Shown: one piece after another, positions 1-64,000 of the stretch
Position numbering within the stretch: position 1 is the first letter of the stretch
How the letters are laid out: each line of letters opens with the position of its first letter
Source: an uncultured Pelagimonas sp.
GTDB lineage: Bacteria > Pseudomonadota > Alphaproteobacteria > Rhodobacterales > Rhodobacteraceae
Direction: 5' to 3'
Assembly (NCBI RefSeq): GCF_947498515.1
Contig: NZ_CANMKO010000015.1
Span: 1-64,000, forward strand
Length of the DNA stretch: 64,000 nucleotides
Notes under the pieces: generated by a model
What the model was told of the DNA's origin: nothing
The model's database searches: none
What the model saw: the letters and a program-made list of their open reading frames with translations, nothing else
Made by a program: the position numbers and the translations under genes

Positions 1-188
1 TAGGAGGTGCTGGTGGAAGAATCGAAATCCCCGTCACCGCTCTCGACCGACGCCGTGCCGCTGATGATCTGAACCGTCACCGTCACATCCCGCGTCGACA
101 CCTCGGACAGGCGAAGCGTGTGACTGTGACCGGAAGAAGACTCGATGGCACCAACGGAAGGCGCAGCGTCAAAAAAAACCTCGGGCAT
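1..188 (-). CDS. Calx-beta-like protein, N-terminal part (runs off the window)
   Basis: An open frame starts with ATG at 188 and stays open to base 1, preceded at good spacing by AGAGGGAA. The 62 visible residues begin MPEVFFDAAPSVGAIESSSG and continue with VTVTVQIISGTASVESGDGD, which has the alternating pattern and the GTA...D signature of a Calx-beta strand pair. Such repeats occur in large exported calcium-binding proteins of roseobacters. No signal peptide is visible, which is usual for proteins leaving by type I secretion. The function of the whole protein cannot be judged from this fragment. Confidence 0.55.
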   Translation of the reverse strand, partial: MPEVFFDAAPSVGAIESSSGHSHTLRLSEVSTRDVTVTVQIISGTASVESGDGDFDSSTSTS

Positions 189-837
189 AAATTCATTCCC
201 TCTAATAAAAAAGCATTAAGCGTATGATCAGAGAATGGACTTCATTTCCCAATCCATCAATAGGCAAAAGAACCACTCAAAGGTTAACGCTCGTTTTGAG
301 TGTCAGTCGCCGAACAAAACAGAACTTAAAAGCGGCATGTGATTGATCGAGCCACATCCCAGGCTCGAACCGGGGTCTTCTATTTTTGATTCTCCGAGTA
401 GATTCAAATGGTTTAGCAAGCGCTTTTTGAGATTTTGCGACTGCCGGTTTCACAAAACTCACCTCCCAATACGAAAACAGGACACTAGCCGTATTTCTTT
501 TAACAGCTAGAGATTGATAGAAAAAATTACCGCTGATTGACGCGAAATATTGGTTGGGCGCGCGGTGATGCGACGGCACCGAGAAGCACAGGCGGCGCGG
601 TTTCTGAGTTCTCCCTGAGAGGCTACGTCCCGAAAGACCATCCGCAAACTGGCCACTGCACTTAAACAACCTCTGAAAACGTGATCAGAACGGCACTTGC
701 ACCCTGTTTTGACAGATACTTTTTTGCAGTATCCGCTTAAATTCTGCCGCTTGAAGTGGCGGCGGGGGTAGCACGTTCCCAGTTTGGATCACGAACGCTT
801 GGCGGTCGAGGTAGGTCGATCAACAGTTGCCGCCGCA
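189..837. other. Stretch without a recognised gene
   Basis: About 650 bases between the Calx-beta-like gene and the integrase remnant. Frames present have no recognisable protein family. Around 343-385 there is a sequence resembling the T-arm of a tRNA on the minus strand (GGTTCGAGCC flanked by C- and G-rich arms), but no other tRNA parts are visible. It may be a decayed boundary of the older integrated element. Confidence 0.4.
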
Positions 838-1643
838 AGGGTGACCTTGGCGACAAGCAGGATGAGACCCTAGCAAAACAAAGCTGAGAACTCACTCGTA
901 AATTGTGTACCTAGTGGGACGGCGAAGCCAACAGCTCGATCAAAGCTGGCACTTGGGCTTGTTTGATCAAACGGTACTTGATCGATGAGTATTCAGCCAT
1001 TTTCGAAGTTTCGCCGGCGAACCGCGACGGATGCAATTCATCTTACCACGTGCCGAAGATGAAATTAGTGAAGTTGCAAATGATGATACCGACTTCGCGC
1101 TATGGCCTTCTGGCGCAAAGCCAAGAGAGGCGTCGATATTTACGGCCAGTGGAACCTAGTAGATGAGCGTGAGGAAGCCATTTTCCTTCACGGGTTCATT
1201 TGGGCGACGGCCTGACCTGTTAGATGATTGATCCCGATCTCTCAATTTTTCGAAAGGTCACTAATATAACCCAGAAAATGCTAACTGAGCTCAACCACTT
1301 CAATCCGACCGCGTCACGTTATTTCCAGGAACGTTTGGCATCTATTCCTACCAGTTGACATTCTAGCCCAGTCATAGCGCTCAAAGACGGAATCTCACAA
1401 AAAAGAGATATAAGTGCTCAGGTATTTAGGAGCATTGCGCGAAATCTAGGATTCCCAGATTCGAGATGCCCGATCTGGAGCAATTACCGAAGCCAAAGCC
1501 TTGGCCGATCACTTGACCTTTCGCAACGCCGCGCAACTCACACAACTGCAGACCGCTGACAAATACGTCCGGGACCAATCTGAAAGCGCAAACAAAGTTT
1601 TGGAGTTGCGACAAGCTCTTGGGCGCGAATCCAAAGAAAACTG
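838..1643 (+). pseudogene. Decayed tyrosine integrase related to the intact one at 42735-43958
   Basis: Nucleotide similarity to the intact integrase is clear in several blocks, for example the stretch coding WLIKRYL..E.SAIFEVSP near 950-1015 and the C-terminal stretch from about 1425 to the stop at 1641-1643. About 250 bases corresponding to roughly 43150-43430 are missing near 1130, and frameshifts and in-frame stops break the rest, so no functional protein can be made. The order integrase 3' end, 11-base repeats, tRNA-His half is the same as at the right end of the prophage. This is therefore the remnant of an older element of the same family that used the same tRNA site. Confidence 0.85.
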
Positions 1644-1733
1644 ATGCCAAGGGAACTCTAAGGGAACTCCGGGGAAACCGACACCAAACCACGCCACAGG
1701 AAGTCGCTAAAAAACCCAATAATGTCATGAGAG

Positions 1734-1774
1734 TGATGGTACCACCTCCCCGGCTCGAACGGGGGACCTCCTGA
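1734..1774. repeat. attL: 41-bp copy of the tRNA-His 3' half
   Basis: These 41 bases are identical to 44047-44087, which lie within and just beyond the 3' half of tRNA-His. Identity stops sharply on the right side, where the intact tRNA continues but this copy does not. That is the expected result of integration into the 3' end of a tRNA gene: the intact gene stays at one end and a displaced 3' half marks the other. The preceding 1648-1679 carries degenerate copies of the 11-base repeats found at 43962-43993. Confidence 0.9.
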
Positions 1775-2139
1775 CTTCGTCTTTTTGATCGTTCACAGAG
1801 CGAGTTCCCTCACACAATTTCTAACAAAAACTGTAGCTGTGCTGGCGAAGGTTACACGTCATGCAGGCAAAAGCGGCCATTCAAGCCCTCGCAGACTGTT
1901 TCCCTCACGTTGCTCTACGCACCAAAGCCAGCTGTGCGCAGTTAGCGATCTCAGAAAACCACGCAACAAGCAGCTAGATGCAAATCGGTCCGCCATAGAA
2001 ACGCTTACGTGGCTGGGAAAATCCCCCAATTCTATAATGGGGATGTTACCCCGGTAGCGCCACATGCACCCGTAGATTTCACCACCAGAACTGGTAAAGT
2101 GCAACATGACGCAACCATGTTCGTACAGAGGCCAATTCA
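1775..2139. other. Region between attL and the TIR gene, no recognised gene
   Basis: No coding frame here resembles a known protein. It should hold the promoter of the TIR gene, but no convincing -35/-10 pair was identified. An AGAGG sequence at about 2127-2132 can serve as ribosome binding site for the TTG start at 2140. Confidence 0.4.
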
Positions 2140-3111
2140 TTGACTGTCAAATTATTCATTAGCCACGCATCCGAGGACAAAGAGGATTTTGTTCGCCCCT
2201 TGGCTCAGATTCTATCGGAAAAGTTCGACGTTTGGTACGATGAATTCTCACTAAATATCGGAGATAGCTTACTGCATTCGGTACAAAACGGGATCCGAAC
2301 TGCCGACTATGGAATAATTGTACTAAGCCAGTATTTTTTTTCAAAAAAATGGCCGCTTTCTGAAATGGAAGGGCTATTCAACGAGGAAGTAGTTTTTGGG
2401 AAGAAGATAATACCAGTCTGGAAAGATGTGAATCATACAGATGTATCAAATAACGCACCAATATTTGCTGGAAGACTTGCGGCAAACTCTGCCGATGGAC
2501 ATGTTGTAGTTGCCAATCAAATTGAACGTGCGATCTTAACAGACGTGGATAGAAGTGTTCTACGGCCAAACTACGAGGTGGAAATTGAGGAAATCAATAG
2601 TTACAATGAAATTTGCGACATTGAGGGTCGAAAATTAGTTCATAAGAATGAGTTCTGCATCAAGGCGATATCGGACCAGGTACATGGCTATACTGAGCAA
2701 TATCAATCTGATGGCTACATTGAAAATTTTTCTGGAGCTCCGGGCCGCATTGAAAGCATCACCAAGGAACAATCCATATACTATGTAAGAAATACCTTTG
2801 ATTCGCCCCTGCTATTAGGTGAATCAATGCGGCGAACCGCTTATTGTGAGTATTATGATTCGTTCATGAGTGAAGATGAGTACTGGGTTTTCCGCCAGAG
2901 CAACCCTACTCGAAATTTGACAATTCAAATAGTTTTTCCAATTGAAAGGCCACCTAAAAACTGTGCCGGCTATGTTAGAAAATTGAATTATGATGAAGAG
3001 TACCACTCTCCACCACGGATTGTTGCTAGAGAGGATCGTCGCAGACAGATTGAGTGGAATATTCCTCGTGTAGGACTCGAGTCCTCATATATCTTGAGAT
3101 GGAAGTGGTAG
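2140..3111 (+). CDS. TIR-domain protein, probable antiphage effector
   Basis: The protein is 323 aa long from a TTG start. Residues 1-130 form a TIR domain: LFISHASEDKE in strand A, VWYDEFSLNIGDS (box 2-like), ADYGIIVLSQYFF, then KKWPLSEMEGL with W71 and the putative catalytic Glu75. Many bacterial TIR domains cleave NAD+ or make cyclic ADP-ribose variants to abort infection. Residues 140-323 are rich in predicted strands and match no family known to me; they probably sense the trigger or bind a partner. It stands 736 bases upstream of a Hachiman pair, in AT-rich DNA just inside attL, so a role in phage exclusion by the prophage is likely but inferred. Confidence 0.8.
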   Translation: MTVKLFISHASEDKEDFVRPLAQILSEKFDVWYDEFSLNIGDSLLHSVQNGIRTADYGIIVLSQYFFSKKWPLSEMEGLFNEEVVFGKKIIPVWKDVNHTDVSNNAPIFAGRLAANSADGHVVVANQIERAILTDVDRSVLRPNYEVEIEEINSYNEICDIEGRKLVHKNEFCIKAISDQVHGYTEQYQSDGYIENFSGAPGRIESITKEQSIYYVRNTFDSPLLLGESMRRTAYCEYYDSFMSEDEYWVFRQSNPTRNLTIQIVFPIERPPKNCAGYVRKLNYDEEYHSPPRIVAREDRRRQIEWNIPRVGLESSYILRWKW

Positions 3112-3847
3112 GCTGATCCCTTATGACAATCGATCTATTGGATCAAAACAACCTCGGTGTCTTGAGTTTCAGTTAGGGTCTGGCCTCATGAGTTTCAAAG
3201 CCAGTAAGTATCAGGGAGGCTAGAGCGAAGGCATAGAGGAAAACCTTCGGGCACCTGTCGTAACGAGTTGGTGCACGCCTCCCGCTTTTGAAACCACTTA
3301 ACATGATCGCAATCCGGTTGCGTTGTTTGTGTTAAGGGACACAAGTGCCAATCCCTTTGCCCAGCAACACCTCTCTGACTTATCGACATCAGAGCCGCCA
3401 TCCCCGAGCAGCTAATCGATGTCCAGCAGAGTGCTGAACAAGGCCGTGTACCGATTTAGTCCCTCAGCTGTTACAAGCAAATCAAGTGGACGCCGTTGCC
3501 TATGCAGCTTAGTATTCATACCGTATCTGCTTCTCCCAATCAGACGCCCACGCCCTCCCTTTTTTAACGCCCAAAAATGGACGCTGGGCGGTACGCTTGG
3601 AGGTGAAAAAAACGTAATTGATCTCTCATTTAAAGCCTTCCTGACTCACAAAGCGCTTCCTGACACCAGTCATTCACTCATATCGCAGCTTGCATGTAAC
3701 AATTTGCAAGCATGAAGCCTAAATGATTGAGTTTATGGCTTTCAAAAGGCGGCCGACCTACCACCTGGTCCTCCAACAGAGGCTCGGTTCAAAATTACAC
3801 GTCAATCTGTAAAAAAGGGGTTGTCCAGCCCAGCTCTATCATAGATT
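3112..3847. other. Long AT-rich gap before hamA, no recognised gene
   Basis: Frames up to 98 codons exist (for example 3419-3715, plus strand) but their products have no recognisable domain and unlikely composition. The gap may hold the hamA promoter and remnants of lost accessory genes. No tRNA, inverted repeats of an insertion sequence, or CRISPR-like repeats were seen. Confidence 0.4.
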
Positions 3848-4789
3848 GTGCCTACCGAACACACGCTCGCCTTTTACCGGAAATCAAATTTGTCAGACCG
3901 TTTAAAAACTCAGCTTGAAAACGCCCATGAAATTCGCCAAGTCCTTCGACAACTTGAAGTGAAGTGTGATCAGCCCGGCACGAAAGACCTTACAACATTA
4001 GTAGTTTTCCTCCAGTGGCAGGCAGACCTCAATGACTACGGCCCTTTTTTTGAAGTCATCAAGAACGGAATTCTATCAAACTTCGTTTTCTCATGCACTG
4101 AGGTGGAAAAAAAAATTGGAATAAAAGGAAATAGTTCTCCTGAAAAATTACTTCAAAAGGCCATCAGAAAACTTAGCAAACATACCGCAAAAGGTGAGCT
4201 AGGGGAGTTAATACTATACACCCTTCTAGATGTCTATTTTCAAGCACCTAAGCTGCTCAGCAAAGTATGCATGAAGACCAACCCGAGAATGCCAGTATTC
4301 GGAGCAGACGCTGTACACGGTCAATATATTGATGGTCAATTCAAGCTATACTTGGGGGAATCCAAGATTCATAAAGATTTTGTTGGAGCTGCAACATCAG
4401 CCTCAAAATCAATCAAAAATGCGAAATTAAAATATCAAGATGAATTTGATCTACTTGACAGTCACATGGATTTTCCAAACATCACTCAGGATTTGGAAGA
4501 TAAACTATTATCTCTTTTAGATCCCTTTGAAAACGACGAGTGGCAAGAAACGATTCATTCACCATGCTTCATTGGATTCACTAATCCCAGCGTCTTGTCA
4601 AAAACAACCACGGAAGATCAGTTCTTGAAAGAATACGCAAAGTTAGCCGAAGAATATATCAGCACGTTTTCTGAAAAAATTCAGACTCAAGAAATGCAGC
4701 TTTCCGAAGTCTCTTTATTGATTTTACCTTTTGCCTGTATTGACCAGCTTGTGAATAGTTTCATCGATCACATGGGAATAAAAAATTGA
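3848..4789 (+). CDS. hamA: Hachiman protein HamA (DUF1837-type nuclease)
   Basis: The protein is 313 aa from a GTG start. The central part carries GELGELILYTLL (residues 116-127), PVFGADAVHG (149-158) and LYLGESKIH (167-175). Read together, E117 or E120, D154 and E171-x-K173 form the acidic-acidic-lysine pattern of a PD-(D/E)XK nuclease, as described for HamA of Hachiman. The gene overlaps hamB by 4 bases, so the two are translated together. Hachiman is a two-gene antiphage system in which HamB restrains HamA and releases it to degrade DNA on damage or infection. The start is uncertain because no strong ribosome binding site precedes 3848. Confidence 0.82.
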   Translation: MPTEHTLAFYRKSNLSDRLKTQLENAHEIRQVLRQLEVKCDQPGTKDLTTLVVFLQWQADLNDYGPFFEVIKNGILSNFVFSCTEVEKKIGIKGNSSPEKLLQKAIRKLSKHTAKGELGELILYTLLDVYFQAPKLLSKVCMKTNPRMPVFGADAVHGQYIDGQFKLYLGESKIHKDFVGAATSASKSIKNAKLKYQDEFDLLDSHMDFPNITQDLEDKLLSLLDPFENDEWQETIHSPCFIGFTNPSVLSKTTTEDQFLKEYAKLAEEYISTFSEKIQTQEMQLSEVSLLILPFACIDQLVNSFIDHMGIKN

Positions 4790-7284
4790 GCGACTTCACA
4801 ACCAAACTGTCAAAAAAAATCTCTAGTAGCGAAAAATATGCAGAAGCGACAAACTTGCTATTCAAATCATACATTTTGGATATGATCGGCGAGCCAAAGA
4901 TTCCAGAAAAGCAAAAGATAAAGAAACTCATTTCCGCCGCCCAAGTTTTCTACAAGTCTTCAAATGAAAAGCACAGGAAAGAAGGAGCAACTGTGCTATC
5001 GATGATACTTGACACTTGCGCAACTAAGCACCCTGATATAATCCCTATTGCATACAATATGTTTGCGTTTTCTGGCAACTTCCCAAACACAGACCTGCTT
5101 ACCAAACGGCATCCAGAAACACATTTCTCCTACAATTTTTATTCCGACGCGCAAATCGAATTTAGAAGAGATTTAAACACAGTTGACGAGCTGAACTTCA
5201 CACTGACAGACTATCAAAGATCGCTCTGGAATGACCTTGCATCCGACGATGATGTTATTACATCTGCACCCACGTCAGCGGGAAAAACACACATTATTCT
5301 CAACTACCTTCTCGAAAAAGTGGGGGGGAGTGATGGAGCATTTGCAGCGATCATTGTGCCTACAAGGGCACTTATCTCTGAGGTGGCTGGGAAAATTTAT
5401 GAGCTAGCAGAGCAACTAAACTATCTAAGTGAGATCGAGATATGCACAGTCCCCAAAGAAGGTGATTTCAAAGACAAAACTTTCTTCGTGATGACACAAG
5501 AAAGACTGTATGAGATCCTCATGAGAGGCGACATCTCATTCAACTACTTCTTTCTAGATGAAGCACACAATATCGCAGACAAGAGTAGAGGGGTATTGCT
5601 TCATCTTACGATTGAAAAAATGCTAGATGACAGCAACCCTCAAATTATCATTAGCATGCCATCTGCAAGCTACCAGAACTCGTTCTCTTCCGTTTTTAAC
5701 AGCATTGAGTTCAAAAAAGAAATAACTAGTGATTCTCCCGTTTCGAAGGTTATCATGTCAATTGTCCCCAAGGGACTCAACTTAGTTGTAAGTCGCGAGG
5801 GAACTCAAGACACTGTCACCATTAAAAAAGGTTTCGTCGGGAGAGATGTAGCCGATATCGTCTACAAGTTAGGAAGAGGGCAGAGTAATATCATCTACCG
5901 GAACAGGACTGATTATTGCGAAAATATGGCTGACAAAATCGCCGCCCTCATTCCGCAGGAAGAAAAAAACCATTTTCTAGAAGAAGCTGCCGACTACATC
6001 GAAAAATTTATACATGAAGACTTTTCACTCGCAGACAACTTAAGAAAAGGTACCGCCTTCCACTACGGCCCTTTACCAGCCTCGGTGAGAGTTATGGTAG
6101 AAAACCTCGTAAAAGACAACCATATTAAATTCATCGCCTGCACCAGTACGCTTGCAGAGGGTGTTAATTTACCCGCAAAGAACTTATTCCTGCAGAACCC
6201 TTTACAACCCCGAATGATGCAATCTGCGGAGAGGCTCGAGGATGTTAAAATTAGCAACATCACCGGGCGCGCGGGAAGAATGCTCCACCATTTTTCAGGA
6301 AATGTGTTTTTAATTGACCCAGAGAGGTGGGATTTTCAAGACTACTTTGATGGCGAGGACAACGAAGCTGACAAAATCCCCACGTACTTCAAAACGTTAA
6401 ATGAAGATATAAACAAGGTGTTAGATGCCCTGCGCGGCACCTACAATAATGATGAAAACGACAAATACCGCTTCTATTCCATTGCCAATAAGCTAATTAA
6501 GGACTTCACCTCGGAACGTTTGGAAGAGACCATACAAGCAGATGAGGTAAGTTTAACAACTGAGCAAAAAGATGAGTTGTCCAACGCAGTCAAGGAAGCC
6601 TATAGGAGTTTAACTGTCCCAACGTTTACTTTAGAAATAAATCCCACCACCGGATATATTCAGCAGAATGCGCTATTCAATTTCCTCAACAGACTAGATA
6701 ACTACAGTGACTGGATAATGCCTCACCCGAGAGCAGGAAATCTGTACGAAGCGCTGGTAAAAATTACAAACCTCCTTCAAGATACAGGTGTATTCTTGCC
6801 AAACGAAGGAAATAGCATTGAGCACATCTCGACCATTGCGAAAAAATGGGTTCAAGGTTCCAGCCTGAAAGACATTATTTCAGAGCAAATTCAGTGGGAA
6901 AGCAAGCTGCGCACTGTTTCAGTTAACGCGTCGGTCAGAAATGTGATAAAAGTGATAAATAACGATGTCAGGTTCCGCTTATCGAACGCTTTGCGTTGCT
7001 ACGACCTTTTGCTTACGAGCATTTTAATCCGGAAGGATTTAAAGTTCTCAAACACCAAACTGCATTCATTCATCGAGGTCGGGGGGTGCGACGAAAGGCT
7101 AATTAGCCTCATCAACACAGGGCTTTCTCGTGAGGCTGCAATCGAACTTCATGAGACGCTTCCAAGGAGTGTCTCGGTTGCCACCTTAGGTGACTTGTTG
7201 AGTATATTGAGATCAGACGGGTTGGGAGAGATTCATCCAATCACCAAAAAAGAAATCTCTCATTTATTCAACACGGCCAACTGA
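4786..7284 (+). CDS. hamB: Hachiman helicase HamB (superfamily 2)
   Basis: The protein is 832 aa and starts at TTG within the hamA stop (TTGA overlap). It has the SF2 motifs in order: TDYQ at 141-144, APTSAGKT (Walker A, 161-168), VPTRAL (motif Ia, near 191), LDEAHN (Walker B, 257-262), a TSTLAEGVNLP stretch and NITGRAGRM (motif VI). The layout resembles Ski2-like helicases, as reported for HamB. It should move on DNA with ATP and keep HamA inactive until triggered. The long C-terminal part without clear motifs probably contacts HamA. It converges on the next gene with only 2 bases between them. Confidence 0.85.
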   Translation: MSDFTTKLSKKISSSEKYAEATNLLFKSYILDMIGEPKIPEKQKIKKLISAAQVFYKSSNEKHRKEGATVLSMILDTCATKHPDIIPIAYNMFAFSGNFPNTDLLTKRHPETHFSYNFYSDAQIEFRRDLNTVDELNFTLTDYQRSLWNDLASDDDVITSAPTSAGKTHIILNYLLEKVGGSDGAFAAIIVPTRALISEVAGKIYELAEQLNYLSEIEICTVPKEGDFKDKTFFVMTQERLYEILMRGDISFNYFFLDEAHNIADKSRGVLLHLTIEKMLDDSNPQIIISMPSASYQNSFSSVFNSIEFKKEITSDSPVSKVIMSIVPKGLNLVVSREGTQDTVTIKKGFVGRDVADIVYKLGRGQSNIIYRNRTDYCENMADKIAALIPQEEKNHFLEEAADYIEKFIHEDFSLADNLRKGTAFHYGPLPASVRVMVENLVKDNHIKFIACTSTLAEGVNLPAKNLFLQNPLQPRMMQSAERLEDVKISNITGRAGRMLHHFSGNVFLIDPERWDFQDYFDGEDNEADKIPTYFKTLNEDINKVLDALRGTYNNDENDKYRFYSIANKLIKDFTSERLEETIQADEVSLTTEQKDELSNAVKEAYRSLTVPTFTLEINPTTGYIQQNALFNFLNRLDNYSDWIMPHPRAGNLYEALVKITNLLQDTGVFLPNEGNSIEHISTIAKKWVQGSSLKDIISEQIQWESKLRTVSVNASVRNVIKVINNDVRFRLSNALRCYDLLLTSILIRKDLKFSNTKLHSFIEVGGCDERLISLINTGLSREAAIELHETLPRSVSVATLGDLLSILRSDGLGEIHPITKKEISHLFNTAN

Positions 7285-7286
7285 TC

Positions 7287-8147
7287 TCACCCACTGTAAC
7301 TTACGAATGCTTCCTCAATGACTTGGTGAGCAATGCTTTCATCAATAAAGCTATTTCTGGTGGCTATTGTCGTCTTGTAGCTAACAAAAGTATTGCCAAA
7401 ATCCAGCGCGACCTTAATTCCTTTGTCACTTTCGCCCTTTACTGTTAAGGCTAAACAACCGTCGTGATCCGCGAAATAGTTGATCAGCTCAACGATGTCT
7501 TGCGCCTCCATCGCTGCGCTTTCATCCTCAGAGTACGGTAGCTTTAGCATTAACTGCACGTTGTTCTCAAACAATGTGTCCGACCCAATGCTTCGAATGA
7601 TCGAAGGTGCGTCATCAATGACATCAGCCAGAGACGACGAGTTGACTTTGAGTGTCAATTCACCTTCTGTCGGTAAAAGCTCTAGACTAGCACTCTTCCT
7701 GTCTTTAGGGACAAAGTTTAACTGAACGCGTTGAGAGCGATCATAGTTAAATTGCTCTAGGACTAACCGGGCAACACTTTTAAGGCTGCCTCCAGGTCCA
7801 GATGTAAAGCCCAATACCAAGTTACGTTCTGGAACAACTGAAAAGAAGTATGGGTCTCCTATAATCCCTTGATTAAGAGAAATGCTTGAAATCTTGCCAC
7901 CACTAGTGGCTTTAGCTTGCCACGTATTTCTTTCACGAACTACGGTTATCGAATATGCAGACTGATCAGAGTACCTCGTGTATCCAGTTGTTTTTATTAG
8001 ATGTTTCTTATCCCGAAGGCTAAATATCCTGGAAGAATCAGAACCTTCGCTGCTTGCAAGGTAGCTCGAAACAAAATTAGAAAAGAAGTTTTCGCCAGCC
8101 TCAATATTAAAGAATCCAACCGTTAGTCTCTTGTGTATACGATTCAT
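7287..8147 (-). CDS. Unknown protein convergent with hamB
   Basis: The protein is 286 aa and belongs to no family I recognise. It begins MNRIHKRLTVGFFNIEAGEN. The middle is rich in short predicted strands (LVLGFTSGPGGSLKSVARLVLEQF, ELTLKVNSSSLADVIDD) and the end is a mixed alpha/beta stretch (VKVALDFGNTFVSYKTT type). No membrane segment, signal peptide, Walker motif or nuclease motif is visible. Base composition is as AT-rich as the TIR and Hachiman genes, unlike the phage genes beyond it, so it belongs to the same accessory block. It could be a further defence component, a toxin partner or a modifier of Hachiman; none of this can be shown here. Confidence 0.65.
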   Translation of the reverse strand: MNRIHKRLTVGFFNIEAGENFFSNFVSSYLASSEGSDSSRIFSLRDKKHLIKTTGYTRYSDQSAYSITVVRERNTWQAKATSGGKISSISLNQGIIGDPYFFSVVPERNLVLGFTSGPGGSLKSVARLVLEQFNYDRSQRVQLNFVPKDRKSASLELLPTEGELTLKVNSSSLADVIDDAPSIIRSIGSDTLFENNVQLMLKLPYSEDESAAMEAQDIVELINYFADHDGCLALTVKGESDKGIKVALDFGNTFVSYKTTIATRNSFIDESIAHQVIEEAFVSYSG

Positions 8148-8483
8148 ATTTCCAGACCAAAGGCCTCCCAGCTATGCCGCCCGTGGGCTGTACTGCCGCA
8201 CTTTTCAATCCTTAAAGGCAAACGCGTGTGCTATCAAATGGTATGTCAACCCGGACGTTTTTGGTCTTTTTACCCCAGGAGCATCCCTGTGTCTCAGCAT
8301 AGAAATTGAGGTCAGCTTGGTAGCAAGCTTAGCACTTTGCAGACAGAACAGCAGCAACCTGTTTTGGTTCATAGGTGAGTTGTAGCGGTGTGAAAAATAT
8401 CCTAATTCTCGGTTGATTGAATGTCCGCTCTTTGAAACGAAACCGATAACCTAACAACTTCTGAGAATGCCCGTTTCCCGACT
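8148..8483. other. Junction between accessory block and late operon, no recognised gene
   Basis: The composition changes here from AT-rich to the GC-richer phage genes. A plus-strand frame of 84 codons at 8131-8385 has no recognisable product and overlaps the start of the gene at 7287-8147. The region should contain the promoter for that minus-strand gene. Nothing else is recognised. Confidence 0.35.
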
Positions 8484-8906
8484 TTATCCGTCATATTTCG
8501 CGGCCAAGCCTGCTGAAACCAGCCACTTGTTGACGTTCTCGCCCCCCAAATAGATTTCCGCCAAGTACCTGCCAAAGCTGCCAGTCGCCTCTCTTCCTGA
8601 TCGCTTGGTCCTGGTTGTGCAGATGTACATCTCTTTGCCCTCGATTCTGGACCGAAGGGCCTCAGTTGTCTTCTTTCCTGCGTCCGTCTTATTTTCTGGT
8701 GCATCGACCCCAATTAGCCGAAGGTGTTCGTTTCGCCTTACGGTGTTGAACCCAAGATCGATGTCAGCAACGACCGTGTCACCATCGATAACGCGCACGA
8801 TCGTTGCCTTGTAGGTGTAGAGCCCACAATCAGGAACAAGGTCCTGCGCCAAGGCATGGCCAGCCCAGACACACACCAAAACCACCCACAAGGACCGACC
8901 AAACAT
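8484..8906 (-). CDS. Exported staphylococcal-nuclease-like protein
   Basis: The protein is 140 aa. Residues 1-20 (MFGRSLWVVLVCVWAGHALA) are a signal peptide with an AxA-type cleavage site. The mature part is a thermonuclease fold: VIDGDTVVADIDLGF, RLIGVDAPE and SFGRYLAEIYLGGENVNKWL, with the active-site Asp of the DGDTV strand and the Asp/Glu of VDAPE in place. Such enzymes cut DNA or RNA in a Ca2+-dependent way in the periplasm or outside the cell. It is the last gene of the prophage on this strand, after the methylase, and could act as an accessory gene helping the lysogen rather than the virion. Confidence 0.8.
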   Translation of the reverse strand: MFGRSLWVVLVCVWAGHALAQDLVPDCGLYTYKATIVRVIDGDTVVADIDLGFNTVRRNEHLRLIGVDAPENKTDAGKKTTEALRSRIEGKEMYICTTRTKRSGREATGSFGRYLAEIYLGGENVNKWLVSAGLAAKYDG

Positions 8907-8993
8907 ATGACACTACCCCCAAACAATTTGGGTCGATCCTTGCAAGTTCGTGGTTAGCAATTGGTAAAGATCAATGGCACTCCGTCGCTTTCC

Positions 8994-9809
8994 CTACAAA
9001 AGAGACAACCTTGGTTCTCGATTGCTGATGATCAGCTCCTGCGCATCGGTCGCCGCTTGGCTGGACACTGTGTATTTCAGGGTGACCTCATGCAGATGTG
9101 CCCAGGCGAACAGGTCGCGGATTTCAGAGACGTCATTGATCGACAGGATGAACGCGCCTTCAATCCCTTTCAGCTGATCAGCCATTTGGGCAAACTGATT
9201 GCGATCGAACATGCCCCTGCCATAGTCATTTTCACCACCGACATAAGGCGGGTCCAGATAAAACAGACTGTTGGGCCCGTCATAGCGCCGCAACACTTCG
9301 GACCAGTCCAAACATTCAAACACCACTCCCTGCAGTCGAGAATGTGCCGCATCCAACAATGGACCGACGCGGCTGAGATCAAAGCGCGAGCCGCGTTCAT
9401 TGGTGACGCCAAACACACCGCCAAGTTTGCCGCCAAAGGCCAGGCGCTGCAGATACAAAAACCGCGCGGCGCGCTCGATGTCAGTCAGCGTGTCTGGTTC
9501 GGTTTTGCGCAGGCGCTCAAATTCACGGCGCGAGGTGATTTGATAGCGCATGTGGTTCATCAGATCGGGATAGTGCCGCTGCAATATCCTGAACAGATTG
9601 GTGATTTCTCCATTGAGATCGTTCATCACTTCACATTGCGGCTGCCAAGTCCTGCGCAAGAATACCCCGCCCATACCGACAAACGGCTCGACATAGGTTT
9701 TGTGCGGGATGGCCTCAATCCGCTCGATCAAAGTACGATAGAGGGCTTTCTTACCACCCAGCCAAGGAGCGACCGGCGCGGCAGGTGCCACCTTTTTCAT
9801 TTTACTCAT
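8994..9809 (-). CDS. Dam-type (D12 class) DNA adenine methylase
   Basis: The product is 271 aa if it starts at the ATG at 9809 preceded by GGGAATCAACC; an in-frame ATG at 9845 is less likely. Motifs include APWLGGKKAL near the N-terminus, YVEPFVGMGGVFLRR (SAM binding motif I), NDLNGEITNLF and FYLDPPYVGG (catalytic DPPY, motif IV). These define the D12 class that methylates N6 of adenine, as Dam and DpnM do. No restriction enzyme gene is adjacent, so it is a solitary methylase, typical of temperate phages, where it shields phage DNA or changes gene expression. The target sequence cannot be read from the protein. Confidence 0.88.
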   Translation of the reverse strand: MSKMKKVAPAAPVAPWLGGKKALYRTLIERIEAIPHKTYVEPFVGMGGVFLRRTWQPQCEVMNDLNGEITNLFRILQRHYPDLMNHMRYQITSRREFERLRKTEPDTLTDIERAARFLYLQRLAFGGKLGGVFGVTNERGSRFDLSRVGPLLDAAHSRLQGVVFECLDWSEVLRRYDGPNSLFYLDPPYVGGENDYGRGMFDRNQFAQMADQLKGIEGAFILSINDVSEIRDLFAWAHLHEVTLKYTVSSQAATDAQELIISNREPRLSLL

Positions 9810-9832
9810 GGTTGATTCCCAAATAAGAAACA

Positions 9833-9955
9833 CCCGCTCTTGCAAGAGTCGGGCGATGCATATCTGGATTCAGGTATCGGTGCAGCGAGTTTCAACGCGT
9901 GCTGCATGGTGGCGGTGTTAGAGCACCGCTACCCCCGCCCTGCATGGGCGCGGGA
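9833..9955. other. Two hairpins between the GafA-like gene and the methylase
   Basis: At 9833-9853 the arms CCCG and CGGG enclose the perfect palindrome CTCTTGCAAGAG. At 9936-9950 CGCCC and GGGCG pair around TGCAT. Neither is followed by a long T-tract in the minus direction, although TGTTTCTTATTT follows the first. They may be a weak terminator, or an operator controlling the methylase and nuclease genes. Confidence 0.4.
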
Positions 9956-9965
9956 ATTTCAGATG

Positions 9966-10982
9966 TCAGATTGTGGGCGCGTGGCCTGCCCGTTGCGCAG
10001 CACGGGATTTCAGGAGGGTGAGGATAGCCGCATCTCCGGTCTGTGCTGTCGCGTTGGACGGCGTTTCAGACGCCCGTCGATAGACAAGCTGCGCGCGGAT
10101 CAAAGCCTCACGCAGCAGCGCCTTGGCGCTTCGGGTTGGCAGCCCCAATCGGGCTTCGAGTTCTTCGATTGGCTCTTTGGTGACGCAATAGGCCCAGACC
10201 ACTTCTGGCATGACACCTGGACCGAGGTCTTGGATCACGGACGCCAGACGTGCCGCCGCCATGGCGTCGGATGAATTTGCACTTTCCCCCTGCCCCAATA
10301 CAGTTTTCAGAGATTTGGCGCGGGTTTGGATTGCGTCCTGCCGGATCCACAACCCAACTTTTTGCAGCTCGGGGTCGATCTTGAATTGGCCCTGCCGGTT
10401 CTGACGCTGCCACAGGGTCTCAAGCGGGTCATACTCCTGCGGACCATGGCGCGCGTCTTTAAGCTGTGGTGTGTTTTGGTTCTCGATTTCCGCTGTCTCC
10501 GTGATCAAATAGGCGCGGCCGGCTGGCGACAGTTTCAGGCAAAACACTCTTGCTTTGGCGTCGATTGGAACAATCCAACCCGCCATTTGCAGCAGTGCCG
10601 CAATGTGGCTTGCGCACCGGGCCAGAACAGTTGGCTCCATGCCGCTTTGGCTGTTCATCACCGCTGCCGTATCCAGACCGCTGGACCAGGCCAACAAAGC
10701 CCCTCGCTTACTCAAGCGAGACAGGATCAGCTGACAGGTGCTGTTCCATTCATCCTCACTAGGCAGGTTTGCGACCCACAGCCCCCAGTCCCGATCTGCC
10801 GCCTGCAACGCAGCTGCAACCAGCGGACTGCCCGCCTCAATCCTGGTGATCCTGTCGATCTGGCGTTTGATTGTGCTGGCATGTGCTGCGCGTTTTCGGG
10901 CGAGATGGCGCATCGGTTTGCCAAACCCGACATGCTCGATAAAGGCGGTCACTGGACCCGGCAGATAGCTGGGCACTCTCAT
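9966..10982 (-). CDS. GafA/DUF6456-like transcription activator
   Basis: The start at 10982 is chosen because its ATG overlaps the stop of the CtrA-like gene (ATGA), giving 338 aa; an in-frame ATG at 11066 is less likely. Residues 22-50 (PMRHLARKRAAHASTIKRQI) form a TrpR/DnaA-like helix-turn-helix followed by IDRITRIEAGSPLVAAAL. The C-terminal part (about 250-318, IQDLGPGVMPEVVWAYCVTK and LGLPTRSAKALLREAL) resembles DUF6456. GafA, the direct activator of the Rhodobacter capsulatus gene transfer agent, has this two-part build with a DNA-binding N-terminus and an RNA-polymerase-contacting C-terminus. From position after the lysis genes it probably controls late transcription of this prophage. 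Family assignment is from memory of the motifs. Confidence 0.6.
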   Translation of the reverse strand: MRVPSYLPGPVTAFIEHVGFGKPMRHLARKRAAHASTIKRQIDRITRIEAGSPLVAAALQAADRDWGLWVANLPSEDEWNSTCQLILSRLSKRGALLAWSSGLDTAAVMNSQSGMEPTVLARCASHIAALLQMAGWIVPIDAKARVFCLKLSPAGRAYLITETAEIENQNTPQLKDARHGPQEYDPLETLWQRQNRQGQFKIDPELQKVGLWIRQDAIQTRAKSLKTVLGQGESANSSDAMAAARLASVIQDLGPGVMPEVVWAYCVTKEPIEELEARLGLPTRSAKALLREALIRAQLVYRRASETPSNATAQTGDAAILTLLKSRAAQRAGHAPTI

Positions 10983-11650
10983 GCCCATTCCCCTTTGAAC
11001 CTGTAGCCACGTCCCCAAACCGTCTCGATCATCGCAGGACCACCCAATGCCTTGCGGATTTTGCAAATGAAGACATCAACGATTTTGAGCTCTGGCTGAG
11101 ACAGATGCCCATAGGCGGCATCAAGTATCTCTTGCTTGGACAAAATGCGCCCGCCGGCTCGGATCAATACCGCAAGGATTGCCGCTTCCTTTGGGGTCAG
11201 CCGAACCGTCTCTGCTCCAATGGTCACCTCACCGGTTTCCAGATTGAATGAGGACCCATCTTTGAGCACGCGAGGTTCAAATGTTGGTTGCTTCGCCTTG
11301 TCGGCTGCGGCCCTCAAACGCGCCACCACCTCTGCGATATGCGCCGCTCCATTGCAAACATCGGCAACATCGCTGGCAAAAGCAGCGGTGATAAGATCAG
11401 GCGCAAAACGGTCTCCCCAGATGACCAGAGGCACTGGCCGGCTCAAACGTGAGCAACGCTTTGCAAGCGTGATGGCAGACATATCGCCCAGGTTCGGAGC
11501 GGCCAGAACAACGTCATAGGTCAGTGACCGCGCATGGCTGAGCGCATCAGCGCCAGAAGGGGTGATCTCACAAGTGATCCGCTCACTGGCCAAGAGATCA
11601 GCCCAAGTCCAGGCAGTGGTGACTTCGGGATTTGCTATGAGAGCAAGCAT
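10979..11650 (-). CDS. CtrA-like OmpR-family regulator with a degenerate receiver
   Basis: The protein is 223 aa. Its C-terminal winged helix (about 145-222) is strikingly close to CtrA: QPELKIVDVFICKIRK and MIETVWGRGYRF correspond almost word for word. The N-terminal receiver aligns with CtrA in register, but the phospho-acceptor Asp51 is Ala51 (DVVLAAPNLGDM) and the acidic pair after strand 1 is lost (IANPE). It therefore cannot be phosphorylated at the normal site and would bind DNA independently of the CckA-ChpT relay. It overlaps the GafA-like gene by 4 bases. In the host, CtrA controls gafA and gene transfer agent production; here both types of regulator are carried by the prophage. Confidence 0.85.
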   Translation of the reverse strand: MLALIANPEVTTAWTWADLLASERITCEITPSGADALSHARSLTYDVVLAAPNLGDMSAITLAKRCSRLSRPVPLVIWGDRFAPDLITAAFASDVADVCNGAAHIAEVVARLRAAADKAKQPTFEPRVLKDGSSFNLETGEVTIGAETVRLTPKEAAILAVLIRAGGRILSKQEILDAAYGHLSQPELKIVDVFICKIRKALGGPAMIETVWGRGYRFKGEWA

Positions 11651-11652
11651 GG

Positions 11653-12300
11653 CTAGGCCTCCTCGATCAGCGGCAGGTCCGGATCATCCCACTGGGCCGT
11701 TGGCGTGCGTGGAAACGGGTCATCTGGATTGGTTGGCAGTTGCGGTGAGAGGAACTCTGCCCCCTGCCATTCCCCCTGCCCCCAGAAGCTTGTTCGGATC
11801 AATATTCCGGCTTGCGCGACATTCACGAAGTGAGGTCGGCCGAGGTAGGTCAGCGACGGGCACCCGAGATCGTAGCCATGCCCGACCGCCAAAATCCCGC
11901 CAACACGCACCGGTGCGCCATCAACCGTGCCAGCCGCGCTTTGATTGCCATCGAGCACGCCCCGGATTTCAACCACGGAACCCTCTGATCCCGGTCGGAA
12001 GGTGAAGATGCCGGCATAGTGGTTCGATCGATCTGTTAACTGCACGCCGCGCGTCCAGCTCGGAGTGTCGATCATTGAGACCGTGACGCCGGGCGCGATT
12101 TTGAGATGCACGGGGCGATCGATCAACACATCACCTGCCAAACTGAGATCGCTGTCAATCAGAGCGATCACCCCGTCCTTCGCCGCCCGCCGGATCAATG
12201 CTTCAACCCGGTCGGCTGGAACAGCACCACCTCCCAAATGTTTGGACAGCATCAGTGGTCCAGAGCTGGCCTTGGCATGTGGAAACATCGTGTTACGCAT
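11653..12300 (-). CDS. Phage protein with beta-helix-like start, unknown
   Basis: The protein is 215 aa from ATG 12300, which overlaps the upstream stop by 8 bases. The stretch DGVIALIDSDLSLAGDVLIDRPVHLKIAPG has the repeated strand pattern of a right-handed beta-helix, as in pectate lyase-like tail spikes, followed by VVEIRGVLDGNQS. It is shorter than usual spikes. Position between the spanins and the regulators, in an operon of tightly packed genes, suggests a minor virion or receptor-binding component. No catalytic site can be named. Confidence 0.5.
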   Translation of the reverse strand: MRNTMFPHAKASSGPLMLSKHLGGGAVPADRVEALIRRAAKDGVIALIDSDLSLAGDVLIDRPVHLKIAPGVTVSMIDTPSWTRGVQLTDRSNHYAGIFTFRPGSEGSVVEIRGVLDGNQSAAGTVDGAPVRVGGILAVGHGYDLGCPSLTYLGRPHFVNVAQAGILIRTSFWGQGEWQGAEFLSPQLPTNPDDPFPRTPTAQWDDPDLPLIEEA

Positions 12301-12589
12301 CTTCAATATCCCCATATTGAACCGCCAGCGTGGTTTGCCCTTCGCTCAACACCCAAAGGTAGCACGCGCCAGGAACACCGGGCATCAGAGCCGCCACGTC
12401 GAGGCTTTCAGGCGCATCGGTGCGATAGCGCCAACCACCAGCGAAGTCGGCTGGCGTAGTGGCATCCGTGGTCGCCATAACTCGGATGGCATTGGCCCCG
12501 AGGTTCTGGAAAAACACTGCACCGCTGACTGGCCCTGCAATCAGGACCGGCACACCAGCGGGCGCAGGAATGTCGCCTTTGAAGGCCAT
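12293..12589 (-). CDS. Small phage protein, unknown
   Basis: The protein is 98 aa from ATG 12589 (MAFKGDIPAPAGVPVLIAGP). It is strand-rich, with FFQNLGANAIRVMATTDATTP in the middle, and resembles small decoration or fibre-tip proteins often found between lysis and tail genes. No membrane segment or catalytic motif is visible. It is separated by 2 bases from the spanin lipoprotein gene and overlaps the next gene. Confidence 0.5.
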   Translation of the reverse strand: MAFKGDIPAPAGVPVLIAGPVSGAVFFQNLGANAIRVMATTDATTPADFAGGWRYRTDAPESLDVAALMPGVPGACYLWVLSEGQTTLAVQYGDIEDA

Positions 12590-12591
12590 GA

Positions 12592-12837
12592 CTAATGCTC
12601 CTCTTTGGGACAGCTGCGCCAATGGCACGACAGGATGGTGATCAGCAAAAGTCCGGTGTCGCGGGCCTCTTCCAACGTGCCATCAGCCAATGCAGCAGCA
12701 TGGGTTTTGGCCGGCGTTTGCGCCGCGTCCAAAATGGCGGCAGCCGTGCCTTGCGGGTTTTGCGGTTCATTGCGCCAGGTCGCGCAACCGCTGACGCTGG
12801 ACATCAGCAACAACAGGCAAATCAGAGGTTTCATCAT
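12592..12837 (-). CDS. Outer-membrane spanin lipoprotein (Rz1-like)
   Basis: The start is ATG 12837 or 12834, with AAAGGG upstream; the product is about 81 aa. It begins MMKPLICLLLLMSSVSGCAT, a lipoprotein signal peptide whose lipobox VSGC gives Cys18 as the acylated residue. The start lies inside the preceding inner-membrane spanin gene in a different frame, the standard nested arrangement of Rz and Rz1. Such proteins span the periplasm with their partner and fuse the membranes in the last step of lysis. The C-terminal half is unusual in ending in a cysteine-bearing stretch (SCHWRSCPKEEH). Confidence 0.7.
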   Translation of the reverse strand: MMKPLICLLLLMSSVSGCATWRNEPQNPQGTAAAILDAAQTPAKTHAAALADGTLEEARDTGLLLITILSCHWRSCPKEEH

Positions 12838-12994
12838 CGATCCCTTTGCGAGTTTGAATGTAGGATTGGGAGCGCTGCAGATCGCGGCTCGTCTGATCGA
12901 GCGCGGCTTTCGTACTCGCGCGATCGGAGCCAAGGGCAATGCCGATCGCGATCAACAGCAGTGGAATGGAGCCAAATAGAAGCCAGCGGATCAC
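12767..12994 (-). CDS. Inner-membrane spanin (Rz-like)
   Basis: The product is 75 aa from GTG 12994, chosen because it overlaps the endolysin stop as GTGA. One membrane helix (WLLFGSIPLLLIAIGIAL) is followed by a polar, probably coiled-coil part (TKAALDQTSRDLQRSQSYIQ). This is the expected form of an i-spanin anchored in the inner membrane and reaching across the periplasm. It overlaps the Rz1-like gene by 71 bases in another frame. Confidence 0.7.
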   Translation of the reverse strand: MIRWLLFGSIPLLLIAIGIALGSDRASTKAALDQTSRDLQRSQSYIQTRKGIDDETSDLPVVADVQRQRLRDLAQ

Positions 12995-13473
12995 CGGGCA
13001 GGTTCCAGCGATGACAGGCACAGCTTTTGCTCAGCGGCACGTCGGTTTGAAAGGCCCGGCACCACCCGGCCGCCGGCCCGATTCCAGCGCGGCAGCTCGT
13101 TGCAGGCCCCGACCAGATCACCAGCATTGGCCTTGCGCATCAAGGTTGATCCGCAGGCGGCCCCAGTGCCGACATTGTAGGACCAGCTATAAAGAGCAAC
13201 CTTCATGCCCTGGGGCATCACCGCCTCGATCTCATCGTCGATGCATTTATTGAGACGCCCGGCAAAGGCTGCAACCTGCTCGCCAAGCATCTGATCACAC
13301 TGCGCTTTGGAGTAGTGATCACCGGGCTTCACCCCATGGGTTTCACCATAACAAACCGTCCAAACCCCAACGATGTCGGGATAGGCCTTTGTGCGCAGCC
13401 CTTCCCAGGGCGCAATAAAAGAAACGGCCGCTGCGATGGCAGCGGCCGCTCCAGCCAGAACAGGTTTTTTCAT
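12991..13473 (-). CDS. Endolysin, GH24 lysozyme with signal-anchor
   Basis: The protein is 160 aa. Residues 5-22 form a weakly hydrophobic Ala-rich segment like a SAR signal, so the enzyme is probably exported by Sec and held in the membrane until the holin acts. The catalytic part has APWEGLRTKAYPDIVGVWTV followed by GETHG: Glu24, Asp33 and Thr39 correspond to the Glu-Asp-Thr triad of T4-type lysozymes. It cleaves the glycan strands of peptidoglycan. Upstream is the holin, downstream the two spanins, which completes a Gram-negative lysis cassette. Confidence 0.88.
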   Translation of the reverse strand: MKKPVLAGAAAAIAAAVSFIAPWEGLRTKAYPDIVGVWTVCYGETHGVKPGDHYSKAQCDQMLGEQVAAFAGRLNKCIDDEIEAVMPQGMKVALYSWSYNVGTGAACGSTLMRKANAGDLVGACNELPRWNRAGGRVVPGLSNRRAAEQKLCLSSLEPAR

Positions 13474-13477
13474 GGGT

Positions 13478-13687
13478 CTATCCTTTGTTGCCGTATTTCA
13501 ATTCGATCTCGAGCCGGGCCAAGCGGCGCATTTCGCGCTTGTGCAGCACGTTGGAGATGTACCCTCCTACCGCGCAGAGGCAGCCAACCACCGCCATCCA
13601 ATCGGTGAGCGTCAATGTCCCCGTCACCGCCATCACCGCCCCGCTCCATGTTGTGGAAGAGATCATTCCACCAACCTTGTCATCCAT
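13478..13687 (-). CDS. Probable holin
   Basis: The ribosome binding site AGGAGGT sits 6 bases before ATG 13687, while the alternative ATG at 13693 is too close, so 13687 is chosen (69 aa). The hydrophobic segments WSGAVMAVTGTLTL and MAVVGCLCAVGGYISNVL are followed by a charged tail (HKREMRRLARLEIELKYGNKG), the pattern of small class II holins. It lies 4 bases before the endolysin. It would open the inner membrane to start lysis. Confidence 0.75.
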   Translation of the reverse strand: MDDKVGGMISSTTWSGAVMAVTGTLTLTDWMAVVGCLCAVGGYISNVLHKREMRRLARLEIELKYGNKG

Positions 13688-13780
13688 ATGCATACCTCCT
13701 TGGTTCAGCTCAGCTGCTCGCGTCTTGCCGATGTTGTGCCCTCCAAAGTCGAGGGCGTTTTGTGTCGGTTTTCAGCTCTG

Positions 13781-14749
13781 TTAGTTGATCAAAAACCACC
13801 GAAACGCTCGTTGGCTTCCCAATCTGTTTTCAACATGGATTTGACGGGTGTCGACTGCGATCGTCATACGTCCATCGGCCCCGGTGTCCCCTGACAGTAC
13901 GCCGGTTGTTAGATCAACTCTGCTCCCGACACTGATCGGAGCAAAGCTCAAGCTCAGGCCAACGTCGAACCAAAGCGCCGCATTTACGCCCGGCTGGGGA
14001 TAGTTTTGATCTTCAGAAAAGATAAAGATGACACCCGAGGCAAGTTGTTCAGCAGGGATTGGAATGCCGAACGCCGTGTTATCTCCAACACCAGAGATCA
14101 TACCGGAGTTCATGCCCTGTGGGGCTGTGACAATCCCCGTGCCTGCGGCAATTGAGAGCCCTGTTTTCCAGCTGTTTCCGTCATCAGATACTTTGATCGC
14201 AAAACCATCGGATCCAGCGGTGCCCATTTCAGCACGGCCCGACCAGCCGGTTTGAAACAACAGGCTGGCGGTATCGGTAGCGGCGTTTTTGTTGACCTTG
14301 ATTTGATGCCCGGCCCCACTGTGGGTAAACAGCGTTGCGGGCGATGATACCGCCAGCCGGTTCGTGTCATCTGCAGTTGTGTTGACCCCCAGCCGGTTGG
14401 TCTGGTCCGACATAGGCAATTGCGCCCAGGCCGCTATAAACCGATACGGGCGATCTTCGTCGATGACATAGGCGATCCATCCCTCACCGGGCACAAAAAA
14501 AATCCATTGCCCAGCCTGTAAAACGGCAATTTGGTTATCATGTCCAAGCCAGTCACCAGTGGCCCCTGTCGCCACGATATAGGCGTTTCCATCACCCGCA
14601 GACACTGGCGGGCTGGTTTCCAACTTTGAGAGAACGGACAGCTGGACTTGCGCATCTAACAAACGCAGAGCCTCATTATGGGTCACGTGTTTTTGCGCCT
14701 GGCCTGCAGCTATCAACGGCAAGCCCAAGCGGTCAGTTGTGTCAGCCAA
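13781..14749 (-). CDS. DUF2793 phage tail-associated protein
   Basis: The protein is 322 aa. The N-terminus TDRLGLPLIAAGQAQKHVTH with NEALRLLDAQ is the hallmark of DUF2793, found next to gene-transfer-agent-type tail genes in roseobacter phages and often at the tail tip or fibre. The domain ends near residue 110; the rest is strand-rich, with a C-terminal HVENRLGSQRAFRWFLIN that resembles fibre ends. A hairpin at 13740-13756 separates it from the lysis genes. Confidence 0.8.
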   Translation of the reverse strand: MADTTDRLGLPLIAAGQAQKHVTHNEALRLLDAQVQLSVLSKLETSPPVSAGDGNAYIVATGATGDWLGHDNQIAVLQAGQWIFFVPGEGWIAYVIDEDRPYRFIAAWAQLPMSDQTNRLGVNTTADDTNRLAVSSPATLFTHSGAGHQIKVNKNAATDTASLLFQTGWSGRAEMGTAGSDGFAIKVSDDGNSWKTGLSIAAGTGIVTAPQGMNSGMISGVGDNTAFGIPIPAEQLASGVIFIFSEDQNYPQPGVNAALWFDVGLSLSFAPISVGSRVDLTTGVLSGDTGADGRMTIAVDTRQIHVENRLGSQRAFRWFLIN

Positions 14750-14759
14750 TGGCCTTCTC

Positions 14760-17700
14760 CTATGTCAGATTGATTGAAACGCTTCGCGCCCGACCCGGTC
14801 CAAGCGCACCGATCTGCGCGACGCGGAACCGCGCGGCTCCGATGTCAGCGGCCTGCATCGCCGCCGACCAAGTGAAGCCGGGCTGGTTGGTTTGAACCGT
14901 CCGGAGCACCGCGCCGGCCGCTGTCAAAATCTCGACCTGATAGAGCCCGCTGCTTTCAGAGACCGGCACCTCGCTCAGCGCCCAGCTCTCTGAAGACAAC
15001 AGCCGGTCACGACGCACCCAGCTCAGATCGATGTCAGCGCCACTTGCCGCTGCCTTGAGATGCGCTGGCGCAAAGGGGATCAAACCTGTGCCTTTGGGCG
15101 TGACCGCGAGTTCAGTCACTTTCGCCGCTGCGGAATAGCCAGAGACCTGCCAGTTTGTCGGCACGCCGATGTCAGCCATCGAGATCGGCAAAGGCACCAA
15201 GTTTTCATCGAGCAGCACAATCATCGCCCCGGCGGCGATCACGTCAGGCATCAGCCATTCGGTGCCGCGCTGACCGCGAAGCAGATGGGACAAGCGATAG
15301 CGCCGCGTGCCAATCAACGCGACATGCCCGGCCTGCAGGATTTCCCAGTGATCAGGCGCAACCTCGATCGCCAGGGCATTGGCGCCGGCGAACAGCTCTG
15401 TGTCCGAGACCGCCGTCAGGCTACCGGACAACAGCTCGATCTCAAACGCATTGGCCTCATCAAAGAGCCAAAGCGGCCCGGCTGGCAGGTCACTTTTCAG
15501 CACGCCAATCGAGGCGCGGGTTTCCACCGTTGCGATCGAGGTGAAGCCATCCTCGGATGTGCTGCGACGGATGTCATAGCCGCCGCCCCATGGGTCCGCC
15601 CAAACAGCCGCAAAGGGGCGATGCGCCGGCACATCCTCATGGATTTGGGGCAGGTCCAAAATCCGCACCAATGGGGCCCCTTCGATCAGCGCGCGCGGTC
15701 GCATCTTGGTTTGCCGCGCCGCACCGGGCGGCATGTCGTGCAGCTCGGGATCATGGCGCACCGCCTCAACCTTCAGCGCATCGCCCTGGTTCAAACGCTG
15801 GATGCGCCAGCGCTCAAACCCATCGCGCTCAGGCAGCGAGATCACATCCCCAGCCCGCAGTGCCTGACGATTTGGCGGCAGGCTCAGGCTGATTGCCTCA
15901 CGCCCAACAATCTGCTCCCAAAACGCCACCCGGCAACGTTGCTCTGCCCCACCTGACCATGTGGCCAGCATCATGCTGGTGGCGCTTTCCCGCACATTTT
16001 GCGCCGCCCCTTTGCGCTCCTCAACCGGCATCGCCTCATAGCCGGCTTGGCTATTGAGCACCGTCCATTTGAGCGCGCGCGGCAGCTCGGTTTCTTGGGC
16101 GCGGGTAATCTCAAACGGATCATCCTCGTGGCCATGCACAAGTTCCCCCAAGTGAAGAGGAACATGTGCCTGCTGATCACGGTTGCGGAAGACAATTTTA
16201 CCGTCACTCTCTACCGCATCAATGCCAAAATACTGCGCCAGCACCGAGATCGAGGCCCGCGCACTCTCGATCGAGCTAATGTAATAGCCATCAATAACCT
16301 GCCAGATTTCTGAGGTATCGATGCGCGCCAAATCCATGCCGGAACGTTGGCAGAGGAGCTGGAGCAAATCCGCCACCGGCATCGCCCCTGCCCGGCCATT
16401 GAGCCAATGACCGCGATCATGGTTGGGTCCATCAGACCAGACATCCGACAGCGCCGGGAACCAGGGAAACGGCCGCGCATCCCAGGCCCAGGCGGCGCAA
16501 CGGCTGACATCAATCATCGGGCCAGCATAAACGGGCGAGACCGGGTTGTTTGCCGGATCATTCCAATAGCCAAGCACCGCCTCAAAGTAGCGCCGCTGGA
16601 TCGCCTCATCACGCCAGCCGCGCGAGAAGTACGGCAGATAGCTCTCCGAGCCGCCATCTTCGAGATAAAAGACATTGGGTTGATTGGTGCCCTTGTCGAT
16701 GGCCGCACAGCCGATTTCTGTGAAGGTGATTGGCTTGGATTGCGGCACCCAGGTACTGGCACTGGAGACCTCGATGCCGCCTATGCGATCAACATGTGGA
16801 TTAGACCACCAGGCGCGCATATTCTTGTTGGCAAAGACCCATGGCTTGCCCTGCCCATCTGTGATCGGCGTGCGGATCTGGCTCTCGCGATCAGCGGCGC
16901 TGGCATAAAACCAATCGGCGTATTCGCCCCCCTCAATGCCCGCCTGCAGATAGTCGAGATCATAGATCGAATTGGCGATGCCGGCATCGAAATGATCCGA
17001 TCCATCCCGCCAATCTGTGAGCGGCAGATAATTGTCCACGCCAACAAAGGCGATATTGGGATCAGACCACAGCGGATCGAGGTGGAAGAAGACATCGCCA
17101 GAGCCGTCATCGGGGCGATAGCTGTGATATTCCGACCAATCAGCGGCATAGCTGAGCTGCACACCGGGCAGGATTGCCGCGACATCTGCGGCCAGAGCAA
17201 TCAACGCATCCACTGCTGGAAAGCTGTTCCCCGGCCCGCGGATTTGCGTCAGCCCGCGCAGCTCAGACCCGATCAGAAAGGCTTCAACTCCGCCCGCAAT
17301 CTGACACAAAAACGCATTGTGCAGGATCATCCGGCGATAGCCCCAATCATTGGGATCGCCGGTATAGGCGACGCTGTCGCCACTGATCGCAAAATCAGAC
17401 ACCTGCGCCGTGCCAAAGAACGCCGCGACTTGATCAGCGGCTGTTTGGCTTTGATCGACACTGCCAGCATAGCCCATGCTTGGGCTGCAGGTGATGCGGC
17501 CGCGCCAGGGCATGTCGGGCTGCTCAATCGCACTCGCATTGTCACTATAGGGATCGGGCAGGATGTTGCCCTTTGGGATGTCCATCATCACAAAGGGGTA
17601 AAACGTCACGGCTTTGCCCACCGACACCAAGTGCCGCACGCCTTGGATCACCGCAAAATCCGCCGGTGTGCCGCCATAGTTGGCCGAGCCATCGAGCTTT

Positions 17701-18740
17701 TTGCTGACCTGATAAGCTTGCGAGCGCAGCAACCCACCAACAGTCCAGCTCGGTTCGCTGACCTTGGTGGCATGGTTCACACCCGGCTGCACCAAACACT
17801 CCCCCGCCCGCAGGTCTGATCCGTACCAGGTCACCACCAGACTGACGCTTTCCACATTCGGCAGATGCGCATTGAGCTGTTCCAGCGAGACTTCAAAATC
17901 CGTTGCATCGCGGCGCGCGTGATTGACCTCAGGCGTGGAATGGCCCCGATTGAGGAGATTTCCCTCAAAGCCCAGCTGGTTGAAGAAATCATCAAAGCCA
18001 GCGAGCCCATTTGGAGCTTGATCACTCATCACGTTCTCAGTGGCAAAGACAAATTCGCCATCCGGGATCATCGCCACCGCTTGCAGCTGACCTTCCATCG
18101 AGGTGCTGGATGTCGGAGCTTTGAATACCTCGATCGACATCTGCGGGATGGTTCCATAGTTGTGAACCGGGAAGTTTTCGAACACCACATAGGCGATGCC
18201 GCGATAGGCCGGCACCGGGCCTTGGGTCTTCTCAACGATCAGCGGATCGGGGTCTTGAATCTCGCTCCCATGATAGACCCGCAAGGTGAACTCATCACGT
18301 GAGACCTCTTCGCCCTCGATCCAAATGCGGCCGATGCCGGTGATCTCACCCTCACAAAGTGCGGCCGCAAAATCCGCCCAATAGCGATGGGTGATCTCTT
18401 TGACTTTCGGCTTTGGCCCACCCTTGCCACCACCGCGCGTTTTACTCTTGCGATCATGCTCATAATCCGTCGCCCAAAGCAGCTGCACCCCGCATTTCAT
18501 CCGGCCATAGATGCGCGGGATCGCCTCGCCCTCGGTTGAGCTGGTGGCGGTCAGGTTTTCCAGCTTGGGCCCTTCGACCTTTTGCGCCGGCGCAAGACTG
18601 GCCGCGACCCAATTGTCGACATAGGAGCCAGCCATACGGCCAACAGCGGTGCCGATCGCCATGGCCGAAACGCCCAAGATGCTGCCCCCGATCGAGCCGC
18701 CAATCATTCCGCCAATGGCCCCCAATGCGATTGTTGCCAT
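14760..18740 (-). CDS. Tail tip protein with GTA TIM-barrel-like domain
   Basis: GGAGGTG just upstream supports ATG 18740, giving 1326 aa. It starts MATIALGAIGGMIGGSIGG and follows with the ATSSTEGEAIPRIYGRMK segment typical of the large tail protein of gene transfer agents (ORFg15 type). A glycoside-hydrolase-like TIM barrel covers roughly 400-760 (IAFVGVDNYLPLTDWRDG, WVFANKNMRAWW), followed by phage tail and fibronectin-like parts. It forms the tip of the tail and probably contacts the cell surface. It follows the NlpC/P60 gene by 1 base. Confidence 0.9.
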   Translation of the reverse strand: MATIALGAIGGMIGGSIGGSILGVSAMAIGTAVGRMAGSYVDNWVAASLAPAQKVEGPKLENLTATSSTEGEAIPRIYGRMKCGVQLLWATDYEHDRKSKTRGGGKGGPKPKVKEITHRYWADFAAALCEGEITGIGRIWIEGEEVSRDEFTLRVYHGSEIQDPDPLIVEKTQGPVPAYRGIAYVVFENFPVHNYGTIPQMSIEVFKAPTSSTSMEGQLQAVAMIPDGEFVFATENVMSDQAPNGLAGFDDFFNQLGFEGNLLNRGHSTPEVNHARRDATDFEVSLEQLNAHLPNVESVSLVVTWYGSDLRAGECLVQPGVNHATKVSEPSWTVGGLLRSQAYQVSKKLDGSANYGGTPADFAVIQGVRHLVSVGKAVTFYPFVMMDIPKGNILPDPYSDNASAIEQPDMPWRGRITCSPSMGYAGSVDQSQTAADQVAAFFGTAQVSDFAISGDSVAYTGDPNDWGYRRMILHNAFLCQIAGGVEAFLIGSELRGLTQIRGPGNSFPAVDALIALAADVAAILPGVQLSYAADWSEYHSYRPDDGSGDVFFHLDPLWSDPNIAFVGVDNYLPLTDWRDGSDHFDAGIANSIYDLDYLQAGIEGGEYADWFYASAADRESQIRTPITDGQGKPWVFANKNMRAWWSNPHVDRIGGIEVSSASTWVPQSKPITFTEIGCAAIDKGTNQPNVFYLEDGGSESYLPYFSRGWRDEAIQRRYFEAVLGYWNDPANNPVSPVYAGPMIDVSRCAAWAWDARPFPWFPALSDVWSDGPNHDRGHWLNGRAGAMPVADLLQLLCQRSGMDLARIDTSEIWQVIDGYYISSIESARASISVLAQYFGIDAVESDGKIVFRNRDQQAHVPLHLGELVHGHEDDPFEITRAQETELPRALKWTVLNSQAGYEAMPVEERKGAAQNVRESATSMMLATWSGGAEQRCRVAFWEQIVGREAISLSLPPNRQALRAGDVISLPERDGFERWRIQRLNQGDALKVEAVRHDPELHDMPPGAARQTKMRPRALIEGAPLVRILDLPQIHEDVPAHRPFAAVWADPWGGGYDIRRSTSEDGFTSIATVETRASIGVLKSDLPAGPLWLFDEANAFEIELLSGSLTAVSDTELFAGANALAIEVAPDHWEILQAGHVALIGTRRYRLSHLLRGQRGTEWLMPDVIAAGAMIVLLDENLVPLPISMADIGVPTNWQVSGYSAAAKVTELAVTPKGTGLIPFAPAHLKAAASGADIDLSWVRRDRLLSSESWALSEVPVSESSGLYQVEILTAAGAVLRTVQTNQPGFTWSAAMQAADIGAARFRVAQIGALGPGRARSVSINLT

Positions 18741-18741
18741 C

Positions 18742-19170
18742 TCAAGACACCTCCGGAAAGCGGAACACAAAGGCGATGCGCCCGCGCCATTCAACCGGCA
18801 TACGCATCTCGACCACGCCGCGCCGCTCATAGGCATGAATGATCATCCCCGGCCCGGCTTGGAACGCGCAATGTTTGGCGACCCTCATATGCGGCATGCG
18901 GAACAAGAGCACATCACCGGGCTGTCGATCTTGCAGCACCACTTCATTCATGAAGCCCCGCACCGGATCGGCGATCAGCTCAACAGACCCCGCCTCGCCT
19001 GCATCGCGGGCATAGGGGCGCATATCCACAGGCTCCGGTCCAATCAATTCGCGCCACACGCCGCGCAACAGCCCAAGGCAATCACAGCCCACACTTTTGA
19101 GCGAAGCCTGGTCGTGATAGGGCGTGCCAATCCAAGCCCGCGCGGCCTGCACAATTTCTTCCTGTCTCAC
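18742..19170 (-). CDS. NlpC/P60 cell-wall peptidase of the tail (GTA ORFg14 type)
   Basis: The protein is 142 aa. ARAWIGTPYHDQASLKSVGC leads to GCDCLGLLRGVWRELIG with the catalytic Cys, PGDVLLFRM marks the central strand, and AKHCAFQAGPGMIIHAY carries the catalytic His. The order matches the short NlpC/P60 peptidases in gene transfer agents and related siphophages, which cut peptide cross-links during DNA entry. It overlaps the DUF2163 gene by 4 bases. Confidence 0.9.
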   Translation of the reverse strand: MRQEEIVQAARAWIGTPYHDQASLKSVGCDCLGLLRGVWRELIGPEPVDMRPYARDAGEAGSVELIADPVRGFMNEVVLQDRQPGDVLLFRMPHMRVAKHCAFQAGPGMIIHAYERRGVVEMRMPVEWRGRIAFVFRFPEVS

Positions 19171-20030
19171 AGCACTTTCCCCGTATTTGCGCCGCCCTCA
19201 CTTGGACGAATGAACGGGGTTTCTGGGGGCGGAATATGTGGGCAGCCTCGGAAGTTCGCGGCGTTGTTAAACACCGCGTGACAGGTATCGATCGCGCCAT
19301 CACAGCCGCGTTGCAGCTCGAATGTATCGCCCGGCTCAATCATGGCGGCCGGCGCTTCGACCATGACCAACTCACCAGCGCGATGATCCAGCACATCACG
19401 GGTCAGGCCAACATTGGCCCCGCTGGTCCAGGTCAATTGCCCGCGCGAGAACACCCCGTCAGCAAATCCTCCCAGCCCAGAGACCGACAAGCGCCGCGCC
19501 CCATTGCGCGCCACAACCTGCCCCACCGCTGGCGGCCCAAGCGTCACGCCGCATCGCACATCGCCCAGCACCGCATCACATTTGGGTTGGAATATCCGGC
19601 CAACCGGTTGTTGCAGCTCATGCGCCAGAGATCGCATTTCTGCTTCAAAGCTTTGCGAACCGCGTCGCAGCTCGCCAATCGCCCCAAGTCGCGCCAAATA
19701 GCGCTGATCCGGATCGGCCCAATTGACCCGCCAAATCTCAACCTCAGCCCCATCCCAAAGACCGGCGCGAATATCCTCTTCGCGGATCCGATCCGAGCTG
19801 ATCGCCCCTTCGGCCGCATGGCTATCCACCTCAAGCCCGGTGCCCTCGCGCAACTCGGTTGGCGCAAACCCCGATTGCGGCTCAAATGCAACGCCATCGA
19901 AAGCGATCTCTTCATCGAAATTGGTGAAGCCAAAGGTGGTTCCATTTTTCAACGCCACCCGCCAGCACACGCACATGGTCGTGGCGCGACCATCAAGATG
20001 CACCTGCAAATCATTGGGCAAAGACATCAA
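19167..20030 (-). CDS. DUF2163 baseplate protein (GTA ORFg13 type)
   Basis: The protein is 287 aa. The start TTMCVCWRVALKNGTTFGFT with DEEIAFDGVAFEPQSGFAPT is diagnostic for DUF2163. The C-terminal part has conserved cysteines (FQPKCDAVLGDVRCG, FELQRGCDGAIDTCHAVF, NFRGCPHIP), which in the gene transfer agent homologue hold an iron-sulfur cluster. It forms part of the hub at the tail end. The genes on both sides overlap by 4 bases. Confidence 0.9.
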   Translation of the reverse strand: MMSLPNDLQVHLDGRATTMCVCWRVALKNGTTFGFTNFDEEIAFDGVAFEPQSGFAPTELREGTGLEVDSHAAEGAISSDRIREEDIRAGLWDGAEVEIWRVNWADPDQRYLARLGAIGELRRGSQSFEAEMRSLAHELQQPVGRIFQPKCDAVLGDVRCGVTLGPPAVGQVVARNGARRLSVSGLGGFADGVFSRGQLTWTSGANVGLTRDVLDHRAGELVMVEAPAAMIEPGDTFELQRGCDGAIDTCHAVFNNAANFRGCPHIPPPETPFIRPSEGGANTGKVL

Positions 20031-20653
20031 ACACGCACCTCGATCAGTTGAATTTCACCAGCCGAGCCAATCCATGTGGTCGACAATTGCACCGGCAAAC
20101 GGTCGACATCGAAACGCACCGGTACCTCGAACGCAAAACCGGCCGTGATCTGCGCGCCGGCCTCTGGTGCCGTGTCAAAACTCACCACTCCGGACGTCGT
20201 ATCCACCGACCATCCGGACGCTGGGGCCCCGTCGATGGCGATTTGCACCGTACCCGCGATCGGCTTGTTGATCGCCCGCACCCATGATCCCAAGGCATCC
20301 GCATAGAGTTTGACCATCTGAAAGCTGGTGACCGAACCGCCCCCCGTTCCGATCACCTGATCGTTCGGTGAGATTGCCTGCATTGGCGGGCAGCTTTGAA
20401 AGTCGCTGTAATCTTTGAACCGGAAGCCAAAGAGCTTGCCGCCACGCGCCTCAAAGAAGGTTTTGAGCTCATGCAGCTCATCAGCATCACGATTGATCAG
20501 CGGCACCGAATAACGGCATCGGCTGTTGCGGCGCGCGGAATTGCGATGCTCAAACCCATTGCTGGTCTCGACAATATTGACATGGCGCTCCGGCCCACCT
20601 TCAGCCTCAAGGCCAATGGCCACCGGAAAGCTCACCTCATGAAAGTCGCTCAT
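20027..20653 (-). CDS. DUF2460 distal tail/hub protein (GTA ORFg12 type)
   Basis: The protein is 208 aa. FPVAIGLEAEGGPERHVNIV followed by GFEHRNSARRNSRCRYSVPL is the signature of DUF2460, and FFEARGGKLFGFRFKDYSDF is also typical. Homologues build the distal tail protein ring that connects tube and baseplate. Its stop overlaps the DUF2163 start and its own start overlaps the tape measure stop, so the whole group is translationally coupled. Confidence 0.9.
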   Translation of the reverse strand: MSDFHEVSFPVAIGLEAEGGPERHVNIVETSNGFEHRNSARRNSRCRYSVPLINRDADELHELKTFFEARGGKLFGFRFKDYSDFQSCPPMQAISPNDQVIGTGGGSVTSFQMVKLYADALGSWVRAINKPIAGTVQIAIDGAPASGWSVDTTSGVVSFDTAPEAGAQITAGFAFEVPVRFDVDRLPVQLSTTWIGSAGEIQLIEVRV

Positions 20654-22851
20654 CGCGTGCGACCTGCCCGGTTCAACATCCGCGACATGTCACTGGCGAT
20701 TTGTGGCTGACTACGCTGGAAGCCCTGCACATCCGGCGTCTGGATGTTCATCACCACATTCATACCGCCGCCACTGCCCATGTTGGCAAATGCCTTTTCC
20801 TGCGCAGGCGTGGTGATGCGCACCCGCTCATTGGGCGATGCGCGAAACGCCACCAACTGGCTGTCCATGCCACCAACACCGCCAACATCAAACGCGCCGC
20901 CGGTTTTGAAGCCGGGTAGACCTCCAAAGAGTGAGCCAACCAAGTTTTGTGCCATTCCGGAAAAGACCGACCCAGCCTGCGACATGCCGCTGCTGGCGAT
21001 TGAAGAAAACACATTTGAGAGCACTTCACCCAGCGACTTGCCCTCAAAGATCAGCCCCTTGATCGCATCGCCCAAGGCCGAGAACACATCACCCGCCGTA
21101 TCGCCAATCCCCTCGATGGCCTGATCGACCTCGCCAAAGGCCCCGGCCATATCGGTCTCGCGCAAAATGCCCGCCAATCCATCCGCCGAAGATTGGATCG
21201 ATGCCTGACCGCCCTGCAGGCCTTGGACCAGGCCGTCGACAATAAACCCACCGATTTCGGCAAAGACCCGACTTGGAGAATGAATGCCCAGCGGTTTGCG
21301 GATCCATTCGGGCAGTTCCATGGCAAGGCTATGGATGTAGTCTTTGATACCTGCCCAGCCGTCTTTGATGCCCTGTTTGATCCCTTCGATGATCGCCGCG
21401 CCGATTTTGAGCGCTGCCGCGACAACATTCTGGATTTCCGCTTCAATCGCCGCCGCGATATCCAGCGCCATTTGCTTGATGGCCGCAACAGCTTGCGTGG
21501 CTGCCCCGCTGACACTGGTGGTGATCGAGGTCAGGAGCTTTTTGCCAAATTCCAGGGTTGCCCGGACCGCATCGCCAAACAACACATCCAGCACCGCCAC
21601 CACGGTCTTGATCGCGTTTTGCAACATCGCTGCGATCTTGGTGGCAAAACCGCTGAAATCTCCATTGATCAAAGCTTCAATCGCACCAAACAACAGCGTG
21701 ACCTGTGTCATCACCCCATCGGCAAACACCTTCACAGCCTCAAACCCACGCGTAAACGTCGCCTGCAAGACGCCGATCGCCGCCTCGATCCCGCCGGTGA
21801 TCGTCGGGAACTTCTGCTTGAGCTCATCCCAATGGGTATAGATCGCAACCGCCGCCGCTGCGGCCCCGGCCGCAAGCAACCCAAGTGGTGAGACAACCGC
21901 CAGAATAACCCCGGCTAGCGGAGCTATCGCCGTCACCAAGAGACCAGCACCGGCAATCAGCGGCCCCAACACCGCCGCCAGACCAACACCCGCCGCGATG
22001 AAGCCTTGGGTTTCAGGCGACAGATTAGCAAAGCCCGACGCCAGCCTCGAGATAAACCCGACCAGCTTTTTCAACAGCGGCACCGCTACGCGGGCCAGAT
22101 CAGCAAAGACCGGCACCAGTTCCACCAGCGCGCTTTGCAGTTGGGTTTTCAGCACCTCGGAGACAATGCTAAAATCACGGCCCGCCGCGCGCGCCGCCTC
22201 AATCGTTTTGTCGTTCAGGGTCAGCCCTAGTTCTTCGGCGCGTTTGGAGACCTCTTTGATCGCGGCCGCGTTGTCTTTGAACAGCGACAGCAACATCGTG
22301 GAATCCGAAGCCAAGGCCTCCATGTAAAAGGTCATCTCGGCTTGCGACAGATTGGCATCCTGCAGCGCTTGCACATATTTGCCCATCGCCTCTTCGGAGC
22401 TCAAGCCTTTGAACGCATCCGCCGTCAAGCCAACCTTGGGCGCGACATTGTCAAAGAAGTCCTTGAGCGGCCCGGCACCTGTCTGGAAATAGTCGCCAAA
22501 CTTGTCATTCACGTCCTTGAGGATATCCGACAGCTTGTCTTGCCCAATGCCAAAATCCTTGGCGGCGATCGACAGAACCTTGAACCGTTTGGCGCTGATA
22601 CCAGCGACATTGGCGAGGTCTTGCAGCTCAGACATCGAGCGGGTTGAGGCAACCGACAGGCCCGCCAGACCAACCAGCGGCGCGGTGATGCCAAGCGACA
22701 TGCGCCGACCTATGCTTTGCATTTTGTTGCCCGTCGCTTCCATGGATTTGCGAAACGAGGTGACGCGTTTTTGCGCCTTGCCGATCCCATCGGTGAAGGC
22801 GGCGCTATCCATGCCAAGCACGGCCCGAAGCGCCCCAATGACTGAGTTCAT
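20650..22851 (-). CDS. Tail tape measure protein
   Basis: The protein is 733 aa. It starts with VIGALRAVLGMDSAAFTDGI and a long helical region, and has several hydrophobic segments in the middle (about 285-345, GFIAAGVGLAAVLGPLIAGA) that can form membrane-crossing helices during DNA delivery. The C-terminus is Gly- and Ser-rich. Length sets the tail: at about 1.5 angstroms per residue a tail of roughly 100 nm is expected. It follows the tail chaperone pair, as in nearly all siphophages. Confidence 0.9.
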   Translation of the reverse strand: MNSVIGALRAVLGMDSAAFTDGIGKAQKRVTSFRKSMEATGNKMQSIGRRMSLGITAPLVGLAGLSVASTRSMSELQDLANVAGISAKRFKVLSIAAKDFGIGQDKLSDILKDVNDKFGDYFQTGAGPLKDFFDNVAPKVGLTADAFKGLSSEEAMGKYVQALQDANLSQAEMTFYMEALASDSTMLLSLFKDNAAAIKEVSKRAEELGLTLNDKTIEAARAAGRDFSIVSEVLKTQLQSALVELVPVFADLARVAVPLLKKLVGFISRLASGFANLSPETQGFIAAGVGLAAVLGPLIAGAGLLVTAIAPLAGVILAVVSPLGLLAAGAAAAAVAIYTHWDELKQKFPTITGGIEAAIGVLQATFTRGFEAVKVFADGVMTQVTLLFGAIEALINGDFSGFATKIAAMLQNAIKTVVAVLDVLFGDAVRATLEFGKKLLTSITTSVSGAATQAVAAIKQMALDIAAAIEAEIQNVVAAALKIGAAIIEGIKQGIKDGWAGIKDYIHSLAMELPEWIRKPLGIHSPSRVFAEIGGFIVDGLVQGLQGGQASIQSSADGLAGILRETDMAGAFGEVDQAIEGIGDTAGDVFSALGDAIKGLIFEGKSLGEVLSNVFSSIASSGMSQAGSVFSGMAQNLVGSLFGGLPGFKTGGAFDVGGVGGMDSQLVAFRASPNERVRITTPAQEKAFANMGSGGGMNVVMNIQTPDVQGFQRSQPQIASDMSRMLNRAGRTR

Positions 22852-23183
22852 TTTTTCCGCACCTCTCCACCCATGGCCGTGTTCATCATGCGCGCCACGG
22901 TTTTCATATCCTGCCAGTTTTGCTGTTGTGGCTTGCGCCGCCGCCCCAGAAACTTGTTCAAATCCGGGAAGTCTTTGGGCTTGTGAAACCCAACCCGAAC
23001 AAGGGCACCGATCTGCCAGGCGGCGACATCCAGAAACATCTGTTCGCGCTCAATCCGCTTGGCAGCGCCGGTCATGATGCGCTCGATCGAGCGCAGTGTC
23101 ATATGCCAGAAGCGATCCGGATCCTGCCCGGCCTCGATCCAGTTTTCCCAAAGGGACGCCCAGTCTAGGACGTCCCTTCGGCG
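22848..23183 (-). CDS. Tail assembly chaperone extension (-1 frame, GT-type)
   Basis: An ATG-started frame of 84 aa covers 22848-23102, but the frame stays open upstream to 23183 and codes RDVLDWASLWENWIEAGQ and further residues before that ATG, with tail-chaperone-like composition. It is in the -1 frame relative to the preceding gene and joins it exactly at a slippery G GGA AAC. The main product is therefore probably a fusion of about 227 aa, with 116 residues from the upstream gene and 111 from here. Such G/GT pairs guide tail tube protein onto the tape measure. The gene end overlaps the tape measure start. Confidence 0.75.
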   Translation of the reverse strand, partial: RRRDVLDWASLWENWIEAGQDPDRFWHMTLRSIERIMTGAAKRIEREQMFLDVAAWQIGALVRVGFHKPKDFPDLNKFLGRRRKPQQQNWQDMKTVARMMNTAMGGEVRKK

Positions 23184-23530
23184 TTTCCCGAGCCACCATC
23201 GCCGCCGCCATCTTTGCCCTGCGGCATGCTGGCTTTGACTGCTTCGCCAAGCTTTTGAAACACCACCTCAAGACCACCGGCGTCTTTGATCACCCTGCCC
23301 GCCTCTTTCAGGGTGATGCCATCATGATGCTCGATCAGCCCGGCCCACATCAGCAGGCGTACATCGCGGAAGTTGAGCTTTTCCTCTGCTTCTTCGAGAC
23401 GTTTGAGGAACTCCATAGTGCCACAACCAACGACATCTTCGAGCTCGCACCAGCCATTGGGTGTGAACTCGATTTTGTAAGTTGTGGCACCGGCTGGCAG
23501 ATCAAACTGCCCCATCACTTTGTTGCCCAT
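23165..23530 (-). CDS. Tail assembly chaperone (GTA ORFg10 type, G-type)
   Basis: The protein is 121 aa. FTPNGWCELEDVVGCGTMEF and RDVRLLMWAGLIEHHDGI match the gene transfer agent family protein found between the tail tube and the tape measure. The C-terminus is a flexible Gly-rich tail (KDGGGDGGSGNAEGTS) that carries the frameshift site six codons before the stop. Most ribosomes end here; a minority should continue into the -1 frame. Confidence 0.85.
   Translation of the reverse strand: MGNKVMGQFDLPAGATTYKIEFTPNGWCELEDVVGCGTMEFLKRLEEAEEKLNFRDVRLLMWAGLIEHHDGITLKEAGRVIKDAGGLEVVFQKLGEAVKASMPQGKDGGGDGGSGNAEGTS
23183..23189 (-). promoter_or_regulatory. Programmed -1 frameshift site, G GGA AAC
   Basis: On the minus strand the zero-frame codons are TCG GGA AAC GCC GAA GGG ACG TCC TAG. 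The heptamer G GGA AAC fits the X XXY YYZ rule exactly in register. Lambda uses the close GGGAAAG at the same place between genes G and T. After slipping, reading continues CGC CGA AGG GAC into the frame of the downstream chaperone part without a stop. Confidence 0.8.
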
Positions 23531-23542
23531 AGGATCCTCGCT

Positions 23543-23962
23543 TTAATCAACAAATGCAGGCTTGCCGGTCAGCTTGCCTGTGAAGGTTGCGGTCATTTTG
23601 TCATCCATCGGCACCCCCGGCTCAAACCCGGTGGCTAGTGCCGAGAACTCCCATTCGGTGTTGTCGGGGAAGGTGATGCGATAGGTGATCGGCCCGTCTT
23701 CAATGATGTCGGCCATCATTTGAGCCGCAGTCGGTCCATCCGGATCAAAGTGGATCTCGACCGAGAACTCACCCGCATCGAGCAGCCCCTTGATGAACTC
23801 GCGCCACTTTTCTGGCGACTGGAAATGCGTCGCGTCTTTGGTTTCCCGCGAAATCCCCGGCGCGCTGAGATTGATCACCTCGCCCAGCTCTGCAAACACT
23901 TCGGGGTCTGCTCCGTTGCCGCGCTCGAACTTGGTGTCGAACCCGATTTGTGCGTCACTCAT
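23543..23962 (-). CDS. Major tail tube protein (GTA ORFg9 type)
   Basis: The protein is 139 aa. INLSAPGISRETKDATHFQS with EKWREFIKGLLDAGEFSVEI is the classical pattern of the TP901-1-like major tail proteins. It forms hexameric rings that stack into the tail tube. Length is typical. It sits between the DUF3168 protein and the chaperone, as in gene transfer agents. Confidence 0.9.
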   Translation of the reverse strand: MSDAQIGFDTKFERGNGADPEVFAELGEVINLSAPGISRETKDATHFQSPEKWREFIKGLLDAGEFSVEIHFDPDGPTAAQMMADIIEDGPITYRITFPDNTEWEFSALATGFEPGVPMDDKMTATFTGKLTGKPAFVD

Positions 23963-23964
23963 GA

Positions 23965-24369
23965 TTAGCTCTCCAATGCCCAGCTGACATCAAAATCCAC
24001 AGATCGACGGAAGAGCTGGTGCTCCCGCCCTGCGGTCTCGCCCGACAGATCACGCGCCTGCCGGACAAATATTCCTTGGAACACCACCCCGGCCACCGTG
24101 CCCCGATATCCCGAGAGCACGTCAGTAAGCGCACGCGTTACCGCGACGCCATCGGCGTAAGTTTTGGCCCAGACATCCGCCTGGACCGACGTGCGCGTCA
24201 GGCCTGATCGACCGCGGAAATGATATCCTTCAGACGACCAAACCTCCTGCAGGTTCACATAAGGCCGAGCCTTGACCTGTTTGGGCAGACGCATCCAATG
24301 CACCCGCGTTCCAACCAGGTTGGTGATTGGAGCCTGCGCCAATAACAGCGCCGTCAATGCTTCCTGCAT
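23965..24369 (-). CDS. DUF3168 tail terminator (GTA ORFg8 type)
   Basis: The protein is 134 aa. ALTALLLAQAPITNLVGTRV, then ARPYVNLQEVW and DVWAKTYADGVAVTRALTDV are characteristic of DUF3168. The homologues form the ring ending the tail at the head side. It overlaps the neighbouring HK97-gp10-like gene by one base. Confidence 0.85.
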   Translation of the reverse strand: MQEALTALLLAQAPITNLVGTRVHWMRLPKQVKARPYVNLQEVWSSEGYHFRGRSGLTRTSVQADVWAKTYADGVAVTRALTDVLSGYRGTVAGVVFQGIFVRQARDLSGETAGREHQLFRRSVDFDVSWALES

Positions 24370-24806
24370 TACTTGGTCTTTTTCTTGGCTAGGCGGCGCT
24401 TTTGGCGCGTGATGGTTTTTTGAATGTCAGCCATGAATTCAGCACCAATGATGCGCAGCGCCTCATACTTTTTCGCCTCAAAGGCCGGGCGCAAATGCGG
24501 CTGCGCGGCTTGGTGTTCATTGCCAAACTCGGTTTGCACAGCAGATGGATCATTGGGTCCAACAAAGACCTCAACCTCGCTTTGCTTCACATACTGACGG
24601 CGCTGGCGCTTGGTCAGCTTGGTGCCCACACCGTAGCTTTCTTTCAGATGGCCCTGATCTTCAGGTGCATTGCGCGCCCCAGCCTCGGCCATGGGTTTGC
24701 CGGCCTTTTTCAAAATCCGACGCGATGACGCTTTGGCCGCAGGTTTGGACAATTCCATCAGCATCGCTTCCAGCTCGCGCAGCCCATCCATGCGAAACTT
24801 GATCAT
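24369..24806 (-). CDS. HK97 gp10-like head-tail joining protein
   Basis: The protein is 145 aa. MDGLRELEAMLMELSKPAAK and ARNAPEDQGHLKESYG, then FGNEHQAAQPHLRPAFEAKK are the two blocks that identify HK97 gp10-type proteins. It is very basic at the C-terminus (QKRRLAKKKTK). It helps join the tail to the connector. It overlaps the closure gene by 4 bases. Confidence 0.85.
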   Translation of the reverse strand: MIKFRMDGLRELEAMLMELSKPAAKASSRRILKKAGKPMAEAGARNAPEDQGHLKESYGVGTKLTKRQRRQYVKQSEVEVFVGPNDPSAVQTEFGNEHQAAQPHLRPAFEAKKYEALRIIGAEFMADIQKTITRQKRRLAKKKTK

Positions 24807-25183
24807 GCTGGATCGCTCCGGACCTGAGCTGATATTTCAATCTCGGTCAGAGCATTCAGCGCAGCGACTTCTTTGATTCCGGTGATTTCCCAAATCTCAC
24901 CAGATTGCAGCGCGCCCTGTTCATCCCAAACCCCATTCAAAACCAGCCGGTCATCAGAGGTCAGCGTGCGCGCATTGGCATTTGAGCGGATGACGAACCG
25001 GCTACGTTTGAGGCCGGTTTGATCACCACCGGCCCAACGTTCGGCATCCGAGACATCGCGACGCGCGCCCCAGGCACGAAACGCCAATGCAAAATCTTCA
25101 CTCAGCTCATTGAACCCATTTGGGACCCCTGCCCCCAAGCGTTCAAAGCCAAGCTTGCGATCGTATTTCGAAGGATTGGCCAT
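24803..25183 (-). CDS. Head closure protein (GTA ORFg7 type)
   Basis: The protein is 126 aa. YDRKLGFERLGAGVPNGFNE with WGARRDVSDAERWAGG and RFVIRSNANARTLTSDDRL is typical of SPP1 gp16/HK97-type head closure (stopper) proteins. It binds the connector after packaging and gives the platform for the tail. Overlap by 4 bases with the next gene and by 1 with the connector gene. Confidence 0.85.
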   Translation of the reverse strand: MANPSKYDRKLGFERLGAGVPNGFNELSEDFALAFRAWGARRDVSDAERWAGGDQTGLKRSRFVIRSNANARTLTSDDRLVLNGVWDEQGALQSGEIWEITGIKEVAALNALTEIEISAQVRSDPA

Positions 25184-25770
25184 CAGATTGCGAATGCCTT
25201 GTAGCGCGTCGTTAGTCGCTCGACGCCAAGCGCGATTTCGGCCGATGGCCCATCAACAACCGCCGTTCGGTTTTCAAAGAAATGCCCGATCAACAACCGC
25301 GCCGCCGCTTTGATATCGCCAGGAACCGCATCCACATCGGGCCAACCAGCGGTGAAGCGGATGGTGACAGCATCAGGTCGGTCAGCCACATTTGGCCAAG
25401 ACGCGCCGGAAGTCAGAACCACTTGTTTCAAACGACCGGAGCCAGTCAGCATGTAATCAGCGGGCGGAACACTTGCTGGCACATCATCTGCACCGATCAC
25501 CTCGATCGCATCCACCGACGTCACGCGGGCAAAGGGCAGACGTGTCATCACCTCGGCAAAACCCGGCACCCGCAACTTCCATTGCTGAGATACCAGCGGA
25601 AACCCAAGCCCGCCAAACCCGTCTTCATCGACATCGAGATAAGCCGTTGCTGCGACGATCGCCGCTTCGATCTCGGCGTCATTGTCTTGATCAAGGATGC
25701 GCAGATGATCCCGCGCATCCTCAATCTCGATTAGGTCTGCAAATGGTTGTGATACCCGTTCAAGCCACAT
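25183..25770 (-). CDS. Head-tail connector, gp6-like (GTA ORFg6 type)
   Basis: The protein is 195 aa. QPFADLIEIEDARDHLRILD and AIVAATAYLDVDEDGFGG belong to the gp6-like connector family that packs a helical bundle under the portal. AARLLIGHFFENRTAV at the end is also typical. It lies next to the closure protein gene. Confidence 0.88.
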   Translation of the reverse strand: MWLERVSQPFADLIEIEDARDHLRILDQDNDAEIEAAIVAATAYLDVDEDGFGGLGFPLVSQQWKLRVPGFAEVMTRLPFARVTSVDAIEVIGADDVPASVPPADYMLTGSGRLKQVVLTSGASWPNVADRPDAVTIRFTAGWPDVDAVPGDIKAAARLLIGHFFENRTAVVDGPSAEIALGVERLTTRYKAFAI

Positions 25771-25776
25771 GCCGAG

Positions 25777-26082
25777 TTAGTCTTTCGCGTCCAAGGCGTC
25801 GGTTTTTTGATCATCCGCCTCTTTGGCTGCCTGACCCACACCGTCTTCAGCTTTGTCGGCTGGTACCTGCGCTGCTTTGTTTTCCGGCTTTGCTTTGGCC
25901 TTTTTGTCAGCGGCTTTCACCACGGCCTGTTTGACCGTTTCGACAGGGTCCTCATCTGCAGGCTTCACAACCAAAACCCCGCGATCAACCAAGTGTTTCA
26001 CGGTCTGCGGATTGGCCTCACGGATGTCCCCGGGATTGTACCACTTGTCACCCTCATGCGGGCGTTTCACCAAATATTCCAT
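25777..26082 (-). CDS. Small lysine/alanine-rich phage protein
   Basis: The protein is 101 aa. Residues 1-45 (MEYLVKRPHEGDKWYNPGDI and TVKHLVDRGVLVV) make a small folded unit of the type seen in Mu-like head-protein neighbours; the remainder is a low-complexity Lys-Ala-Asp tail. It follows the capsid gene after a terminator hairpin. A role in head assembly is possible from position only. Confidence 0.6.
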   Translation of the reverse strand: MEYLVKRPHEGDKWYNPGDIREANPQTVKHLVDRGVLVVKPADEDPVETVKQAVVKAADKKAKAKPENKAAQVPADKAEDGVGQAAKEADDQKTDALDAKD

Positions 26083-26093
26083 GTCATTCTCCT

Positions 26094-26125
26094 CAAAAAG
26101 AAAAAAGGGGCCAAGCGGCCCCTTT
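26094..26125 (-). terminator. Intrinsic terminator after the major capsid gene
   Basis: On the minus strand AAGGGGCC-GCTT-GGCCCCTT folds into an 8-bp hairpin with a 4-base loop, followed by TTTTCTTTTT. It lies inside the late operon, between capsid and the small downstream protein, so it should reduce rather than stop transcription of the connector and tail genes. Confidence 0.8.
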
Positions 26126-26139
26126 GATTGGTTCGTGGA

Positions 26140-27348
26140 TTAGGCGACAAAGCCCAGATCGCCGTAGATAAAGGCCTCGGGGCGGTAGATCGCCAGCGCC
26201 AAGCGTTCTTCGAACAAGATGGTGATCAAGTTGCGCACAAAGTCATCATCGACATAACCGGTCTCAACCGAGGCCAGCCAGCGATCAAAGATTTGCGCGC
26301 CCATCTGGAACGCCCCGGTCAAGAACTTGTCGACCTGCATCGCTTGGGTTTCCACCACCGGCAAACGCCACAAGGTTGGGGCCAAAGCATCCCCCGTTGG
26401 ACCGCCAACAATGTAGTTGTTGTCGCCATCTTTGGTCAGCTCAATGCGCGCCCAATCGATCGGATTGAGCACATGGCCCGTTGCTGGATATTCCGCCAAT
26501 GCGGCCTGCAACATCGCCAGACGCAGCTTGTCGATGATGGTTTCAGCCGTAACCGCGAAGGCCGCTGCATAGGCTGTAGCGCTAGGGATCAGACCCATCA
26601 GGTTTTGCCCGGTGCCATCGCCATTCAGAAGCTGCCCCTCTTCTTTCAGCTTCAGGCCCATGCGCCCGCGCTGATCGATCAAGGACCGCAGTTGCGCAAC
26701 ATCACTCAGCGACTGACGCGAGGCTTTGAAGTGATGCGCAATGACCTTGGCCGAGGTCGAAATATCTGCCAGTTTGATATCCGACTGCGGCTTCACCGCG
26801 CCTTCGGCCACCATGGCAGCATTGTTGTTGAACCCGGTTTCTTGGACGTATTCCAGCGTGTTGCCGTCCATGCGCCCCGGCATCAGCAAATCGCGAATGG
26901 TCATCCGGCGTTGCGGCAATTCCTGAATGCCAGGCAGACGTGTAGCGCGAACACCAGCGCCAACCGCACCATCGGTATCCGTGGTTGCCAGCGTGATTGT
27001 CGCCTTGGCTTCGATGCGCGCCTTGTTGTTGCGGCTAAACCCATCAGCTTCAAAGCTTTTGAATTCATCGCTTTCAACAAACATCTGGCCAATCGACTTG
27101 GCTTCATCAGCATCATTATTCCCGCCACGATCGAGCTTTTGCTCCAGCTCGGTCATCCCAGCCTTCAACTCATTCATAGTGACCAGCGCTTCATCGGCCT
27201 TGTCCTTGGCCTTTTGCGACAGCTGCTCACCGGCTTCAGCCTTGCCGGCAGCGGCCTCGGCAATCTCTTTCACCGCGTCGAGGCTTTTGTCGAACGCAGC
27301 TTTGGTTTCCGCTGCCAGCTCGGCTGCGGATTTGGTTTCACCAGACAT
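26140..27348 (-). CDS. Major capsid protein, HK97 fold
   Basis: The protein is 402 aa. Residues 1-110 are a charged coiled-coil scaffold-like delta domain (AELAAETKAAFDKSLDAVKE ... LEQKLDRGG), expected to be cut off by the protease. The folded part has AGVRATRLPGIQELPQRRMT, TGFNNNAAMVAEGAVKPQSD, IAHHFKASRQSLSDVAQLRS and LEVLNPIDWARIELTKDG-like stretches characteristic of HK97-type capsids. It forms the head shell. Terminators and dense packing show it is the most expressed late gene. Confidence 0.93.
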   Translation of the reverse strand: MSGETKSAAELAAETKAAFDKSLDAVKEIAEAAAGKAEAGEQLSQKAKDKADEALVTMNELKAGMTELEQKLDRGGNNDADEAKSIGQMFVESDEFKSFEADGFSRNNKARIEAKATITLATTDTDGAVGAGVRATRLPGIQELPQRRMTIRDLLMPGRMDGNTLEYVQETGFNNNAAMVAEGAVKPQSDIKLADISTSAKVIAHHFKASRQSLSDVAQLRSLIDQRGRMGLKLKEEGQLLNGDGTGQNLMGLIPSATAYAAAFAVTAETIIDKLRLAMLQAALAEYPATGHVLNPIDWARIELTKDGDNNYIVGGPTGDALAPTLWRLPVVETQAMQVDKFLTGAFQMGAQIFDRWLASVETGYVDDDFVRNLITILFEERLALAIYRPEAFIYGDLGFVA

Positions 27349-27382
27349 GGCGAACCTCCGTTTTAAATGTCAGAAAGTGGGG

Positions 27383-28045
27383 TCAGGCCCCGTTCAACGC
27401 CGCAAAGAATGCACGCGCTTCGGTTTCCGCTGCAGCAGGTTCCCCCTGCCCCTTCAGGTGAATGCGCGCGGCACGCTCCGCCTGTGAGTTCGAACAACCA
27501 AGCCCCTTGGTCATACGTTCGAACTCCCGCTCAGTCAGCCGATCCCCGGCTTTGAGCTTTTCCAAAATCTCATCTGGCACTGCCATTTTTGGCGCGATCG
27601 TTGCGCTTGGCAGCATTGGGAAGGTTACGATTGAGACCTCCCAAAGCTCGAGCTCCTGCAAAACTCGATGCCCCTTGGTGTTTTTGCTGGCTTTCACCGT
27701 CCGGTAGCCGATCGACAAGCCGTCCAGCGCGCCCGCCTCGATCAAGGCTCGCGCCTCGCGCCCCTTTTCCACCGTGTCCAAAATCCGGCCTTTGACGCGC
27801 AGTCCTTTGCCATCTTCAGCCACCTCATCCCAAACCCCGATGGGTTGCTCAGGATCATGCTGCCAAAGCATTTTGACCTTGCGTCCAGCGCGTTCAAGCT
27901 TGCTCAGGCTCGTTTTATAGGCCCCCTGTGCAACCACATCGCCGCCGCCGTCAACCTCATCAAACAGGCTAGCATAGCCTTCAATAACGCCTGTCTCAGC
28001 GGCCTTGCTCAGATCGACAGCCATTTCTTTTGTCTCAAGCCCCAT
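27383..28045 (-). CDS. Prohead protease, HK97 family
   Basis: The start at 28045 (MGLETKEMAVDLSKA) fits the family, giving 220 aa; upstream in-frame codons overlap the portal gene and look noncoding. IEGYASLFDEVDGGGDVVAQ, KMLWQHDPEQPIGVW with the catalytic His, and ALDGLSIGYRTVK with the catalytic Ser identify the family. It removes the capsid delta domain during maturation. It overlaps the portal stop by 11 bases. Confidence 0.9.
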   Translation of the reverse strand: MGLETKEMAVDLSKAAETGVIEGYASLFDEVDGGGDVVAQGAYKTSLSKLERAGRKVKMLWQHDPEQPIGVWDEVAEDGKGLRVKGRILDTVEKGREARALIEAGALDGLSIGYRTVKASKNTKGHRVLQELELWEVSIVTFPMLPSATIAPKMAVPDEILEKLKAGDRLTEREFERMTKGLGCSNSQAERAARIHLKGQGEPAAAETEARAFFAALNGA

Positions 28046-29264
28046 CTTGGTCCTGCGCCCCTTCTGTTTGAGTAATCGGGATGTTTTGCGATTGCATGCG
28101 CGGTACATCGCCGCCTGGGATTGGCGGTTTGCCTTCGAGCTGGCGCACTTCATTGATGGTGAATGTCCCGATTTGCACCATGGTTTGATAGAAGCTCGCC
28201 CGGCTGGCACTGTCGCCCCGCAGCATGCTTTCCATATTGAACCGCGCCGCATATCCGCCAGCGCGATCGGCGGGCGTCAAAAGTTGCTTTTTTACAGCCT
28301 GTTCAATGCGTTTCACCCGGCGGCGCAGGTAGAACTTCACAAACATCAGCACCTGTTGATCGACGCTTGTGGGCCAGGCGGTCGAGCTACCGGCATGGCC
28401 AATCAGTGCTGGCGGTACTTGGAAAAACCGGCAGATTTCTTCGACCGAGAATTGCCGAGTTTCCAACATCTGCGCATCCTCGGGATTGATGCTAATGGGC
28501 GTGTATTGCATGCCACCTTCGGCCACGAAGGGTTTGCCAGCATTCTGCGCGCCAACGTATTTCTCGACCAGCTTGTCGACCACGTCGCGCTGCGACACAC
28601 TCAACCAATCCGCAAAGGTGATCACACCAGAGGGGCGCAGCCCATTGCGGAAAATCTCTGCCGCCGATCGATCCGCCGCCAGCGCCGAAGAAAAGGCATT
28701 CATGCCAAAACTCAATACCGACATGCCGCCCAATGCACTGCCGCCGGGCCCGCGAATATGGAACACATCGCGATCGAGCTTGGTGTAGCTTTTGCCCTCA
28801 TCCACCCAGCGGTATTCGATCCGGCCGTTTTGCAGCCGGCGCACAAGCATCACCTCGGGATGGATCGGATAGAGAGCTTTGATCTCGCCATTGTCCTTGC
28901 GCGCGATCGAAGCATAGGCGTTGCCCCAAAGCTCGATCGACAGGCTCATGAAATCCCAAAAATCCAAAGCCGTCTGATCAAAGTTCGGGCTTTCATAGAT
29001 CACGCTGTGAAGCGGATGATTTGCATCGACCTGGGCAAACCCATCCGCATCACTTTTGGTCACTTCAAAGGGCAAAGATGACAGCGAGCCGCTGATCAAA
29101 TTCGAACAGGCCCAAACCGCCGACAGGCCGAGGCTTGATTTTGCGGTCACGGTTTCGCCTGCATAGCCCGAACCATGCGCGTTCCCCCGGCCATCGGTGA
29201 ACTGCACCAATGCGGATTTGCGCACCAGACCAACCGCCCCCAGGGCTTTGTTCAAAATGCTCAT
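28035..29264 (-). CDS. Portal protein, HK97 family
   Basis: The protein is 409 aa. TAKSSLGLSAVWACSNLISG, NHPLHSVIYESPNFDQTALD, FWDFMSLSIELWGNAY and EEICRFFQVPPALIGHAGSS are hallmarks of HK97-type portals. Twelve copies form the vertex ring through which DNA is packaged. It overlaps the terminase gene by 4 bases. Confidence 0.93.
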   Translation of the reverse strand: MSILNKALGAVGLVRKSALVQFTDGRGNAHGSGYAGETVTAKSSLGLSAVWACSNLISGSLSSLPFEVTKSDADGFAQVDANHPLHSVIYESPNFDQTALDFWDFMSLSIELWGNAYASIARKDNGEIKALYPIHPEVMLVRRLQNGRIEYRWVDEGKSYTKLDRDVFHIRGPGGSALGGMSVLSFGMNAFSSALAADRSAAEIFRNGLRPSGVITFADWLSVSQRDVVDKLVEKYVGAQNAGKPFVAEGGMQYTPISINPEDAQMLETRQFSVEEICRFFQVPPALIGHAGSSTAWPTSVDQQVLMFVKFYLRRRVKRIEQAVKKQLLTPADRAGGYAARFNMESMLRGDSASRASFYQTMVQIGTFTINEVRQLEGKPPIPGGDVPRMQSQNIPITQTEGAQDQDGA

Positions 29265-31030
29265 GCCTGCTCCATCAACCGCTTGAAATAACTGTCGCGG
29301 TTTGCTGCGCTCTCATCGACCTCTTCGACTTGGCTTAACGGCCACAACCCGGTGATCGCCGCCGAGATGCCATCAATCTTGTCTTCGGGCACCAGCTTGG
29401 CCGGATAGATGAAGTCGCCACCCTGCACTTTCTTCATCAGCGTATTGGCCGCCATCCAGCGCAGCACAGGATTGCCATCCGTGATCCAGCGTTTGTCCTC
29501 AACCGCCGAGATCAGCTTTTCAAATGGCACATGCATGTTGGTGGCGCGCTGGCGCAGCTCAACCACATCGATGCCGGCACCTTCCCAATTGGCAGCCATC
29601 TGCGCAGCGTAAGTCGGATCATAGGTGACCATTTGCACATCCAGTTTGGCGAGGTCTTTGAAGACCCAATCGCCCGCCAACTCAGGCATGCCCGCCAGCT
29701 GAAACACCAGCGCCTCGACATAGTTCAGGTTCAGCTCGGCCCCCGGCGTGTGAAAAACCAGCCCCTCTTGCGCCCATGCCCAGACATGCTCGTTGCCCGG
29801 TGCCTGCACCTTGTTTTCTGGCCAGAAGTGCCAGGAGAAATTGAAGAAGCGATCACCATCGGGAATGATGGCCATGACGCTGGCGAAGTCCTCGCGCGTC
29901 GCCAGATCGACACCGATATAGGCTTTGCGCCCGGTAAAATCGCGCAACCGCAACGTCTCATCTTCAGCATCGCGCCACATATCCATATCCAGCGCCGCCG
30001 CCCCCACCGAGGTCCAGATGTCCAAATGCTTGCGCAGAAACTCCCCCATCCGCGCTGGCGTCGCTTGGGCTTTGGCCCATTCACCTTCCATATAATCAAG
30101 GCGTTTGGCTTTCCCGAGGCTCGGATTGGCCTTGGCCCAAGTCTCCGGATCACCGGGTTCGTCGCCTTCATCGGCCTCAAAGATCAGGCCAAAATACATG
30201 TCGTTGCTCAGCACCCCATCAAGGATGCGTTCCACCATCCGGCGCTGCTCAAAACAAACGCCCGCCGTGTTGTAGCCCGCTGTGGTGATCGCAATTAACA
30301 ACGGGTGTTCGCGCGCGCCCAAGGCGGATTCCATTGAATCCCAGACGTCACGCTTTTCGTGTTCATGCAGCTCATCGATGATCGCGCAATGTGGGTTCTT
30401 GCCGTCTTTCGATTTGGTCTGGCTGGCGACGGGGCGAAACACAGCCGCCGGGTCGGCCGACTTGATCTTGTGCTGCTCAACGGACAGCTCGACCTCATCT
30501 TCCAACGTTGAGCCACTTGGCATTTCTGCCTGGGCAATCACGCGGGCCCGATCAAACACCTCGCGCGCCTGGTCAGAGCTCGCCGCCGCCGAATAGACTT
30601 TGGCCCCCGGCTCACCATCCACCGATAGGAAATACAGACCAACACCAGCCAGCAAGGTCGATTTGCCGTTCTTGCGCGCCACCTCAATGTAAGCAGTGCG
30701 GAACCGGCGCAGCCCGGTGACCATGTGACGCCAGCCACCGATCTGGCAAATCAGAAACGCCTGCCAGCCGATCAGCTCAAAGGTTTCGCCGCGCGCCGCC
30801 CAAGCCCCTTCGATATGAGGCAGGGTTTCCAGAAAAGCGCACATATGTTCTGAGGCTTCAAAGTCGAAGACATAGGGAAACTGATCGGTGCCGGCGCGTT
30901 TCAGATCATCTTTGAACCGCTTGCAAGCCTGTTTGACGCGTTTGCAGGCTGGGATTTTGCTAGACAAAACATCCTCGGCCCATTCAATCCCGCGCGCTGT
31001 GATGGGGGCGAAGTCAGGACAATCAAGCAT
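29261..31030 (-). CDS. Terminase large subunit
   Basis: The protein is 589 aa. YIEVARKNGKSTLLAGVGLY is the ATPase P-loop, NPHCAIIDELHEHEKRDVWD the Walker B and catalytic Glu, ITTAGYNTAGVC the coupling motif. The nuclease domain starts with KAYIGVDLATREDFASVMAI and continues VTYDPTYAAQMAANW. The enzyme cuts the concatemer and drives DNA into the head. The length and HNH gene nearby resemble cos-packaging phages of the HK97 group. Confidence 0.93.
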   Translation of the reverse strand: MLDCPDFAPITARGIEWAEDVLSSKIPACKRVKQACKRFKDDLKRAGTDQFPYVFDFEASEHMCAFLETLPHIEGAWAARGETFELIGWQAFLICQIGGWRHMVTGLRRFRTAYIEVARKNGKSTLLAGVGLYFLSVDGEPGAKVYSAAASSDQAREVFDRARVIAQAEMPSGSTLEDEVELSVEQHKIKSADPAAVFRPVASQTKSKDGKNPHCAIIDELHEHEKRDVWDSMESALGAREHPLLIAITTAGYNTAGVCFEQRRMVERILDGVLSNDMYFGLIFEADEGDEPGDPETWAKANPSLGKAKRLDYMEGEWAKAQATPARMGEFLRKHLDIWTSVGAAALDMDMWRDAEDETLRLRDFTGRKAYIGVDLATREDFASVMAIIPDGDRFFNFSWHFWPENKVQAPGNEHVWAWAQEGLVFHTPGAELNLNYVEALVFQLAGMPELAGDWVFKDLAKLDVQMVTYDPTYAAQMAANWEGAGIDVVELRQRATNMHVPFEKLISAVEDKRWITDGNPVLRWMAANTLMKKVQGGDFIYPAKLVPEDKIDGISAAITGLWPLSQVEEVDESAANRDSYFKRLMEQA

Positions 31031-31033
31031 GTG

Positions 31034-31501
31034 TTAGCCTTGGCCTCGACGTTTCATCGACCGGAATGGCGTCACGGTTTTGGACCCATGTGGCGCGGAT
31101 TCTGGCGGCGCATCAAACAGATCGAGGAAATCTGTCTGCGCCGATCCGCCAGCCTTGGCCCGCGCATAGGGCGTCGCCAGTAACTCTCGCTGTAGCTTCA
31201 TGACCTTGTTTTCGTGAAACGCCTGCTGCTGTTCCAAGCCCGACAGGTATTTGTTTTCTGTCGGCTTAAAGCCCTGGTCTTCGATCTTGGCCGCAACGCG
31301 ATCATGCGCCGCCATGTGACCCGCCCAAAGGCACACCACACGAAACACTGGCTCATCAATGACCTTGGCGCGGATCACCGCCGCCAGCATCGCCAGTGCA
31401 TGCTGTTCTTCGGCCAATCCAAAGTAGTCAGGCCAGCCGCCGAGACGGGCAACAACTTGGTGTTCAAAGCTGAGTTCAGTCTCAGCAGTCAGATCAGGCA
31501 T
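31034..31501 (-). CDS. Terminase small subunit (P27-like)
   Basis: The protein is 155 aa. It is 3 bases upstream of the large terminase gene and has the helical pattern of P27-type small subunits: WPDYFGLAEEQHALAMLAAV, FRVVCLWAGHMAAHDRVAAK and QQAFHENKVMKLQRELLATP followed by a basic tail. It should recognise the packaging site. The assignment depends on position as much as on sequence. Confidence 0.75.
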   Translation of the reverse strand: MPDLTAETELSFEHQVVARLGGWPDYFGLAEEQHALAMLAAVIRAKVIDEPVFRVVCLWAGHMAAHDRVAAKIEDQGFKPTENKYLSGLEQQQAFHENKVMKLQRELLATPYARAKAGGSAQTDFLDLFDAPPESAPHGSKTVTPFRSMKRRGQG

Positions 31502-31537
31502 ACCCCCCCCTATAAAATTGCGCGCGAAAAAATCTCA

Positions 31538-31981
31538 TTACCCACGCCGGTCTTCTTTCTGCAGGGTCTGAACTTTTTCAGGCCCCCCACCCTTGATTGC
31601 GGTGCGGCGTTCTTCGCGCTGTTTCTTGCTGTCGTGGCAGCTCTTGCAGAGGCTTTGCAGCGCTCCGAACCAGAACTTGCCGTGGTCTTCGCGGTGTGGC
31701 TCGACATGATCCGCAACCGTCGCGACTTGTTTCGAATGATCAGGGCACATCTTACACAAAGGCTCTGCCTTCAGCTGGCGCGCGCGCCGGCCATTCTTTC
31801 CCTTCCACGCCGCCAGATTGTACCAGCGCCGCGACGGTCGATCCGATCGCTTCGCATCGGCAAAGCGACCACGTTCCTGCTTTTCCGCCTTGGCATGCTG
31901 GTCACAATAGGTGCGCGTCACATCAAGCAGCCGGGAACATCCCGGATGCGCACAAGGCTTCTTCGGCAAAGCAGTCTCCAA
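31538..31981 (-). CDS. HNH endonuclease
   Basis: The protein is 147 aa. PCAHPGCSRLL and TYCDQHA form a zinc-binding part, then CKMCPDHSKQVATVADHVEPHRED gives the first HNH half and SLCKSCHDSKKQREE the second, with conserved zinc cysteines. HNH proteins at this place, first in the late operon before the terminase, cooperate with terminase at cos ends in HK97-type phages. It follows the terminator at 31994-32027. Confidence 0.88.
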   Translation of the reverse strand: METALPKKPCAHPGCSRLLDVTRTYCDQHAKAEKQERGRFADAKRSDRPSRRWYNLAAWKGKNGRRARQLKAEPLCKMCPDHSKQVATVADHVEPHREDHGKFWFGALQSLCKSCHDSKKQREERRTAIKGGGPEKVQTLQKEDRRG

Positions 31982-31993
31982 TGATGATGAGCC

Positions 31994-32027
31994 AAAAGAA
32001 AAGCGCCCAGAAGTTTCCTTCGGGCGC
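31994..32027 (-). terminator. Intrinsic terminator ending the early leftward operon
   Basis: On the minus strand GCGCCC and GGGCGC enclose a 13-base loop and are followed by TTTTCTTTT. It stands after the gene at 32064-32726 and before the HNH gene, so it separates the early replication genes from the late operon. An antitermination factor or a late promoter near 31981 would be needed for late expression. Confidence 0.75.
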
Positions 32028-32063
32028 AGCTCGGTCGACTGTTAGGTGTCAACGAAGTGACAT

Positions 32064-32726
32064 TTAGGTCAAGGATTTTTTCCATGGCTGCAATGATGGA
32101 ATGTCATCGATCAGATTGAACGCCGACAGGTTTCCGCATGATTGCAGCATGTTACGCAGTTCAAGCAATGCGCCAAACCATAGCAGGTAATTTCGGCGCG
32201 CTTTCGCAATGAGTGAGGCCGTATCAGAAAACACAACCGGGCAGACATATCCCCAATCTTTGCCTGCCGTTTGATGCGCGGGCCAACGTGTTCCGAGATC
32301 ACGGTTAAATTCACGCACCCCGAAGCGCCCATGTTTGCTATTGCGCCAAGCAACCGGCTCGCACTTTGGCACGGCTCCCTGCCCCCAATTCGGGCAGGCA
32401 CCAAACCGGGCCAGCTCAGCAATCTGCAGCGCCATTTGCCGACCGCCCACATTTTCTGGCAAGACCATCAGCATTGCGGCCACCAGCTGAGCATCATCAT
32501 GGGGTTCCGATTTGCCACCGCCATCGACGCGGCATCCAAGGCGGGCGCGCTCAATCATGATCCATTCCATCCCAAAGCCCGGCGCAGACCCGGTTTCCGA
32601 GGCGATTTCATCAAAGTCGAGTGACACCATTTCACGCTGAAAAGCCCAAGCCAATAGTTCCAGAATGCTAACATCGCGCTTGCCGATGCGCGGCACCGTC
32701 CCTGTGAAGCTCATCTGTTTGCCCAT
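32064..32726 (-). CDS. Unknown conserved phage protein
   Basis: GGGGGCAAA before ATG 32726 supports this start, giving 220 aa; ATG at 32714 is also possible. It has ILELLAWAFQREMVSLDFDE, ACPNWGQGAVPKCEPVAW with two Cys, and WPAHQTAGKDWGYVCPVVFS. No catalytic motif can be named. It is the last gene of the early leftward operon, next to the repeat cluster, so a role in replication or late switching is possible. Confidence 0.6.
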   Translation of the reverse strand: MGKQMSFTGTVPRIGKRDVSILELLAWAFQREMVSLDFDEIASETGSAPGFGMEWIMIERARLGCRVDGGGKSEPHDDAQLVAAMLMVLPENVGGRQMALQIAELARFGACPNWGQGAVPKCEPVAWRNSKHGRFGVREFNRDLGTRWPAHQTAGKDWGYVCPVVFSDTASLIAKARRNYLLWFGALLELRNMLQSCGNLSAFNLIDDIPSLQPWKKSLT

Positions 32727-32734
32727 TTTGCCCC

Positions 32735-33017
32735 CGTTACACTTTCCTTGTGCGCGTAACGCCACCGTAACGGAGAGCGTAGCGCAGCTAACCCACTGCT
32801 TCTTTTATATATTTCTATCTTTCATGAGATAGAGTTACAGAGTTACACCCAATTCCATGATGAGATCGCAGGTGCGCACGCCTTATGTGTTCCGCTCCAA
32901 GCGTAACACCGTAACAACCAACCATTTTTCGCGACCTTATCCTATTCATTCAAACCCTTAGACCTGCTACGCGCTCCGTTACGCTTGCGTTACACTCATG
33001 CCAAAACCGTTACACCC
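32735..33017. repeat. Ten CGTTAC/GTAACG repeats, possible replication origin
   Basis: Within 283 bases a short core occurs at 32735 (CGTTACAC), 32755 and 32766 (CGTAACG), 32834 (GTTACA), 32842 (GTTACACCC), 32902 and 32910 (CGTAACA), 32977 (CGTTACG), 32988 (CGTTACAC) and 33008 (CGTTACACCC). Both orientations are present, often in pairs 8-11 bases apart, and the middle (32800-32830) is very AT-rich (CTTTTATATATTTCTATC). This resembles an iteron origin with an AT-rich unwinding region. It lies directly at the end of the helicase gene. The gap holds no gene. Confidence 0.65.
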
Positions 33018-33021
33018 AAGC

Positions 33022-34905
33022 TCAAACCGCATGGTCATATCCGCCCCCTTCAGGGGCCTTGACTCTAAATCCCGGTAGAAACCGCGCGGGGATGATGCGC
33101 CCGCGCATAGCCCGGCCTGCCACTCTGATTGGCTTTGGGGATTTGGTCACCGCCGTCATGGTGTCGAGCGCCGCTGTGTGGCCACCACCACGCCACCTGG
33201 TCCCTGCCATGGCGCGGTCCAAGAGTGGGTTATGTCCGTTGATGACAAACAGCTCGCGCTGGCCTTGATCACCGCCGAGAACGCGCGCGCCCACGCGGCC
33301 AAGCAGCTTGTTGTTATACTCGAGGTCCGGGCTGTCTTGCAGCGCCTCGATCAGCTCTGCGACCGTGACAGCGCCACCGTGATCCTTGCTGATATAGGTG
33401 CCAAACAAGGTGCGCAGAAACCGCTCCCCTTCGCTTTCCTCTTCGGCCTCTTGCGTCATCGCAATCAAAGGCTGTGCAATAGCCTTGGCCAGGTCCAATC
33501 GATCGCGCAGCGGCTCCCCCGAAGTGGGGCAAATCAAAGGCGCGTCAAACAGCATCAAATCCCAGCCCGCCAAGATTGCACCAATGGTATCGCCCGATCG
33601 CGCCACGCCGCCGATGCCCTGCACCAGCCCATTGTAAATCCGAAACGTCCGATCCCATCGATCCGGAGCCAGAGACAACATCCGCGCCCAAATGCTTGCC
33701 CCGAGCCGCTTGGCGTCTGATTGCAGCTCATCGAGAAGCAAGGCCTGGTCAGCTGGATCGAGGTCGGATTCGCGCTCGCCCATCGACAACATGACAAAGC
33801 GCGATTGATCCTGCGGGGCCATGCCACCAGGTATGATCGAGGCCAACAACCCTGCCCCGTATAGCTCAAAGCGCACACCGGAATGATCGCTGGTGCCCCG
33901 TTCCACCTGGGCCCCATCCGCGCCCGACATCAGGCGAAACAGCGCGATCACTTCTTCAACCGCACCGCCGGCCGTCTTTTCCGCTTCGTCGAAGATACGC
34001 GCGACGGCCATCCTGTTGGTGGTCTGGCGCATCGCGGCGGCACTGGTCGAGTTCTTCACCCCGATCGACATGCCGCCCATCAGCGAAGACACCACATCGA
34101 GCAAGGTCGACTTGCCGCTGCCATGTTTGCCCTTGATCCAACAATGCGCCCGCCAATCTGGATATTGGCCAAGCACCGCCTGCCCGATGAAGCCCATCAG
34201 AACATCCGCATCACTCTCGCAACCCCAATTCCAGAATTGCCGGATGCGGTCGCGGGTCCATTCCAGATCAGCCTGGGAACAAATCTCGTTGGATGGCGCG
34301 GGCCGCGCCGGCACCGCAGGGTAGAGCGCTTTGTTGATCATCCGGCCAATGCGCGGCTCACTTGGGGCGGTAATCAGCTGCTCGCCAAGATGCACAATCG
34401 GGTGGCCATTGGCCCCGCGCCAGGTTCCGCAATGCCGGATTTGCATCGCGTCATCAAAGAGCGGCAAATCACTGCAGGCCTGCATCAGTTTGTCAGCAGC
34501 TGAGGCCACGTTGAAGCCATTGTCACGCCGGTTTTCTGGTGGGGCGATACCCGCCAAATGATCGATAGCATCGGCTGCGCCGGCAACCAAGGCGACCAGA
34601 TTGGCGCGGTTGTTCATCGCGCCGGCCGTCAGCTCGATCTTTTCGCCTCGCGCTGTCAGAAAGTGGAACTTGCCCGCCGCCATGCCAAGCGGCTGCACCG
34701 GAAACGATCGTGGCAATCGGGCCGAGCCACCGCCACCGTCATCGATCAGGTCTGGGCCATCAATATCAGGGGAGGCACTTCCCCCCCGAGATGAGCGGTC
34801 ACTAGGCGGCTCATTGTGGACCTCAGAAGCATCCTTTTGCCTGATCGGCCCCACCTGTTCCGCCTGGTCAAACGCGCGGCGGACCGCGCCAATATCTTGG
34901 CCCAT
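33022..34905 (-). CDS. AAA+ replicative helicase (primase-helicase C-terminal type)
   Basis: The protein is 627 aa. The ATPase core has HCWIKGKHGSGKSTLLDVVS (Walker A), VARIFDEAEKTAGG (Walker B) and FYLYGAGLLASIIPGGM-like sensor stretches with the Asn-rich block SAAAMRQTTNRMA. The N-terminal 80 residues are low complexity. This type occurs in phages as SF3-like or DUF5906 helicases and unwinds DNA at the phage origin. It follows the TOPRIM primase, and the two form a split primase-helicase. Confidence 0.8.
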   Translation of the reverse strand: MGQDIGAVRRAFDQAEQVGPIRQKDASEVHNEPPSDRSSRGGSASPDIDGPDLIDDGGGGSARLPRSFPVQPLGMAAGKFHFLTARGEKIELTAGAMNNRANLVALVAGAADAIDHLAGIAPPENRRDNGFNVASAADKLMQACSDLPLFDDAMQIRHCGTWRGANGHPIVHLGEQLITAPSEPRIGRMINKALYPAVPARPAPSNEICSQADLEWTRDRIRQFWNWGCESDADVLMGFIGQAVLGQYPDWRAHCWIKGKHGSGKSTLLDVVSSLMGGMSIGVKNSTSAAAMRQTTNRMAVARIFDEAEKTAGGAVEEVIALFRLMSGADGAQVERGTSDHSGVRFELYGAGLLASIIPGGMAPQDQSRFVMLSMGERESDLDPADQALLLDELQSDAKRLGASIWARMLSLAPDRWDRTFRIYNGLVQGIGGVARSGDTIGAILAGWDLMLFDAPLICPTSGEPLRDRLDLAKAIAQPLIAMTQEAEEESEGERFLRTLFGTYISKDHGGAVTVAELIEALQDSPDLEYNNKLLGRVGARVLGGDQGQRELFVINGHNPLLDRAMAGTRWRGGGHTAALDTMTAVTKSPKPIRVAGRAMRGRIIPARFLPGFRVKAPEGGGYDHAV

Positions 34906-34938
34906 GCTCTCTTCCCGTCACTTGTTTTGGAGAAAGGC

Positions 34939-36108
34939 CTAAACGCCTTCCTCGGTCTTTGAAGGCTTGCCAACCAGCATGTCATTGAGATCGGCACCGG
35001 GCTTGGTCGGCACAATCAGGCCCTCCAGTTCCGGATTGACCAGCTGGGCACGGCGGATACCGCATTCCAACTTGGCCCGCGTCATGTTGGGTTCACTGTC
35101 CCCATCCATGATAAAAACCAGGCGTTTGACCCAAGGGGGTGGCACAAAACAGGGTTTGGCCGGATCCTCAATCGGAAGGCCGGAATGCTTGACGCCCTGC
35201 AGCTTTTGCATTGGCCCGGCCATATTGCCGAGGTCGACACCCGCCCAATAGGCCGCGGATTCCATGCCCACCGGCTGCGCCACCAAGGCGGTCAGTGTGG
35301 TTTCAATCCCCTCACCCATGATCAACGTGTCAGTGCCGTTGGGCGTGCGCAGCCGGATGGCACCGCCCTGCTTTGACCCGAGGGTTTTCTTGACCTTCAG
35401 TCGATTGCCTTTGTCATCGACAATCGGATTGCCATCCTTGCCGCGCAGCACCATTTTGCCGCCTGGCTCATTCAGGTCCAACCAGGTGCGATGCACACAC
35501 ATGGCCCGCTCTTGTTGGCTCTGCACAGCTGCCAACATCGCCGGACCGCGATGCAGCTCAACCCACTGTCGCCCCTCTTTTACCATGTAGGGCAGATTTG
35601 GATGGTAGCGCAGGCACTTGCTCAGACGGGGCAAGACACCAGTCAACCCGCGCAGGTTCAAATATGTCTCAACAGCGGTCCCTTCAGGCGCAACGCCTTC
35701 TTGCCAAATACTGCGCGCCATATCGACGGCACGCTTGCGTTGTTTCTCGGCAAAACTGTCCTGACGCTCACGATCGCGCTTGGCCTTTGCCCGGCGTCGC
35801 TCCGCTTCCTTGGGGTCGAGGTCAGGCGGCAACTCCCCACAAATCCAATCCAACGCTTGCGGAAATGCCTTGTTCAACACACCCATGACCAGGGCAATGG
35901 TGTCGCCGCCCTTGAGATCACAGCGTCGGCAGTTAAACGCCTTGGTGGTCAGGTTGATGCCAAACCGATCGGAGCCACCGCAAAGCGGACACGGCCCGAT
36001 CAGTTCATGAGACACCCGCACCAGACCTTGGATTGCCAAGCGATCAACCAAGCCGATCACATCCTTGGCTTTGGCTTCATCAATGCGAGGATCATCAGGA
36101 AAGGACAT
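34939..36108 (-). CDS. DNA primase with zinc finger and TOPRIM domain
   Basis: The protein is 389 aa. LIGPCPLCGGSDRFGI and AFNCRRCDLKGGD form the CHC2-type zinc ribbon (four Cys), which binds template DNA. TDTLIMGEGIETTLTALVA and RLVFIMDGDSEPN are TOPRIM motifs with the catalytic Glu and DxD. It makes primers for replication of the prophage. Its start overlaps the ParB-like stop by one base. Confidence 0.88.
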   Translation of the reverse strand: MSFPDDPRIDEAKAKDVIGLVDRLAIQGLVRVSHELIGPCPLCGGSDRFGINLTTKAFNCRRCDLKGGDTIALVMGVLNKAFPQALDWICGELPPDLDPKEAERRRAKAKRDRERQDSFAEKQRKRAVDMARSIWQEGVAPEGTAVETYLNLRGLTGVLPRLSKCLRYHPNLPYMVKEGRQWVELHRGPAMLAAVQSQQERAMCVHRTWLDLNEPGGKMVLRGKDGNPIVDDKGNRLKVKKTLGSKQGGAIRLRTPNGTDTLIMGEGIETTLTALVAQPVGMESAAYWAGVDLGNMAGPMQKLQGVKHSGLPIEDPAKPCFVPPPWVKRLVFIMDGDSEPNMTRAKLECGIRRAQLVNPELEGLIVPTKPGADLNDMLVGKPSKTEEGV

Positions 36109-36944
36109 CAGGCCACCTTGTCTCTCAGGCCCTTGTTGATCCGCTGGAGCAACTGATCCGCACCATGTTTGGCCAGCTTGCCACCGCGCACTTTGACGAT
36201 TTGGGCAGCCTCTTCTTTGAGGGTGTCAAAATCCAATTCAGTGATCACGGCATCGAGGCGCGACAGGTCTCGCTCTGCATCGATCATCCGCGCAACCACC
36301 ATCGCCACCGCTTCGATGGTAAAGGCGGTCAACAGGTTCGCTGCGGCTGGCTGTTGCTCGATCAAAGTTTCCAAAGTGACAAACACAACACCCTCGGGTA
36401 GGCGCTTGATCAGGCGTTCCAAAGCCAAAACCGCGCGAGTCTGTTTGGGTTTGAGCGGATAGCCAGGAACAACATCGGTCGTGATCTCCAGCTCGCGCAG
36501 CACCTCATCGACCTTCATCGCGGTTTCGTCCTGGGCAACCACGCGGGCACGAAACTTGTCGATCGAGGGCACACCGCTTCGCACGGTGTTGATCGCCACA
36601 AAGTCCGCTGCCTGTTTGACCTGATCCCCCTGCCCGATGACGCAAGGCACGCGCGACACGCCCAAAACGCGCGCCGCCAACAAACGATGCTGACCATCCG
36701 TCACGTTCAAATCAGAATTGTCGGGATCCTGTGACACACTCAAAGCACCAAAGCGCGACCAATCAAAGCCGCTGACCATCTTGGCAATTTTCTTGCGCCC
36801 GGTATCGGTCACCTTGCGCTGATACTCTGGATCAACCGAAAGCAGCTCAACCGACACCATCTGAAGTTTGAGCGCCACCTCCGGAGCCGGCACTTCAGGA
36901 AGCCCTTTAGCCTTTTTGCGAATGTCTTCGATCAGGTCGTTCAT
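36108..36944 (-). CDS. ParB-like nuclease-fold protein
   Basis: GGAAGGGAAG precedes ATG 36944 and supports it (278 aa). LQMVSVELLSVDPEYQRKV starts the ParB/Srx-like domain; LNVTDGQHRLLAARVLG with DGQHR takes the place of the GERR box. The remainder is helical with LEITTDVVPGYPLKPK and GKLAKHGADQLLQRIN. It may bind DNA or CTP-like nucleotides in phage replication. It is not next to a ParA gene, so it is not a partition pair. Confidence 0.75.
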   Translation of the reverse strand: MNDLIEDIRKKAKGLPEVPAPEVALKLQMVSVELLSVDPEYQRKVTDTGRKKIAKMVSGFDWSRFGALSVSQDPDNSDLNVTDGQHRLLAARVLGVSRVPCVIGQGDQVKQAADFVAINTVRSGVPSIDKFRARVVAQDETAMKVDEVLRELEITTDVVPGYPLKPKQTRAVLALERLIKRLPEGVVFVTLETLIEQQPAAANLLTAFTIEAVAMVVARMIDAERDLSRLDAVITELDFDTLKEEAAQIVKVRGGKLAKHGADQLLQRINKGLRDKVA

Positions 36945-37297
36945 TGGCTTCCCTTCCGATGGATTGAAACAACGTTGCAATCTTCCAAAACGCTCGACGC
37001 ACTGGCCTCCTGCCAAGCCGAAACCCGCGCGCCGGCCGCTTCTGCGCAATAGGCAAAGACCTCTACCCGCAACCGCGCCATGGCCAAACCTCGGTCATGC
37101 TGTCGTTCGGCTTCGGTCAAAATACGAGCTGCCGATCGTATTTGGGCCAAGGCGAGCGGGCATTCCTGACAATCGGGCAGCAGGTCCTGCAAAACGGCCA
37201 ACCACATGTCATCGTTCTCGGTGCCAAGGCCGGTCAGCACCAGATGCACGCAGGTCGATACCAAAGCCCGCTCTGCCAGTGTTCGCCGGTCAGTCAT
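36941..37297 (-). CDS. Small protein of the early operon, unknown
   Basis: The product is 118 aa from ATG 37297, which overlaps the methyltransferase stop; its end overlaps the ParB-like start as ATGA. It is helical, with DCQECPLALAQIRSAARILT and RLRVEVFAYCAEAAGARVSA, and has five cysteines. No family is recognised. Confidence 0.6.
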   Translation of the reverse strand: MTDRRTLAERALVSTCVHLVLTGLGTENDDMWLAVLQDLLPDCQECPLALAQIRSAARILTEAERQHDRGLAMARLRVEVFAYCAEAAGARVSAWQEASASSVLEDCNVVSIHRKGSQ

Positions 37298-37997
37298 GGG
37301 GAGTTCCATCAAACAAGGGGACCGGTGCTTGCTCGGACTGGTCGGTGGGATAGTCAGACAGCTGTTCCAAGCGGTCACGACAGGGAGCGATCCATTCCAA
37401 TTGGCCGGTCAAACCGGGTCGCTGTTCCCAGATCAACCAGCAATAGCTGGTGGCGCTCGATCCCTTTCGATCAAGCCGGCCTTTGAACATCGGTACCCGT
37501 TCCGTGAATTGCAAAATCAACGACGGTGGTCGTTTTGAAAACAAAGACTTGTGTCGCGCCTTCCCTTCGAGAAAAGAGGTGCGTACCAGAATGGCGCAGC
37601 CTTCGCGGGCGCGACGCAAAGCCGTCCAAACAAACTCTTCAGCTGCGTTGAACGGTGGGTTGGTGATGATCCAATCCGGCCCACATTCCCGATCCATGTA
37701 GTGCGGTGGGTGATCCCAACATGTCAGGAAATCACCTTCGTAGTCCTGCGCTGGAAAGGTGGCAGAATAGTCGTGCACATCGCTGGCAAAGACCTGGTGA
37801 AAGTATTCCGCCAATGGGCGTACCATATGACCTTCACCGCAAGCAGGCTCCCAGCACGTCAACTGTGTCAAAGGCTGGAGGCGCATTAAACGCTCGCAAA
37901 GTGCACGGGTCGCCCAGGGCGGCGTCGGAAAATAATCAAGGCTGTCATGCGCCTCAACCCGCTGTTGCATAACGGCGCTGGAACGGTTTTGAGTCAT
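37290..37997 (-). CDS. N6-adenine DNA methyltransferase-like protein
   Basis: The protein is 235 aa. YFPTPPWATRALCERLMRLQ, WEPACGEGHMVRPLAEYFHQ (SAM binding) and PDWIITNPPFNAAEEF with the NPPF catalytic motif make a class I methyltransferase. RTSFLEGKARHKSLFS follows. It is a second methylase of the prophage, placed in the early operon, unlike the Dam-type one in the late part. It could protect replicating DNA from host restriction. Confidence 0.85.
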   Translation of the reverse strand: MTQNRSSAVMQQRVEAHDSLDYFPTPPWATRALCERLMRLQPLTQLTCWEPACGEGHMVRPLAEYFHQVFASDVHDYSATFPAQDYEGDFLTCWDHPPHYMDRECGPDWIITNPPFNAAEEFVWTALRRAREGCAILVRTSFLEGKARHKSLFSKRPPSLILQFTERVPMFKGRLDRKGSSATSYCWLIWEQRPGLTGQLEWIAPCRDRLEQLSDYPTDQSEQAPVPLFDGTPHD

Positions 37998-38257
37998 GAG
38001 ACAACTCCGCTTTCAGCGTCGATGAACTCTTCTATCCGAGCCATCAAAGTCGCAGTGACGCGCCCATTTGTTCTAAGGCGATGAACAACCGAAACATCTC
38101 CAGCTGCCTTTTTGCTGAAGTACCCATCCGACCAACGCCTATTTTTGCAAAATGTGTCGATCTTACTCAGGAGCGTTACAACATGCTCATGTGTTGCTGT
38201 TTCAGGGCTTTCCAACCAACTTGATGAGGGTGTGTCCGATAAATCAACCATGCGCAA
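37994..38257 (-). CDS. Cro-like small DNA-binding protein
   Basis: The protein is 87 aa. Residues 40-80 (RRWSDGYFSKKAAGDVSVVH and LRTNGRVTATLMARIEEFID) form a helix-turn-helix of the kind seen in short phage repressors. It is the first gene of the leftward early operon, divergent from the repressor across three operator copies, the place of cro in lambda-like phages. Confidence 0.65.
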   Translation of the reverse strand: MRMVDLSDTPSSSWLESPETATHEHVVTLLSKIDTFCKNRRWSDGYFSKKAAGDVSVVHRLRTNGRVTATLMARIEEFIDAESGVVS

Positions 38258-38265
38258 GACGTATA

Positions 38266-38328
38266 TCCGATATTTCGGACAGTCAACGTCCGAAATAAAG
38301 GACGTGCGGTTTTATCCGATATGTCGGA
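38266..38328. promoter_or_regulatory. Three operator copies in the immunity region
   Basis: Near-palindromic 14-mers occur at 38266-38279 (TCCGATATTTCGGA), 38289-38302 (TCCGAAATAAAGGA) and 38315-38328 (TCCGATATGTCGGA), spaced 23 and 26 bases. They lie between the divergent Cro-like and repressor genes. The arrangement copies the lambda OR1-3 layout. A half-site TCCGAT is at about 38235. Confidence 0.85.
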
Positions 38329-38338
38329 TAGTGCCGCT

Positions 38339-38656
38339 ATGGATGAAAGCTACGATATTGCTGCCATGCGCAACCGTTTGAAGGCCAAGCTAGATGAAGC
38401 AGGCCTTTCTATGCGTGCAGCATCCATCAACGCAGGTCTTGGCGCTGGCTGGGTGCAAGCGACTCTGCAAGAGGATGGACCTGAACCCTCTATCGTCAAA
38501 CTAGCTCAAATGTGCGCAAAGAATGGAATTAGTCTTCCTTACGTTCTCTTTGGGTTTGAAATGTCTTCGGAAACTCGGCAGATTCTTGAGATGATGGAAA
38601 GCGATCCTCAAAAGCGCGACGGCCTTTTGGCATTGATGGCGTCTCAGAACCGCTAG
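38339..38656 (+). CDS. Prophage repressor, XRE family
   Basis: The ATG at 38321 lies within the third operator, so the start is taken at 38339, giving 105 aa. AMRNRLKAKLDEAGLSMRAA and INAGLGAGWVQATL form the helix-turn-helix; LPYVLFGFE and QKRDGLLALMASQNR make a short C-terminal part without a RecA-cleavable peptidase domain. This repressor is therefore probably inactivated by something other than self-cleavage, such as an antirepressor. It faces the Cro-like gene. Confidence 0.7.
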   Translation: MDESYDIAAMRNRLKAKLDEAGLSMRAASINAGLGAGWVQATLQEDGPEPSIVKLAQMCAKNGISLPYVLFGFEMSSETRQILEMMESDPQKRDGLLALMASQNR

Positions 38657-38845
38657 AAAGTGTCAGGCGTAAGGAGCGTTTTTCGGCTTCGCTCAACTCT
38701 TCCAACAGAGCTACAAAAACGCTCACTCGCATTAGTCAATTCCTATTTTTGTGTCAGCCGTCACAACCTATGGTTATCTGAGGCTTGAATCGATACGTCA
38801 AGCGACATAGATATGTTTCCTGAATTTAGGAACGCAGGTGTTTTA

Positions 38846-39583
38846 ATGATTGGCTTTAGAGGGCGCTTAGAGCGCGCCATTTCAGGCAATTCCGAATATA
38901 AAAACAACGTTTGGAAACTGTCCGAAGATGCGGGATTGGGAACCAAAACCGTCTACAACATACTGAATGATGACAGGCTGGATACCTCGAAAACAGGTCC
39001 GGGGTTCTTTGGGATCTCAAGGGTCGCAAACCTGTTAGGGGTATCGCTAGATGGGCTTGCAGGCATGTCTCAACACTCCATCTCAACACCAGATAACAAC
39101 CTTCAGACGGCCCTTTCCCAACACGCCTTAGAAACCATCGCTAGTCAAATGAATGATGGTTCCGACAACCTTTCTGCTGATTTTCTACTTAGGATTTACG
39201 CAAAATCAGGCGGTCGGATCGAAGCATTTTCAAAATACTTCGATCGTTGCGACCAGTACCTTCCTCCAGCTATGGAAGACCACTACTCTAGAGTTAAAAT
39301 CGTTGGGACCAAGAGCCTTTCTGCGATCACCATGGGGACCCCGTCACAACCTTTGCTGCAAGAAGCTCTTAAAAACATGGGCGACAAGGACCTGCAAGCC
39401 AGAGTTATTCAAGACTACCGGAACGCCATGCAGCGCGGAACCCTAGTGACCGTAGAGACCTTGGATATCCAGATGCCAAACCACCCGGTTCGGGTCAAAA
39501 TGGACTTCATAAGGGTCCTATTGGCGGTCAAGGACGCCGCTTCGAACCAAACGCTTCTAAACTTCTCGCTTCTCGTAGTTTGA
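38846..39583 (+). CDS. Helix-turn-helix regulator with unknown C-terminal domain
   Basis: CAGGTG a few bases upstream favours ATG 38846 (245 aa); an in-frame ATG at 38813 is the alternative. The N-terminal 75 residues (MIGFRGRLERAI, NNVWKLSEDAGLGTKTVYNI, VANLLGVSLDGLAG) are an XRE-type domain. The C-terminal half (RIYAKSGGRIEAFSKYFDRC ... VRVKMDFIRVLLAVKDAASN) resembles no family known to me and could bind a small molecule. It converges on the acyltransferase-like gene with a 27-base overlap. Confidence 0.6.
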   Translation: MIGFRGRLERAISGNSEYKNNVWKLSEDAGLGTKTVYNILNDDRLDTSKTGPGFFGISRVANLLGVSLDGLAGMSQHSISTPDNNLQTALSQHALETIASQMNDGSDNLSADFLLRIYAKSGGRIEAFSKYFDRCDQYLPPAMEDHYSRVKIVGTKSLSAITMGTPSQPLLQEALKNMGDKDLQARVIQDYRNAMQRGTLVTVETLDIQMPNHPVRVKMDFIRVLLAVKDAASNQTLLNFSLLVV

Positions 39584-40264
39584 AGACGATGTTTGCAACA
39601 CGGTTCGTATAGTCGCCTCGCAGCTGGTCGATACATCCGATCGAGGAACCGCAACCAACCATTCAGTTCCATTTCTCGGTGGCGGCGGCTTTTCGCCCCA
39701 ATCAAATGGGTTTCCAAAAACACGAGTAAACCCGTAAAGCGAAGAAGCACCTCGCATGACATCTCGTTCCCTGATGAAGCAATAGGTCCAATCCGGGTCC
39801 CATTTTAAGGAAACAGCAGAGTGACCAATTGCGACGAAGGCTCGGAGCGCTGGAAGCGACCCACGAAACTGCCTGCTAACGAACAGATCACCAAAATACA
39901 CCAGTCGCCCCCTCAACTCCCTATCAACCATAGGGAGAGAGTGAGTAATCTCACCATGTCGACCGTAGTGCCTTTTGAATAACCTAGACCAATACTGAGT
40001 TACTTCCTCATCGAGGAGATCCTCAAGTTTCGCACACCCAACAAACGCTGGTACTCCATTTTTCCTGGCAACCAACCACAATGAGTTCGCTCTGGTAAAA
40101 TCGTTTTGCAGAGGAGAGTTCATCGACGTGAGGTATGGCTTTTCAGCTTCCGCAACTATCCCCTCGACGTCCGCTAACTCCGTCACCTCTTCCACAGAGA
40201 ACCCCTTGCTCTCCAAATAACTGGAGAGGCGGCCGATCCTTTTTGCCGTACTGACTATAGACAT
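39557..40264 (-). CDS. GNAT-fold acyltransferase-like protein
   Basis: The protein is 235 aa. NSLWLVARKNGVPAFVGCAK looks like the central strands of an acyltransferase, and LVYFGDLFVSRQFRGSLPAL like motif A, which binds the pyrophosphate of CoA or acyl carrier protein. The fold is shared by GNAT enzymes and acyl-homoserine lactone synthases; key LuxI residues are not all present. AT content differs from the late genes. Its placement against a regulator with unknown sensor suggests a signal pair, which is speculative. Confidence 0.5.
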   Translation of the reverse strand: MSIVSTAKRIGRLSSYLESKGFSVEEVTELADVEGIVAEAEKPYLTSMNSPLQNDFTRANSLWLVARKNGVPAFVGCAKLEDLLDEEVTQYWSRLFKRHYGRHGEITHSLPMVDRELRGRLVYFGDLFVSRQFRGSLPALRAFVAIGHSAVSLKWDPDWTYCFIRERDVMRGASSLYGFTRVFGNPFDWGEKPPPPRNGTEWLVAVPRSDVSTSCEATIRTVLQTSSSNYEKREV

Positions 40265-40357
40265 TTTTTCCCCATTTTTCTGTCCGGTTTAACCGATTGA
40301 TTTTTAGAGAAGATGCAAGCCACCACCCGCAATTCGAGCACGCGTTAACCATGATGT

Positions 40358-40408
40358 ATATGATATTTCGGATATTGCATGTTGACTATCCGATATTTCG
40401 GATACTAT
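40358..40408 (+). promoter_or_regulatory. Early rightward promoter with two operator copies
   Basis: A perfect TATCCGATATTTCGGATA lies at 40387-40404, and a second, imperfect copy (TGATATTTCGGA) at 40361-40372. The motif is the same as in the immunity region 2 kb away. TTGACT (40382-40387) and TACTAT (40403-40408), 15 bases apart, can form the promoter; the operator covers the spacer. The repressor should therefore silence the rightward operon to the integrase. Confidence 0.75.
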
Positions 40409-40441
40409 CACTGACACAACTACCGTGTCAGGAGAATGGTA

Positions 40442-40759
40442 ATGTTCCAATACCCCAGTGGTCGCATTTCGACCCATATCCCCGCCAGTATTCGCCCGTG
40501 GTTGGTTGTGCCAAAATCTGGCGACATACCGCACCCGGTTCTAATCCAAGATGCTTGGCTGCGCGCCAAAGAATGCCAAACTCTAGAAGATGGCACTTCA
40601 GCCCGAATCCCACCTGAACAGCTTGCCCGGTTGGAGGCATCCATCAATGGCACGCCCCTGTCCAAGGCCGGTTCAGCCGAAATCTTTTTCCTGTCCCGCC
40701 ACAACAACCTTTGCCGCAAGCTTGGCTACTTGGCCCGCTTGAAAGGCGGTGCGCAATGA
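40442..40759 (+). CDS. First protein of the rightward early operon, unknown
   Basis: GGAGAA stands 6 bases before ATG 40442, giving 105 aa. The protein begins MFQYPSGRISTHIPASI and has LARLEASINGTPLSKAG. It ends in a basic stretch (NNLCRKLGYLARLKGG). It overlaps the next gene by 4 bases. No family is recognised. Confidence 0.55.
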   Translation: MFQYPSGRISTHIPASIRPWLVVPKSGDIPHPVLIQDAWLRAKECQTLEDGTSARIPPEQLARLEASINGTPLSKAGSAEIFFLSRHNNLCRKLGYLARLKGGAQ

Positions 40760-41106
40760 GCCATCCAACTGACACGCATGTTGGCAAGCGCATTCGGCAT
40801 CAGCGCTGGCTTGCGGGACTAACCCAGCAACAGCTCGCAGACGCCTGCGGCATCAAGTTTCAGCAAATCCAGAAATACGAAACCGGGGCCAATCGGGTTG
40901 CCGCCTCGCGCCTCAAGGAAATTGCCGACGCTCTGAACGTTTCGATCGCCTTCTTCTTTGAAGGGCTTGATGCAGAGACCCCGACCCTCGAACCCGAAAA
41001 CCAGGTTGAAGCTGCACTCATCCGTCTGTTTCGACAAATCCCATCATCTGGCGCGCGCCAAAACGTTTTGCGCTTGGCGCGGGACTTGACCGGGGCAACC
41101 ACATGA
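40756..41106 (+). CDS. XRE-family regulator
   Basis: The protein is 116 aa from ATG 40756 (ATGA overlap). THVGKRIRHQRWLAGLTQQQ, LADACGIKFQQIQKYETGAN and RVAASRLKEIADALNVSIAF are a textbook HTH_3 domain, with a short helical C-terminus. Roseobacters have chromosomal proteins of this type. In this operon it probably controls later steps of induction. Confidence 0.85.
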   Translation: MSHPTDTHVGKRIRHQRWLAGLTQQQLADACGIKFQQIQKYETGANRVAASRLKEIADALNVSIAFFFEGLDAETPTLEPENQVEAALIRLFRQIPSSGARQNVLRLARDLTGATT

Positions 41107-41441
41107 CCGCCCTCTCCTCCTCCCTTGGGGCGGTCACCAGCGGCGAGGGTGTGCCGTACTCACATGCCCTCGCCCAAGAACCGGACCCCGTCACGTTGCG
41201 GACAGGCATTGCCTTGCTTCAGGATATTCCGGCTGAGCATCAGCTGCTCGCCTTCAAAAACCTGATCCTCAACAATGGCGGCACCTGGACGGTTCCTGAG
41301 AACCCCGTTGCTCATCAACCCGTGTTGTATGAAGCGCAATATGGCGGCGTGTCGGCCATTGCCTCCGACCCAAGCGAACTGCCCCGCAATTGGATACGCG
41401 CCGCGCTCAACACTTTGTCTGCGCTCGAGCCGATCACATGA
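41103..41441 (+). CDS. Unknown small phage protein
   Basis: The protein is 112 aa, coupled to both neighbours by 4-base overlaps. It has TGIALLQDIPAEHQLLAFKN and YGGVSAIASDPSELPRNWIR. No known family. Confidence 0.5.
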   Translation: MTALSSSLGAVTSGEGVPYSHALAQEPDPVTLRTGIALLQDIPAEHQLLAFKNLILNNGGTWTVPENPVAHQPVLYEAQYGGVSAIASDPSELPRNWIRAALNTLSALEPIT

Positions 41442-41569
41442 GCCTTCCAGTTCACTCCCCGCATCGTTTTGCGCACCGCCTGTGCCAAGCCTCGGATGCC
41501 GGGCACCTCGCCGGGGGATGCTCCCTCATGCATTCCCCGGTGCTTTTCGACATTTCCAATATGGGCTGA
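41438..41569 (+). CDS. Possible 43-aa protein
   Basis: An ATG overlapping the previous stop (ATGA) opens a short frame coding MSLPVHSPHRFAHRLCQASD and further residues. Only the overlap supports it; it could be read-through noise. Confidence 0.35.
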   Translation: MSLPVHSPHRFAHRLCQASDAGHLAGGCSLMHSPVLFDISNMG

Positions 41570-41658
41570 CGCCACCAGCCCATTCGACGGCGCGCACGGC
41601 AAACACACTCACACTCACGGACAAATGCCGTGCGCGCAAAAGCCCAAACGAGGATCAC

Positions 41659-41880
41659 ATGACTCTGATCTCACACATCCCAAAAACCCGCGAAAACCGC
41701 GACGACAGCCTGATCCGCCTCCGCGATCCAGTCGCTCGGAGCTACCTGCACCTCTCCGGATCCGGCACGACCAAAGACATCAACTATTCGTGGCTTGGAT
41801 CGCGGGCCCAGGCAAAGCGCCTGCAGGCCCAAGCCGAAAGGCGCGGCCAAGATTGGCCATTTTGCAAAGTTCACCGCTGA
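41659..41880 (+). CDS. Unknown 73-aa phage protein
   Basis: It has a GAGGA ribosome binding site before ATG 41659. The sequence SYLHLSGSGTTKDINYSWLG and AKRLQAQAERRGQDWPFCKV is compact and polar. Similar short proteins are common in roseophage early regions, but no function is known to me. Confidence 0.5.
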   Translation: MTLISHIPKTRENRDDSLIRLRDPVARSYLHLSGSGTTKDINYSWLGSRAQAKRLQAQAERRGQDWPFCKVHR

Positions 41881-42023
41881 CAGTTTCGGATCATTCCATC
41901 AACACCCTCTCGGTCAGCGGCCTGATCCACCGCGCACCCGAGATGACAACATGAAAGATCTCTTGCTTGGCGGCAGCCCCCGGCCCTTGGGCAAGGCGCG
42001 GGGATCACATCAAAGGAAACCAA

Positions 42024-42170
42024 ATGTCACGATTTCACTTTTCCCCCAGCGGGTTGTTCACTTTGGCCGTCTTGATCGGCAGCGCAACCCTGGCAACCAT
42101 TGGCCTGCCCTATGCATTCTGGAAGCTGGTCGCGTGGGTCAACAGCCTTGGCCCATGGTGGCCGCTGTGA
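42024..42170 (+). CDS. Small membrane protein (48 aa)
   Basis: AAAGGAAACC precedes ATG 42024. FTLAVLIGSATLATIGLPYA is a single membrane helix followed by a Trp-rich end (WKLVAWVNSLGPWWPL). It overlaps the DUF4031 gene as GTGA. Its role is unknown; small single-helix proteins in early operons often act on host membranes. Confidence 0.5.
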   Translation: MSRFHFSPSGLFTLAVLIGSATLATIGLPYAFWKLVAWVNSLGPWWPL

Positions 42171-42469
42171 GCGTTTATGTCGACAAACCGCAGCACCGCG
42201 TCGGCCGAATGATCATGTGTCACATGCTGGCTGATAGCATGGCCGAACTGCTTGCCATGGCCGACACCATCGGAGTCGACCGAAAGTGGTTCCAACCCCA
42301 AAGCCACCCACATTTCGACATCTGCAAATCCAAACGCGCCTTGGCTGTCAAAGCCGGTGCGATCGAAGTCGACCGTCTCACCCTAGTCGATGTCAAACGC
42401 CGCTACCGCAAGAAATGGTTCGCCGACCTGGACGAACGCGCGGCCGTCGTGGCTGCCACACTCACCTGA
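42167..42469 (+). CDS. DUF4031 protein
   Basis: The product is 100 aa from GTG 42167. VSVYVDKPQHRVGRMIMCHM, LADSMAELLAMADTIGVDRK and HPHFDICKSKRALAVKAGAI match DUF4031, a small phage-associated domain with conserved Asp, His and Lys residues. The start at GTG agrees with the usual first residues of that family. Function unknown. Confidence 0.75.
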   Translation: MSVYVDKPQHRVGRMIMCHMLADSMAELLAMADTIGVDRKWFQPQSHPHFDICKSKRALAVKAGAIEVDRLTLVDVKRRYRKKWFADLDERAAVVAATLT

Positions 42470-42490
42470 CCGAACGAAAGGCTTGACGAC

Positions 42491-42745
42491 GTGCCAAAAT
42501 TTTCGCCCAACCCAATCTATTTGTCAGAACGTCAGGTGGCTGAATTATTGGGCTACGGCATAGATTGGTTACGCAGACACGCGGCTGAACTTGAGCGGCA
42601 GTTTGGGTTCCCCGGAATCGACCCCGCAATTGGCAAACGTCACCGCCCCTCAATTGAAGCATGGGCGAGTGAACGGAACAACCGCAGTCGCAAGGTCGAA
42701 CCACCAAGGCAAAAACCAACACAAGGTAACATCAATGCATTCTGA
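42491..42745 (+). CDS. Excisionase-like HTH protein
   Basis: The product is 84 aa from GTG 42491. IYLSERQVAELLGYGIDWLR and AELERQFGFPGIDPAIGKRH form a winged helix of the AlpA/Xis kind, where a Trp in the turn follows the helix. It overlaps the integrase gene by 11 bases, the usual order of xis and int. It would bend DNA during excision. Confidence 0.7.
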   Translation: MPKFSPNPIYLSERQVAELLGYGIDWLRRHAAELERQFGFPGIDPAIGKRHRPSIEAWASERNNRSRKVEPPRQKPTQGNINAF

Positions 42746-43958
42746 TTTCTCAGAGGCGCTCTGGGACAACAGCGACCCACTTTACGCCCCATTTCTCAAA
42801 AAGAAAAAGGGAAGGTATGCCTATTGGCAGCCTTCCCAGAAATACATCGATCATGGCTGGTCGATCAAAAGCTATCGCCTTCAGGGCGTGATTGGCGACG
42901 GCCTGGATGAAACCCGAGCGAAACAGTGCCGGGAGCTTACACGAGAATTGTGCACCTGGTGGGAAGGCGAAGCGGACACTTCGATCAAAGCGGGAACTTG
43001 GGGCTGGTTGATCAAACGATACTTGACCGATGAGCATTCAGCCATTTTCGAAGTGTCGCCAGCAACGCGCGACGGGTACAAAAAATTCTTACCACGCATC
43101 GAGGATGCGATAGGAGATGTGGCAATTGATGACACCGATTTCGCCGCGATGGCCTCGTGGCGCAAAGCCATGGAGAGCAAGGGCCGCTCTACCCATTTCG
43201 TCAAAAAATGGTTTCGCCATTTTGGCATCGTGGTCAGCCACGGCATCAAGCTTGAAGTTGAACGTTGTCGCACAATTAAGTCCATCACTCGTGAAATGCG
43301 CATCACGTCGCCCCCCCGCCGTGCAGTCTATGCTGACAGGTCTCAAATCGAAGCAGTGGTCGCACAAGCCGATGCAGACGGCAAACTCTACCTGTCCCTA
43401 GCGGTGTTATTGCGATTTGAGTTCGCATTACGGGGGGTCGATGTGTACGGTCAGTGGAGCCCTGCAGACGGGCGCGAAGAAGGGATTTTCCATCATGGGC
43501 TCATTTGGAGCGACGGCCTGACCTGGGAAATGATTGAGCCTGATCTCTCCAGTTTTTGCAAAGTCATCAACAAGACCAAAAAAACTTTGCCTGAACCCTA
43601 CCAATTCGATTTGACCGCAACACCACACATCCAAGAACGTTTTGCATCCACCCCTGCCAGTAGACGTTTTGGTCCGGTGATCGTTCTTGAAGATGGAACG
43701 CCACCAAAAAAAGATGTAATTCCTCAATCGTTTAGGCGCATTGCGCGAAACCTCGGGTTTCCAGATTTACAAATTCGCGATGCTCGTTCAGGCGCAATTA
43801 CGGAAGCCAAAGCTCTGGTCGATCCGATGACCCTTCGCAACGCGGCGCAACATACCCAAATGCAAACCACAGATATCTACGTCCGAGATAGATCTGAAAG
43901 CGCAAACAAGGTGGTCAAATTGCGTCAGGAACTCGGGCGCGAATCCAAGGAAAAATGA
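42735..43958 (+). CDS. Tyrosine-type prophage integrase
   Basis: The start at 42735 gives 407 aa. After a SAM-like DNA-binding part (TSIKAGTWGWLIKRYLTDE ... SAIFEVSPATRDGYKKFL) comes the catalytic domain: FEFALRGVDVYGQW contains the first Arg, QIRDARSGAITEAKALVD the second, and RNAAQHTQMQTTDIYVRDR the His and the Tyr nucleophile. Its gene ends 89 bases before attR. It integrates the prophage at tRNA-His. A decayed relative is at 838-1643. Confidence 0.9.
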   Translation: MHSDFSEALWDNSDPLYAPFLKKKKGRYAYWQPSQKYIDHGWSIKSYRLQGVIGDGLDETRAKQCRELTRELCTWWEGEADTSIKAGTWGWLIKRYLTDEHSAIFEVSPATRDGYKKFLPRIEDAIGDVAIDDTDFAAMASWRKAMESKGRSTHFVKKWFRHFGIVVSHGIKLEVERCRTIKSITREMRITSPPRRAVYADRSQIEAVVAQADADGKLYLSLAVLLRFEFALRGVDVYGQWSPADGREEGIFHHGLIWSDGLTWEMIEPDLSSFCKVINKTKKTLPEPYQFDLTATPHIQERFASTPASRRFGPVIVLEDGTPPKKDVIPQSFRRIARNLGFPDLQIRDARSGAITEAKALVDPMTLRNAAQHTQMQTTDIYVRDRSESANKVVKLRQELGRESKEK

Positions 43959-43961
43959 GGT

Positions 43962-43993
43962 CGAGGGAACTCCGAGGGAACTCCGAGGGAACC
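43962..43993. repeat. Three tandem 11-bp repeats at the integrase end
   Basis: CGAGGGAACTC occurs at 43962-43972 and 43973-43983, and CGAGGGAACC at 43984-43993. The same motif is present in degenerate form at 1648-1679 beside attL. Spaced by one helical turn and close to the core site, they look like arm-type binding sites of the integrase. Confidence 0.7.
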
Positions 43994-44046
43994 GACACCA
44001 ATCCATGCCACAGGAAGTCGCTAAAAAACCAATAGTGTCATGGGAT

Positions 44047-44087
44047 TGATGGTACCACCTCCCCGGCTCGAACGGGGGACCTCCTGA
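44047..44087. repeat. attR: 41-bp core in tRNA-His
   Basis: Identical to 1734-1774. It covers the 3' half of the tRNA from the anticodon stem to the CCA end plus three flanking bases. The tRNA gene stays intact at this end. Confidence 0.9.
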
Positions 44088-44126
44088 TCCACAATCAGGC
44101 GCTCTAACCTACTGAGCTAAGGCGGC
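44050..44126 (-). tRNA. tRNA-His (GTG)
   Basis: The sequence folds into a standard cloverleaf: acceptor GCCGCCT/AGGTGGT (with two G-U pairs), D-arm GCTC/GAGC, anticodon stem CCTGA/TCAGG with loop TTGTGGA (anticodon GTG), variable loop of 5 bases, and T-arm CCCCG TTCGAGC CGGGG, ending A CCA. The discriminator is A73 and no G(-1) is encoded. This departs from most bacteria and agrees with the known alphaproteobacterial tRNA-His. It is the integration site of the prophage. Confidence 0.92.
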
Positions 44127-44190
44127 ACTGGCGGTGGATTTACCCCTAGCCTCCTTTGAATGCAAGAGCGAATTCACGAGAAAATTGATA

Positions 44191-44682
44191 TCATACTTCT
44201 GGGGTTAAATCGATCCGCCAAGCTTGCTCGACCAGATCCACCCCAAAGCTGTGCACCGGCTTGGAACTAAGGAGTTGCCATCCGTTTCTAGCATACAGAG
44301 CGCAGGCCGCTTTGTGGCTTTCGTGGGTCCATAGCTGCATTTCATCATACCCGGAATCGCGGGCAAATTGAGTGCACGCGTCTAGCAAGCGCTGCCCAAG
44401 CCCATGCCCCCGCGCGTCTTCGACTAAGTAGAACAGTCGCAGTTTGGCGATCTTTGCCGTCACACGAACGCAAAAGACCGACCCAAGCCGCTTGGTGCCC
44501 GCCCACGCAACAAATGCCCGTTCGCAAGTTTCATCATGCCCTGCTTCAAAATCCGTCAAAATTTGCGCAACTAAAACGGCAAAGGTGTCGTCAAACCCTT
44601 CTGATGAGGCATAGGCTTGACCGTGCTGATCAACCAACCATTCTGCGTCACCGGGCCCAAGGCCTCTCAATTCTATATCCAT
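44191..44682 (-). CDS. GNAT acetyltransferase
   Basis: The protein is 163 aa. LFYLVEDARGHGLGQRLLDA is motif A (RGHGLG), which holds the acetyl-CoA pyrophosphate, and AACALYARNGWQLLSSK is the usual end of the fold. ERAFVAWAGTKRLGSVFCVR precedes. The substrate cannot be told; the family acetylates amines or small molecules. It is the first chromosomal gene right of the prophage. Confidence 0.85.
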   Translation of the reverse strand: MDIELRGLGPGDAEWLVDQHGQAYASSEGFDDTFAVLVAQILTDFEAGHDETCERAFVAWAGTKRLGSVFCVRVTAKIAKLRLFYLVEDARGHGLGQRLLDACTQFARDSGYDEMQLWTHESHKAACALYARNGWQLLSSKPVHSFGVDLVEQAWRIDLTPEV

Positions 44683-44775
44683 ATCTCAAACTTACCGCTG
44701 TACGCTTGCAACTCAAGCCTCTTGGCTTTACCCCCTGAACCCCGCAGTATGGGCCAAACAGAATTGGACAAGACC

Positions 44776-44964
44776 ATGGGTATCAACACCGAACGCGAGA
44801 TCGAAGCCAACCTTCAAATTGGCCCGACGGACCAGGGAATGATCCGCTTGTTCATTTTTGCCGGTGACATGGAAATCCCCATGGATTTTGAACCTGATGA
44901 GGCTGAAGAGATCATTGAAGAGCTAAAATCAGCCATCGCCACGGCCCAAAAGGTTCGCAAGTAA
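44776..44964 (+). CDS. DUF6324 small protein
   Basis: The product is 62 aa from ATG 44776; ATG 44749 is an alternative start. ANLQIGPTDQGMIRLFIFAG and EIPMDFEPDEAEEIIEEL match the DUF6324 family of small acidic Rhodobacterales proteins. Function unknown. Confidence 0.65.
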   Translation: MGINTEREIEANLQIGPTDQGMIRLFIFAGDMEIPMDFEPDEAEEIIEELKSAIATAQKVRK

Positions 44965-44991
44965 CCCGTTTCGCGGTGTTACAATTGAGGC

Positions 44992-45465
44992 TTAATCGGC
45001 ACCCAAAAGGCCCGACAACCTTGGGTCACGCAAGGATTGCAACCGTCGCGCTGCGTGAAAGGCGAATTTCCGGACAAGCTTATTGCGCCGCGCCCCGGCC
45101 AATTTGTCTTCGGGGGACATACGCAAAATTTCCGCATCATAACCATCGGCGATGATCAGGCCGGTGTCCTCTGGTAACAAATCGACATCAAAATCCTGAT
45201 CCACAGCCCAAAAATAGCGGTCACACCATTCCAAATAACCCTGCCATTTGCCGTCGCTCATAAAATCGGCGCGGCTGGATTTGCACTCGACAATCCACAG
45301 CTCCCCCTTGGGGCCAAGGGCCATGACATCCACCCGCAAGCCACGATCAGGAACAAATTCCTCAATCGTTGCATAGCCATGGCTGGCCAAATGGCGCGCC
45401 ACGCCGCGTGCCAAAACCTGACCGGGTTGCATGTTTTCGAATTCTGACAGATTGCGCGTATCCAT
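44992..45465 (-). CDS. mmcB: MmcB-type DNA repair protein
   Basis: The start at 45465 is the best choice (157 aa), but 45483 and 45513 are possible. ARGVARHLASHGYATIEEFV, RVDVMALGPKGELWIVECKS and SRADFMSDGKWQGYLEWCDR match the MmcB family, first named in Caulobacter; the D-x10-ExK pattern (RVDV ... ECKSS) is a PD-(D/E)XK nuclease core. The protein takes part in repair of DNA crosslinks. It stands alone on this strand. Confidence 0.82.
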   Translation of the reverse strand: MDTRNLSEFENMQPGQVLARGVARHLASHGYATIEEFVPDRGLRVDVMALGPKGELWIVECKSSRADFMSDGKWQGYLEWCDRYFWAVDQDFDVDLLPEDTGLIIADGYDAEILRMSPEDKLAGARRNKLVRKFAFHAARRLQSLRDPRLSGLLGAD

Positions 45466-45550
45466 GGCAAACAATATGAACATTTCATGAACAAAAACAA
45501 GCCAACATCCCAAACTGTATAGGAGATGAGTGGTTAGAAAAGTTTGACCC

Positions 45551-45600
45551 TTGACAGGATACCATTTAGCACCCTATCGATAGGATACCAAATAGAATCC
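45551..45600 (+). promoter_or_regulatory. Promoter and palindromic operator of the ArsR operon
   Basis: TTGACA (45551-45556) is followed after 18 bases by TATCGA. The perfect palindrome CCTATCGATAGG (45573-45584) overlaps the -10, and AGGATACCA is repeated 26 bases apart. This is the usual layout for autoregulation by the ArsR-type protein encoded downstream. Confidence 0.6.
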
Positions 45601-45614
45601 TATTGGAGGTCTAC

Positions 45615-46043
45615 ATGCCCCGCCTTTTGCCCATCCTCATCACAGCCTGCAGCCTGACCCAAGCGCCGGTCGCGGTGCAGGCCGACATCACCCTCATCCC
45701 TTCCGCGTCATTTGACTGGGCACAGACACCCCAAGGGGTTGGGTTTGCCCCTTTGCGCGGTGATCGGATGCTTGAACCCTATTTTGCAATGGTGCGCCTT
45801 CCGGCTGGGTTGCAAAGCCCTGCTCATACCAAATCAGCTGCGATGATTGGCTTGATGGTGTCGGGTGAAATGACCCACGTCACCGCCGACCAAGACCCCG
45901 TCAGCGCCACGCGCATTGGTCCGGGTGGCTACTATGAAATCCCTGCGAACCTTGCGCATATTTCGTCCTGCGTGTCGGCAGAACCCTGTGTGACTCTGCT
46001 CTATCAAGACGGGGCCTTTGACTTTGTTCCGGTGACGCCATGA
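45615..46043 (+). CDS. Exported cupin-like protein (DUF4437-like)
   Basis: GGAGG stands a few bases before ATG 45615, giving 142 aa. Residues 1-23 (MPRLLPILITACSLTQAPVA and on) form a signal peptide. The rest is a cupin barrel, with LPAGLQSPAHTKSAAMIGLM and RIGPGGYYEIPANLAHISSC, where the His residues can bind a metal. It is the first gene of an operon with an ArsR regulator and an SRPBCC protein. Confidence 0.7.
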   Translation: MPRLLPILITACSLTQAPVAVQADITLIPSASFDWAQTPQGVGFAPLRGDRMLEPYFAMVRLPAGLQSPAHTKSAAMIGLMVSGEMTHVTADQDPVSATRIGPGGYYEIPANLAHISSCVSAEPCVTLLYQDGAFDFVPVTP

Positions 46044-46384
46044 GCGCGCAACTCACCCCCGCGCCCGACCTGCAACCGGCCTTTCGCGCCCTTGCCGATC
46101 CGACACGCCGGGACATTTTGCGCCGGTTGTCGGCCCGCGAAATGACCTTGGCTGAGATCACCGCCCATTGTGACATGACCCGCGCCGCTGTGAAAAAACA
46201 CTTGGTTGTATTGCAAGATGGCAACCTGATCCAAATGCGCCGATCCGGGCGGGAAACCCTATCGTCTCTGAACCCAGACGCGCTCAAACCCGTCGTTAAC
46301 TGGTTGAATTACTTCGAAACCTTCTGGGACGGTCATCTATCCGCCCTGCATGATACCCTTTCTGAATTGGAGACCAAAGAATGA
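46040..46384 (+). CDS. ArsR-family transcription regulator
   Basis: The protein is 114 aa. FRALADPTRRDILRRLSARE, EITAHCDMTRAAVKKHLVVL and NLIQMRRSGRETLSSLN are the winged helix of ArsR/SmtB proteins. No metal-binding cysteine pair is present, so it probably belongs to the group that partners with SRPBCC proteins. It overlaps both neighbours by 4 bases. Confidence 0.9.
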   Translation: MSAQLTPAPDLQPAFRALADPTRRDILRRLSAREMTLAEITAHCDMTRAAVKKHLVVLQDGNLIQMRRSGRETLSSLNPDALKPVVNWLNYFETFWDGHLSALHDTLSELETKE

Positions 46385-47220
46385 CCCTGACACTTCGCAA
46401 AACCGTCTTCCTCCCCGCCTCGCCATCCATCGTTTGGGATCATCTTACCAAGTCCGAGCTGATGGGAAAATGGTTCCATCCCGCCGCTGACGATCTGCGC
46501 GAGGGACACCCCTATACGCTTCTCTCTGCGGCCGATGGCGAACGCATGTGCTGGGGCACCGTTGAAAAGGCCACGCCGCACGAACACATGCGCTGGAGCT
46601 TTACCGTTGGTCCAATGCAAGGCATGATGTCGACCGTTGATTGGCGTCTGGCCGCGGCCCCCGGCGGCACTGAACTAACGCTCGAACACTCTGGCCTACC
46701 CGACGACGGCGAGGGCTATGGCCTTGTCCTTGCGCTCGACAAAGGCTGGCACGGGTTTCTTGGCCATCTTCACGCCATGGGCGACGATTACACCGCGACC
46801 ATCCGGACCCCCGCCACACCGGAGGCAGCCCGCAAAGCCATTTTCGACGAGATGGACATTTGGTGGTCAACACGGGTTGAAAAAACGCCAACCGGTGCGA
46901 CCGTTCGGTTTGGAAATTCGCATGTCACCTTTGACTTTGGCACCCGTGATGGCACCTATGTCTGGACTTGCACCGACGCCCATATGATCATTGAAGACGT
47001 GGCTGATACCACTGAGTGGCAAGGGACGTCCTTGATTTGGCAAATCCTGCCGGATGGTGACGGGTCCCGCATCACGCTGTCACATCTGGGCCTGACGCCC
47101 CAGCTTGCCTGCAATGATGTTTGCACCCGCGGCTGGCAGCATTTCTTTGAAAGCTCGCTTTTGGCACATCTTTCTGGTCAAACCGCGTCTCCCGAAGACA
47201 AGCAGCCCTTGTCGGCGTGA
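46381..47220 (+). CDS. Tandem SRPBCC-domain protein (AHSA1-like)
   Basis: The protein is 279 aa and has two SRPBCC units: the first (1-145) with TVFLPASPSIVWDHLTKSEL and MGKWFHPAADDLREGHPYTL, the second (about 155-265) with TPTGATVRFGNSHVTFDF and LTPQLACNDVCTRGWQHFFE. This fold binds hydrophobic ligands in a deep pocket. The ArsR-SRPBCC pairing is common and its ligand usually unknown. Confidence 0.8.
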   Translation: MTLTLRKTVFLPASPSIVWDHLTKSELMGKWFHPAADDLREGHPYTLLSAADGERMCWGTVEKATPHEHMRWSFTVGPMQGMMSTVDWRLAAAPGGTELTLEHSGLPDDGEGYGLVLALDKGWHGFLGHLHAMGDDYTATIRTPATPEAARKAIFDEMDIWWSTRVEKTPTGATVRFGNSHVTFDFGTRDGTYVWTCTDAHMIIEDVADTTEWQGTSLIWQILPDGDGSRITLSHLGLTPQLACNDVCTRGWQHFFESSLLAHLSGQTASPEDKQPLSA

Positions 47221-47259
47221 TCCCCCTACCCTATGTCAGAGCTTGGCGGGTTCTATACT

Positions 47260-47405
47260 ACGCGTGAACGGGTCCATTCCGGTGGCCTTAAGCAAATCCG
47301 AGGGAGCTGGCTCTGTCGTTGCCGTGGCTTCGTTACCTGGCACCCACCTGTACATACAGGTCCTCGGGAATGCACGACCCACACGGTAGACTTGGTTCCC
47401 GCCGC
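47260..47405 (+). ncRNA. Possible 6S-like RNA
   Basis: A GC-balanced stretch without a gene, preceded by TATACT (47254-47259), can fold into a rod: CGGG-CCA near 47270 pairs with TGG-CCCG near 47395, CCGGTGG with CCACACGG, CCGAGG with CCTCGG, and the tip is ACCTG-TACATA-CAGGT. A long rod with a central open region is the mark of 6S RNA, which holds the housekeeping RNA polymerase in stationary phase. The sequence style fits alphaproteobacterial 6S RNAs I remember, but no consensus was compared, and no -35 is clear. Confidence 0.5.
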
Positions 47406-47484
47406 TTTTCCCACATAGAAATGCGGTGGGAAGTTGTCCTTGCCAAGCTCGGTTTTACCTCACCTTAACGCCGACCTACCCCCC

Positions 47485-47512
47485 AAAAAAACCGGCCCCA
47501 ATAGAACCGGCT
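47485..47512 (-). terminator. Terminator after the small membrane protein gene
   Basis: On the minus strand AGCCGG and CCGGTT pair around a loop and a run of seven T follows. It ends transcription of the gene at 47537-47857. Confidence 0.7.
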
Positions 47513-47536
47513 TACATGGTTTTTTATGTCGAAACA

Positions 47537-47857
47537 TCACTTGCGACCGAGCATCTCCGGACGCTTTTCTTCGGCAACTTTGACACGTGCGCGTTCGCCG
47601 GTCACCCGAGGTTCGCGTTTCCCACCAGACGGGTCTCGCCCTTCCATGCGCATGATAACAATCGCAAATTGTACCCCGGCGAAAACGATGCCGTTAAAAA
47701 CCCAGAGCATGACAACTGCGACCCAGCCAATATCAGACGCGCCGATCAACGAACCAAGATTGGCAACGTTCATCCAAAGCAACATCCCAACAAACAACGC
47801 CGCAAGGCCAAAGCCCGTTATGACTTGTTGTATATAGAGTCTGATCAAACCTGGCAT
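47537..47857 (-). CDS. Small inner-membrane protein, unknown
   Basis: The protein is 106 aa. Two membrane helices (VITGFGLAALFVGMLLWMNV, DIGWVAVVMLWVFNGIVFAG) are followed by a basic cytoplasmic tail (GKREPRVTGERARVKVAEEK). No family is recognised. It is transcribed alone to the terminator. Confidence 0.6.
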   Translation of the reverse strand: MPGLIRLYIQQVITGFGLAALFVGMLLWMNVANLGSLIGASDIGWVAVVMLWVFNGIVFAGVQFAIVIMRMEGRDPSGGKREPRVTGERARVKVAEEKRPEMLGRK

Positions 47858-47957
47858 CTAAACGCCCTCCAAGATATTCTGTAAATAGAATACATATTCC
47901 CAGCCCGAAAGCAAGCCAAAGCGGTTTGTCGACCTTTGGCCGCCTTGGCCTACGCGA

Positions 47958-48191
47958 TTACGCGCGGCCTTCGCCCTCATCGATCAACCCTTGGACCCAA
48001 TGCGCCGTGAGATAGGTCGCCGGAACGCCAAGCGGGATTGAGATGAGAAGCGCCGTCAATGATGACATGATCGGCAACCCCACCGCCTGGCCGAGCAAGA
48101 ACAGCATGAACAGGTTGATCGCCACGGCAGCGGCAACAAACGGGTACAGGATTAGTTTCAATTTTAGTGTTGTTTGGCGAAGCTGCATCAT
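47958..48191 (-). CDS. Small membrane protein at the end of the heme d1 operon
   Basis: The product is 77 aa from ATG 48191, overlapping the CbiX-like stop by 4 bases. Helices LILYPFVAAAVAINLFMLFL and LLISIPLGVPATYLTAHWV span the membrane. Translational coupling to the heme genes suggests a role linked to nitrite reduction, perhaps in transport or assembly; this is inferred from position only. Confidence 0.6.
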   Translation of the reverse strand: MMQLRQTTLKLKLILYPFVAAAVAINLFMLFLLGQAVGLPIMSSLTALLISIPLGVPATYLTAHWVQGLIDEGEGRA

Positions 48192-48886
48192 GCTGCCTCC
48201 TCTTGCTTTATGCGCAAAGCCTGCGCAATCACTTGGGCCGTTTCGGACCAATCTATAAAGGATGGCAACACCGGCCCGTCAAAACCAGCGGCGGCAAGTG
48301 CGTTTGGCACATCCTCGATCATATGGCCGGCGACTAGCGCAAAAAACGGCAGGCAAATCGCCTGTCCCAATCCTTTGGCCATCGGCTCCAAGAACGGTTC
48401 TTCTTCGACAAATCCGGTGCGAATATCGCGAAACTTTAGACGTTTCTGGAGAGCCGCCGCAAAATCATTGGCCGCGTCTGCGCTTCGTTTTGACACCGCA
48501 GACCCATGGGCTGCCACCAAAAGTGCGGTTTCATCCGCTTGCCACGCTTTGTCCCGAAGACAGGCCACAAGCCGCGCCTCGACCACATCCAACAACGCCG
48601 GGTCCACACCAAACGGGCGCATTGGCGAGAGGCCGTAGTCGACCAAACGTTTGGGCAAAACACGACCGGTGAAATAGCCCTGCGCCATGAAATAGGGATA
48701 GACCAAGGGGCCATCCATGGCGTCCAACACCTCTTCAAACCGCCCCGGAGCCGCCAAAGTGGCACTCCGAATATCCCAGCCCGGTAGGAACCCGGCAACC
48801 TTTTGCGCCAGATCGGCCAAGGCTTGTTCCTGTGTCTCGGCGTCAGAGGGGCTGCCATGGGTTACGATCAGGGCGGTCTTTGTCAT
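48188..48886 (-). CDS. CbiX/SirB-like sirohydrochlorin chelatase
   Basis: The start ATG 48886 (MTKTALIVTHGSPSD) gives 232 aa, the usual family length; a GTG at 49012 that overlaps the nirJ stop would add 42 residues. ALIVTHGSPSD and TALLVAAHGSAVSK carry the two histidine motifs that bind the metal in class II chelatases, duplicated as in CbiX-long or SirB forms. Inside a heme d1 operon it most likely inserts iron into sirohydrochlorin to make siroheme, the substrate of NirDLGH. Confidence 0.75.
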   Translation of the reverse strand: MTKTALIVTHGSPSDAETQEQALADLAQKVAGFLPGWDIRSATLAAPGRFEEVLDAMDGPLVYPYFMAQGYFTGRVLPKRLVDYGLSPMRPFGVDPALLDVVEARLVACLRDKAWQADETALLVAAHGSAVSKRSADAANDFAAALQKRLKFRDIRTGFVEEEPFLEPMAKGLGQAICLPFFALVAGHMIEDVPNALAAAGFDGPVLPSFIDWSETAQVIAQALRIKQEEAA

Positions 48887-49008
48887 TGCGAGGCTCTTTT
48901 TCACTGCGTCGCCAAAGGATATAGCCCCCGCATGTCGTGCATCAACGCCAATTGTTGCCTGCGACACGGCCACAGGCGACACAGGAAGAGATGAGGCCAT
49001 CGCCGGTG

Positions 49009-50232
49009 TCACAGGAACTGGTGTTTGGGATCGTGACGTTTGCCGCGGAATGGGGTCACGACAACGCCATCACCAACGTGTTCGTCAATACCGACCTCTT
49101 GGTTTGACATATAACACGCCGGATCTTCGGCCCATGGATCACCGGTAACTTGCAGGGCACGAATGCGGGTGTTGCCACCGCAGACGTCCTTGAATGTACA
49201 TTCGCCACAGCGCCCTTTGAGCGGACGCGGGCGTTGACGAAGGGTTGCCAACATCGGATCATCGCCAGTCCACAACTGGGTGAAGGGTGTCGATTTGACG
49301 TTGCCGATTGTGTAATCGGACCAATAGGTATCGGGGTGAACCCGGCCTAGCGGATCAATGTTCGCCACTCCCAAACCAGAAGAGTTGCCGCCCCAAGCCT
49401 CAAGATGCGATTGCACCTGAGCGGCCTGTTCGGCGCTGAAATTCTCTTGGACCCATTTCAGGAAATACACCGCATCCGCGTCGTTGTTCCCGGTGACAAG
49501 CTCTAGCGGTTTGTCGTTTTGGATCGCATCCCAGCCACGCTGGATCAATGTATCCATCGCCTTGCGGGTGCGTTTGTGTTCGGTGTCGTCACCGCGATGT
49601 TTGTCACCCCGCCCGGCATAAACAAGATGGGAAAGATAAAACTTATCAACCCCTTCCGCGTCGCAGAGATCAAGCATATCGTCCAACATATGGGCGCTGT
49701 CTTCGGTGATGGTGAACCGCAGACCTACCTTGATACCACGTTTTTTGCATTCGCGAATGCCATGAAGCGCTTCGTCATAAGCGCCTTCTTGGCCGCGAAA
49801 CCAATCGTTGAAATCTTTGACGCCATCGATGGAAATCCCGACATAGTCAAAGTTCAGATCGGCCACCTTGGCCACCGCGTCGCCGGTCAGCTTGGTGCCA
49901 TTGGTCGAGAGTGCCAGATAGCGGAAATCCAATTCCCGCGCACGCTTGGCCAGATCAAAGAAATCAAACCGCGACAAGGGTTCACCGCCCGATAAGATCA
50001 GCGCCGGGATTTTGAAATCATTGAGGTCATCCAAAACCCCCATCGCCTGGTCGTGGCTTAGCTCGCCGGGGAACTGCACATCGGCCGATGTTGTATAACA
50101 GTGGCGGCATTTCAAGTTGCAGCGCCGGGTCATATTCCAGATCACCACCGGTTTCACCCCACCCGATCCACGGCGCACACGTACCGGTGTCGGGGTCTTA
50201 AGCTGTTGCATATATTGGGAAAGGCGGAACAT
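49009..50232 (-). CDS. nirJ: Heme d1 biosynthesis radical SAM protein NirJ
   Basis: The protein is 407 aa. [18 protein letters not shown] holds the CxxxCxxC of the radical SAM cluster, SGGEPL the SAM-binding Gly motif, and [18 protein letters not shown] a second cluster near the C-terminus. NirJ replaces propionate side chains of didecarboxysiroheme with oxo groups in making heme d1 of cytochrome cd1 nitrite reductase. It follows nirH by 3 bases. Confidence 0.93.
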
Positions 50233-50235
50233 AGC

Positions 50236-50721
50236 TCAGCGTCCTTTGGTCAGGCGCATCCCGGTTTTTTTCAAGATGCGCGTGGAATAGAGAATATCGT
50301 TGGATCGGCAGGCATCGCCCAAAATGGCAATCACCTCGGCGCGATGTGCCTCAACCTCGTCTCGGGTCGAGCCATGAAGCATCGCGAACAGGTTATAGGG
50401 CCATTCCGGCAGGGCACGCGGGCGCAAATAGCAATGGCTGACAAAATCGAGCGCGCCAACCTGCGCCCCCAACTCTTCGGACACGGCATCATCGACGTCC
50501 CAAACCGACATGCCATTGGCCACCATGCCCAGCGCATAATGGTTGGGCGCAACGGCAATCCGGCGGATCACGCCACTGTCGATCATTGTTTGGATGCGCG
50601 ACACAACCTCTGCCTCTTCAAGGCCAAGCCAACCCGCCACCTCGGCATAAGGCTGTGCCGTCAAAGGCAAACCGCCTTGCGTGGCGGTGAGGATTTTGCG
50701 GTCAATAGTGTCAATCGTCAT
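50236..50721 (-). CDS. nirH: Siroheme decarboxylase subunit NirH
   Basis: The protein is 161 aa, Lrp/AsnC-like. DTIDRKILTATQGGLPLTAQ starts the HTH and HCYLRPRALPEWPYNLFAML carries the conserved substrate-pocket stretch of these enzymes. Together with NirD, NirL and NirG it decarboxylates siroheme. The gene order nirDL, nirG, nirH, nirJ is conserved in denitrifying bacteria. Which of the similar paralogues is G and which is H is judged from order. Confidence 0.85.
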   Translation of the reverse strand: MTIDTIDRKILTATQGGLPLTAQPYAEVAGWLGLEEAEVVSRIQTMIDSGVIRRIAVAPNHYALGMVANGMSVWDVDDAVSEELGAQVGALDFVSHCYLRPRALPEWPYNLFAMLHGSTRDEVEAHRAEVIAILGDACRSNDILYSTRILKKTGMRLTKGR

Positions 50722-51191
50722 GCCGAGACCTTGAAGCCGATAAAGAACTCTTTGAGTTTCGGAAAGCGCTTCACCTCGATATCGGTTTCCGCCTCAATCC
50801 GGTCCGCCACCTCGTCAATGCCGCTCGGTTGGTCACAGGCCAAAACGAACCACATATTAAGGTGATGTACGCGTTCATAATTATGCGCCACTTCCTTGTG
50901 GGCATTGACCAAAGTCATGACAGTTTCGAATCTTTCTTCGGGCACCGCCATCGCGCAAAGACAAAACGCCCCGCCCATCGCCGCCGCATCAATAAACGGG
51001 CCAAAGCGGGTGATCGCTCCGATTTCACGCAGATTAGCCAGACGTTTCAATACGTCATCTTCGTCGGTGCCCAGCGCCTCGCCGACCTCGGCAAAGGGGC
51101 GATTGGACAGCGGAAAACCGTCTTGCAACTGGTTGATCAATTGCCGGTCAATGTCATCCAGCGCGTCGGGGGCAAGGGGTTTGCGGCGCAT
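50718..51191 (-). CDS. nirG: Siroheme decarboxylase subunit NirG
   Basis: The protein is 157 aa. LDDIDRQLINQLQDGFPLSN opens it and CAMAVPEERFETVMTLVNAH and NYERVHHLNMWFVLACD lie in the ligand domain. It overlaps both neighbours (4 bases with nirH, 1 with nirDL) and works in the same decarboxylase complex. Confidence 0.85.
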   Translation of the reverse strand: MRRKPLAPDALDDIDRQLINQLQDGFPLSNRPFAEVGEALGTDEDDVLKRLANLREIGAITRFGPFIDAAAMGGAFCLCAMAVPEERFETVMTLVNAHKEVAHNYERVHHLNMWFVLACDQPSGIDEVADRIEAETDIEVKRFPKLKEFFIGFKVSA

Positions 51192-52183
51192 TAGGCGGCC
51201 CTTTCTCGTCGATCTTGCAACACCGCTCCTGTCTGTTTAAAACAGCGGACAGAGAATAGCGGCTGATGCTCAATGTCCAACAGCTCAGGCAAGGCTGCGG
51301 CAGATTTCAAAATGTCCAGTGCTTCGCTACGCGACCGCGCATGGATCATAGAATAAAGGCTGTAATCCCAGACACCTGGAACCGTCACCCGTTCGTAACA
51401 CAAGGTCACACCGGGATGCTGCGCAAGAGCTTCGCCCGCAGCGATCATGCGGTCTTGGGGGACTTTCCACACCACCATGGCGTTAGATGACCACCCAACG
51501 GAACGGTGCCGAACAATGACGCCAATGCGGGTTAGCAATCCGGCACGATAGAGGATGTCCAACCGGCTGATGATGTCGGTTTCGGAACGGCCCAACCGAT
51601 TGCCCAAGGCCTCATAGGGGCGCTCAACCAACGGTAGACCTTGCGACATGGCATGTAACAGCGGACGATCGCTTTCTAGGAAGACAGACATATCTGCCTC
51701 TCCCCGCCGCGGTGTGGTTTTGCGCGCGCCAGACAAGCGGAAGCCAAGATCAATATTGAACGGCCGGCGCAACCGAAGGTCCAGCACCTCAAGCCCGGTA
51801 TCGGTGCGAATAGCATCCAAACTGTTTTCTAATTTCGCAACATTGGGAGCCGTGGCTACAAACCAAAGATTCCAAGCATTTTCACGCAAATAGGAGTGGT
51901 TCACCCCTGTTTCACATCCAACCCGCGCGGCAACTTCACTTAGTCGTTCTTCGGGAACGGACATGGCGGCCAAGGTCGACGCACCGGCGGTGTTGGGTCT
52001 TACTGTGCCGCCAACACGCGCAATCCGACCAGCAGATAGCAACGCCTTTAGTCGGTCAAGCACATCGGCTTCGCTCAACTCTAACGTCTTGCCAATTTCG
52101 ACGAAAGGTTGGGAGACCAACGGAAAGTCTCGCTGAAATTCATCCAGCAAACGTTGGTCAATTGGATCAAGACGAGAGATCAT
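51191..52183 (-). CDS. nirDL: Fused siroheme decarboxylase NirDL
   Basis: The protein is 330 aa, two Lrp-like units in one chain: the NirD half (1-155, LDPIDQRLLDEFQRDFPLVS, NHSYLRENAWNLWFVA) and the NirL half (about 165-325, RPLLHAMSQGLPLVERPYEA, CYERVTVPGVWDYSLYSMIH). The fused form is known from several alphaproteobacteria. It takes the two acetate side chains of siroheme to methyl groups together with NirG and NirH. Confidence 0.9.
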   Translation of the reverse strand: MISRLDPIDQRLLDEFQRDFPLVSQPFVEIGKTLELSEADVLDRLKALLSAGRIARVGGTVRPNTAGASTLAAMSVPEERLSEVAARVGCETGVNHSYLRENAWNLWFVATAPNVAKLENSLDAIRTDTGLEVLDLRLRRPFNIDLGFRLSGARKTTPRRGEADMSVFLESDRPLLHAMSQGLPLVERPYEALGNRLGRSETDIISRLDILYRAGLLTRIGVIVRHRSVGWSSNAMVVWKVPQDRMIAAGEALAQHPGVTLCYERVTVPGVWDYSLYSMIHARSRSEALDILKSAAALPELLDIEHQPLFSVRCFKQTGAVLQDRRERAA

Positions 52184-52285
52184 AACGTCGCTCTCCTTTT
52201 GGGAAGCAGGATTGGAAGGGGGGAGGAAATATGGTCAAAAGATTGGTGAATCTGACATCTTTTTTGACAAATGGACCACAGGAGA

Positions 52286-53092
52286 TCAGCCATAAGCCAC
52301 GGCCTTTGCATCATCTTTTGTGCCCGAGGCCAGCTGTTGAGCGGCCACAGGGTTTAGTGTCACCACATGACCGATGACAAACAACAAAGGCGCGTCTAGG
52401 TCGCTGGCACCAACAGTTTCAGCAATATGGCCTAAGTCGGAAAACACTTGTTTTTGACGCGGAGTGGTTGCGGCTGAAACCGCCATGACTGGCAGGGACG
52501 ATGCCATGCCATGGCGGATCAGCTTGGACGTGATGTCTGCGATATTCATCGCGCCCATATAAACGACCAAGGTCGTGTCTTCGTTGGACAGGCTCGCCCA
52601 ATCCAAATTCAAGGGGGCATCCTTGGCGCGATGCCCGGTCACATAGCGCACCCCGGTTGCCAGTCCGCGATGTGTTAGCGGAACGCCGGTCGCTGCTGCC
52701 GCCCCCTGTGCCGAGGTGATCCCCGGCAGATATTCAAACGCCACTCCGGCTTTGTGCAACTCGGCGGCCTCTTCGCTACCGCGTCCAAAAATCAAAGGGT
52801 CGCCCCCTTTGAGCCGCGCCACGCGCATGCCGCGCCGCGCCAAATCTATCAGCAGGGTGTTGGTTTCCTCTTGCGTCAGCTTGTGATCGCCGGGGGCCTT
52901 GCCCACGTCTATCCGCAAAACATCCTCGGGCACCAAACCCATAATCTCAGGCGACACCAACCGATCATAGACTACAACATCGGCACGTTGCATGGCCAGC
53001 AGCGCACCGCGTGTCAGCAATTCCGGATCCCCCGGCCCTGCCCCAATTAGCAAAACCTGTCCGGCGTTGGCTCCTGTTGTGTCTTTCATCAT
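52286..53092 (-). CDS. nirE: Uroporphyrinogen-III C-methyltransferase (NirE/CobA)
   Basis: The protein is 268 aa. VLLIGAGPGDPELLTRGALL, VARLKGGDPLIFGRGSEEA, YLPGITSAQGAAAATGVPLT and TTLVVYMGAMN are the four motifs of SUMT enzymes. It methylates uroporphyrinogen III at C2 and C7 to precorrin-2, the first step toward siroheme and heme d1. A cobalamin role (cobA) is possible in principle; position at the head of the nir operon favours nirE. Confidence 0.85.
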   Translation of the reverse strand: MMKDTTGANAGQVLLIGAGPGDPELLTRGALLAMQRADVVVYDRLVSPEIMGLVPEDVLRIDVGKAPGDHKLTQEETNTLLIDLARRGMRVARLKGGDPLIFGRGSEEAAELHKAGVAFEYLPGITSAQGAAAATGVPLTHRGLATGVRYVTGHRAKDAPLNLDWASLSNEDTTLVVYMGAMNIADITSKLIRHGMASSLPVMAVSAATTPRQKQVFSDLGHIAETVGASDLDAPLLFVIGHVVTLNPVAAQQLASGTKDDAKAVAYG

Positions 53093-53197
53093 GGCTCACT
53101 CTCTTGCGGAGATGGCTGGCAATTGGTTGCGCCCGTCGAGGGATTCTTTCCCCGTTCGAGTTGAGCTCAACCCTGCCTAGATCGTGATCGACCCTCC

Positions 53198-53211
53198 TTG
53201 ACTTTGGTCAA
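53198..53211. promoter_or_regulatory. FNR/NnrR-type box between nirE and nnrS
   Basis: TTGACTTTGGTCAA is a perfect TTGAC-N4-GTCAA palindrome, the consensus for FNR, DNR and NnrR proteins. It lies 106 bases before nirE (minus) and 123 before nnrS (plus), so a single site can activate both when oxygen is low and nitric oxide is present. Confidence 0.82.
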
Positions 53212-53333
53212 AGCACTTTGCCCCCTCCTCCCTGAGGGTGACGTCAGACGCTTTTTGCCTCTCACGAGGCGCTCATCGGTACGAGTCTTATGCACACAAT
53301 TCACCTCCCCCCCTCTGGCCAAGGAAACACCCA

Positions 53334-54527
53334 ATGACTGCGTCAGACTGGAAACGCCTGTTCTCCGCCGGGTACCGGGTCTTCTTTTTACTCGCAGGGC
53401 TTTGCGCCATCTGGGTCATTCTTGTCTGGGAAATTTGGCAGGCCAGTTTTGGTGCACTATCCCTTCCCACGGCCCAGCCGCCGCACCTTTGGCACGCTCA
53501 TGAAATGATCTTTGGCTATGGCGCAGCGGCGATTGCCGGTTTCCTTCTCACCGCCGCCCCGAGTTGGACCAAATCCGGGCCGGAACCAACTAGCTTTTTT
53601 GCCGTCACGTCCGGCCTTTGGCTCGCCGGTCGTCTCGCTATCTGGTGGTCAGGGAGCTTGCCTTTGACCTTGGTTGCCATCATTGATTTGCTGTTTTTGC
53701 CTATCCTTGCGGGCCGCATTCTTCAAACCCTGCTCAAACGCCCCAAGCCACAACAGCTGATCCTGTTGGTTGCCATTCTGGTCTTTTGGTCGGGCAACGT
53801 TTTGGTGCATTTGGAATGGGCTGGCCTAACACAGGATACCGCTGACCAGGGGATGCGCGGAGGTTTGGCGGCGCTTTGCGCGTTGATTGTGATCTTGGGC
53901 GGCCGTGTCACCCCGGCTTTTACCCGCAATGCCATGTTGCGCGTGGGGCGCGAGGAAAACCTACCGTCGAACCCAACACCTCTGGCTGTTGCCTCAATCG
54001 CGCCCGCTCTTTTGGTTCCGCTCGCTTTGCTCACGGGTGCCCCCAATTGGGTCATGGGCATTGTCGCGCTCGTTGCTGGCTGCGCTGCTCTTGTACGTGT
54101 CGGGCTTTGGCACGGCGCTTGGACCCTGCGCCAACCGATTTTGTGGACCTTGCATCTTTCCTACGCGCTCAATGCCATTGGTTTTGTGATGCTAGGTCTG
54201 GCGGCGTTTGACATTGGGAGCGAGATCGCTGCGCTGCATGTCCTTGGTATTGGCGGCGTCGGCGGCATGACATTGTCGGTGATGTCGCGTGCAGCCTTGG
54301 GCCATTCGGGGCGCGACTTGATTGCCCCTAAGCCCGTTGCCATTGCCTATGTTCTGGTACCTCTTGCCGCCCTGATCCGCGTGGCCGCCACGATTTGGCC
54401 CGACCTTTATATGACTGGCATCCTGATCTCGGGCGCGTTGTGGATTGTGGCCTTTGCGCTTTACACAATCGCGCTTTGGCCGATTTTCTGGGGCGAACGG
54501 ATCAAAAAACAACCAGTTTCCGCCTAG
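53334..54527 (+). CDS. nnrS: NnrS membrane heme/copper protein
   Basis: AAGGAAAC precedes ATG 53334, giving 397 aa. About twelve membrane helices; PPHLWHAHEMIFGYGAAAIA carries the conserved His pair, and HVLGIGGVGGMTLSVMSRAALGH the conserved GMTLxVMSR block of NnrS. NnrS protects cells from nitric oxide stress. It stands divergent from the heme d1 operon under a shared FNR/NnrR-type box. Confidence 0.92.
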   Translation: MTASDWKRLFSAGYRVFFLLAGLCAIWVILVWEIWQASFGALSLPTAQPPHLWHAHEMIFGYGAAAIAGFLLTAAPSWTKSGPEPTSFFAVTSGLWLAGRLAIWWSGSLPLTLVAIIDLLFLPILAGRILQTLLKRPKPQQLILLVAILVFWSGNVLVHLEWAGLTQDTADQGMRGGLAALCALIVILGGRVTPAFTRNAMLRVGREENLPSNPTPLAVASIAPALLVPLALLTGAPNWVMGIVALVAGCAALVRVGLWHGAWTLRQPILWTLHLSYALNAIGFVMLGLAAFDIGSEIAALHVLGIGGVGGMTLSVMSRAALGHSGRDLIAPKPVAIAYVLVPLAALIRVAATIWPDLYMTGILISGALWIVAFALYTIALWPIFWGERIKKQPVSA

Positions 54528-54572
54528 ATTAGGCACTTCTTGATCGACCTACGAGGCGTCTCAGTCCAAAGA

Positions 54573-54602
54573 AAAACGGCCCCCGCAAGGAGGGCCGTTT
54601 TA
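54573..54602. terminator. Bidirectional terminator between nnrS and phoX
   Basis: AAAACGGCCC and GGGCCGTTTT pair around CCGCAAGGA. T and A runs lie on both sides, so it can end both convergent transcripts. Confidence 0.85.
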
Positions 54603-54621
54603 TCAGTCTCAAAACATCGGT

Positions 54622-56505
54622 TTAACCAAACGCGGCCTTGTCTTGACGCCAAACTGCAACCACAGAAGACCGTGGCTTGCCTGCTCCATCTGGCCAAGAT
54701 CCGCCGGGGTGCTGAACACCGACAAAGGCAACGGTTTTGTCAGCCGACCAGCAAAGACCGGTGACTTCGGCACCATTTGGAACGGTCATAAAGCGTATGA
54801 TTTCACCGCTTTCCGGGTCGCCAACCAACATCTGGTTATTGCCCATTCCGGCAAAGTCACCTTCGTTCTTGTAGTTGCCATCGGTCTGGATCCACAAAAG
54901 GCCATCCGACGAGAACGCCATGCCATCGGGCGAGTTGAACATGTTGCCTTCGTTGACGTTGTCCGAGCCACCATATTCATTGTCATACACGGTTGGATTG
55001 CCCGCCATGACATAGAGGTCCCAAGTGAACCCATCAGCAGCGTGGTTTTCACCAGCAGGAGTCCAACGCACGATCTGGCCGTATTTGTTGGTCTCGCGCG
55101 GGTTCACTGCGTTGACCGACGTGTCATCACCACCGGCATTTGGCTTAACACCGCGGTTTTTGTTGTTGGTCAGGGCGCAATAGGCTTCGACCTTGAGCGG
55201 GTTTGACGCAACCCATTCCGGGCGATCCATCGTTGTACCGCCAACTTTGGACGCCGCCATGCGGGTGAAGCACAAGATCTCCGCTGCATCCATTCCGGTG
55301 GTCTCAGGCGTCAAGGCCAACCATTCACCGCTCTGATCATCGTTAAACTTGGCAACATACAAAACGCCATCATCCAGCAAACCGTCGGTCGGCGCACCCT
55401 TTTCCCATGTGGCGTTGGACACATATTTAAAAAGGTATTCGCCACGTTCATCATCGCCCATATAGACAACAACGCGCCCATCTTTGGCATGAACCATTTC
55501 GGCGTTTTCATGTTTGAAACGGCCCAGCGCGGTGCGCTTTACCGGAACCGATGTTGGGTCGGCTGGATCGATTTCGGTGATAAACCCATGGCGATGCGGC
55601 TCATTTGGCTCTTTGCTGACGTCATAGCGTTCATCAAACTTTTCATAGGCATAACGGCCGTCGCCACCGATTCCATAGCGCTTGTAACCTTCGCCTTCCG
55701 GCATCTCACCGGTTGCGCCGAAGTAGCCGTTAAAGTTCTCTTCGCAAGTGAGATAAGTGTCCCAAAGCGTCTTGCCAGACCCACAGTTGTTCATGGTGCC
55801 TTTGACCATCATACCCGACGGATCGGCTTGGGTTTGTACCAAAGCGTGACCGGCCAAAGGGCCTGCGATTTTCATTTCGGTTTCGTGGGTGATACGACGG
55901 TTGTAATCGCTGTCCAGCACCACTTCGAAACCGCTGCCGGTGTCGGCCACTTCCATCACAGTGACACCCTGAAGGTTCTTAAGAAGAACAACTTCTTCGG
56001 CTGTGCGGGGGGTGCCTTCGGATTCGATTGGCAGGTTGATCTTGGGGTTCACATATTCCGAGTTCACCGCGATCAGCTGCTTGCCGTTCACTTCAAACAA
56101 CTCCATGCCGTCGGTGTTTTCACCAAACACCTTGTCCGACATCTCAACCGACACACCGGTTTCAGCGCTATAGGCATCTTTGGCATCAGACCAAAGCGCA
56201 TCACCCCAACGGACCAAAACCTTGTGCTCAAAACCCTCTGGAACATGGATGTCATAGTCGGTCGCAATGCCAACTGGCTTGAAACCGAACTTGGCATGAC
56301 CATCGGCCCGCGCCGCAGTGGTTGAAGAAAACAAACCCGTTCCAAACACAGCCGCACCGGAGCCAAATGCCAACGTGCCGCCTAGGAAACCGCGGCGCGA
56401 TACGGCGCGATCTACAACTGCGTCAAATTGGTTTTCATCGGGGCGCGGATCCCGGTGTTCGTCAAAATCATCCCAAGACAGGTCTACCAAATTCTTATCG
56501 CTCAT
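54622..56505 (-). CDS. phoX: PhoX-type alkaline phosphatase, Tat-exported
   Basis: AAGGAA upstream favours ATG 56505 (627 aa); an upstream frame to 56610 is less likely. SRRGFLGGTLAFGSG is a twin-arginine export signal at about 35-50. The mature part matches PhoX (DUF839): FEHKVLVRWGDALW, CGSGKTLWDTYLTCEENFNG and HRHGFITEIDPADPTSVPVK, with the Glu and Asp ligands of the iron-calcium site. It frees phosphate from phosphomonoesters in the periplasm. Marine roseobacters often use PhoX under phosphate stress. Confidence 0.88.
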   Translation of the reverse strand: MSDKNLVDLSWDDFDEHRDPRPDENQFDAVVDRAVSRRGFLGGTLAFGSGAAVFGTGLFSSTTAARADGHAKFGFKPVGIATDYDIHVPEGFEHKVLVRWGDALWSDAKDAYSAETGVSVEMSDKVFGENTDGMELFEVNGKQLIAVNSEYVNPKINLPIESEGTPRTAEEVVLLKNLQGVTVMEVADTGSGFEVVLDSDYNRRITHETEMKIAGPLAGHALVQTQADPSGMMVKGTMNNCGSGKTLWDTYLTCEENFNGYFGATGEMPEGEGYKRYGIGGDGRYAYEKFDERYDVSKEPNEPHRHGFITEIDPADPTSVPVKRTALGRFKHENAEMVHAKDGRVVVYMGDDERGEYLFKYVSNATWEKGAPTDGLLDDGVLYVAKFNDDQSGEWLALTPETTGMDAAEILCFTRMAASKVGGTTMDRPEWVASNPLKVEAYCALTNNKNRGVKPNAGGDDTSVNAVNPRETNKYGQIVRWTPAGENHAADGFTWDLYVMAGNPTVYDNEYGGSDNVNEGNMFNSPDGMAFSSDGLLWIQTDGNYKNEGDFAGMGNNQMLVGDPESGEIIRFMTVPNGAEVTGLCWSADKTVAFVGVQHPGGSWPDGAGKPRSSVVAVWRQDKAAFG

Positions 56506-56715
56506 CTCTACAGTTCCTTGCTGACCATCGTTTGCTAGGTCTGCACCGGCATCCATACCGGCCACAGATCGGATCAGCGCGGGTGTGACAAGGCAATGTA
56601 TAGCTGACATGACGGTTTCCTAACGAATTTACGACAACGCCACGCGCCCTCTCCCCTTTACCTGCGCTTAAAGCCTGTCATATATCGACCGGACTTATCC
56701 ACGCGGAGACACGCC

Positions 56716-57414
56716 ATGCAGCTTTTTGTCGGTTTGGGAAACCCAGGCACCAAATACGCGAAAAACCGACATAATATCGGCTTTATGGCCTTGGACCAGA
56801 TCGCTTCGGACCACGGGTTTTCACCTTGGAAATCCAAGTTTCAGGGCCAAATTTGTGAAGGGCGTCTTGGCGGGGACAAGGTTTTGCTGCTCAAGCCCGA
56901 AACCTTTATGAACCTCTCTGGCCAATCGGTTGGCGAGGCCATGCGGTTTTACAAAATGGACGTTGGCGACGTCACGGTCTTCCATGATGAGCTTGACCTT
57001 GCGCCGGGAAAATGCCGGGTCAAAATGGGTGGCGGGCACGCTGGGCATAATGGGTTGCGCTCTATCCACGGGCACATTGGTGAAGATTATCAAAGGGTTC
57101 GACTTGGGATTGGCCATCCCGGTCGCAAGGATTTGGTCTCGGCCTATGTGTTGCACGATTTCCCAAAGGCCGACGATGAATGGCTGAACAATCTGCTTTG
57201 GGGCATAAGCGATGGCGTGGCATCCTTGGCCGATGGCGACAAAGGACGGTTTCAAAACGCCGTTGCGCTGAAAACCAACCCGCCGCGGTCCTCCAATAAC
57301 AAGCCCGAGAGAGCCAAGACCAGCGACGAGTCACAAGCCGCAGTAAAATCCGCAACAAAACCAGAGCCAGATTCGCGATCCGCCTTACAAAAGCTCGCTG
57401 ACAAGTTCCGTTAG
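56716..57414 (+). CDS. pth: Peptidyl-tRNA hydrolase
   Basis: The protein is 232 aa. MQLFVGLGNPGTKYAKNRHN includes the catalytic His (H19 in NRHNIG) and the Asn nearby, with LLLKPETFMNLSGQSV, HDELDLAPGKCRVKMGGGHA and GHNGLRSI in place. It recycles peptidyl-tRNA that falls off ribosomes. Residues after 195 are a low-complexity extension (NNKPERAKTSDESQ) not found in E. coli Pth. Confidence 0.95.
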   Translation: MQLFVGLGNPGTKYAKNRHNIGFMALDQIASDHGFSPWKSKFQGQICEGRLGGDKVLLLKPETFMNLSGQSVGEAMRFYKMDVGDVTVFHDELDLAPGKCRVKMGGGHAGHNGLRSIHGHIGEDYQRVRLGIGHPGRKDLVSAYVLHDFPKADDEWLNNLLWGISDGVASLADGDKGRFQNAVALKTNPPRSSNNKPERAKTSDESQAAVKSATKPEPDSRSALQKLADKFR

Positions 57415-57479
57415 AAAATACTACGTTTGGGCTTGCCCAAACCACTTTGGGCGCGCACCCTACGCGCCGGAGGTGATTT

Positions 57480-58646
57480 ATGCTGAAAAAGATATTGCGC
57501 GGCTTAGTCGTGTTGGCGGTGATCCTAGCGGGTTTGGCAGTTTGGAAACGCGAAGACCTGAACCGCCTGAATGCCGTGAACACCCTGTTCTCTGAAGAGA
57601 AAATTGTTCACAATTTCAGCCATATGGGCGACCTGTTCCACAATCGCCCAATTCCCATTACCTCTGAGCCCTCCCCGCTTCCTACCGGCGACCCTATGCC
57701 TCTTCCTAACGATTGGGACACATGGCTTGCGCGCCGTTCGATCACCGGTATCCTTGTCGTTCACGACGGTGCCATCCGCCATGAAAGCTATCACAGGGGC
57801 ACCGAGGCAAGCGATCCGCGGATTAGCTGGTCGGTGGCTAAATCCTATCTCTCGGCGCTGTTTGGCGTTGTTTTGGCCAATGGCGACATCGCAAGTCTTG
57901 ATGATCCGGTGACGAAATATGCGCCCTCCCTGCGGGGGAGCGCCTATGACAATGCCAGCATTCTCAATGTCTTACAGATGTCATCAGGTGTCACCTTTGA
58001 CGAAGACTACCTCGATTTTTGGAGCGATATCAACAAGATGGGGCGCATCTTGGCCCTTGGGGGATCAATGGATGGCTTTGCTGCCGGGTTAACCGAAACC
58101 TTTGTCGAACCCGGAGAACAATGGAAATACGTGTCGATCGACACCCATGTGCTTGGCATGGTTCTGCGCGGTGCGACGGGCCGCAACGTGCCGGATTTAT
58201 TGGGGGAATACGTTCTTTCCCCGCTCGGAACTTATGGTACGCCGCATTATGTCACCGATGGCGATGGGGTATCCTTTGTCCTTGGGGGCCTCAACCTGAC
58301 CACCCGTGATTATGCCCGCATGGGCGAGATGTTTCGCAACGATGGCCTATTTCAAGGTCAACAAATCATTCCCAAAGACTGGGTCGAGATCAGCACGAAA
58401 CCGTCGGCCAAAACCGAGCCGGGCAAGATGCAATATGGCTATCAATGGTGGATGCCCGCCGATGCAAAACCCGGTGAATTTTTGGCCCGTGGGGTCTATG
58501 GCCAATATGTCTATGTCGACAAAACCGCCGATGTGGTGATCGCTGTGAACGCTGCGGATCGCGCCTTTCGCGAGGCCGGGGCAAATGACGACAGCATCAC
58601 TATGTTTCGCCGATTGGCGGCACAGCTCAAGGAGACCGGATCATGA
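57480..58646 (+). CDS. Membrane-anchored serine hydrolase (beta-lactamase fold)
   Basis: The protein is 388 aa. An N-terminal helix (ILRGLVVLAVILAGLAVW) anchors it. ISWSVAKSYLSALFGVVLAN carries the S-V-A-K nucleophile motif, WKYVSIDTHVLGMVL the second Tyr-containing motif. The family (class C beta-lactamase-like) includes esterases and peptidases; the substrate is unknown. It overlaps the DUF2237 gene by 4 bases. Confidence 0.85.
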   Translation: MLKKILRGLVVLAVILAGLAVWKREDLNRLNAVNTLFSEEKIVHNFSHMGDLFHNRPIPITSEPSPLPTGDPMPLPNDWDTWLARRSITGILVVHDGAIRHESYHRGTEASDPRISWSVAKSYLSALFGVVLANGDIASLDDPVTKYAPSLRGSAYDNASILNVLQMSSGVTFDEDYLDFWSDINKMGRILALGGSMDGFAAGLTETFVEPGEQWKYVSIDTHVLGMVLRGATGRNVPDLLGEYVLSPLGTYGTPHYVTDGDGVSFVLGGLNLTTRDYARMGEMFRNDGLFQGQQIIPKDWVEISTKPSAKTEPGKMQYGYQWWMPADAKPGEFLARGVYGQYVYVDKTADVVIAVNAADRAFREAGANDDSITMFRRLAAQLKETGS

Positions 58647-59020
58647 TGAAACGCCCTGCGATCAATGTGTTGGACGGTATACTTGAGGAATGCTCACGCG
58701 ACCCTCTCACCGGATTTTTCCGCGATGGTCATTGCAATACCTGCGCCGAAGACGCCGGCAACCATACGGTGTGTGCGGTGATGACGGCGGAATTCCTCGC
58801 CTATTCGGCCTATGTCGGCAACGATCTATCAACGCCGCGACCTGAGTTCAATTTTGCCGGGCTCAAACCCGGTGATCAATGGTGCCTTTGCGCAGCGCGT
58901 TTCCTTCAGGCCCATGACGAGGGCTGTGCGCCCAAGGTTAATCTGGCTGCCACACACAAGGATGCCTTGGAGATTGTGCCGCTCAAGGTGTTGCGTGAAC
59001 ACAGCCTAACAAACAACTAA
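58643..59020 (+). CDS. DUF2237 protein
   Basis: The protein is 125 aa. AINVLDGILEECSRDPLTGF and TGFFRDGHCNTCAEDAGNHT with PRPEFNFAGLKPGDQWCLCA are diagnostic of DUF2237. The conserved cysteines suggest metal or redox chemistry, but the function is unknown. Confidence 0.9.
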   Translation: MMKRPAINVLDGILEECSRDPLTGFFRDGHCNTCAEDAGNHTVCAVMTAEFLAYSAYVGNDLSTPRPEFNFAGLKPGDQWCLCAARFLQAHDEGCAPKVNLAATHKDALEIVPLKVLREHSLTNN

Positions 59021-59042
59021 GGGCGGCCCCTACGCGCCGCCC
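59021..59042. terminator. Hairpin between DUF2237 gene and slipin
   Basis: GGGCGG and CCGCCC pair around CCCCTACGCG in the 28-base gap between two convergent genes. There is no T-tract, so termination by this alone may be weak. Confidence 0.5.
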
Positions 59043-59048
59043 CCGGTC

Positions 59049-60206
59049 TTAGGTTTGGTCTGACAAACGGACGACTCCATTCATCAAACCCTCGGTGCCG
59101 TTGTGCACGGTCAACTGGTCGACCTTGCTTGCGATGTTTTCAAGCGCCTCAAGCTCTTTGAGGCGCAGCATCACAGGGTTTTCAGCCATCACCTTGGCGG
59201 TGTTCAAAAGCGAACGGGTTGCGTTCGTTTCTTCACGACGCCGGATGACGTTAGCCTCGGCTTCTTTTTGCGTCGCAACCACCTTGTTCAAGATGTCGCG
59301 CATCTCACCAGGCAGGATCACATCTTTCAATGCGATATCGCCTACTTCGATGCCGATCTCGGCCATTTCGCCACGCACCTTGGCGGCGGCTTCTGCATCG
59401 ACACTCACCTTGTCGGCCAACATCTGATCCAATGTCAGCGCGCCAAGGGTTTTACGAAACGCAAGCTGCAAAGCCCGGTGCAAGGCTTCGGAAAAGTCCC
59501 CGACTGTCGACACCGCACGCAGAGGGTCCGTGACACGGAAATCCGCGCTCAGGTTGATGCGCAAAGTCACCCGGTCTTTGGTCAGGATCTCTTGACCTGT
59601 CACCTCTTTGGCCTGCCAACGGGTATCCACCATCTTGACCAGATGCTTACGCCCCAACTGCCAGAACCAGTAGGTTCCGGAGGTCAGCACCTTTTGATGC
59701 ACCCCGTCAATCGACCAAAGACCGACGCGCCCAAGGGCCACTTCGACAGAGCTCATACCCCGCATCAATACCCGGCCACGTTCGGTTTGACCCAACCGAC
59801 GGACCAAGTCTTGAGGCAAGTCATGCGTGTCAGACAAGGCAAGGGTTTCGACCTTCCAGTCCCCGGCGTCGCGCCACAAAAGCAACCGCTTGTCGGGCGA
59901 AAGAAGGTCCCAGATCCGACCATTGCGGCTCAGAACCGCGATCTCATTCGCGCCGGTTTCAACGGTCACCACATGAGGATCAGCCAGATCAGGCCGCGTG
60001 CGCATCAAGGCATCGGCGTATTGCGACGTGAAAACGGGAGTTGTCAGGTCAAATACAATCACCTCGGCTTTGCGCGCGCTTAGCCGGTGTTCACCGGGGC
60101 CAAGCATGGCGTCAAAGCGACCATTCAACAGGACAAGCGCCCGTTGTGTTTCGGTCAGGGTGAGGCGCTGCTTACCTTGCAGCTTATCAATCAACATTTT
60201 CATCAT
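59049..60206 (-). CDS. Slipin/SPFH-family protein
   Basis: ATG 60206 gives 385 aa; a longer frame reaches 60512 but its start has unlikely composition. SPFH (band 7) signature: VDTRWQAKEVTGQEILTKDR with VTLRINLSADFRVTDPLRAV, and IGIEVGDIALKDVILPGEMR followed by QKEAEANVIRRREETNATRS, a coiled coil. The N-terminus has no transmembrane helix, unlike most slipins, and 150 residues of unusual sequence (LTETQRALVLLNGRFDAMLG) precede. It probably forms a membrane scaffold. Confidence 0.85.
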   Translation of the reverse strand: MMKMLIDKLQGKQRLTLTETQRALVLLNGRFDAMLGPGEHRLSARKAEVIVFDLTTPVFTSQYADALMRTRPDLADPHVVTVETGANEIAVLSRNGRIWDLLSPDKRLLLWRDAGDWKVETLALSDTHDLPQDLVRRLGQTERGRVLMRGMSSVEVALGRVGLWSIDGVHQKVLTSGTYWFWQLGRKHLVKMVDTRWQAKEVTGQEILTKDRVTLRINLSADFRVTDPLRAVSTVGDFSEALHRALQLAFRKTLGALTLDQMLADKVSVDAEAAAKVRGEMAEIGIEVGDIALKDVILPGEMRDILNKVVATQKEAEANVIRRREETNATRSLLNTAKVMAENPVMLRLKELEALENIASKVDQLTVHNGTEGLMNGVVRLSDQT

Positions 60207-60597
60207 ACTCTCCAATACGTCGTCATGCGCGCAAAACGCGTTTTCTCCTTTTGGTGTTTGGGGTTGCGCCGGGATTGGCGGCAGGTGTGACGCACCGGCA
60301 CGATTGCCAATGCGTGAAATGAGTGGGTCCGAAACCACCCCATTGCCAAGGCCAGTGGCGAAGGATGGGGCGAGCGGTGACGCGGCCCATTGGTGCGCCC
60401 TGCCCCATTGAGGCGTGGCGGGCCAACAGGTGGCGGCACGTCTCCCGATCCCCGGCCAATGGCCTGAGCGGAGTTGGGTCAGGCGCAGGTCGTGACCTTT
60501 GCCGCGATCCACCCCCGCGAGGATGGTTTCGGAACCCGATATGGTGGACCGCTTGCGCGGGCCGGCGTGATAGGCCGGTGCTCACTTAAGAGCTTTG
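60207..60597. other. GC-rich upstream region of the slipin gene, no recognised gene
   Basis: Frames run through in several directions because of the GC content, but no product is recognised. The region should hold the slipin promoter. No repeats or hairpins of note were seen apart from short GC-rich palindromes near 60560-60580 (GGCCGGCGTGATAGGCCGG). Confidence 0.4.
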
Positions 60598-60599
60598 AG

Positions 60600-60669
60600 A
60601 AACGGCAGGAGTCGAACCTGCGACACCCAAATTCGTAGTTTGGTGCTCTATCCAGACTGAGCTACGTTT
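60600..60669 (-). tRNA. tRNA-like sequence, anticodon ACG (Arg-type), atypical
   Basis: D-arm GCTC/GAGC, anticodon stem CCAAA/TTTGG with loop CTACGAA (anticodon ACG) and T-arm GCAGG TTCGACT CCTGC are all intact. The acceptor stem pairs only AAACG with CGTTT; the remaining two positions mismatch, and no CCA is encoded. Its 5' end runs into the CCA of the second tRNA-like sequence. It may be a pseudogene or a specialised RNA rather than the regular tRNA-Arg. Confidence 0.55.
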
Positions 60670-60745
60670 GGACATGTTGACGGGAGTCGAACCCATGACC
60701 CGCGGAACCTAGGTCCGCTGCTCTACCTGACTGAGCTACAACACA
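60669..60745 (-). tRNA. tRNA-like sequence with palindromic anticodon loop, atypical
   Basis: Acceptor TGTGTTG/CAACATG, D-arm GCTC/GAGC, anticodon stem GCGGA/TCCGC, T-arm ATGGG TTCGACT CCCGT and an encoded CCA are present. The loop is CCTAGGT, so position 33 is C instead of the invariant U and the anticodon would read TAG. U1-G72 closes the acceptor. Identity cannot be assigned with confidence. It overlaps the first tRNA-like sequence at the CCA. Confidence 0.55.
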
Positions 60746-60954
60746 CTGTGCAATCCCACTGTCTCAGCCTTGGCATACGGGAATGGCAGAGCCAGCCGCA
60801 CCGGGTGAGCAACAACTCAGCCCGCAAAGGTCTGATCCATCAGGACCACGAGGGGGGAATAATCCGCAACAGATGAGTCGTTCAACCGGTTGGTTGAATG
60901 TCGCACAGGGGCGTTGCGCCCGCGCAACATTATTACTCACTCGCGCAATAAATG

Positions 60955-60984
60955 AAAAAGGCGCCCCGAACCGAAGCGCCTTTT
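60955..60984 (-). terminator. trpB terminator
   Basis: On the minus strand AAGGCGC and GCGCCTT pair around TTCGGTTCGGG and are followed by TTTTTC. It lies 36 bases after the trpB stop. Confidence 0.88.
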
Positions 60985-61019
60985 GCCAATTTCCAAAGCG
61001 GTTGCGCTTTGCAAAAATA

Positions 61020-62264
61020 TCAGTCCGCTGTGCGGCCTTCTGTGTCGGACATATCAAAGCCAAGGTGTTTGGCGACTGTAAAGATGTCTTTGTCGCCGCG
61101 CCCACACATATTCATGATGATGATATGATCTTTGGGAAGTTCAGGCGCGATTTTGGCGACATGGGCCAAAGCATGGCTTGGCTCGAGCGCCGGGATGATG
61201 CCTTCGGTTTCACAAGATAGCTGGAACGCGGCCAAGGCCTCTTTGTCGGTGATGGCGACGTATTCCGCACGGCCAATATCATTTAACCAAGCATGTTCAG
61301 GACCGATACCGGGATAGTCGAGCCCGGCCGAGATTGAGAACCCTTCGAGGATTTGGCCATCGTCATCCTGCAATAGATAGGTGCGGTTGCCGTGCAAAAC
61401 ACCGGGGCGACCACCGGTTAGCGACGCGCAATGCTCCATCTTGTCATTCACACCCTTGCCACCGGCTTCGACGCCAATGATGTTAACGTCTTTGTCGTCA
61501 AGGAAAGGGAAGAACAGGCCCATCGCGTTGGACCCGCCGCCAATGGCGGCGATGATCGTATCGGGCAAACGGCCTTCGGCTTCCATGATCTGCTCTTTGG
61601 CTTCTTTGCCAATGATCGATTGGAAATCACGCACCATGGCCGGATAGGGGTGCGGGCCTGCAACCGTCCCAATGCAATAAAACGTGTCGTTGACGTTGGT
61701 GACCCAATCGCGCAGGGCATCGTTCATCGCGTCCTTGAGGGTTCCGCGACCGGAGGTCACCGGAATAACTTCGGCCCCCAAAAGGCGCATACGGAACACA
61801 TTGGGAGACTGACGCTCAACGTCATGCGCGCCCATATAGACAACACATTTGAGACCGAACTTGGCACAAACGGTGGCCGTAGCAACGCCGTGTTGACCGG
61901 CACCGGTTTCGGCGATGATCCGGGTTTTGCCCATACGTCGGGCCAGAATGATCTGCCCCAACACGTTGTTGATCTTATGCGCGCCGGTGTGGTTCAACTC
62001 ATCGCGTTTGAGGTAAATCTTGGCCCCACCAAGGCGTTCGCTAAGACGTTCCGCATGATAGAGCGGCGATGGGCGGCCAACATAGTGCTTCCACAAGAAA
62101 TCCATCTCGTCCCAGAAAGACTGGTCTGTTTTGGCCTTCTCGTATTCCTCTTCCAGCGACAGGATCAGTGGCATCAAAGTCTCGGAGACAAAACGCCCCC
62201 CGTGGATCCCAAACCGCCCCTTTTCATCAGGGCCAGTCATGAAGCTGTTGATGAGGTCTTCCAT
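61020..62264 (-). CDS. trpB: Tryptophan synthase beta chain
   Basis: The protein is 414 aa. [14 protein letters not shown] holds the PLP-binding Lys, [20 protein letters not shown] the catalytic Glu region, and [14 protein letters not shown] the phosphate-binding Gly loop. It joins indole and serine to tryptophan. GGGAGAAACGCG precedes the ATG. trpA is not next to it in the window; roseobacters often have trpFB split from trpA. Confidence 0.96.
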
Positions 62265-62329
62265 CGCGTTTCTCCCGTGCGGTCTTGGCTTTCAATAGGG
62301 CAATTGGGGCGCAAAAGGCCAGAGGCAAA

Positions 62330-63652
62330 TCATTTTGCGATGCCTGCCGCCCGTTCCAGAGCCGGATAACGTGCACCCAGTGTCAGAGCGCGCATGACAA
62401 AGGACACCATCAAACCCGCCCAAAGCCCGTGATTGCCCCAGATCGGCACCATCACAGCGACGGCGATGAAAAACGCAACAGCGGAGATCACCATCATATT
62501 GCGCATGTCCCGCGTGCGGGTTGCCCCAATGAAAATCCCATCCAGCATCCAACTTGGCAAGCCAATGATCGGGGTTATGGCGATCCAAATTAGGTAGATA
62601 CGCGCCGTGGATTGAACCTCTGGGTCTTTGGAGATCATGTCGATGATGGCCCCACCGAAAAGCCAGAACCCAATGGCAAAACCAAAGTTGCAGATAAATC
62701 CCCAAAGCGTGCTCAACCACGCGGCACGGCGCAATCGGGCGACCGCCCCTGCCCCAAAGGCCTGACCGACAAGGGCTTCTGCTGCGAAAGCAAAGCCATC
62801 AAGCGCAAAGGCCATGATCTGGATGAACTGCATAAGCACTTGATTGGCCGCCAATTGGACAGTGCCAAAACCGGCGCTAAAGTAGAAAATGAAAGACAGG
62901 AAGATCGCTTCGAGCATCAAAGATCGTGCAAGGATGTCGGTGTTGACCACAGCCATCTTACGCAATGCGGCCATGTCGAAAACCCGCGGCCAATCGCGGG
63001 CCGCCGCGTGACGCAACGCATTGCGACAGAGCCAGAGCCCAAACGCCAAGCCGCTCCATTCGGCAATCACGCTGGCAACGGCAACACCTTGAACACCCCA
63101 GCCCAGGCCAGTGACAAAGATAAGATCCCCCACCACGTTCAACGCCGTGACCAACAATTGCATCGCCAAAACCGCACGCGACCGTTCGCGCGCAATCAGC
63201 CAGCCCAAAATGCCGTACATGCCGATTGCCGCCGGGGCGGACCAGATGCGGATATTCATGTAGCTGCGCGAGAGCGTTTCGACTTGATCGTCCACCGGGG
63301 ACATTCCAAAGGCGAGACCAAGTATCGGTTGCAACAACCCGATCATAAGAAGCCCGCCCGCCCCACCAATCATTAGCGAACGCACCAACAGGGCAACCAC
63401 TTCGCCACGATCCCCCGCGCCCTCGGCCTGTGCGGTCATACCGGCGGTGCCCATGCGCAAGAACCCAAAGACCCAGTAGATCGCCGACAAGACCACAGAC
63501 CCAATCCCAACGGCGGCGATGGGTTCGGCATGCGGGATTTGACCGACCACCGCAGTATCGACAACACCGATCAGAGGCACCGCAACATTGGCGAGCATGA
63601 TCGGAATCGCAATCTTTAGAATGCGGCTATGGGTGATTACATCGCTGCTCAT
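62330..63652 (-). CDS. MATE-family efflux transporter (DinF-like)
   Basis: The protein is 440 aa with twelve membrane helices. ILKIAIPIMLANVAVPLIGV and VDTAVVGQIPHAEPIAAVGI start the first half, and ILARSLMLEAIFLSFIFYFS with QLAANQVLMQFIQIMAFALD the second, as usual in MATE exporters, which use sodium or proton gradients. The substrate is unknown. Confidence 0.9.
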   Translation of the reverse strand: MSSDVITHSRILKIAIPIMLANVAVPLIGVVDTAVVGQIPHAEPIAAVGIGSVVLSAIYWVFGFLRMGTAGMTAQAEGAGDRGEVVALLVRSLMIGGAGGLLMIGLLQPILGLAFGMSPVDDQVETLSRSYMNIRIWSAPAAIGMYGILGWLIARERSRAVLAMQLLVTALNVVGDLIFVTGLGWGVQGVAVASVIAEWSGLAFGLWLCRNALRHAAARDWPRVFDMAALRKMAVVNTDILARSLMLEAIFLSFIFYFSAGFGTVQLAANQVLMQFIQIMAFALDGFAFAAEALVGQAFGAGAVARLRRAAWLSTLWGFICNFGFAIGFWLFGGAIIDMISKDPEVQSTARIYLIWIAITPIIGLPSWMLDGIFIGATRTRDMRNMMVISAVAFFIAVAVMVPIWGNHGLWAGLMVSFVMRALTLGARYPALERAAGIAK

Positions 63653-63672
63653 CTCGGCGTTCGCTTGTGTCT

Positions 63673-63735
63673 AGGGAAATTGGGGCTCTGCCCCGTCCGC
63701 CTTGGGCGGACTCCCTGGGATATTTTGAGAAAGAA
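63673..63735. repeat. Roseobacter-type intergenic hairpin repeat
   Basis: GGGGC-TCT-GCCCC and GTCCGCC-TT-GGGCGGAC follow each other, then CCTGGGATATTTTGAGAAAGAAGAAAC. Sequences of this style recur between genes in many Rhodobacterales genomes. It separates the MATE gene from the thioesterase gene and may work as a terminator or REP-like element. Confidence 0.5.
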
Positions 63736-63767
63736 GAAACCGTGGCGGCTCTCTGTCTTCGATAGGA

Positions 63768-64000
63768 TCAGGATTTGGGGCGCGGCATCAGAAAGTGCGC
63801 TGTGGCTTGGGCCATAGGGCGGTCGCGGTTGTCTTGCCAGGCTTCGGCCTGAACCGAGGCATAGCGTCGCCCAGACCGGGTCACCCGCGCCCGCGCATAG
63901 GCATCGCGGGGAAGCCCAGAGCGCAGATAGTCAACGGTGAAGTCGATGGTTTTGGGCAAGCGCGGCAGGTCGCCATGGGTCAAGGTATCAGGGTCAAGCT
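63768..64000 (-). CDS. Hot-dog thioesterase, C-terminal part (runs off the window)
   Basis: The frame is open to the window end and codes the final 77 residues: LPKTIDFTVDYLRSGLPRDA, YARARVTRSGRRYASVQAEA and MAQATAHFLMP. This is the end of a PaaI-type acyl-CoA thioesterase fold. The catalytic part of the long helix lies outside the window. The substrate cannot be stated. Confidence 0.75.
   Translation of the reverse strand, partial: LDPDTLTHGDLPRLPKTIDFTVDYLRSGLPRDAYARARVTRSGRRYASVQAEAWQDNRDRPMAQATAHFLMPRPKS

Follow-up and report, generated by a model that had tools for sequence, protein, structure and literature searches.

A CtrA-like pseudoreceiver gene that overlaps a GafA-like gene at the end of the late genes of a Pelagimonas prophage

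Introduction

In the Rhodobacter capsulatus axis that runs from CtrA through gafA to the gene transfer agent (GTA) RcGTA, CtrA is phosphorylated and encoded on the chromosome, gafA is controlled by CtrA and located away from ctrA, and the target is a domesticated GTA. Joint action of CtrA and GafA at gafA and at late RcGTA loci has been proposed (available part of PMC9638019), and overexpression of D51A CtrA is described as raising RcGTA transfer 2-fold (excerpt of PMC6363796). In Caulobacter, GafY and GafZ activate and antiterminate CcGTA, GafZ being the antiterminator, and their complex, as described in the available text, has no CtrA-like partner (PMC11150451). Phage regulators of this kind bear on the way in which CtrA and GafA work together in making GTAs, and on the reason why a former phage is governed by a cell-cycle regulator. 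The tail genes of phage P2 have the gene of the late activator Ogr at their distal end.

RDJLPhi1 carries GafA near a CtrA homologue without a receiver (Fogg 2019, PMC6363796, excerpt); the original prediction for the locus analysed here, which was aware of no earlier account of such a pair in phages, did not hold in this respect. In that phage (gp38-gp37), the GafA-like protein (HTH plus DUF6456) adjoins a protein with a CtrA DNA-binding domain, among neighbours that are replication-type by annotation. The gp33-gp32 pair of RDJLPhi2 resembles it, the domain scan having covered RDJLPhi1.

Here we describe a related pair, P0001 (ctrA-like) and P0002 (gafA-like), in the 64-kb stretch of DNA analysed (the window). 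In RDJLPhi1, gafA comes first and a gap separates the genes, whereas here the ctrA-like gene comes first and the two overlap. P0001 possesses a full-length pseudoreceiver, in contrast to the RDJLPhi1 CtrA, which has no receiver at all, and the pair closes the late gene run of a temperate phage. As far as our searches reached, the pseudoreceiver form of the pair, found in three prophages, and the DUF6456–CtrA-type fusion proteins described below are new.

Results

The prophage and the position of the pair

Both genes are on the minus strand and close a late gene run, GTA-like in part, of a ~42-kb Pelagimonas prophage (Table 1). As originally predicted, the stop codon of P0001 and the start codon of P0002 overlap, sharing the sequence ATGA. 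The prophage location was also borne out by the exact att repeats: with att sites at tRNA-His, an integrase-like ORF and primase genes, the element is, by its gene content, a prophage rather than a domesticated GTA. Neither Pfam (E ≤ 0.05) nor PHROG (E ≤ 0.001) returned a match for the integrase-like ORF.

Table 1. Coordinates in the window of the gene pair, its domains and the surrounding prophage features
Feature	Position	Strand	Remark
attL core, 41 bp	1734..1774		Identical to attR
D12-class adenine methyltransferase	8994..9845	-	Downstream of the pair
GafA-like protein P0002, 338 aa	9966..10982	-	DUF6456/GafA-like
DUF6456 (GafZ-like) domain of P0002	10077..10430	-	Contains RSAK motif
N-terminal HTH-like segment of P0002, GafY-like	10800..10961	-	Alignment with GafA N-terminus
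CtrA-like pseudo-response regulator P0001, 223 aa	10979..11650	-	OmpR-type
OmpR-type winged-helix DNA-binding domain of P0001	10988..11233	-	Residues 140-221; CtrA-like recognition helix and wing
Pseudoreceiver domain of P0001	11297..11650	-	Residues 1-118; Ala51 codon at 11498-11500
220-aa protein of no known family	11653..12315	-	Directly upstream of ctrA-like gene; dN/dS 0.16-0.17
Phage lysozyme (endolysin)	12991..13473	-	
Head/tail genes	14760..31030	-	Terminase, portal, protease, major capsid protein, tape measure, GTA-like gp12-gp15 with GTA_TIM
GC-rich hairpin followed by T tract	32003..32027	-	Between gene X and late genes; putative terminator/antitermination target
TTGAC-N15-TTGAC	32048..32072	-	Promoter-like candidate; equally spaced in each of the three prophages
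Cluster of 10 GTAAC/GTTAC repeats	32736..33013		More likely replication iterons than CtrA boxes
Integrase-like ORF	42591..43958	+	Beside tRNA; tyrosine-recombinase-like C-terminus by eye
attR core	44047..44087		Overlaps tRNA-His (44050-44126)

The late operon had been called GTA-like, and this description fits part of it. Relatives of gp12-gp15 are 41-45% identical to the host's own GTA cluster, the protease is 69% identical over 160 aa and the portal 25%, and GTA_TIM reached 460.8 bits, whereas the terminase and the major capsid protein gave no match to that cluster at E ≤ 1e-5. Across three prophages, the pair is kept with the tail/lysis module, and the head or early modules differ among them; between prophages it goes with this module, not with the cargo. 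On its other side, the pair adjoins a variable cargo region (methylase, nuclease, TIR and Hachiman).

The same genome encodes a canonical host CtrA separately from P0001, together with a host gafA and a GTA cluster, regulators homologous to those of the R. capsulatus axis. P0001 relatives were found in 2 of the 394 family genomes (E ≤ 1e-30) and in 2 of the 3 genus genomes (E ≤ 1e-28), the window's own genome being one in each case; thus, the pair does not represent host genes shared by all related chromosomes. A search of plasmids with P0002 yielded no match. P0001 also matched 86 'phage' records (60 listed), many of them unannotated and labelled Listeria, Enterococcus or Staphylococcus, which were left out of the analysis.

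A degenerate receiver joined to a CtrA-like DNA-reading surface

Alignment of P0001 with the host's own CtrA placed Ala51 at the position of Asp51 in exact register, as had been predicted, and revealed further in-register substitutions: E7/D8 to N/P, the serine of ILSG to isoleucine and the lysine of TKP to glycine. The receiver was judged against an active site that we take to consist of an acidic pocket and the phosphorylatable Asp51. Because the Response_reg score lies below the Pfam cut-off (19.4 vs 30.2 bits), the predicted receiver is recognisable but degenerate. Despite the replaced active-site residues, it is under purifying selection (dN/dS 0.12-0.15), as are both genes of the pair.

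The DNA-binding domain scored 68.3 bits with Trans_reg_C (cut-off 26.2). Its earlier description as nearly unchanged from CtrA is correct for the recognition helix plus wing, in which 23 of 26 residues are identical to host CtrA and the DNA-reading surface is thus conserved, but not for the whole domain (38/82 identical; 15/56 outside the helix and wing). The corresponding helix plus wing of five other response regulators of the genome retain 9-13 of the 26 residues. A weak skew towards the helix and wing is present in three of the five control regulators too (p 0.007-0.018), and part of the apparent skew is general to the regulator family.

Once the copy in a second prophage is set aside, the best match of P0001 in the genome is host CtrA. 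Host CtrA was likewise the nearest of six own-genome regulators for 8 of the 11 phage DNA-binding domains, namely those of P0001, its P. varians copy, RDJLPhi1, RDJLPhi2, RDJL6, RDJL3, vB_PmaS-R3 and RcPescado. In a tree of DNA-binding domains, 2 of the 14 inner branches are well supported, and whether the phage CtrAs form one clade is left unsettled by it.

The structure model of P0001 is of low confidence (62.7, three sequences) and shows an alpha/beta alternation in the receiver; its fold matches only confirm the predicted membership of the OmpR family. Among these matches are RitR and the orphan regulator of PDB 2hqr (which we take to be HP1043), both OmpR-type and independent of phospho-Asp. 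Unlike P0001, these are bacterial chromosomal regulators without a tie to GafA. PHROG 731, matched over nearly the full length of P0001, was rejected as a specific family, since it is a general response-regulator family in which host CtrA scores higher (219.9 vs 86 bits).

A GafA-like partner

The predicted GafA/DUF6456 identity of the 338-aa protein was confirmed: P0002 scored 56.3 bits with DUF6456 (Pfam cut-off 26.3) and aligns with host GafA over its length at 32% identity, N-terminal HTH region included (phmmer E 1.6e-20, 70 bits). Pfam gave no HTH match in P0002, and the N-terminal HTH-like segment was delimited by alignment. Both halves of the Caulobacter GafY/GafZ system are thus recognisable in P0002, and a hairpin, here a putative terminator, separates the leader from the late genes. 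The structure model was poor (mean pLDDT 41), and a sequence search for a solved GafA relative returned none that was convincing (best E 0.028). A Pfam search of the pair detected no Ogr/Delta zinc finger at E ≤ 1; the pair therefore resembles the P2 Ogr type of late activator in gene position at the end of the tail genes and not in fold.

Single-chain fusions in other phages

Proteins of the RDJL3, vB_PmaS-R3 and RcPescado type (RcD) resemble the pair in combining a GafA C-terminal segment with a CtrA-type DNA-binding domain; they are single receiver-less chains, whereas the window pair consists of two overlapping ORFs. RDJL3 joins a DUF6456 segment, Trans_reg_C and a GafA-like N-terminal HTH (GafA PHROG, 45.2 bits) in one chain. 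The vB_PmaS-R3 protein, 56% identical to it over 96%, also has the GafA-like N-terminal HTH, and RcPescado gp59 contains DUF6456 and Trans_reg_C. At least 80% of gp59 was covered in 24 of 31 matching records (23 phages, three of which were domain-scanned). Three more related fusion loci were found in 2 of 390 order genomes, and a viral-contig scan with RDJL3 detected no relative. The six fusion proteins retrieved all score above the two Pfam cut-offs, two of them by a narrow margin; the fusions match only the last ~45-60 of the 136 DUF6456 positions, and the receiver is absent.

In the three genome loci, the fusion gene is downstream of tail or lysis genes. The nearest own-genome regulator of these three is another one, L008, and not CtrA, by 1 to 16 bits, and two of them retain 12 and 14 of the 26 helix/wing residues. 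Their predicted DNA-binding domain is of the OmpR type and not clearly of the CtrA type.

The late leader and candidate regulatory sites

CtrA sites had been proposed as a possible driver of the late operon, a proposal that the window did not support: it contains no TTAA-N7-TTAA box (0.26 expected), and its GTAAC sites lie inside an origin-like repeat cluster. KTAAC-N6-KTAAC with at most one mismatch occurs four times (3.57 expected). Of these, the two perfect ones (GTAAC-N6-GTAAC) lie together upstream of the late genes: a 256-bp gap (32766-33021) that separates primase from gene X (32064-32765) contains one of them and has the other at its edge. The GTAAC cluster at first looked strong as a CtrA late switch. 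This was dropped, and the cluster is read as probable replication iterons: in the equivalent place and at equal spacing, a phage contig whose primase is 62% identical has GTCAC/GTGAC repeats, which differ in a letter. A tblastn search of 9.7 kb of that contig found nothing for P0001 at E ≤ 1 and a best E of 0.11 for P0002. In a half-site scan of three regions, high-scoring sites were fewer than in block shuffles (4 vs 21, 6 vs 26 and 17 vs 26).

In the sister prophages C2 and P. varians, but not in the window prophage, a perfect, identical TTAACAAAGTGTTAAC box lies upstream of a run of minus-strand genes that may continue into the late ones. Because it is palindromic, this box may serve as an operator for a repressor. 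A second perfect site is found in P. varians, inside an ORF.

The hairpin and T tract that separate gene X from the late genes are kept in all three prophages, with fold z values of -4.2, -3.3 and -1.2, and the hairpin is absent from the list of a consensus scan. In the three-sequence consensus fold, pair 121/130 is changed on both sides and still paired, pairs 113/139 and 123/128 are each broken in one sequence, and the fold as a whole has an unfavourable covariation term (+1.46). We rejected the hairpin as a GafZ-binding palindrome of the Caulobacter kind (GCGCCCG-CTGGCGC), since its T tract and its distance to the TTGAC motifs suit a terminator better. The TTGAC-N15-TTGAC candidate is not specific because it has 18 copies in the genome. 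No sigma-70-like promoter was found in 31300-33300 (0.9 expected), nor was the late-leader element in the promoter region of the host GTA.

Discussion

We cautiously favour, as marginally probable, the reading that P0001 and P0002 are two subunits of one phage-owned late-gene activator or antiterminator that does not depend on a phosphorylation relay. P0001 would supply a CtrA-type DNA reader on a non-phosphorylatable receiver scaffold and, because that scaffold can no longer be phosphorylated, would work independently of the host CckA-ChpT relay. P0002 would supply the parts that contact the sigma factor or RNA polymerase and, by its homology to GafZ, may let polymerase pass terminators. The predicted physical complex, acting at a putative DNA target site by activation or antitermination, would turn on, or keep on, the prophage late genes (head, tail and lysis). 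Since the pair sits at the end of the late genes that it would switch on, a feedback loop would result. The DUF6456/CtrA-domain fusions in other phages suggest a functional link between P0001 and P0002 and strengthen it. The reading also draws on the helix-and-wing identity of P0001 to host CtrA, the purifying selection on its pseudoreceiver, the association of the pair with the tail/lysis module, the place of the fusions in the three genome loci, the hairpin and T tract kept in the three prophages, and the published observations on D51A CtrA, on joint CtrA-GafA action and on GafZ.

Counting against this reading are the position of the pair, for which no promoter of its own was found, at the opposite end of the genes to be activated, the lack of a CtrA box in the window, the iteron-like GTAAC cluster, the absence of a sigma-70-like promoter from 31300-33300, the unspecific TTGAC motif, the missing late-leader element at the host GTA, the genome fusions whose domain is not clearly CtrA-type, the partly family-wide helix/wing skew, the low-confidence structure models, the weak tree and the covariation term of the hairpin fold.

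Alternatively, the pair could act in trans on the host, P0001 as a phosphorylation-blind CtrA mimic that occupies the CtrA sites of the host, the gafA promoter among them, and P0002 as a second GafA that switches on or blocks the GTA of the host or further genes of the CtrA regulon. We regard this as unlikely. The DNA-reading surface of P0001 matches host CtrA, a CtrA-like box lies ~80 bp upstream of the gafA ORF of the host, which also possesses a GTA cluster, the window prophage itself lacks a TTAA-N7-TTAA box, and non-phosphorylatable CtrA raises RcGTA transfer in R. capsulatus (PMC6363796, excerpt). However, the pairs and fusions in isolated phages and the tail/lysis linkage observed here suggest a role in the phage cycle, and the identity of P0002 to host GafA is only 32%, so its promoter specificity may differ.

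A further reading, in which host CtrA or other factors drive the late genes and the pair is accessory cargo with no essential role, appears improbable. The border of the pair with the variable cargo region would fit, as would the TTAACAAAGTGTTAAC box in two sister prophages, upstream of a gene run that may reach the late genes, and the control of several alphaproteobacterial phages by host CtrA (available part of PMC9437464), but the pair follows the tail/lysis module between prophages, both genes are under purifying selection and the window prophage has no CtrA box. Finally, the conserved pseudoreceiver might bind CckA or ChpT as a decoy that damps the CtrA phosphorelay in the manner of Rhodobacter sphaeroides Osp, a receiver-like CckA inhibitor without phosphorylation residues (PMC9430884, excerpt), but this is very improbable, given that Osp is single-domain whereas P0001 is joined to a GafA partner and has a CtrA-type DNA-binding domain that is conserved, and that RDJLPhi1 has kept the remainder while lacking the receiver altogether.

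Beyond the favoured reading of the pair as one phage-owned regulator, we tentatively propose, as a possible but on balance doubtful extension, that Rhodobacterales phages share a modular late-gene machine in which a CtrA-type reader and GafY/GafZ parts occur as separate, overlapping or fused genes. The CtrA/GafA control of GTAs would be its domesticated descendant, host CtrA having replaced the phosphorylation-blind CtrA of the phage. Our confidence in both the one-regulator and the phage-origin readings is slightly lowered because the three genome fusions are nearest L008. If there is one such machine, the CtrA-GafA link of GTAs could be inherited from phage regulation and not invented by the host. 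Phages with the tight pair or the single chain offer a compact, testable system for CtrA-GafA cooperation, and the single-chain fusions are good candidates for structural work on GafA. In phages, these fusion proteins are annotated as 'CzcR-like response regulator' or 'helix-turn-helix protein'.

Gene pair and its prophage

As in the original prediction, two minus-strand ORFs at 9966-11650 overlap by an ATGA; they encode a CtrA-like pseudo-response regulator (P0001) and a GafA-like protein (P0002). The contig is part of a 4.63-Mb Pelagimonas genome in 47 contigs. Pfam searches detected an OmpR-type DNA-binding domain (Trans_reg_C, 68.3 bits) in P0001, the receiver region of which falls below the cut-off (19.4 versus 30.2), and DUF6456 in P0002 (56.3 bits; cut-off, 26.3). 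P0002 is 32% identical to the host GafA across its length, which bears out its predicted GafA features.

Exact 41-bp repeats, the second of which overlaps a tRNA-His gene, delimit an element of about 42.3 kb. No Pfam or PHROG match was obtained for the integrase-like ORF beside the tRNA. The prophage carries primase, terminase, portal, protease, major capsid protein, tape measure, gene transfer agent (GTA)-like gp12-gp15 and lysozyme genes; after the lysozyme gene come the pair and then D12 methylase and SNase genes. The late genes, predicted to form a GTA-like operon, are GTA-like in part only, because gp12-gp15 (41-45% identity), the protease (69%, 160 aa) and the portal (25%) resemble the host GTA cluster on another contig (C2), whereas the terminase and major capsid protein have no match in that cluster.

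Close to attL, at 2140-7284, the prophage contains defence cargo, namely a TIR-domain gene together with HamA and HamB, an apparently complete Hachiman pair. A remnant with 72-80% identity to parts of the prophage integrase region adjoins a second tRNA-His fragment and is probably what is left of an earlier element that had inserted there in tandem, at this very tRNA.

Coordinates of features in the window and in related phage or genome loci
Feature	Sequence	Coordinates	Strand	Remark
Integrase-region remnant	Window	803-1774
41-bp repeat, first copy	Window	1734-1774
HamA	Window	3848-4789		Hachiman, prophage cargo
HamB	Window	4786-7284		Hachiman, prophage cargo
D12 methylase	Window	8994-9845		Near the pair
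P0002, GafA-like, 338 aa	Window	9966-10982	-	ORF; start is the ATG in the ATGA ending P0001
P0001, CtrA-like, 223 aa	Window	10979-11650	-	ORF; stop is the TGA of ATGA
Pseudoreceiver of P0001	Window	11297-11650	-
GTAAC/GTTAC cluster	Window	32736-33013		Ten repeats, beside primase gene
41-bp repeat, second copy	Window	44047-44087
tRNA-His	Window	44050-44126
D12 methylase	Genome locus L094	6084-6899		Near fusion regulator
Annotated DNA methylase	vB_DshS-R4C (L063)	10380-11660		Near CtrA/GafA-type regulator
gp39, GafA-like	vB_DshS-R4C (L063)	11959-12855
Annotated DNA methylase	RcPescado (L019)	6832-8115		Near CtrA/GafA-type regulator

Receiver and DNA-binding domains of the CtrA-like protein

Alignment with the host CtrA confirmed, in exact register, the replacement of Asp51 by alanine, which is common to all three copies of P0001 found (see below). 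E7/D8 are replaced by N/P (H/P in the C2 copy), the serine of ILSG by isoleucine (tryptophan with the register shifted by one) and the lysine of TKP by glycine; we take all of these to be receiver active-site positions. Residue 9 is still acidic. Among the three prophages, residues 1-118 have a dN/dS of 0.12-0.15 and the remainder of P0001 one of 0.13-0.23; the values are 0.20-0.24 in the gafA-like gene and 0.08-0.17 in three further genes of the module. The low values for residues 1-118 show that the pseudoreceiver is maintained and not decaying. A Foldseek search with a low-confidence P0001 model retrieved full-length OmpR-family regulators, including RitR and 2hqr (titled phosphorylation-independent). 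C27 and C99 of the pseudoreceiver are kept in all three copies and RitR is titled a redox sensor, so that redox control is conceivable.

The CtrA DNA-binding domain was described as nearly unchanged, which is true of the recognition helix and wing (23 of 26 residues identical to the host CtrA) but not of the whole domain (38 of 82); the remainder shows 15 of 56 identities (Fisher p 1.6e-7, with sites not independent). On the helix and wing, five further response regulators encoded by the genome reach 9-13 of 26. Since a similar but weak skew is seen in three of these five (p 0.007-0.018), the conservation effect is in part general to the family. Among six regulators of the same genome, the host CtrA is closest to the P0001 domain (63.2 versus 40.6 bits), and the DNA-reading surface seems to be held by selection.

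Sister prophages and distribution

A second prophage of the same genome, on C2, has 10066-13741 and 14780-32027 in common with the window at 92% identity, and a third, in P. varians, has 10116-13741 and 14794-20053 in common at 86-88%, with different head genes. Both pair genes are present in all three in the same order and with the same overlap. The pair therefore travels with the tail/lysis module rather than the downstream cargo.

The pair is not a general host gene of relatives: P0001 relatives were found in at least 2 of 394 family genomes (E<=1e-30; best seven candidates at most per genome) and in two of three genus genomes (E<=1e-28). P0002 has GafA-like matches in 82 of the 394 genomes (E<=1e-10). 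No P0001-like ORF lies within ~1.5 kb of the 28 GafA-like loci examined outside Pelagimonas, which are probably host gafA genes.

Related fusion proteins and their neighbourhoods

The strongest support for the pair comes from phage proteins that join both parts in one chain. The 279-aa 'CzcR-like response regulator' of RDJL3 matches DUF6456 (28.4 bits), Trans_reg_C (41.8) and the N-terminal HTH of the GafA PHROG (45.2), and RcPescado gp59 matches DUF6456 (33.0) and Trans_reg_C (55.6). The vB_PmaS-R3 protein is 56% identical to that of RDJL3 over 96% of its length. Of 31 records matching gp59, 24 have at least 80% coverage (21 Rhodobacter phages, vB_PmaS-R3 twice and RDJL3); the domain scan among these covered RcPescado, vB_PmaS-R3 and RDJL3. 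RcPescado has the GafA N-terminal HTH in a small gene of its own, gp68, and a search with RDJLPhi1 gp38 found this kind of HTH in 10 Rhodobacter phages.

Three further fusion loci (L092, L093 and L094) occur in at least 2 of 390 order genomes (E<=1e-16; best six candidates at most per genome). All six fetched fusion proteins exceed the Pfam cut-offs for both domains, with a small margin in two (vB_PmaS-R3, DUF6456 26.8 versus 26.3; genome G293, Trans_reg_C 26.8 versus 26.2). They match only the C-terminal ~45-60 positions of DUF6456, with the motif G-W-P/S-A-R-S-A-K, and the GafY-like (N-terminal HTH) end of the two proteins from genome G612 was assigned from HTH matches under the cut-offs and alignment. 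In the three phage proteins the helix and wing retain 19-21 of 26 residues and the host CtrA is the closest regulator, whereas the three genome loci retain 12-18 and are closer to another regulator. The claim of a CtrA-GafA fusion thus rests on the phage proteins.

At the genome loci, as in the window, the regulator follows tail or lysis genes: in L092 a tape measure and a tail protein, in L093 a tail fibre, and in L094 lysozyme together with a D12 methylase like the one in the window. The P2 late activator gene ogr likewise lies at the end of a tail operon. In RDJLPhi1/2 and RcPescado, unlike in the window, the annotated neighbours are replication or nucleotide-metabolism genes.

DNA methylase genes are apparently recurrent neighbours of CtrA/GafA-type regulators across different phages. 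One such phage, vB_DshS-R4C, encodes a GafA-like gp39 (DUF6456, 34.8 bits) and a gene annotated as a GTA tail protein; within the stretch examined, the annotated neighbours of gp39 include no CtrA-like gene.

Relation to published work and proposed function

The pair is real and unusual. It had been thought undescribed in a phage; a phage pair is known, and the combination of a pseudoreceiver CtrA, a gafA overlap and a position at the end of the late genes of a temperate phage is a variant form. Neither the fusion nor a prophage-borne pair was recognized in a literature search mostly outside subscription journals, and the accessible parts of PMC4641407, PMC11409702, PMC6536676 and PMC8224337 mention no CtrA-GafA fusion or pseudoreceiver. 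In the accessible text of the respective papers, host CtrA sites in phages (Mascolo 2022) and a requirement of host CtrA for infection (Jorvik) are described. PMC8601537, as far as available, queried GafA (rcc01865) against its Rhodobacter phages; only rcc01080 reached the identity threshold, and the diverged GafA pieces of RcD phages thus went unreported there.

P0001 and P0002 may act as one late-gene regulator, in which the CtrA-like subunit would be a phosphorylation-blind DNA reader and the GafA-like subunit would contact the polymerase, possibly for antitermination. The fusions make a physical link plausible. According to the accessible parts of these reports, overexpressed non-phosphorylatable CtrA raised GTA transfer 2-fold in R. 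capsulatus, in a model where unphosphorylated CtrA activates gafA (PMC6363796), and GafA was proposed to cooperate with CtrA at gafA and, at late loci, with CtrA-P (PMC9638019). Alternatively, the pair could be directed at the CtrA sites and the GTA of the host, for which a CtrA-like box ~80 bp upstream of the host gafA ORF speaks.

Candidate target sites

The predicted CtrA sites did not materialize in the window, from which TTAA-N7-TTAA is absent. Both sister prophages (L013, C2 ~509730; L055, P. varians) have a perfect copy of TTAACAAAGTGTTAAC, which the window prophage lacks. It is located upstream of a run of minus-strand genes that possibly continues into the late genes, and is a candidate host CtrA box or palindromic operator. 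Directly ahead of the late genes, a TTGAC-N15-TTGAC motif and a GC-rich hairpin followed by a T tract are common to all three prophages. Since GafZ of Caulobacter is an antiterminator (PMC11150451, accessible part), this conserved hairpin would be a natural target of antitermination.

Two perfect GTAAC-N6-GTAAC sites lie within the GTAAC/GTTAC cluster, between the primase gene and gene X. Their reading as CtrA boxes was dropped: a related phage contig (L066; primase 62% identical) keeps the 11-bp and 8-bp spacing and changes the letters to GTCAC/GTGAC. The repeats are therefore read as probable replication iterons, and the cluster is a candidate replication origin with co-evolving iterons.
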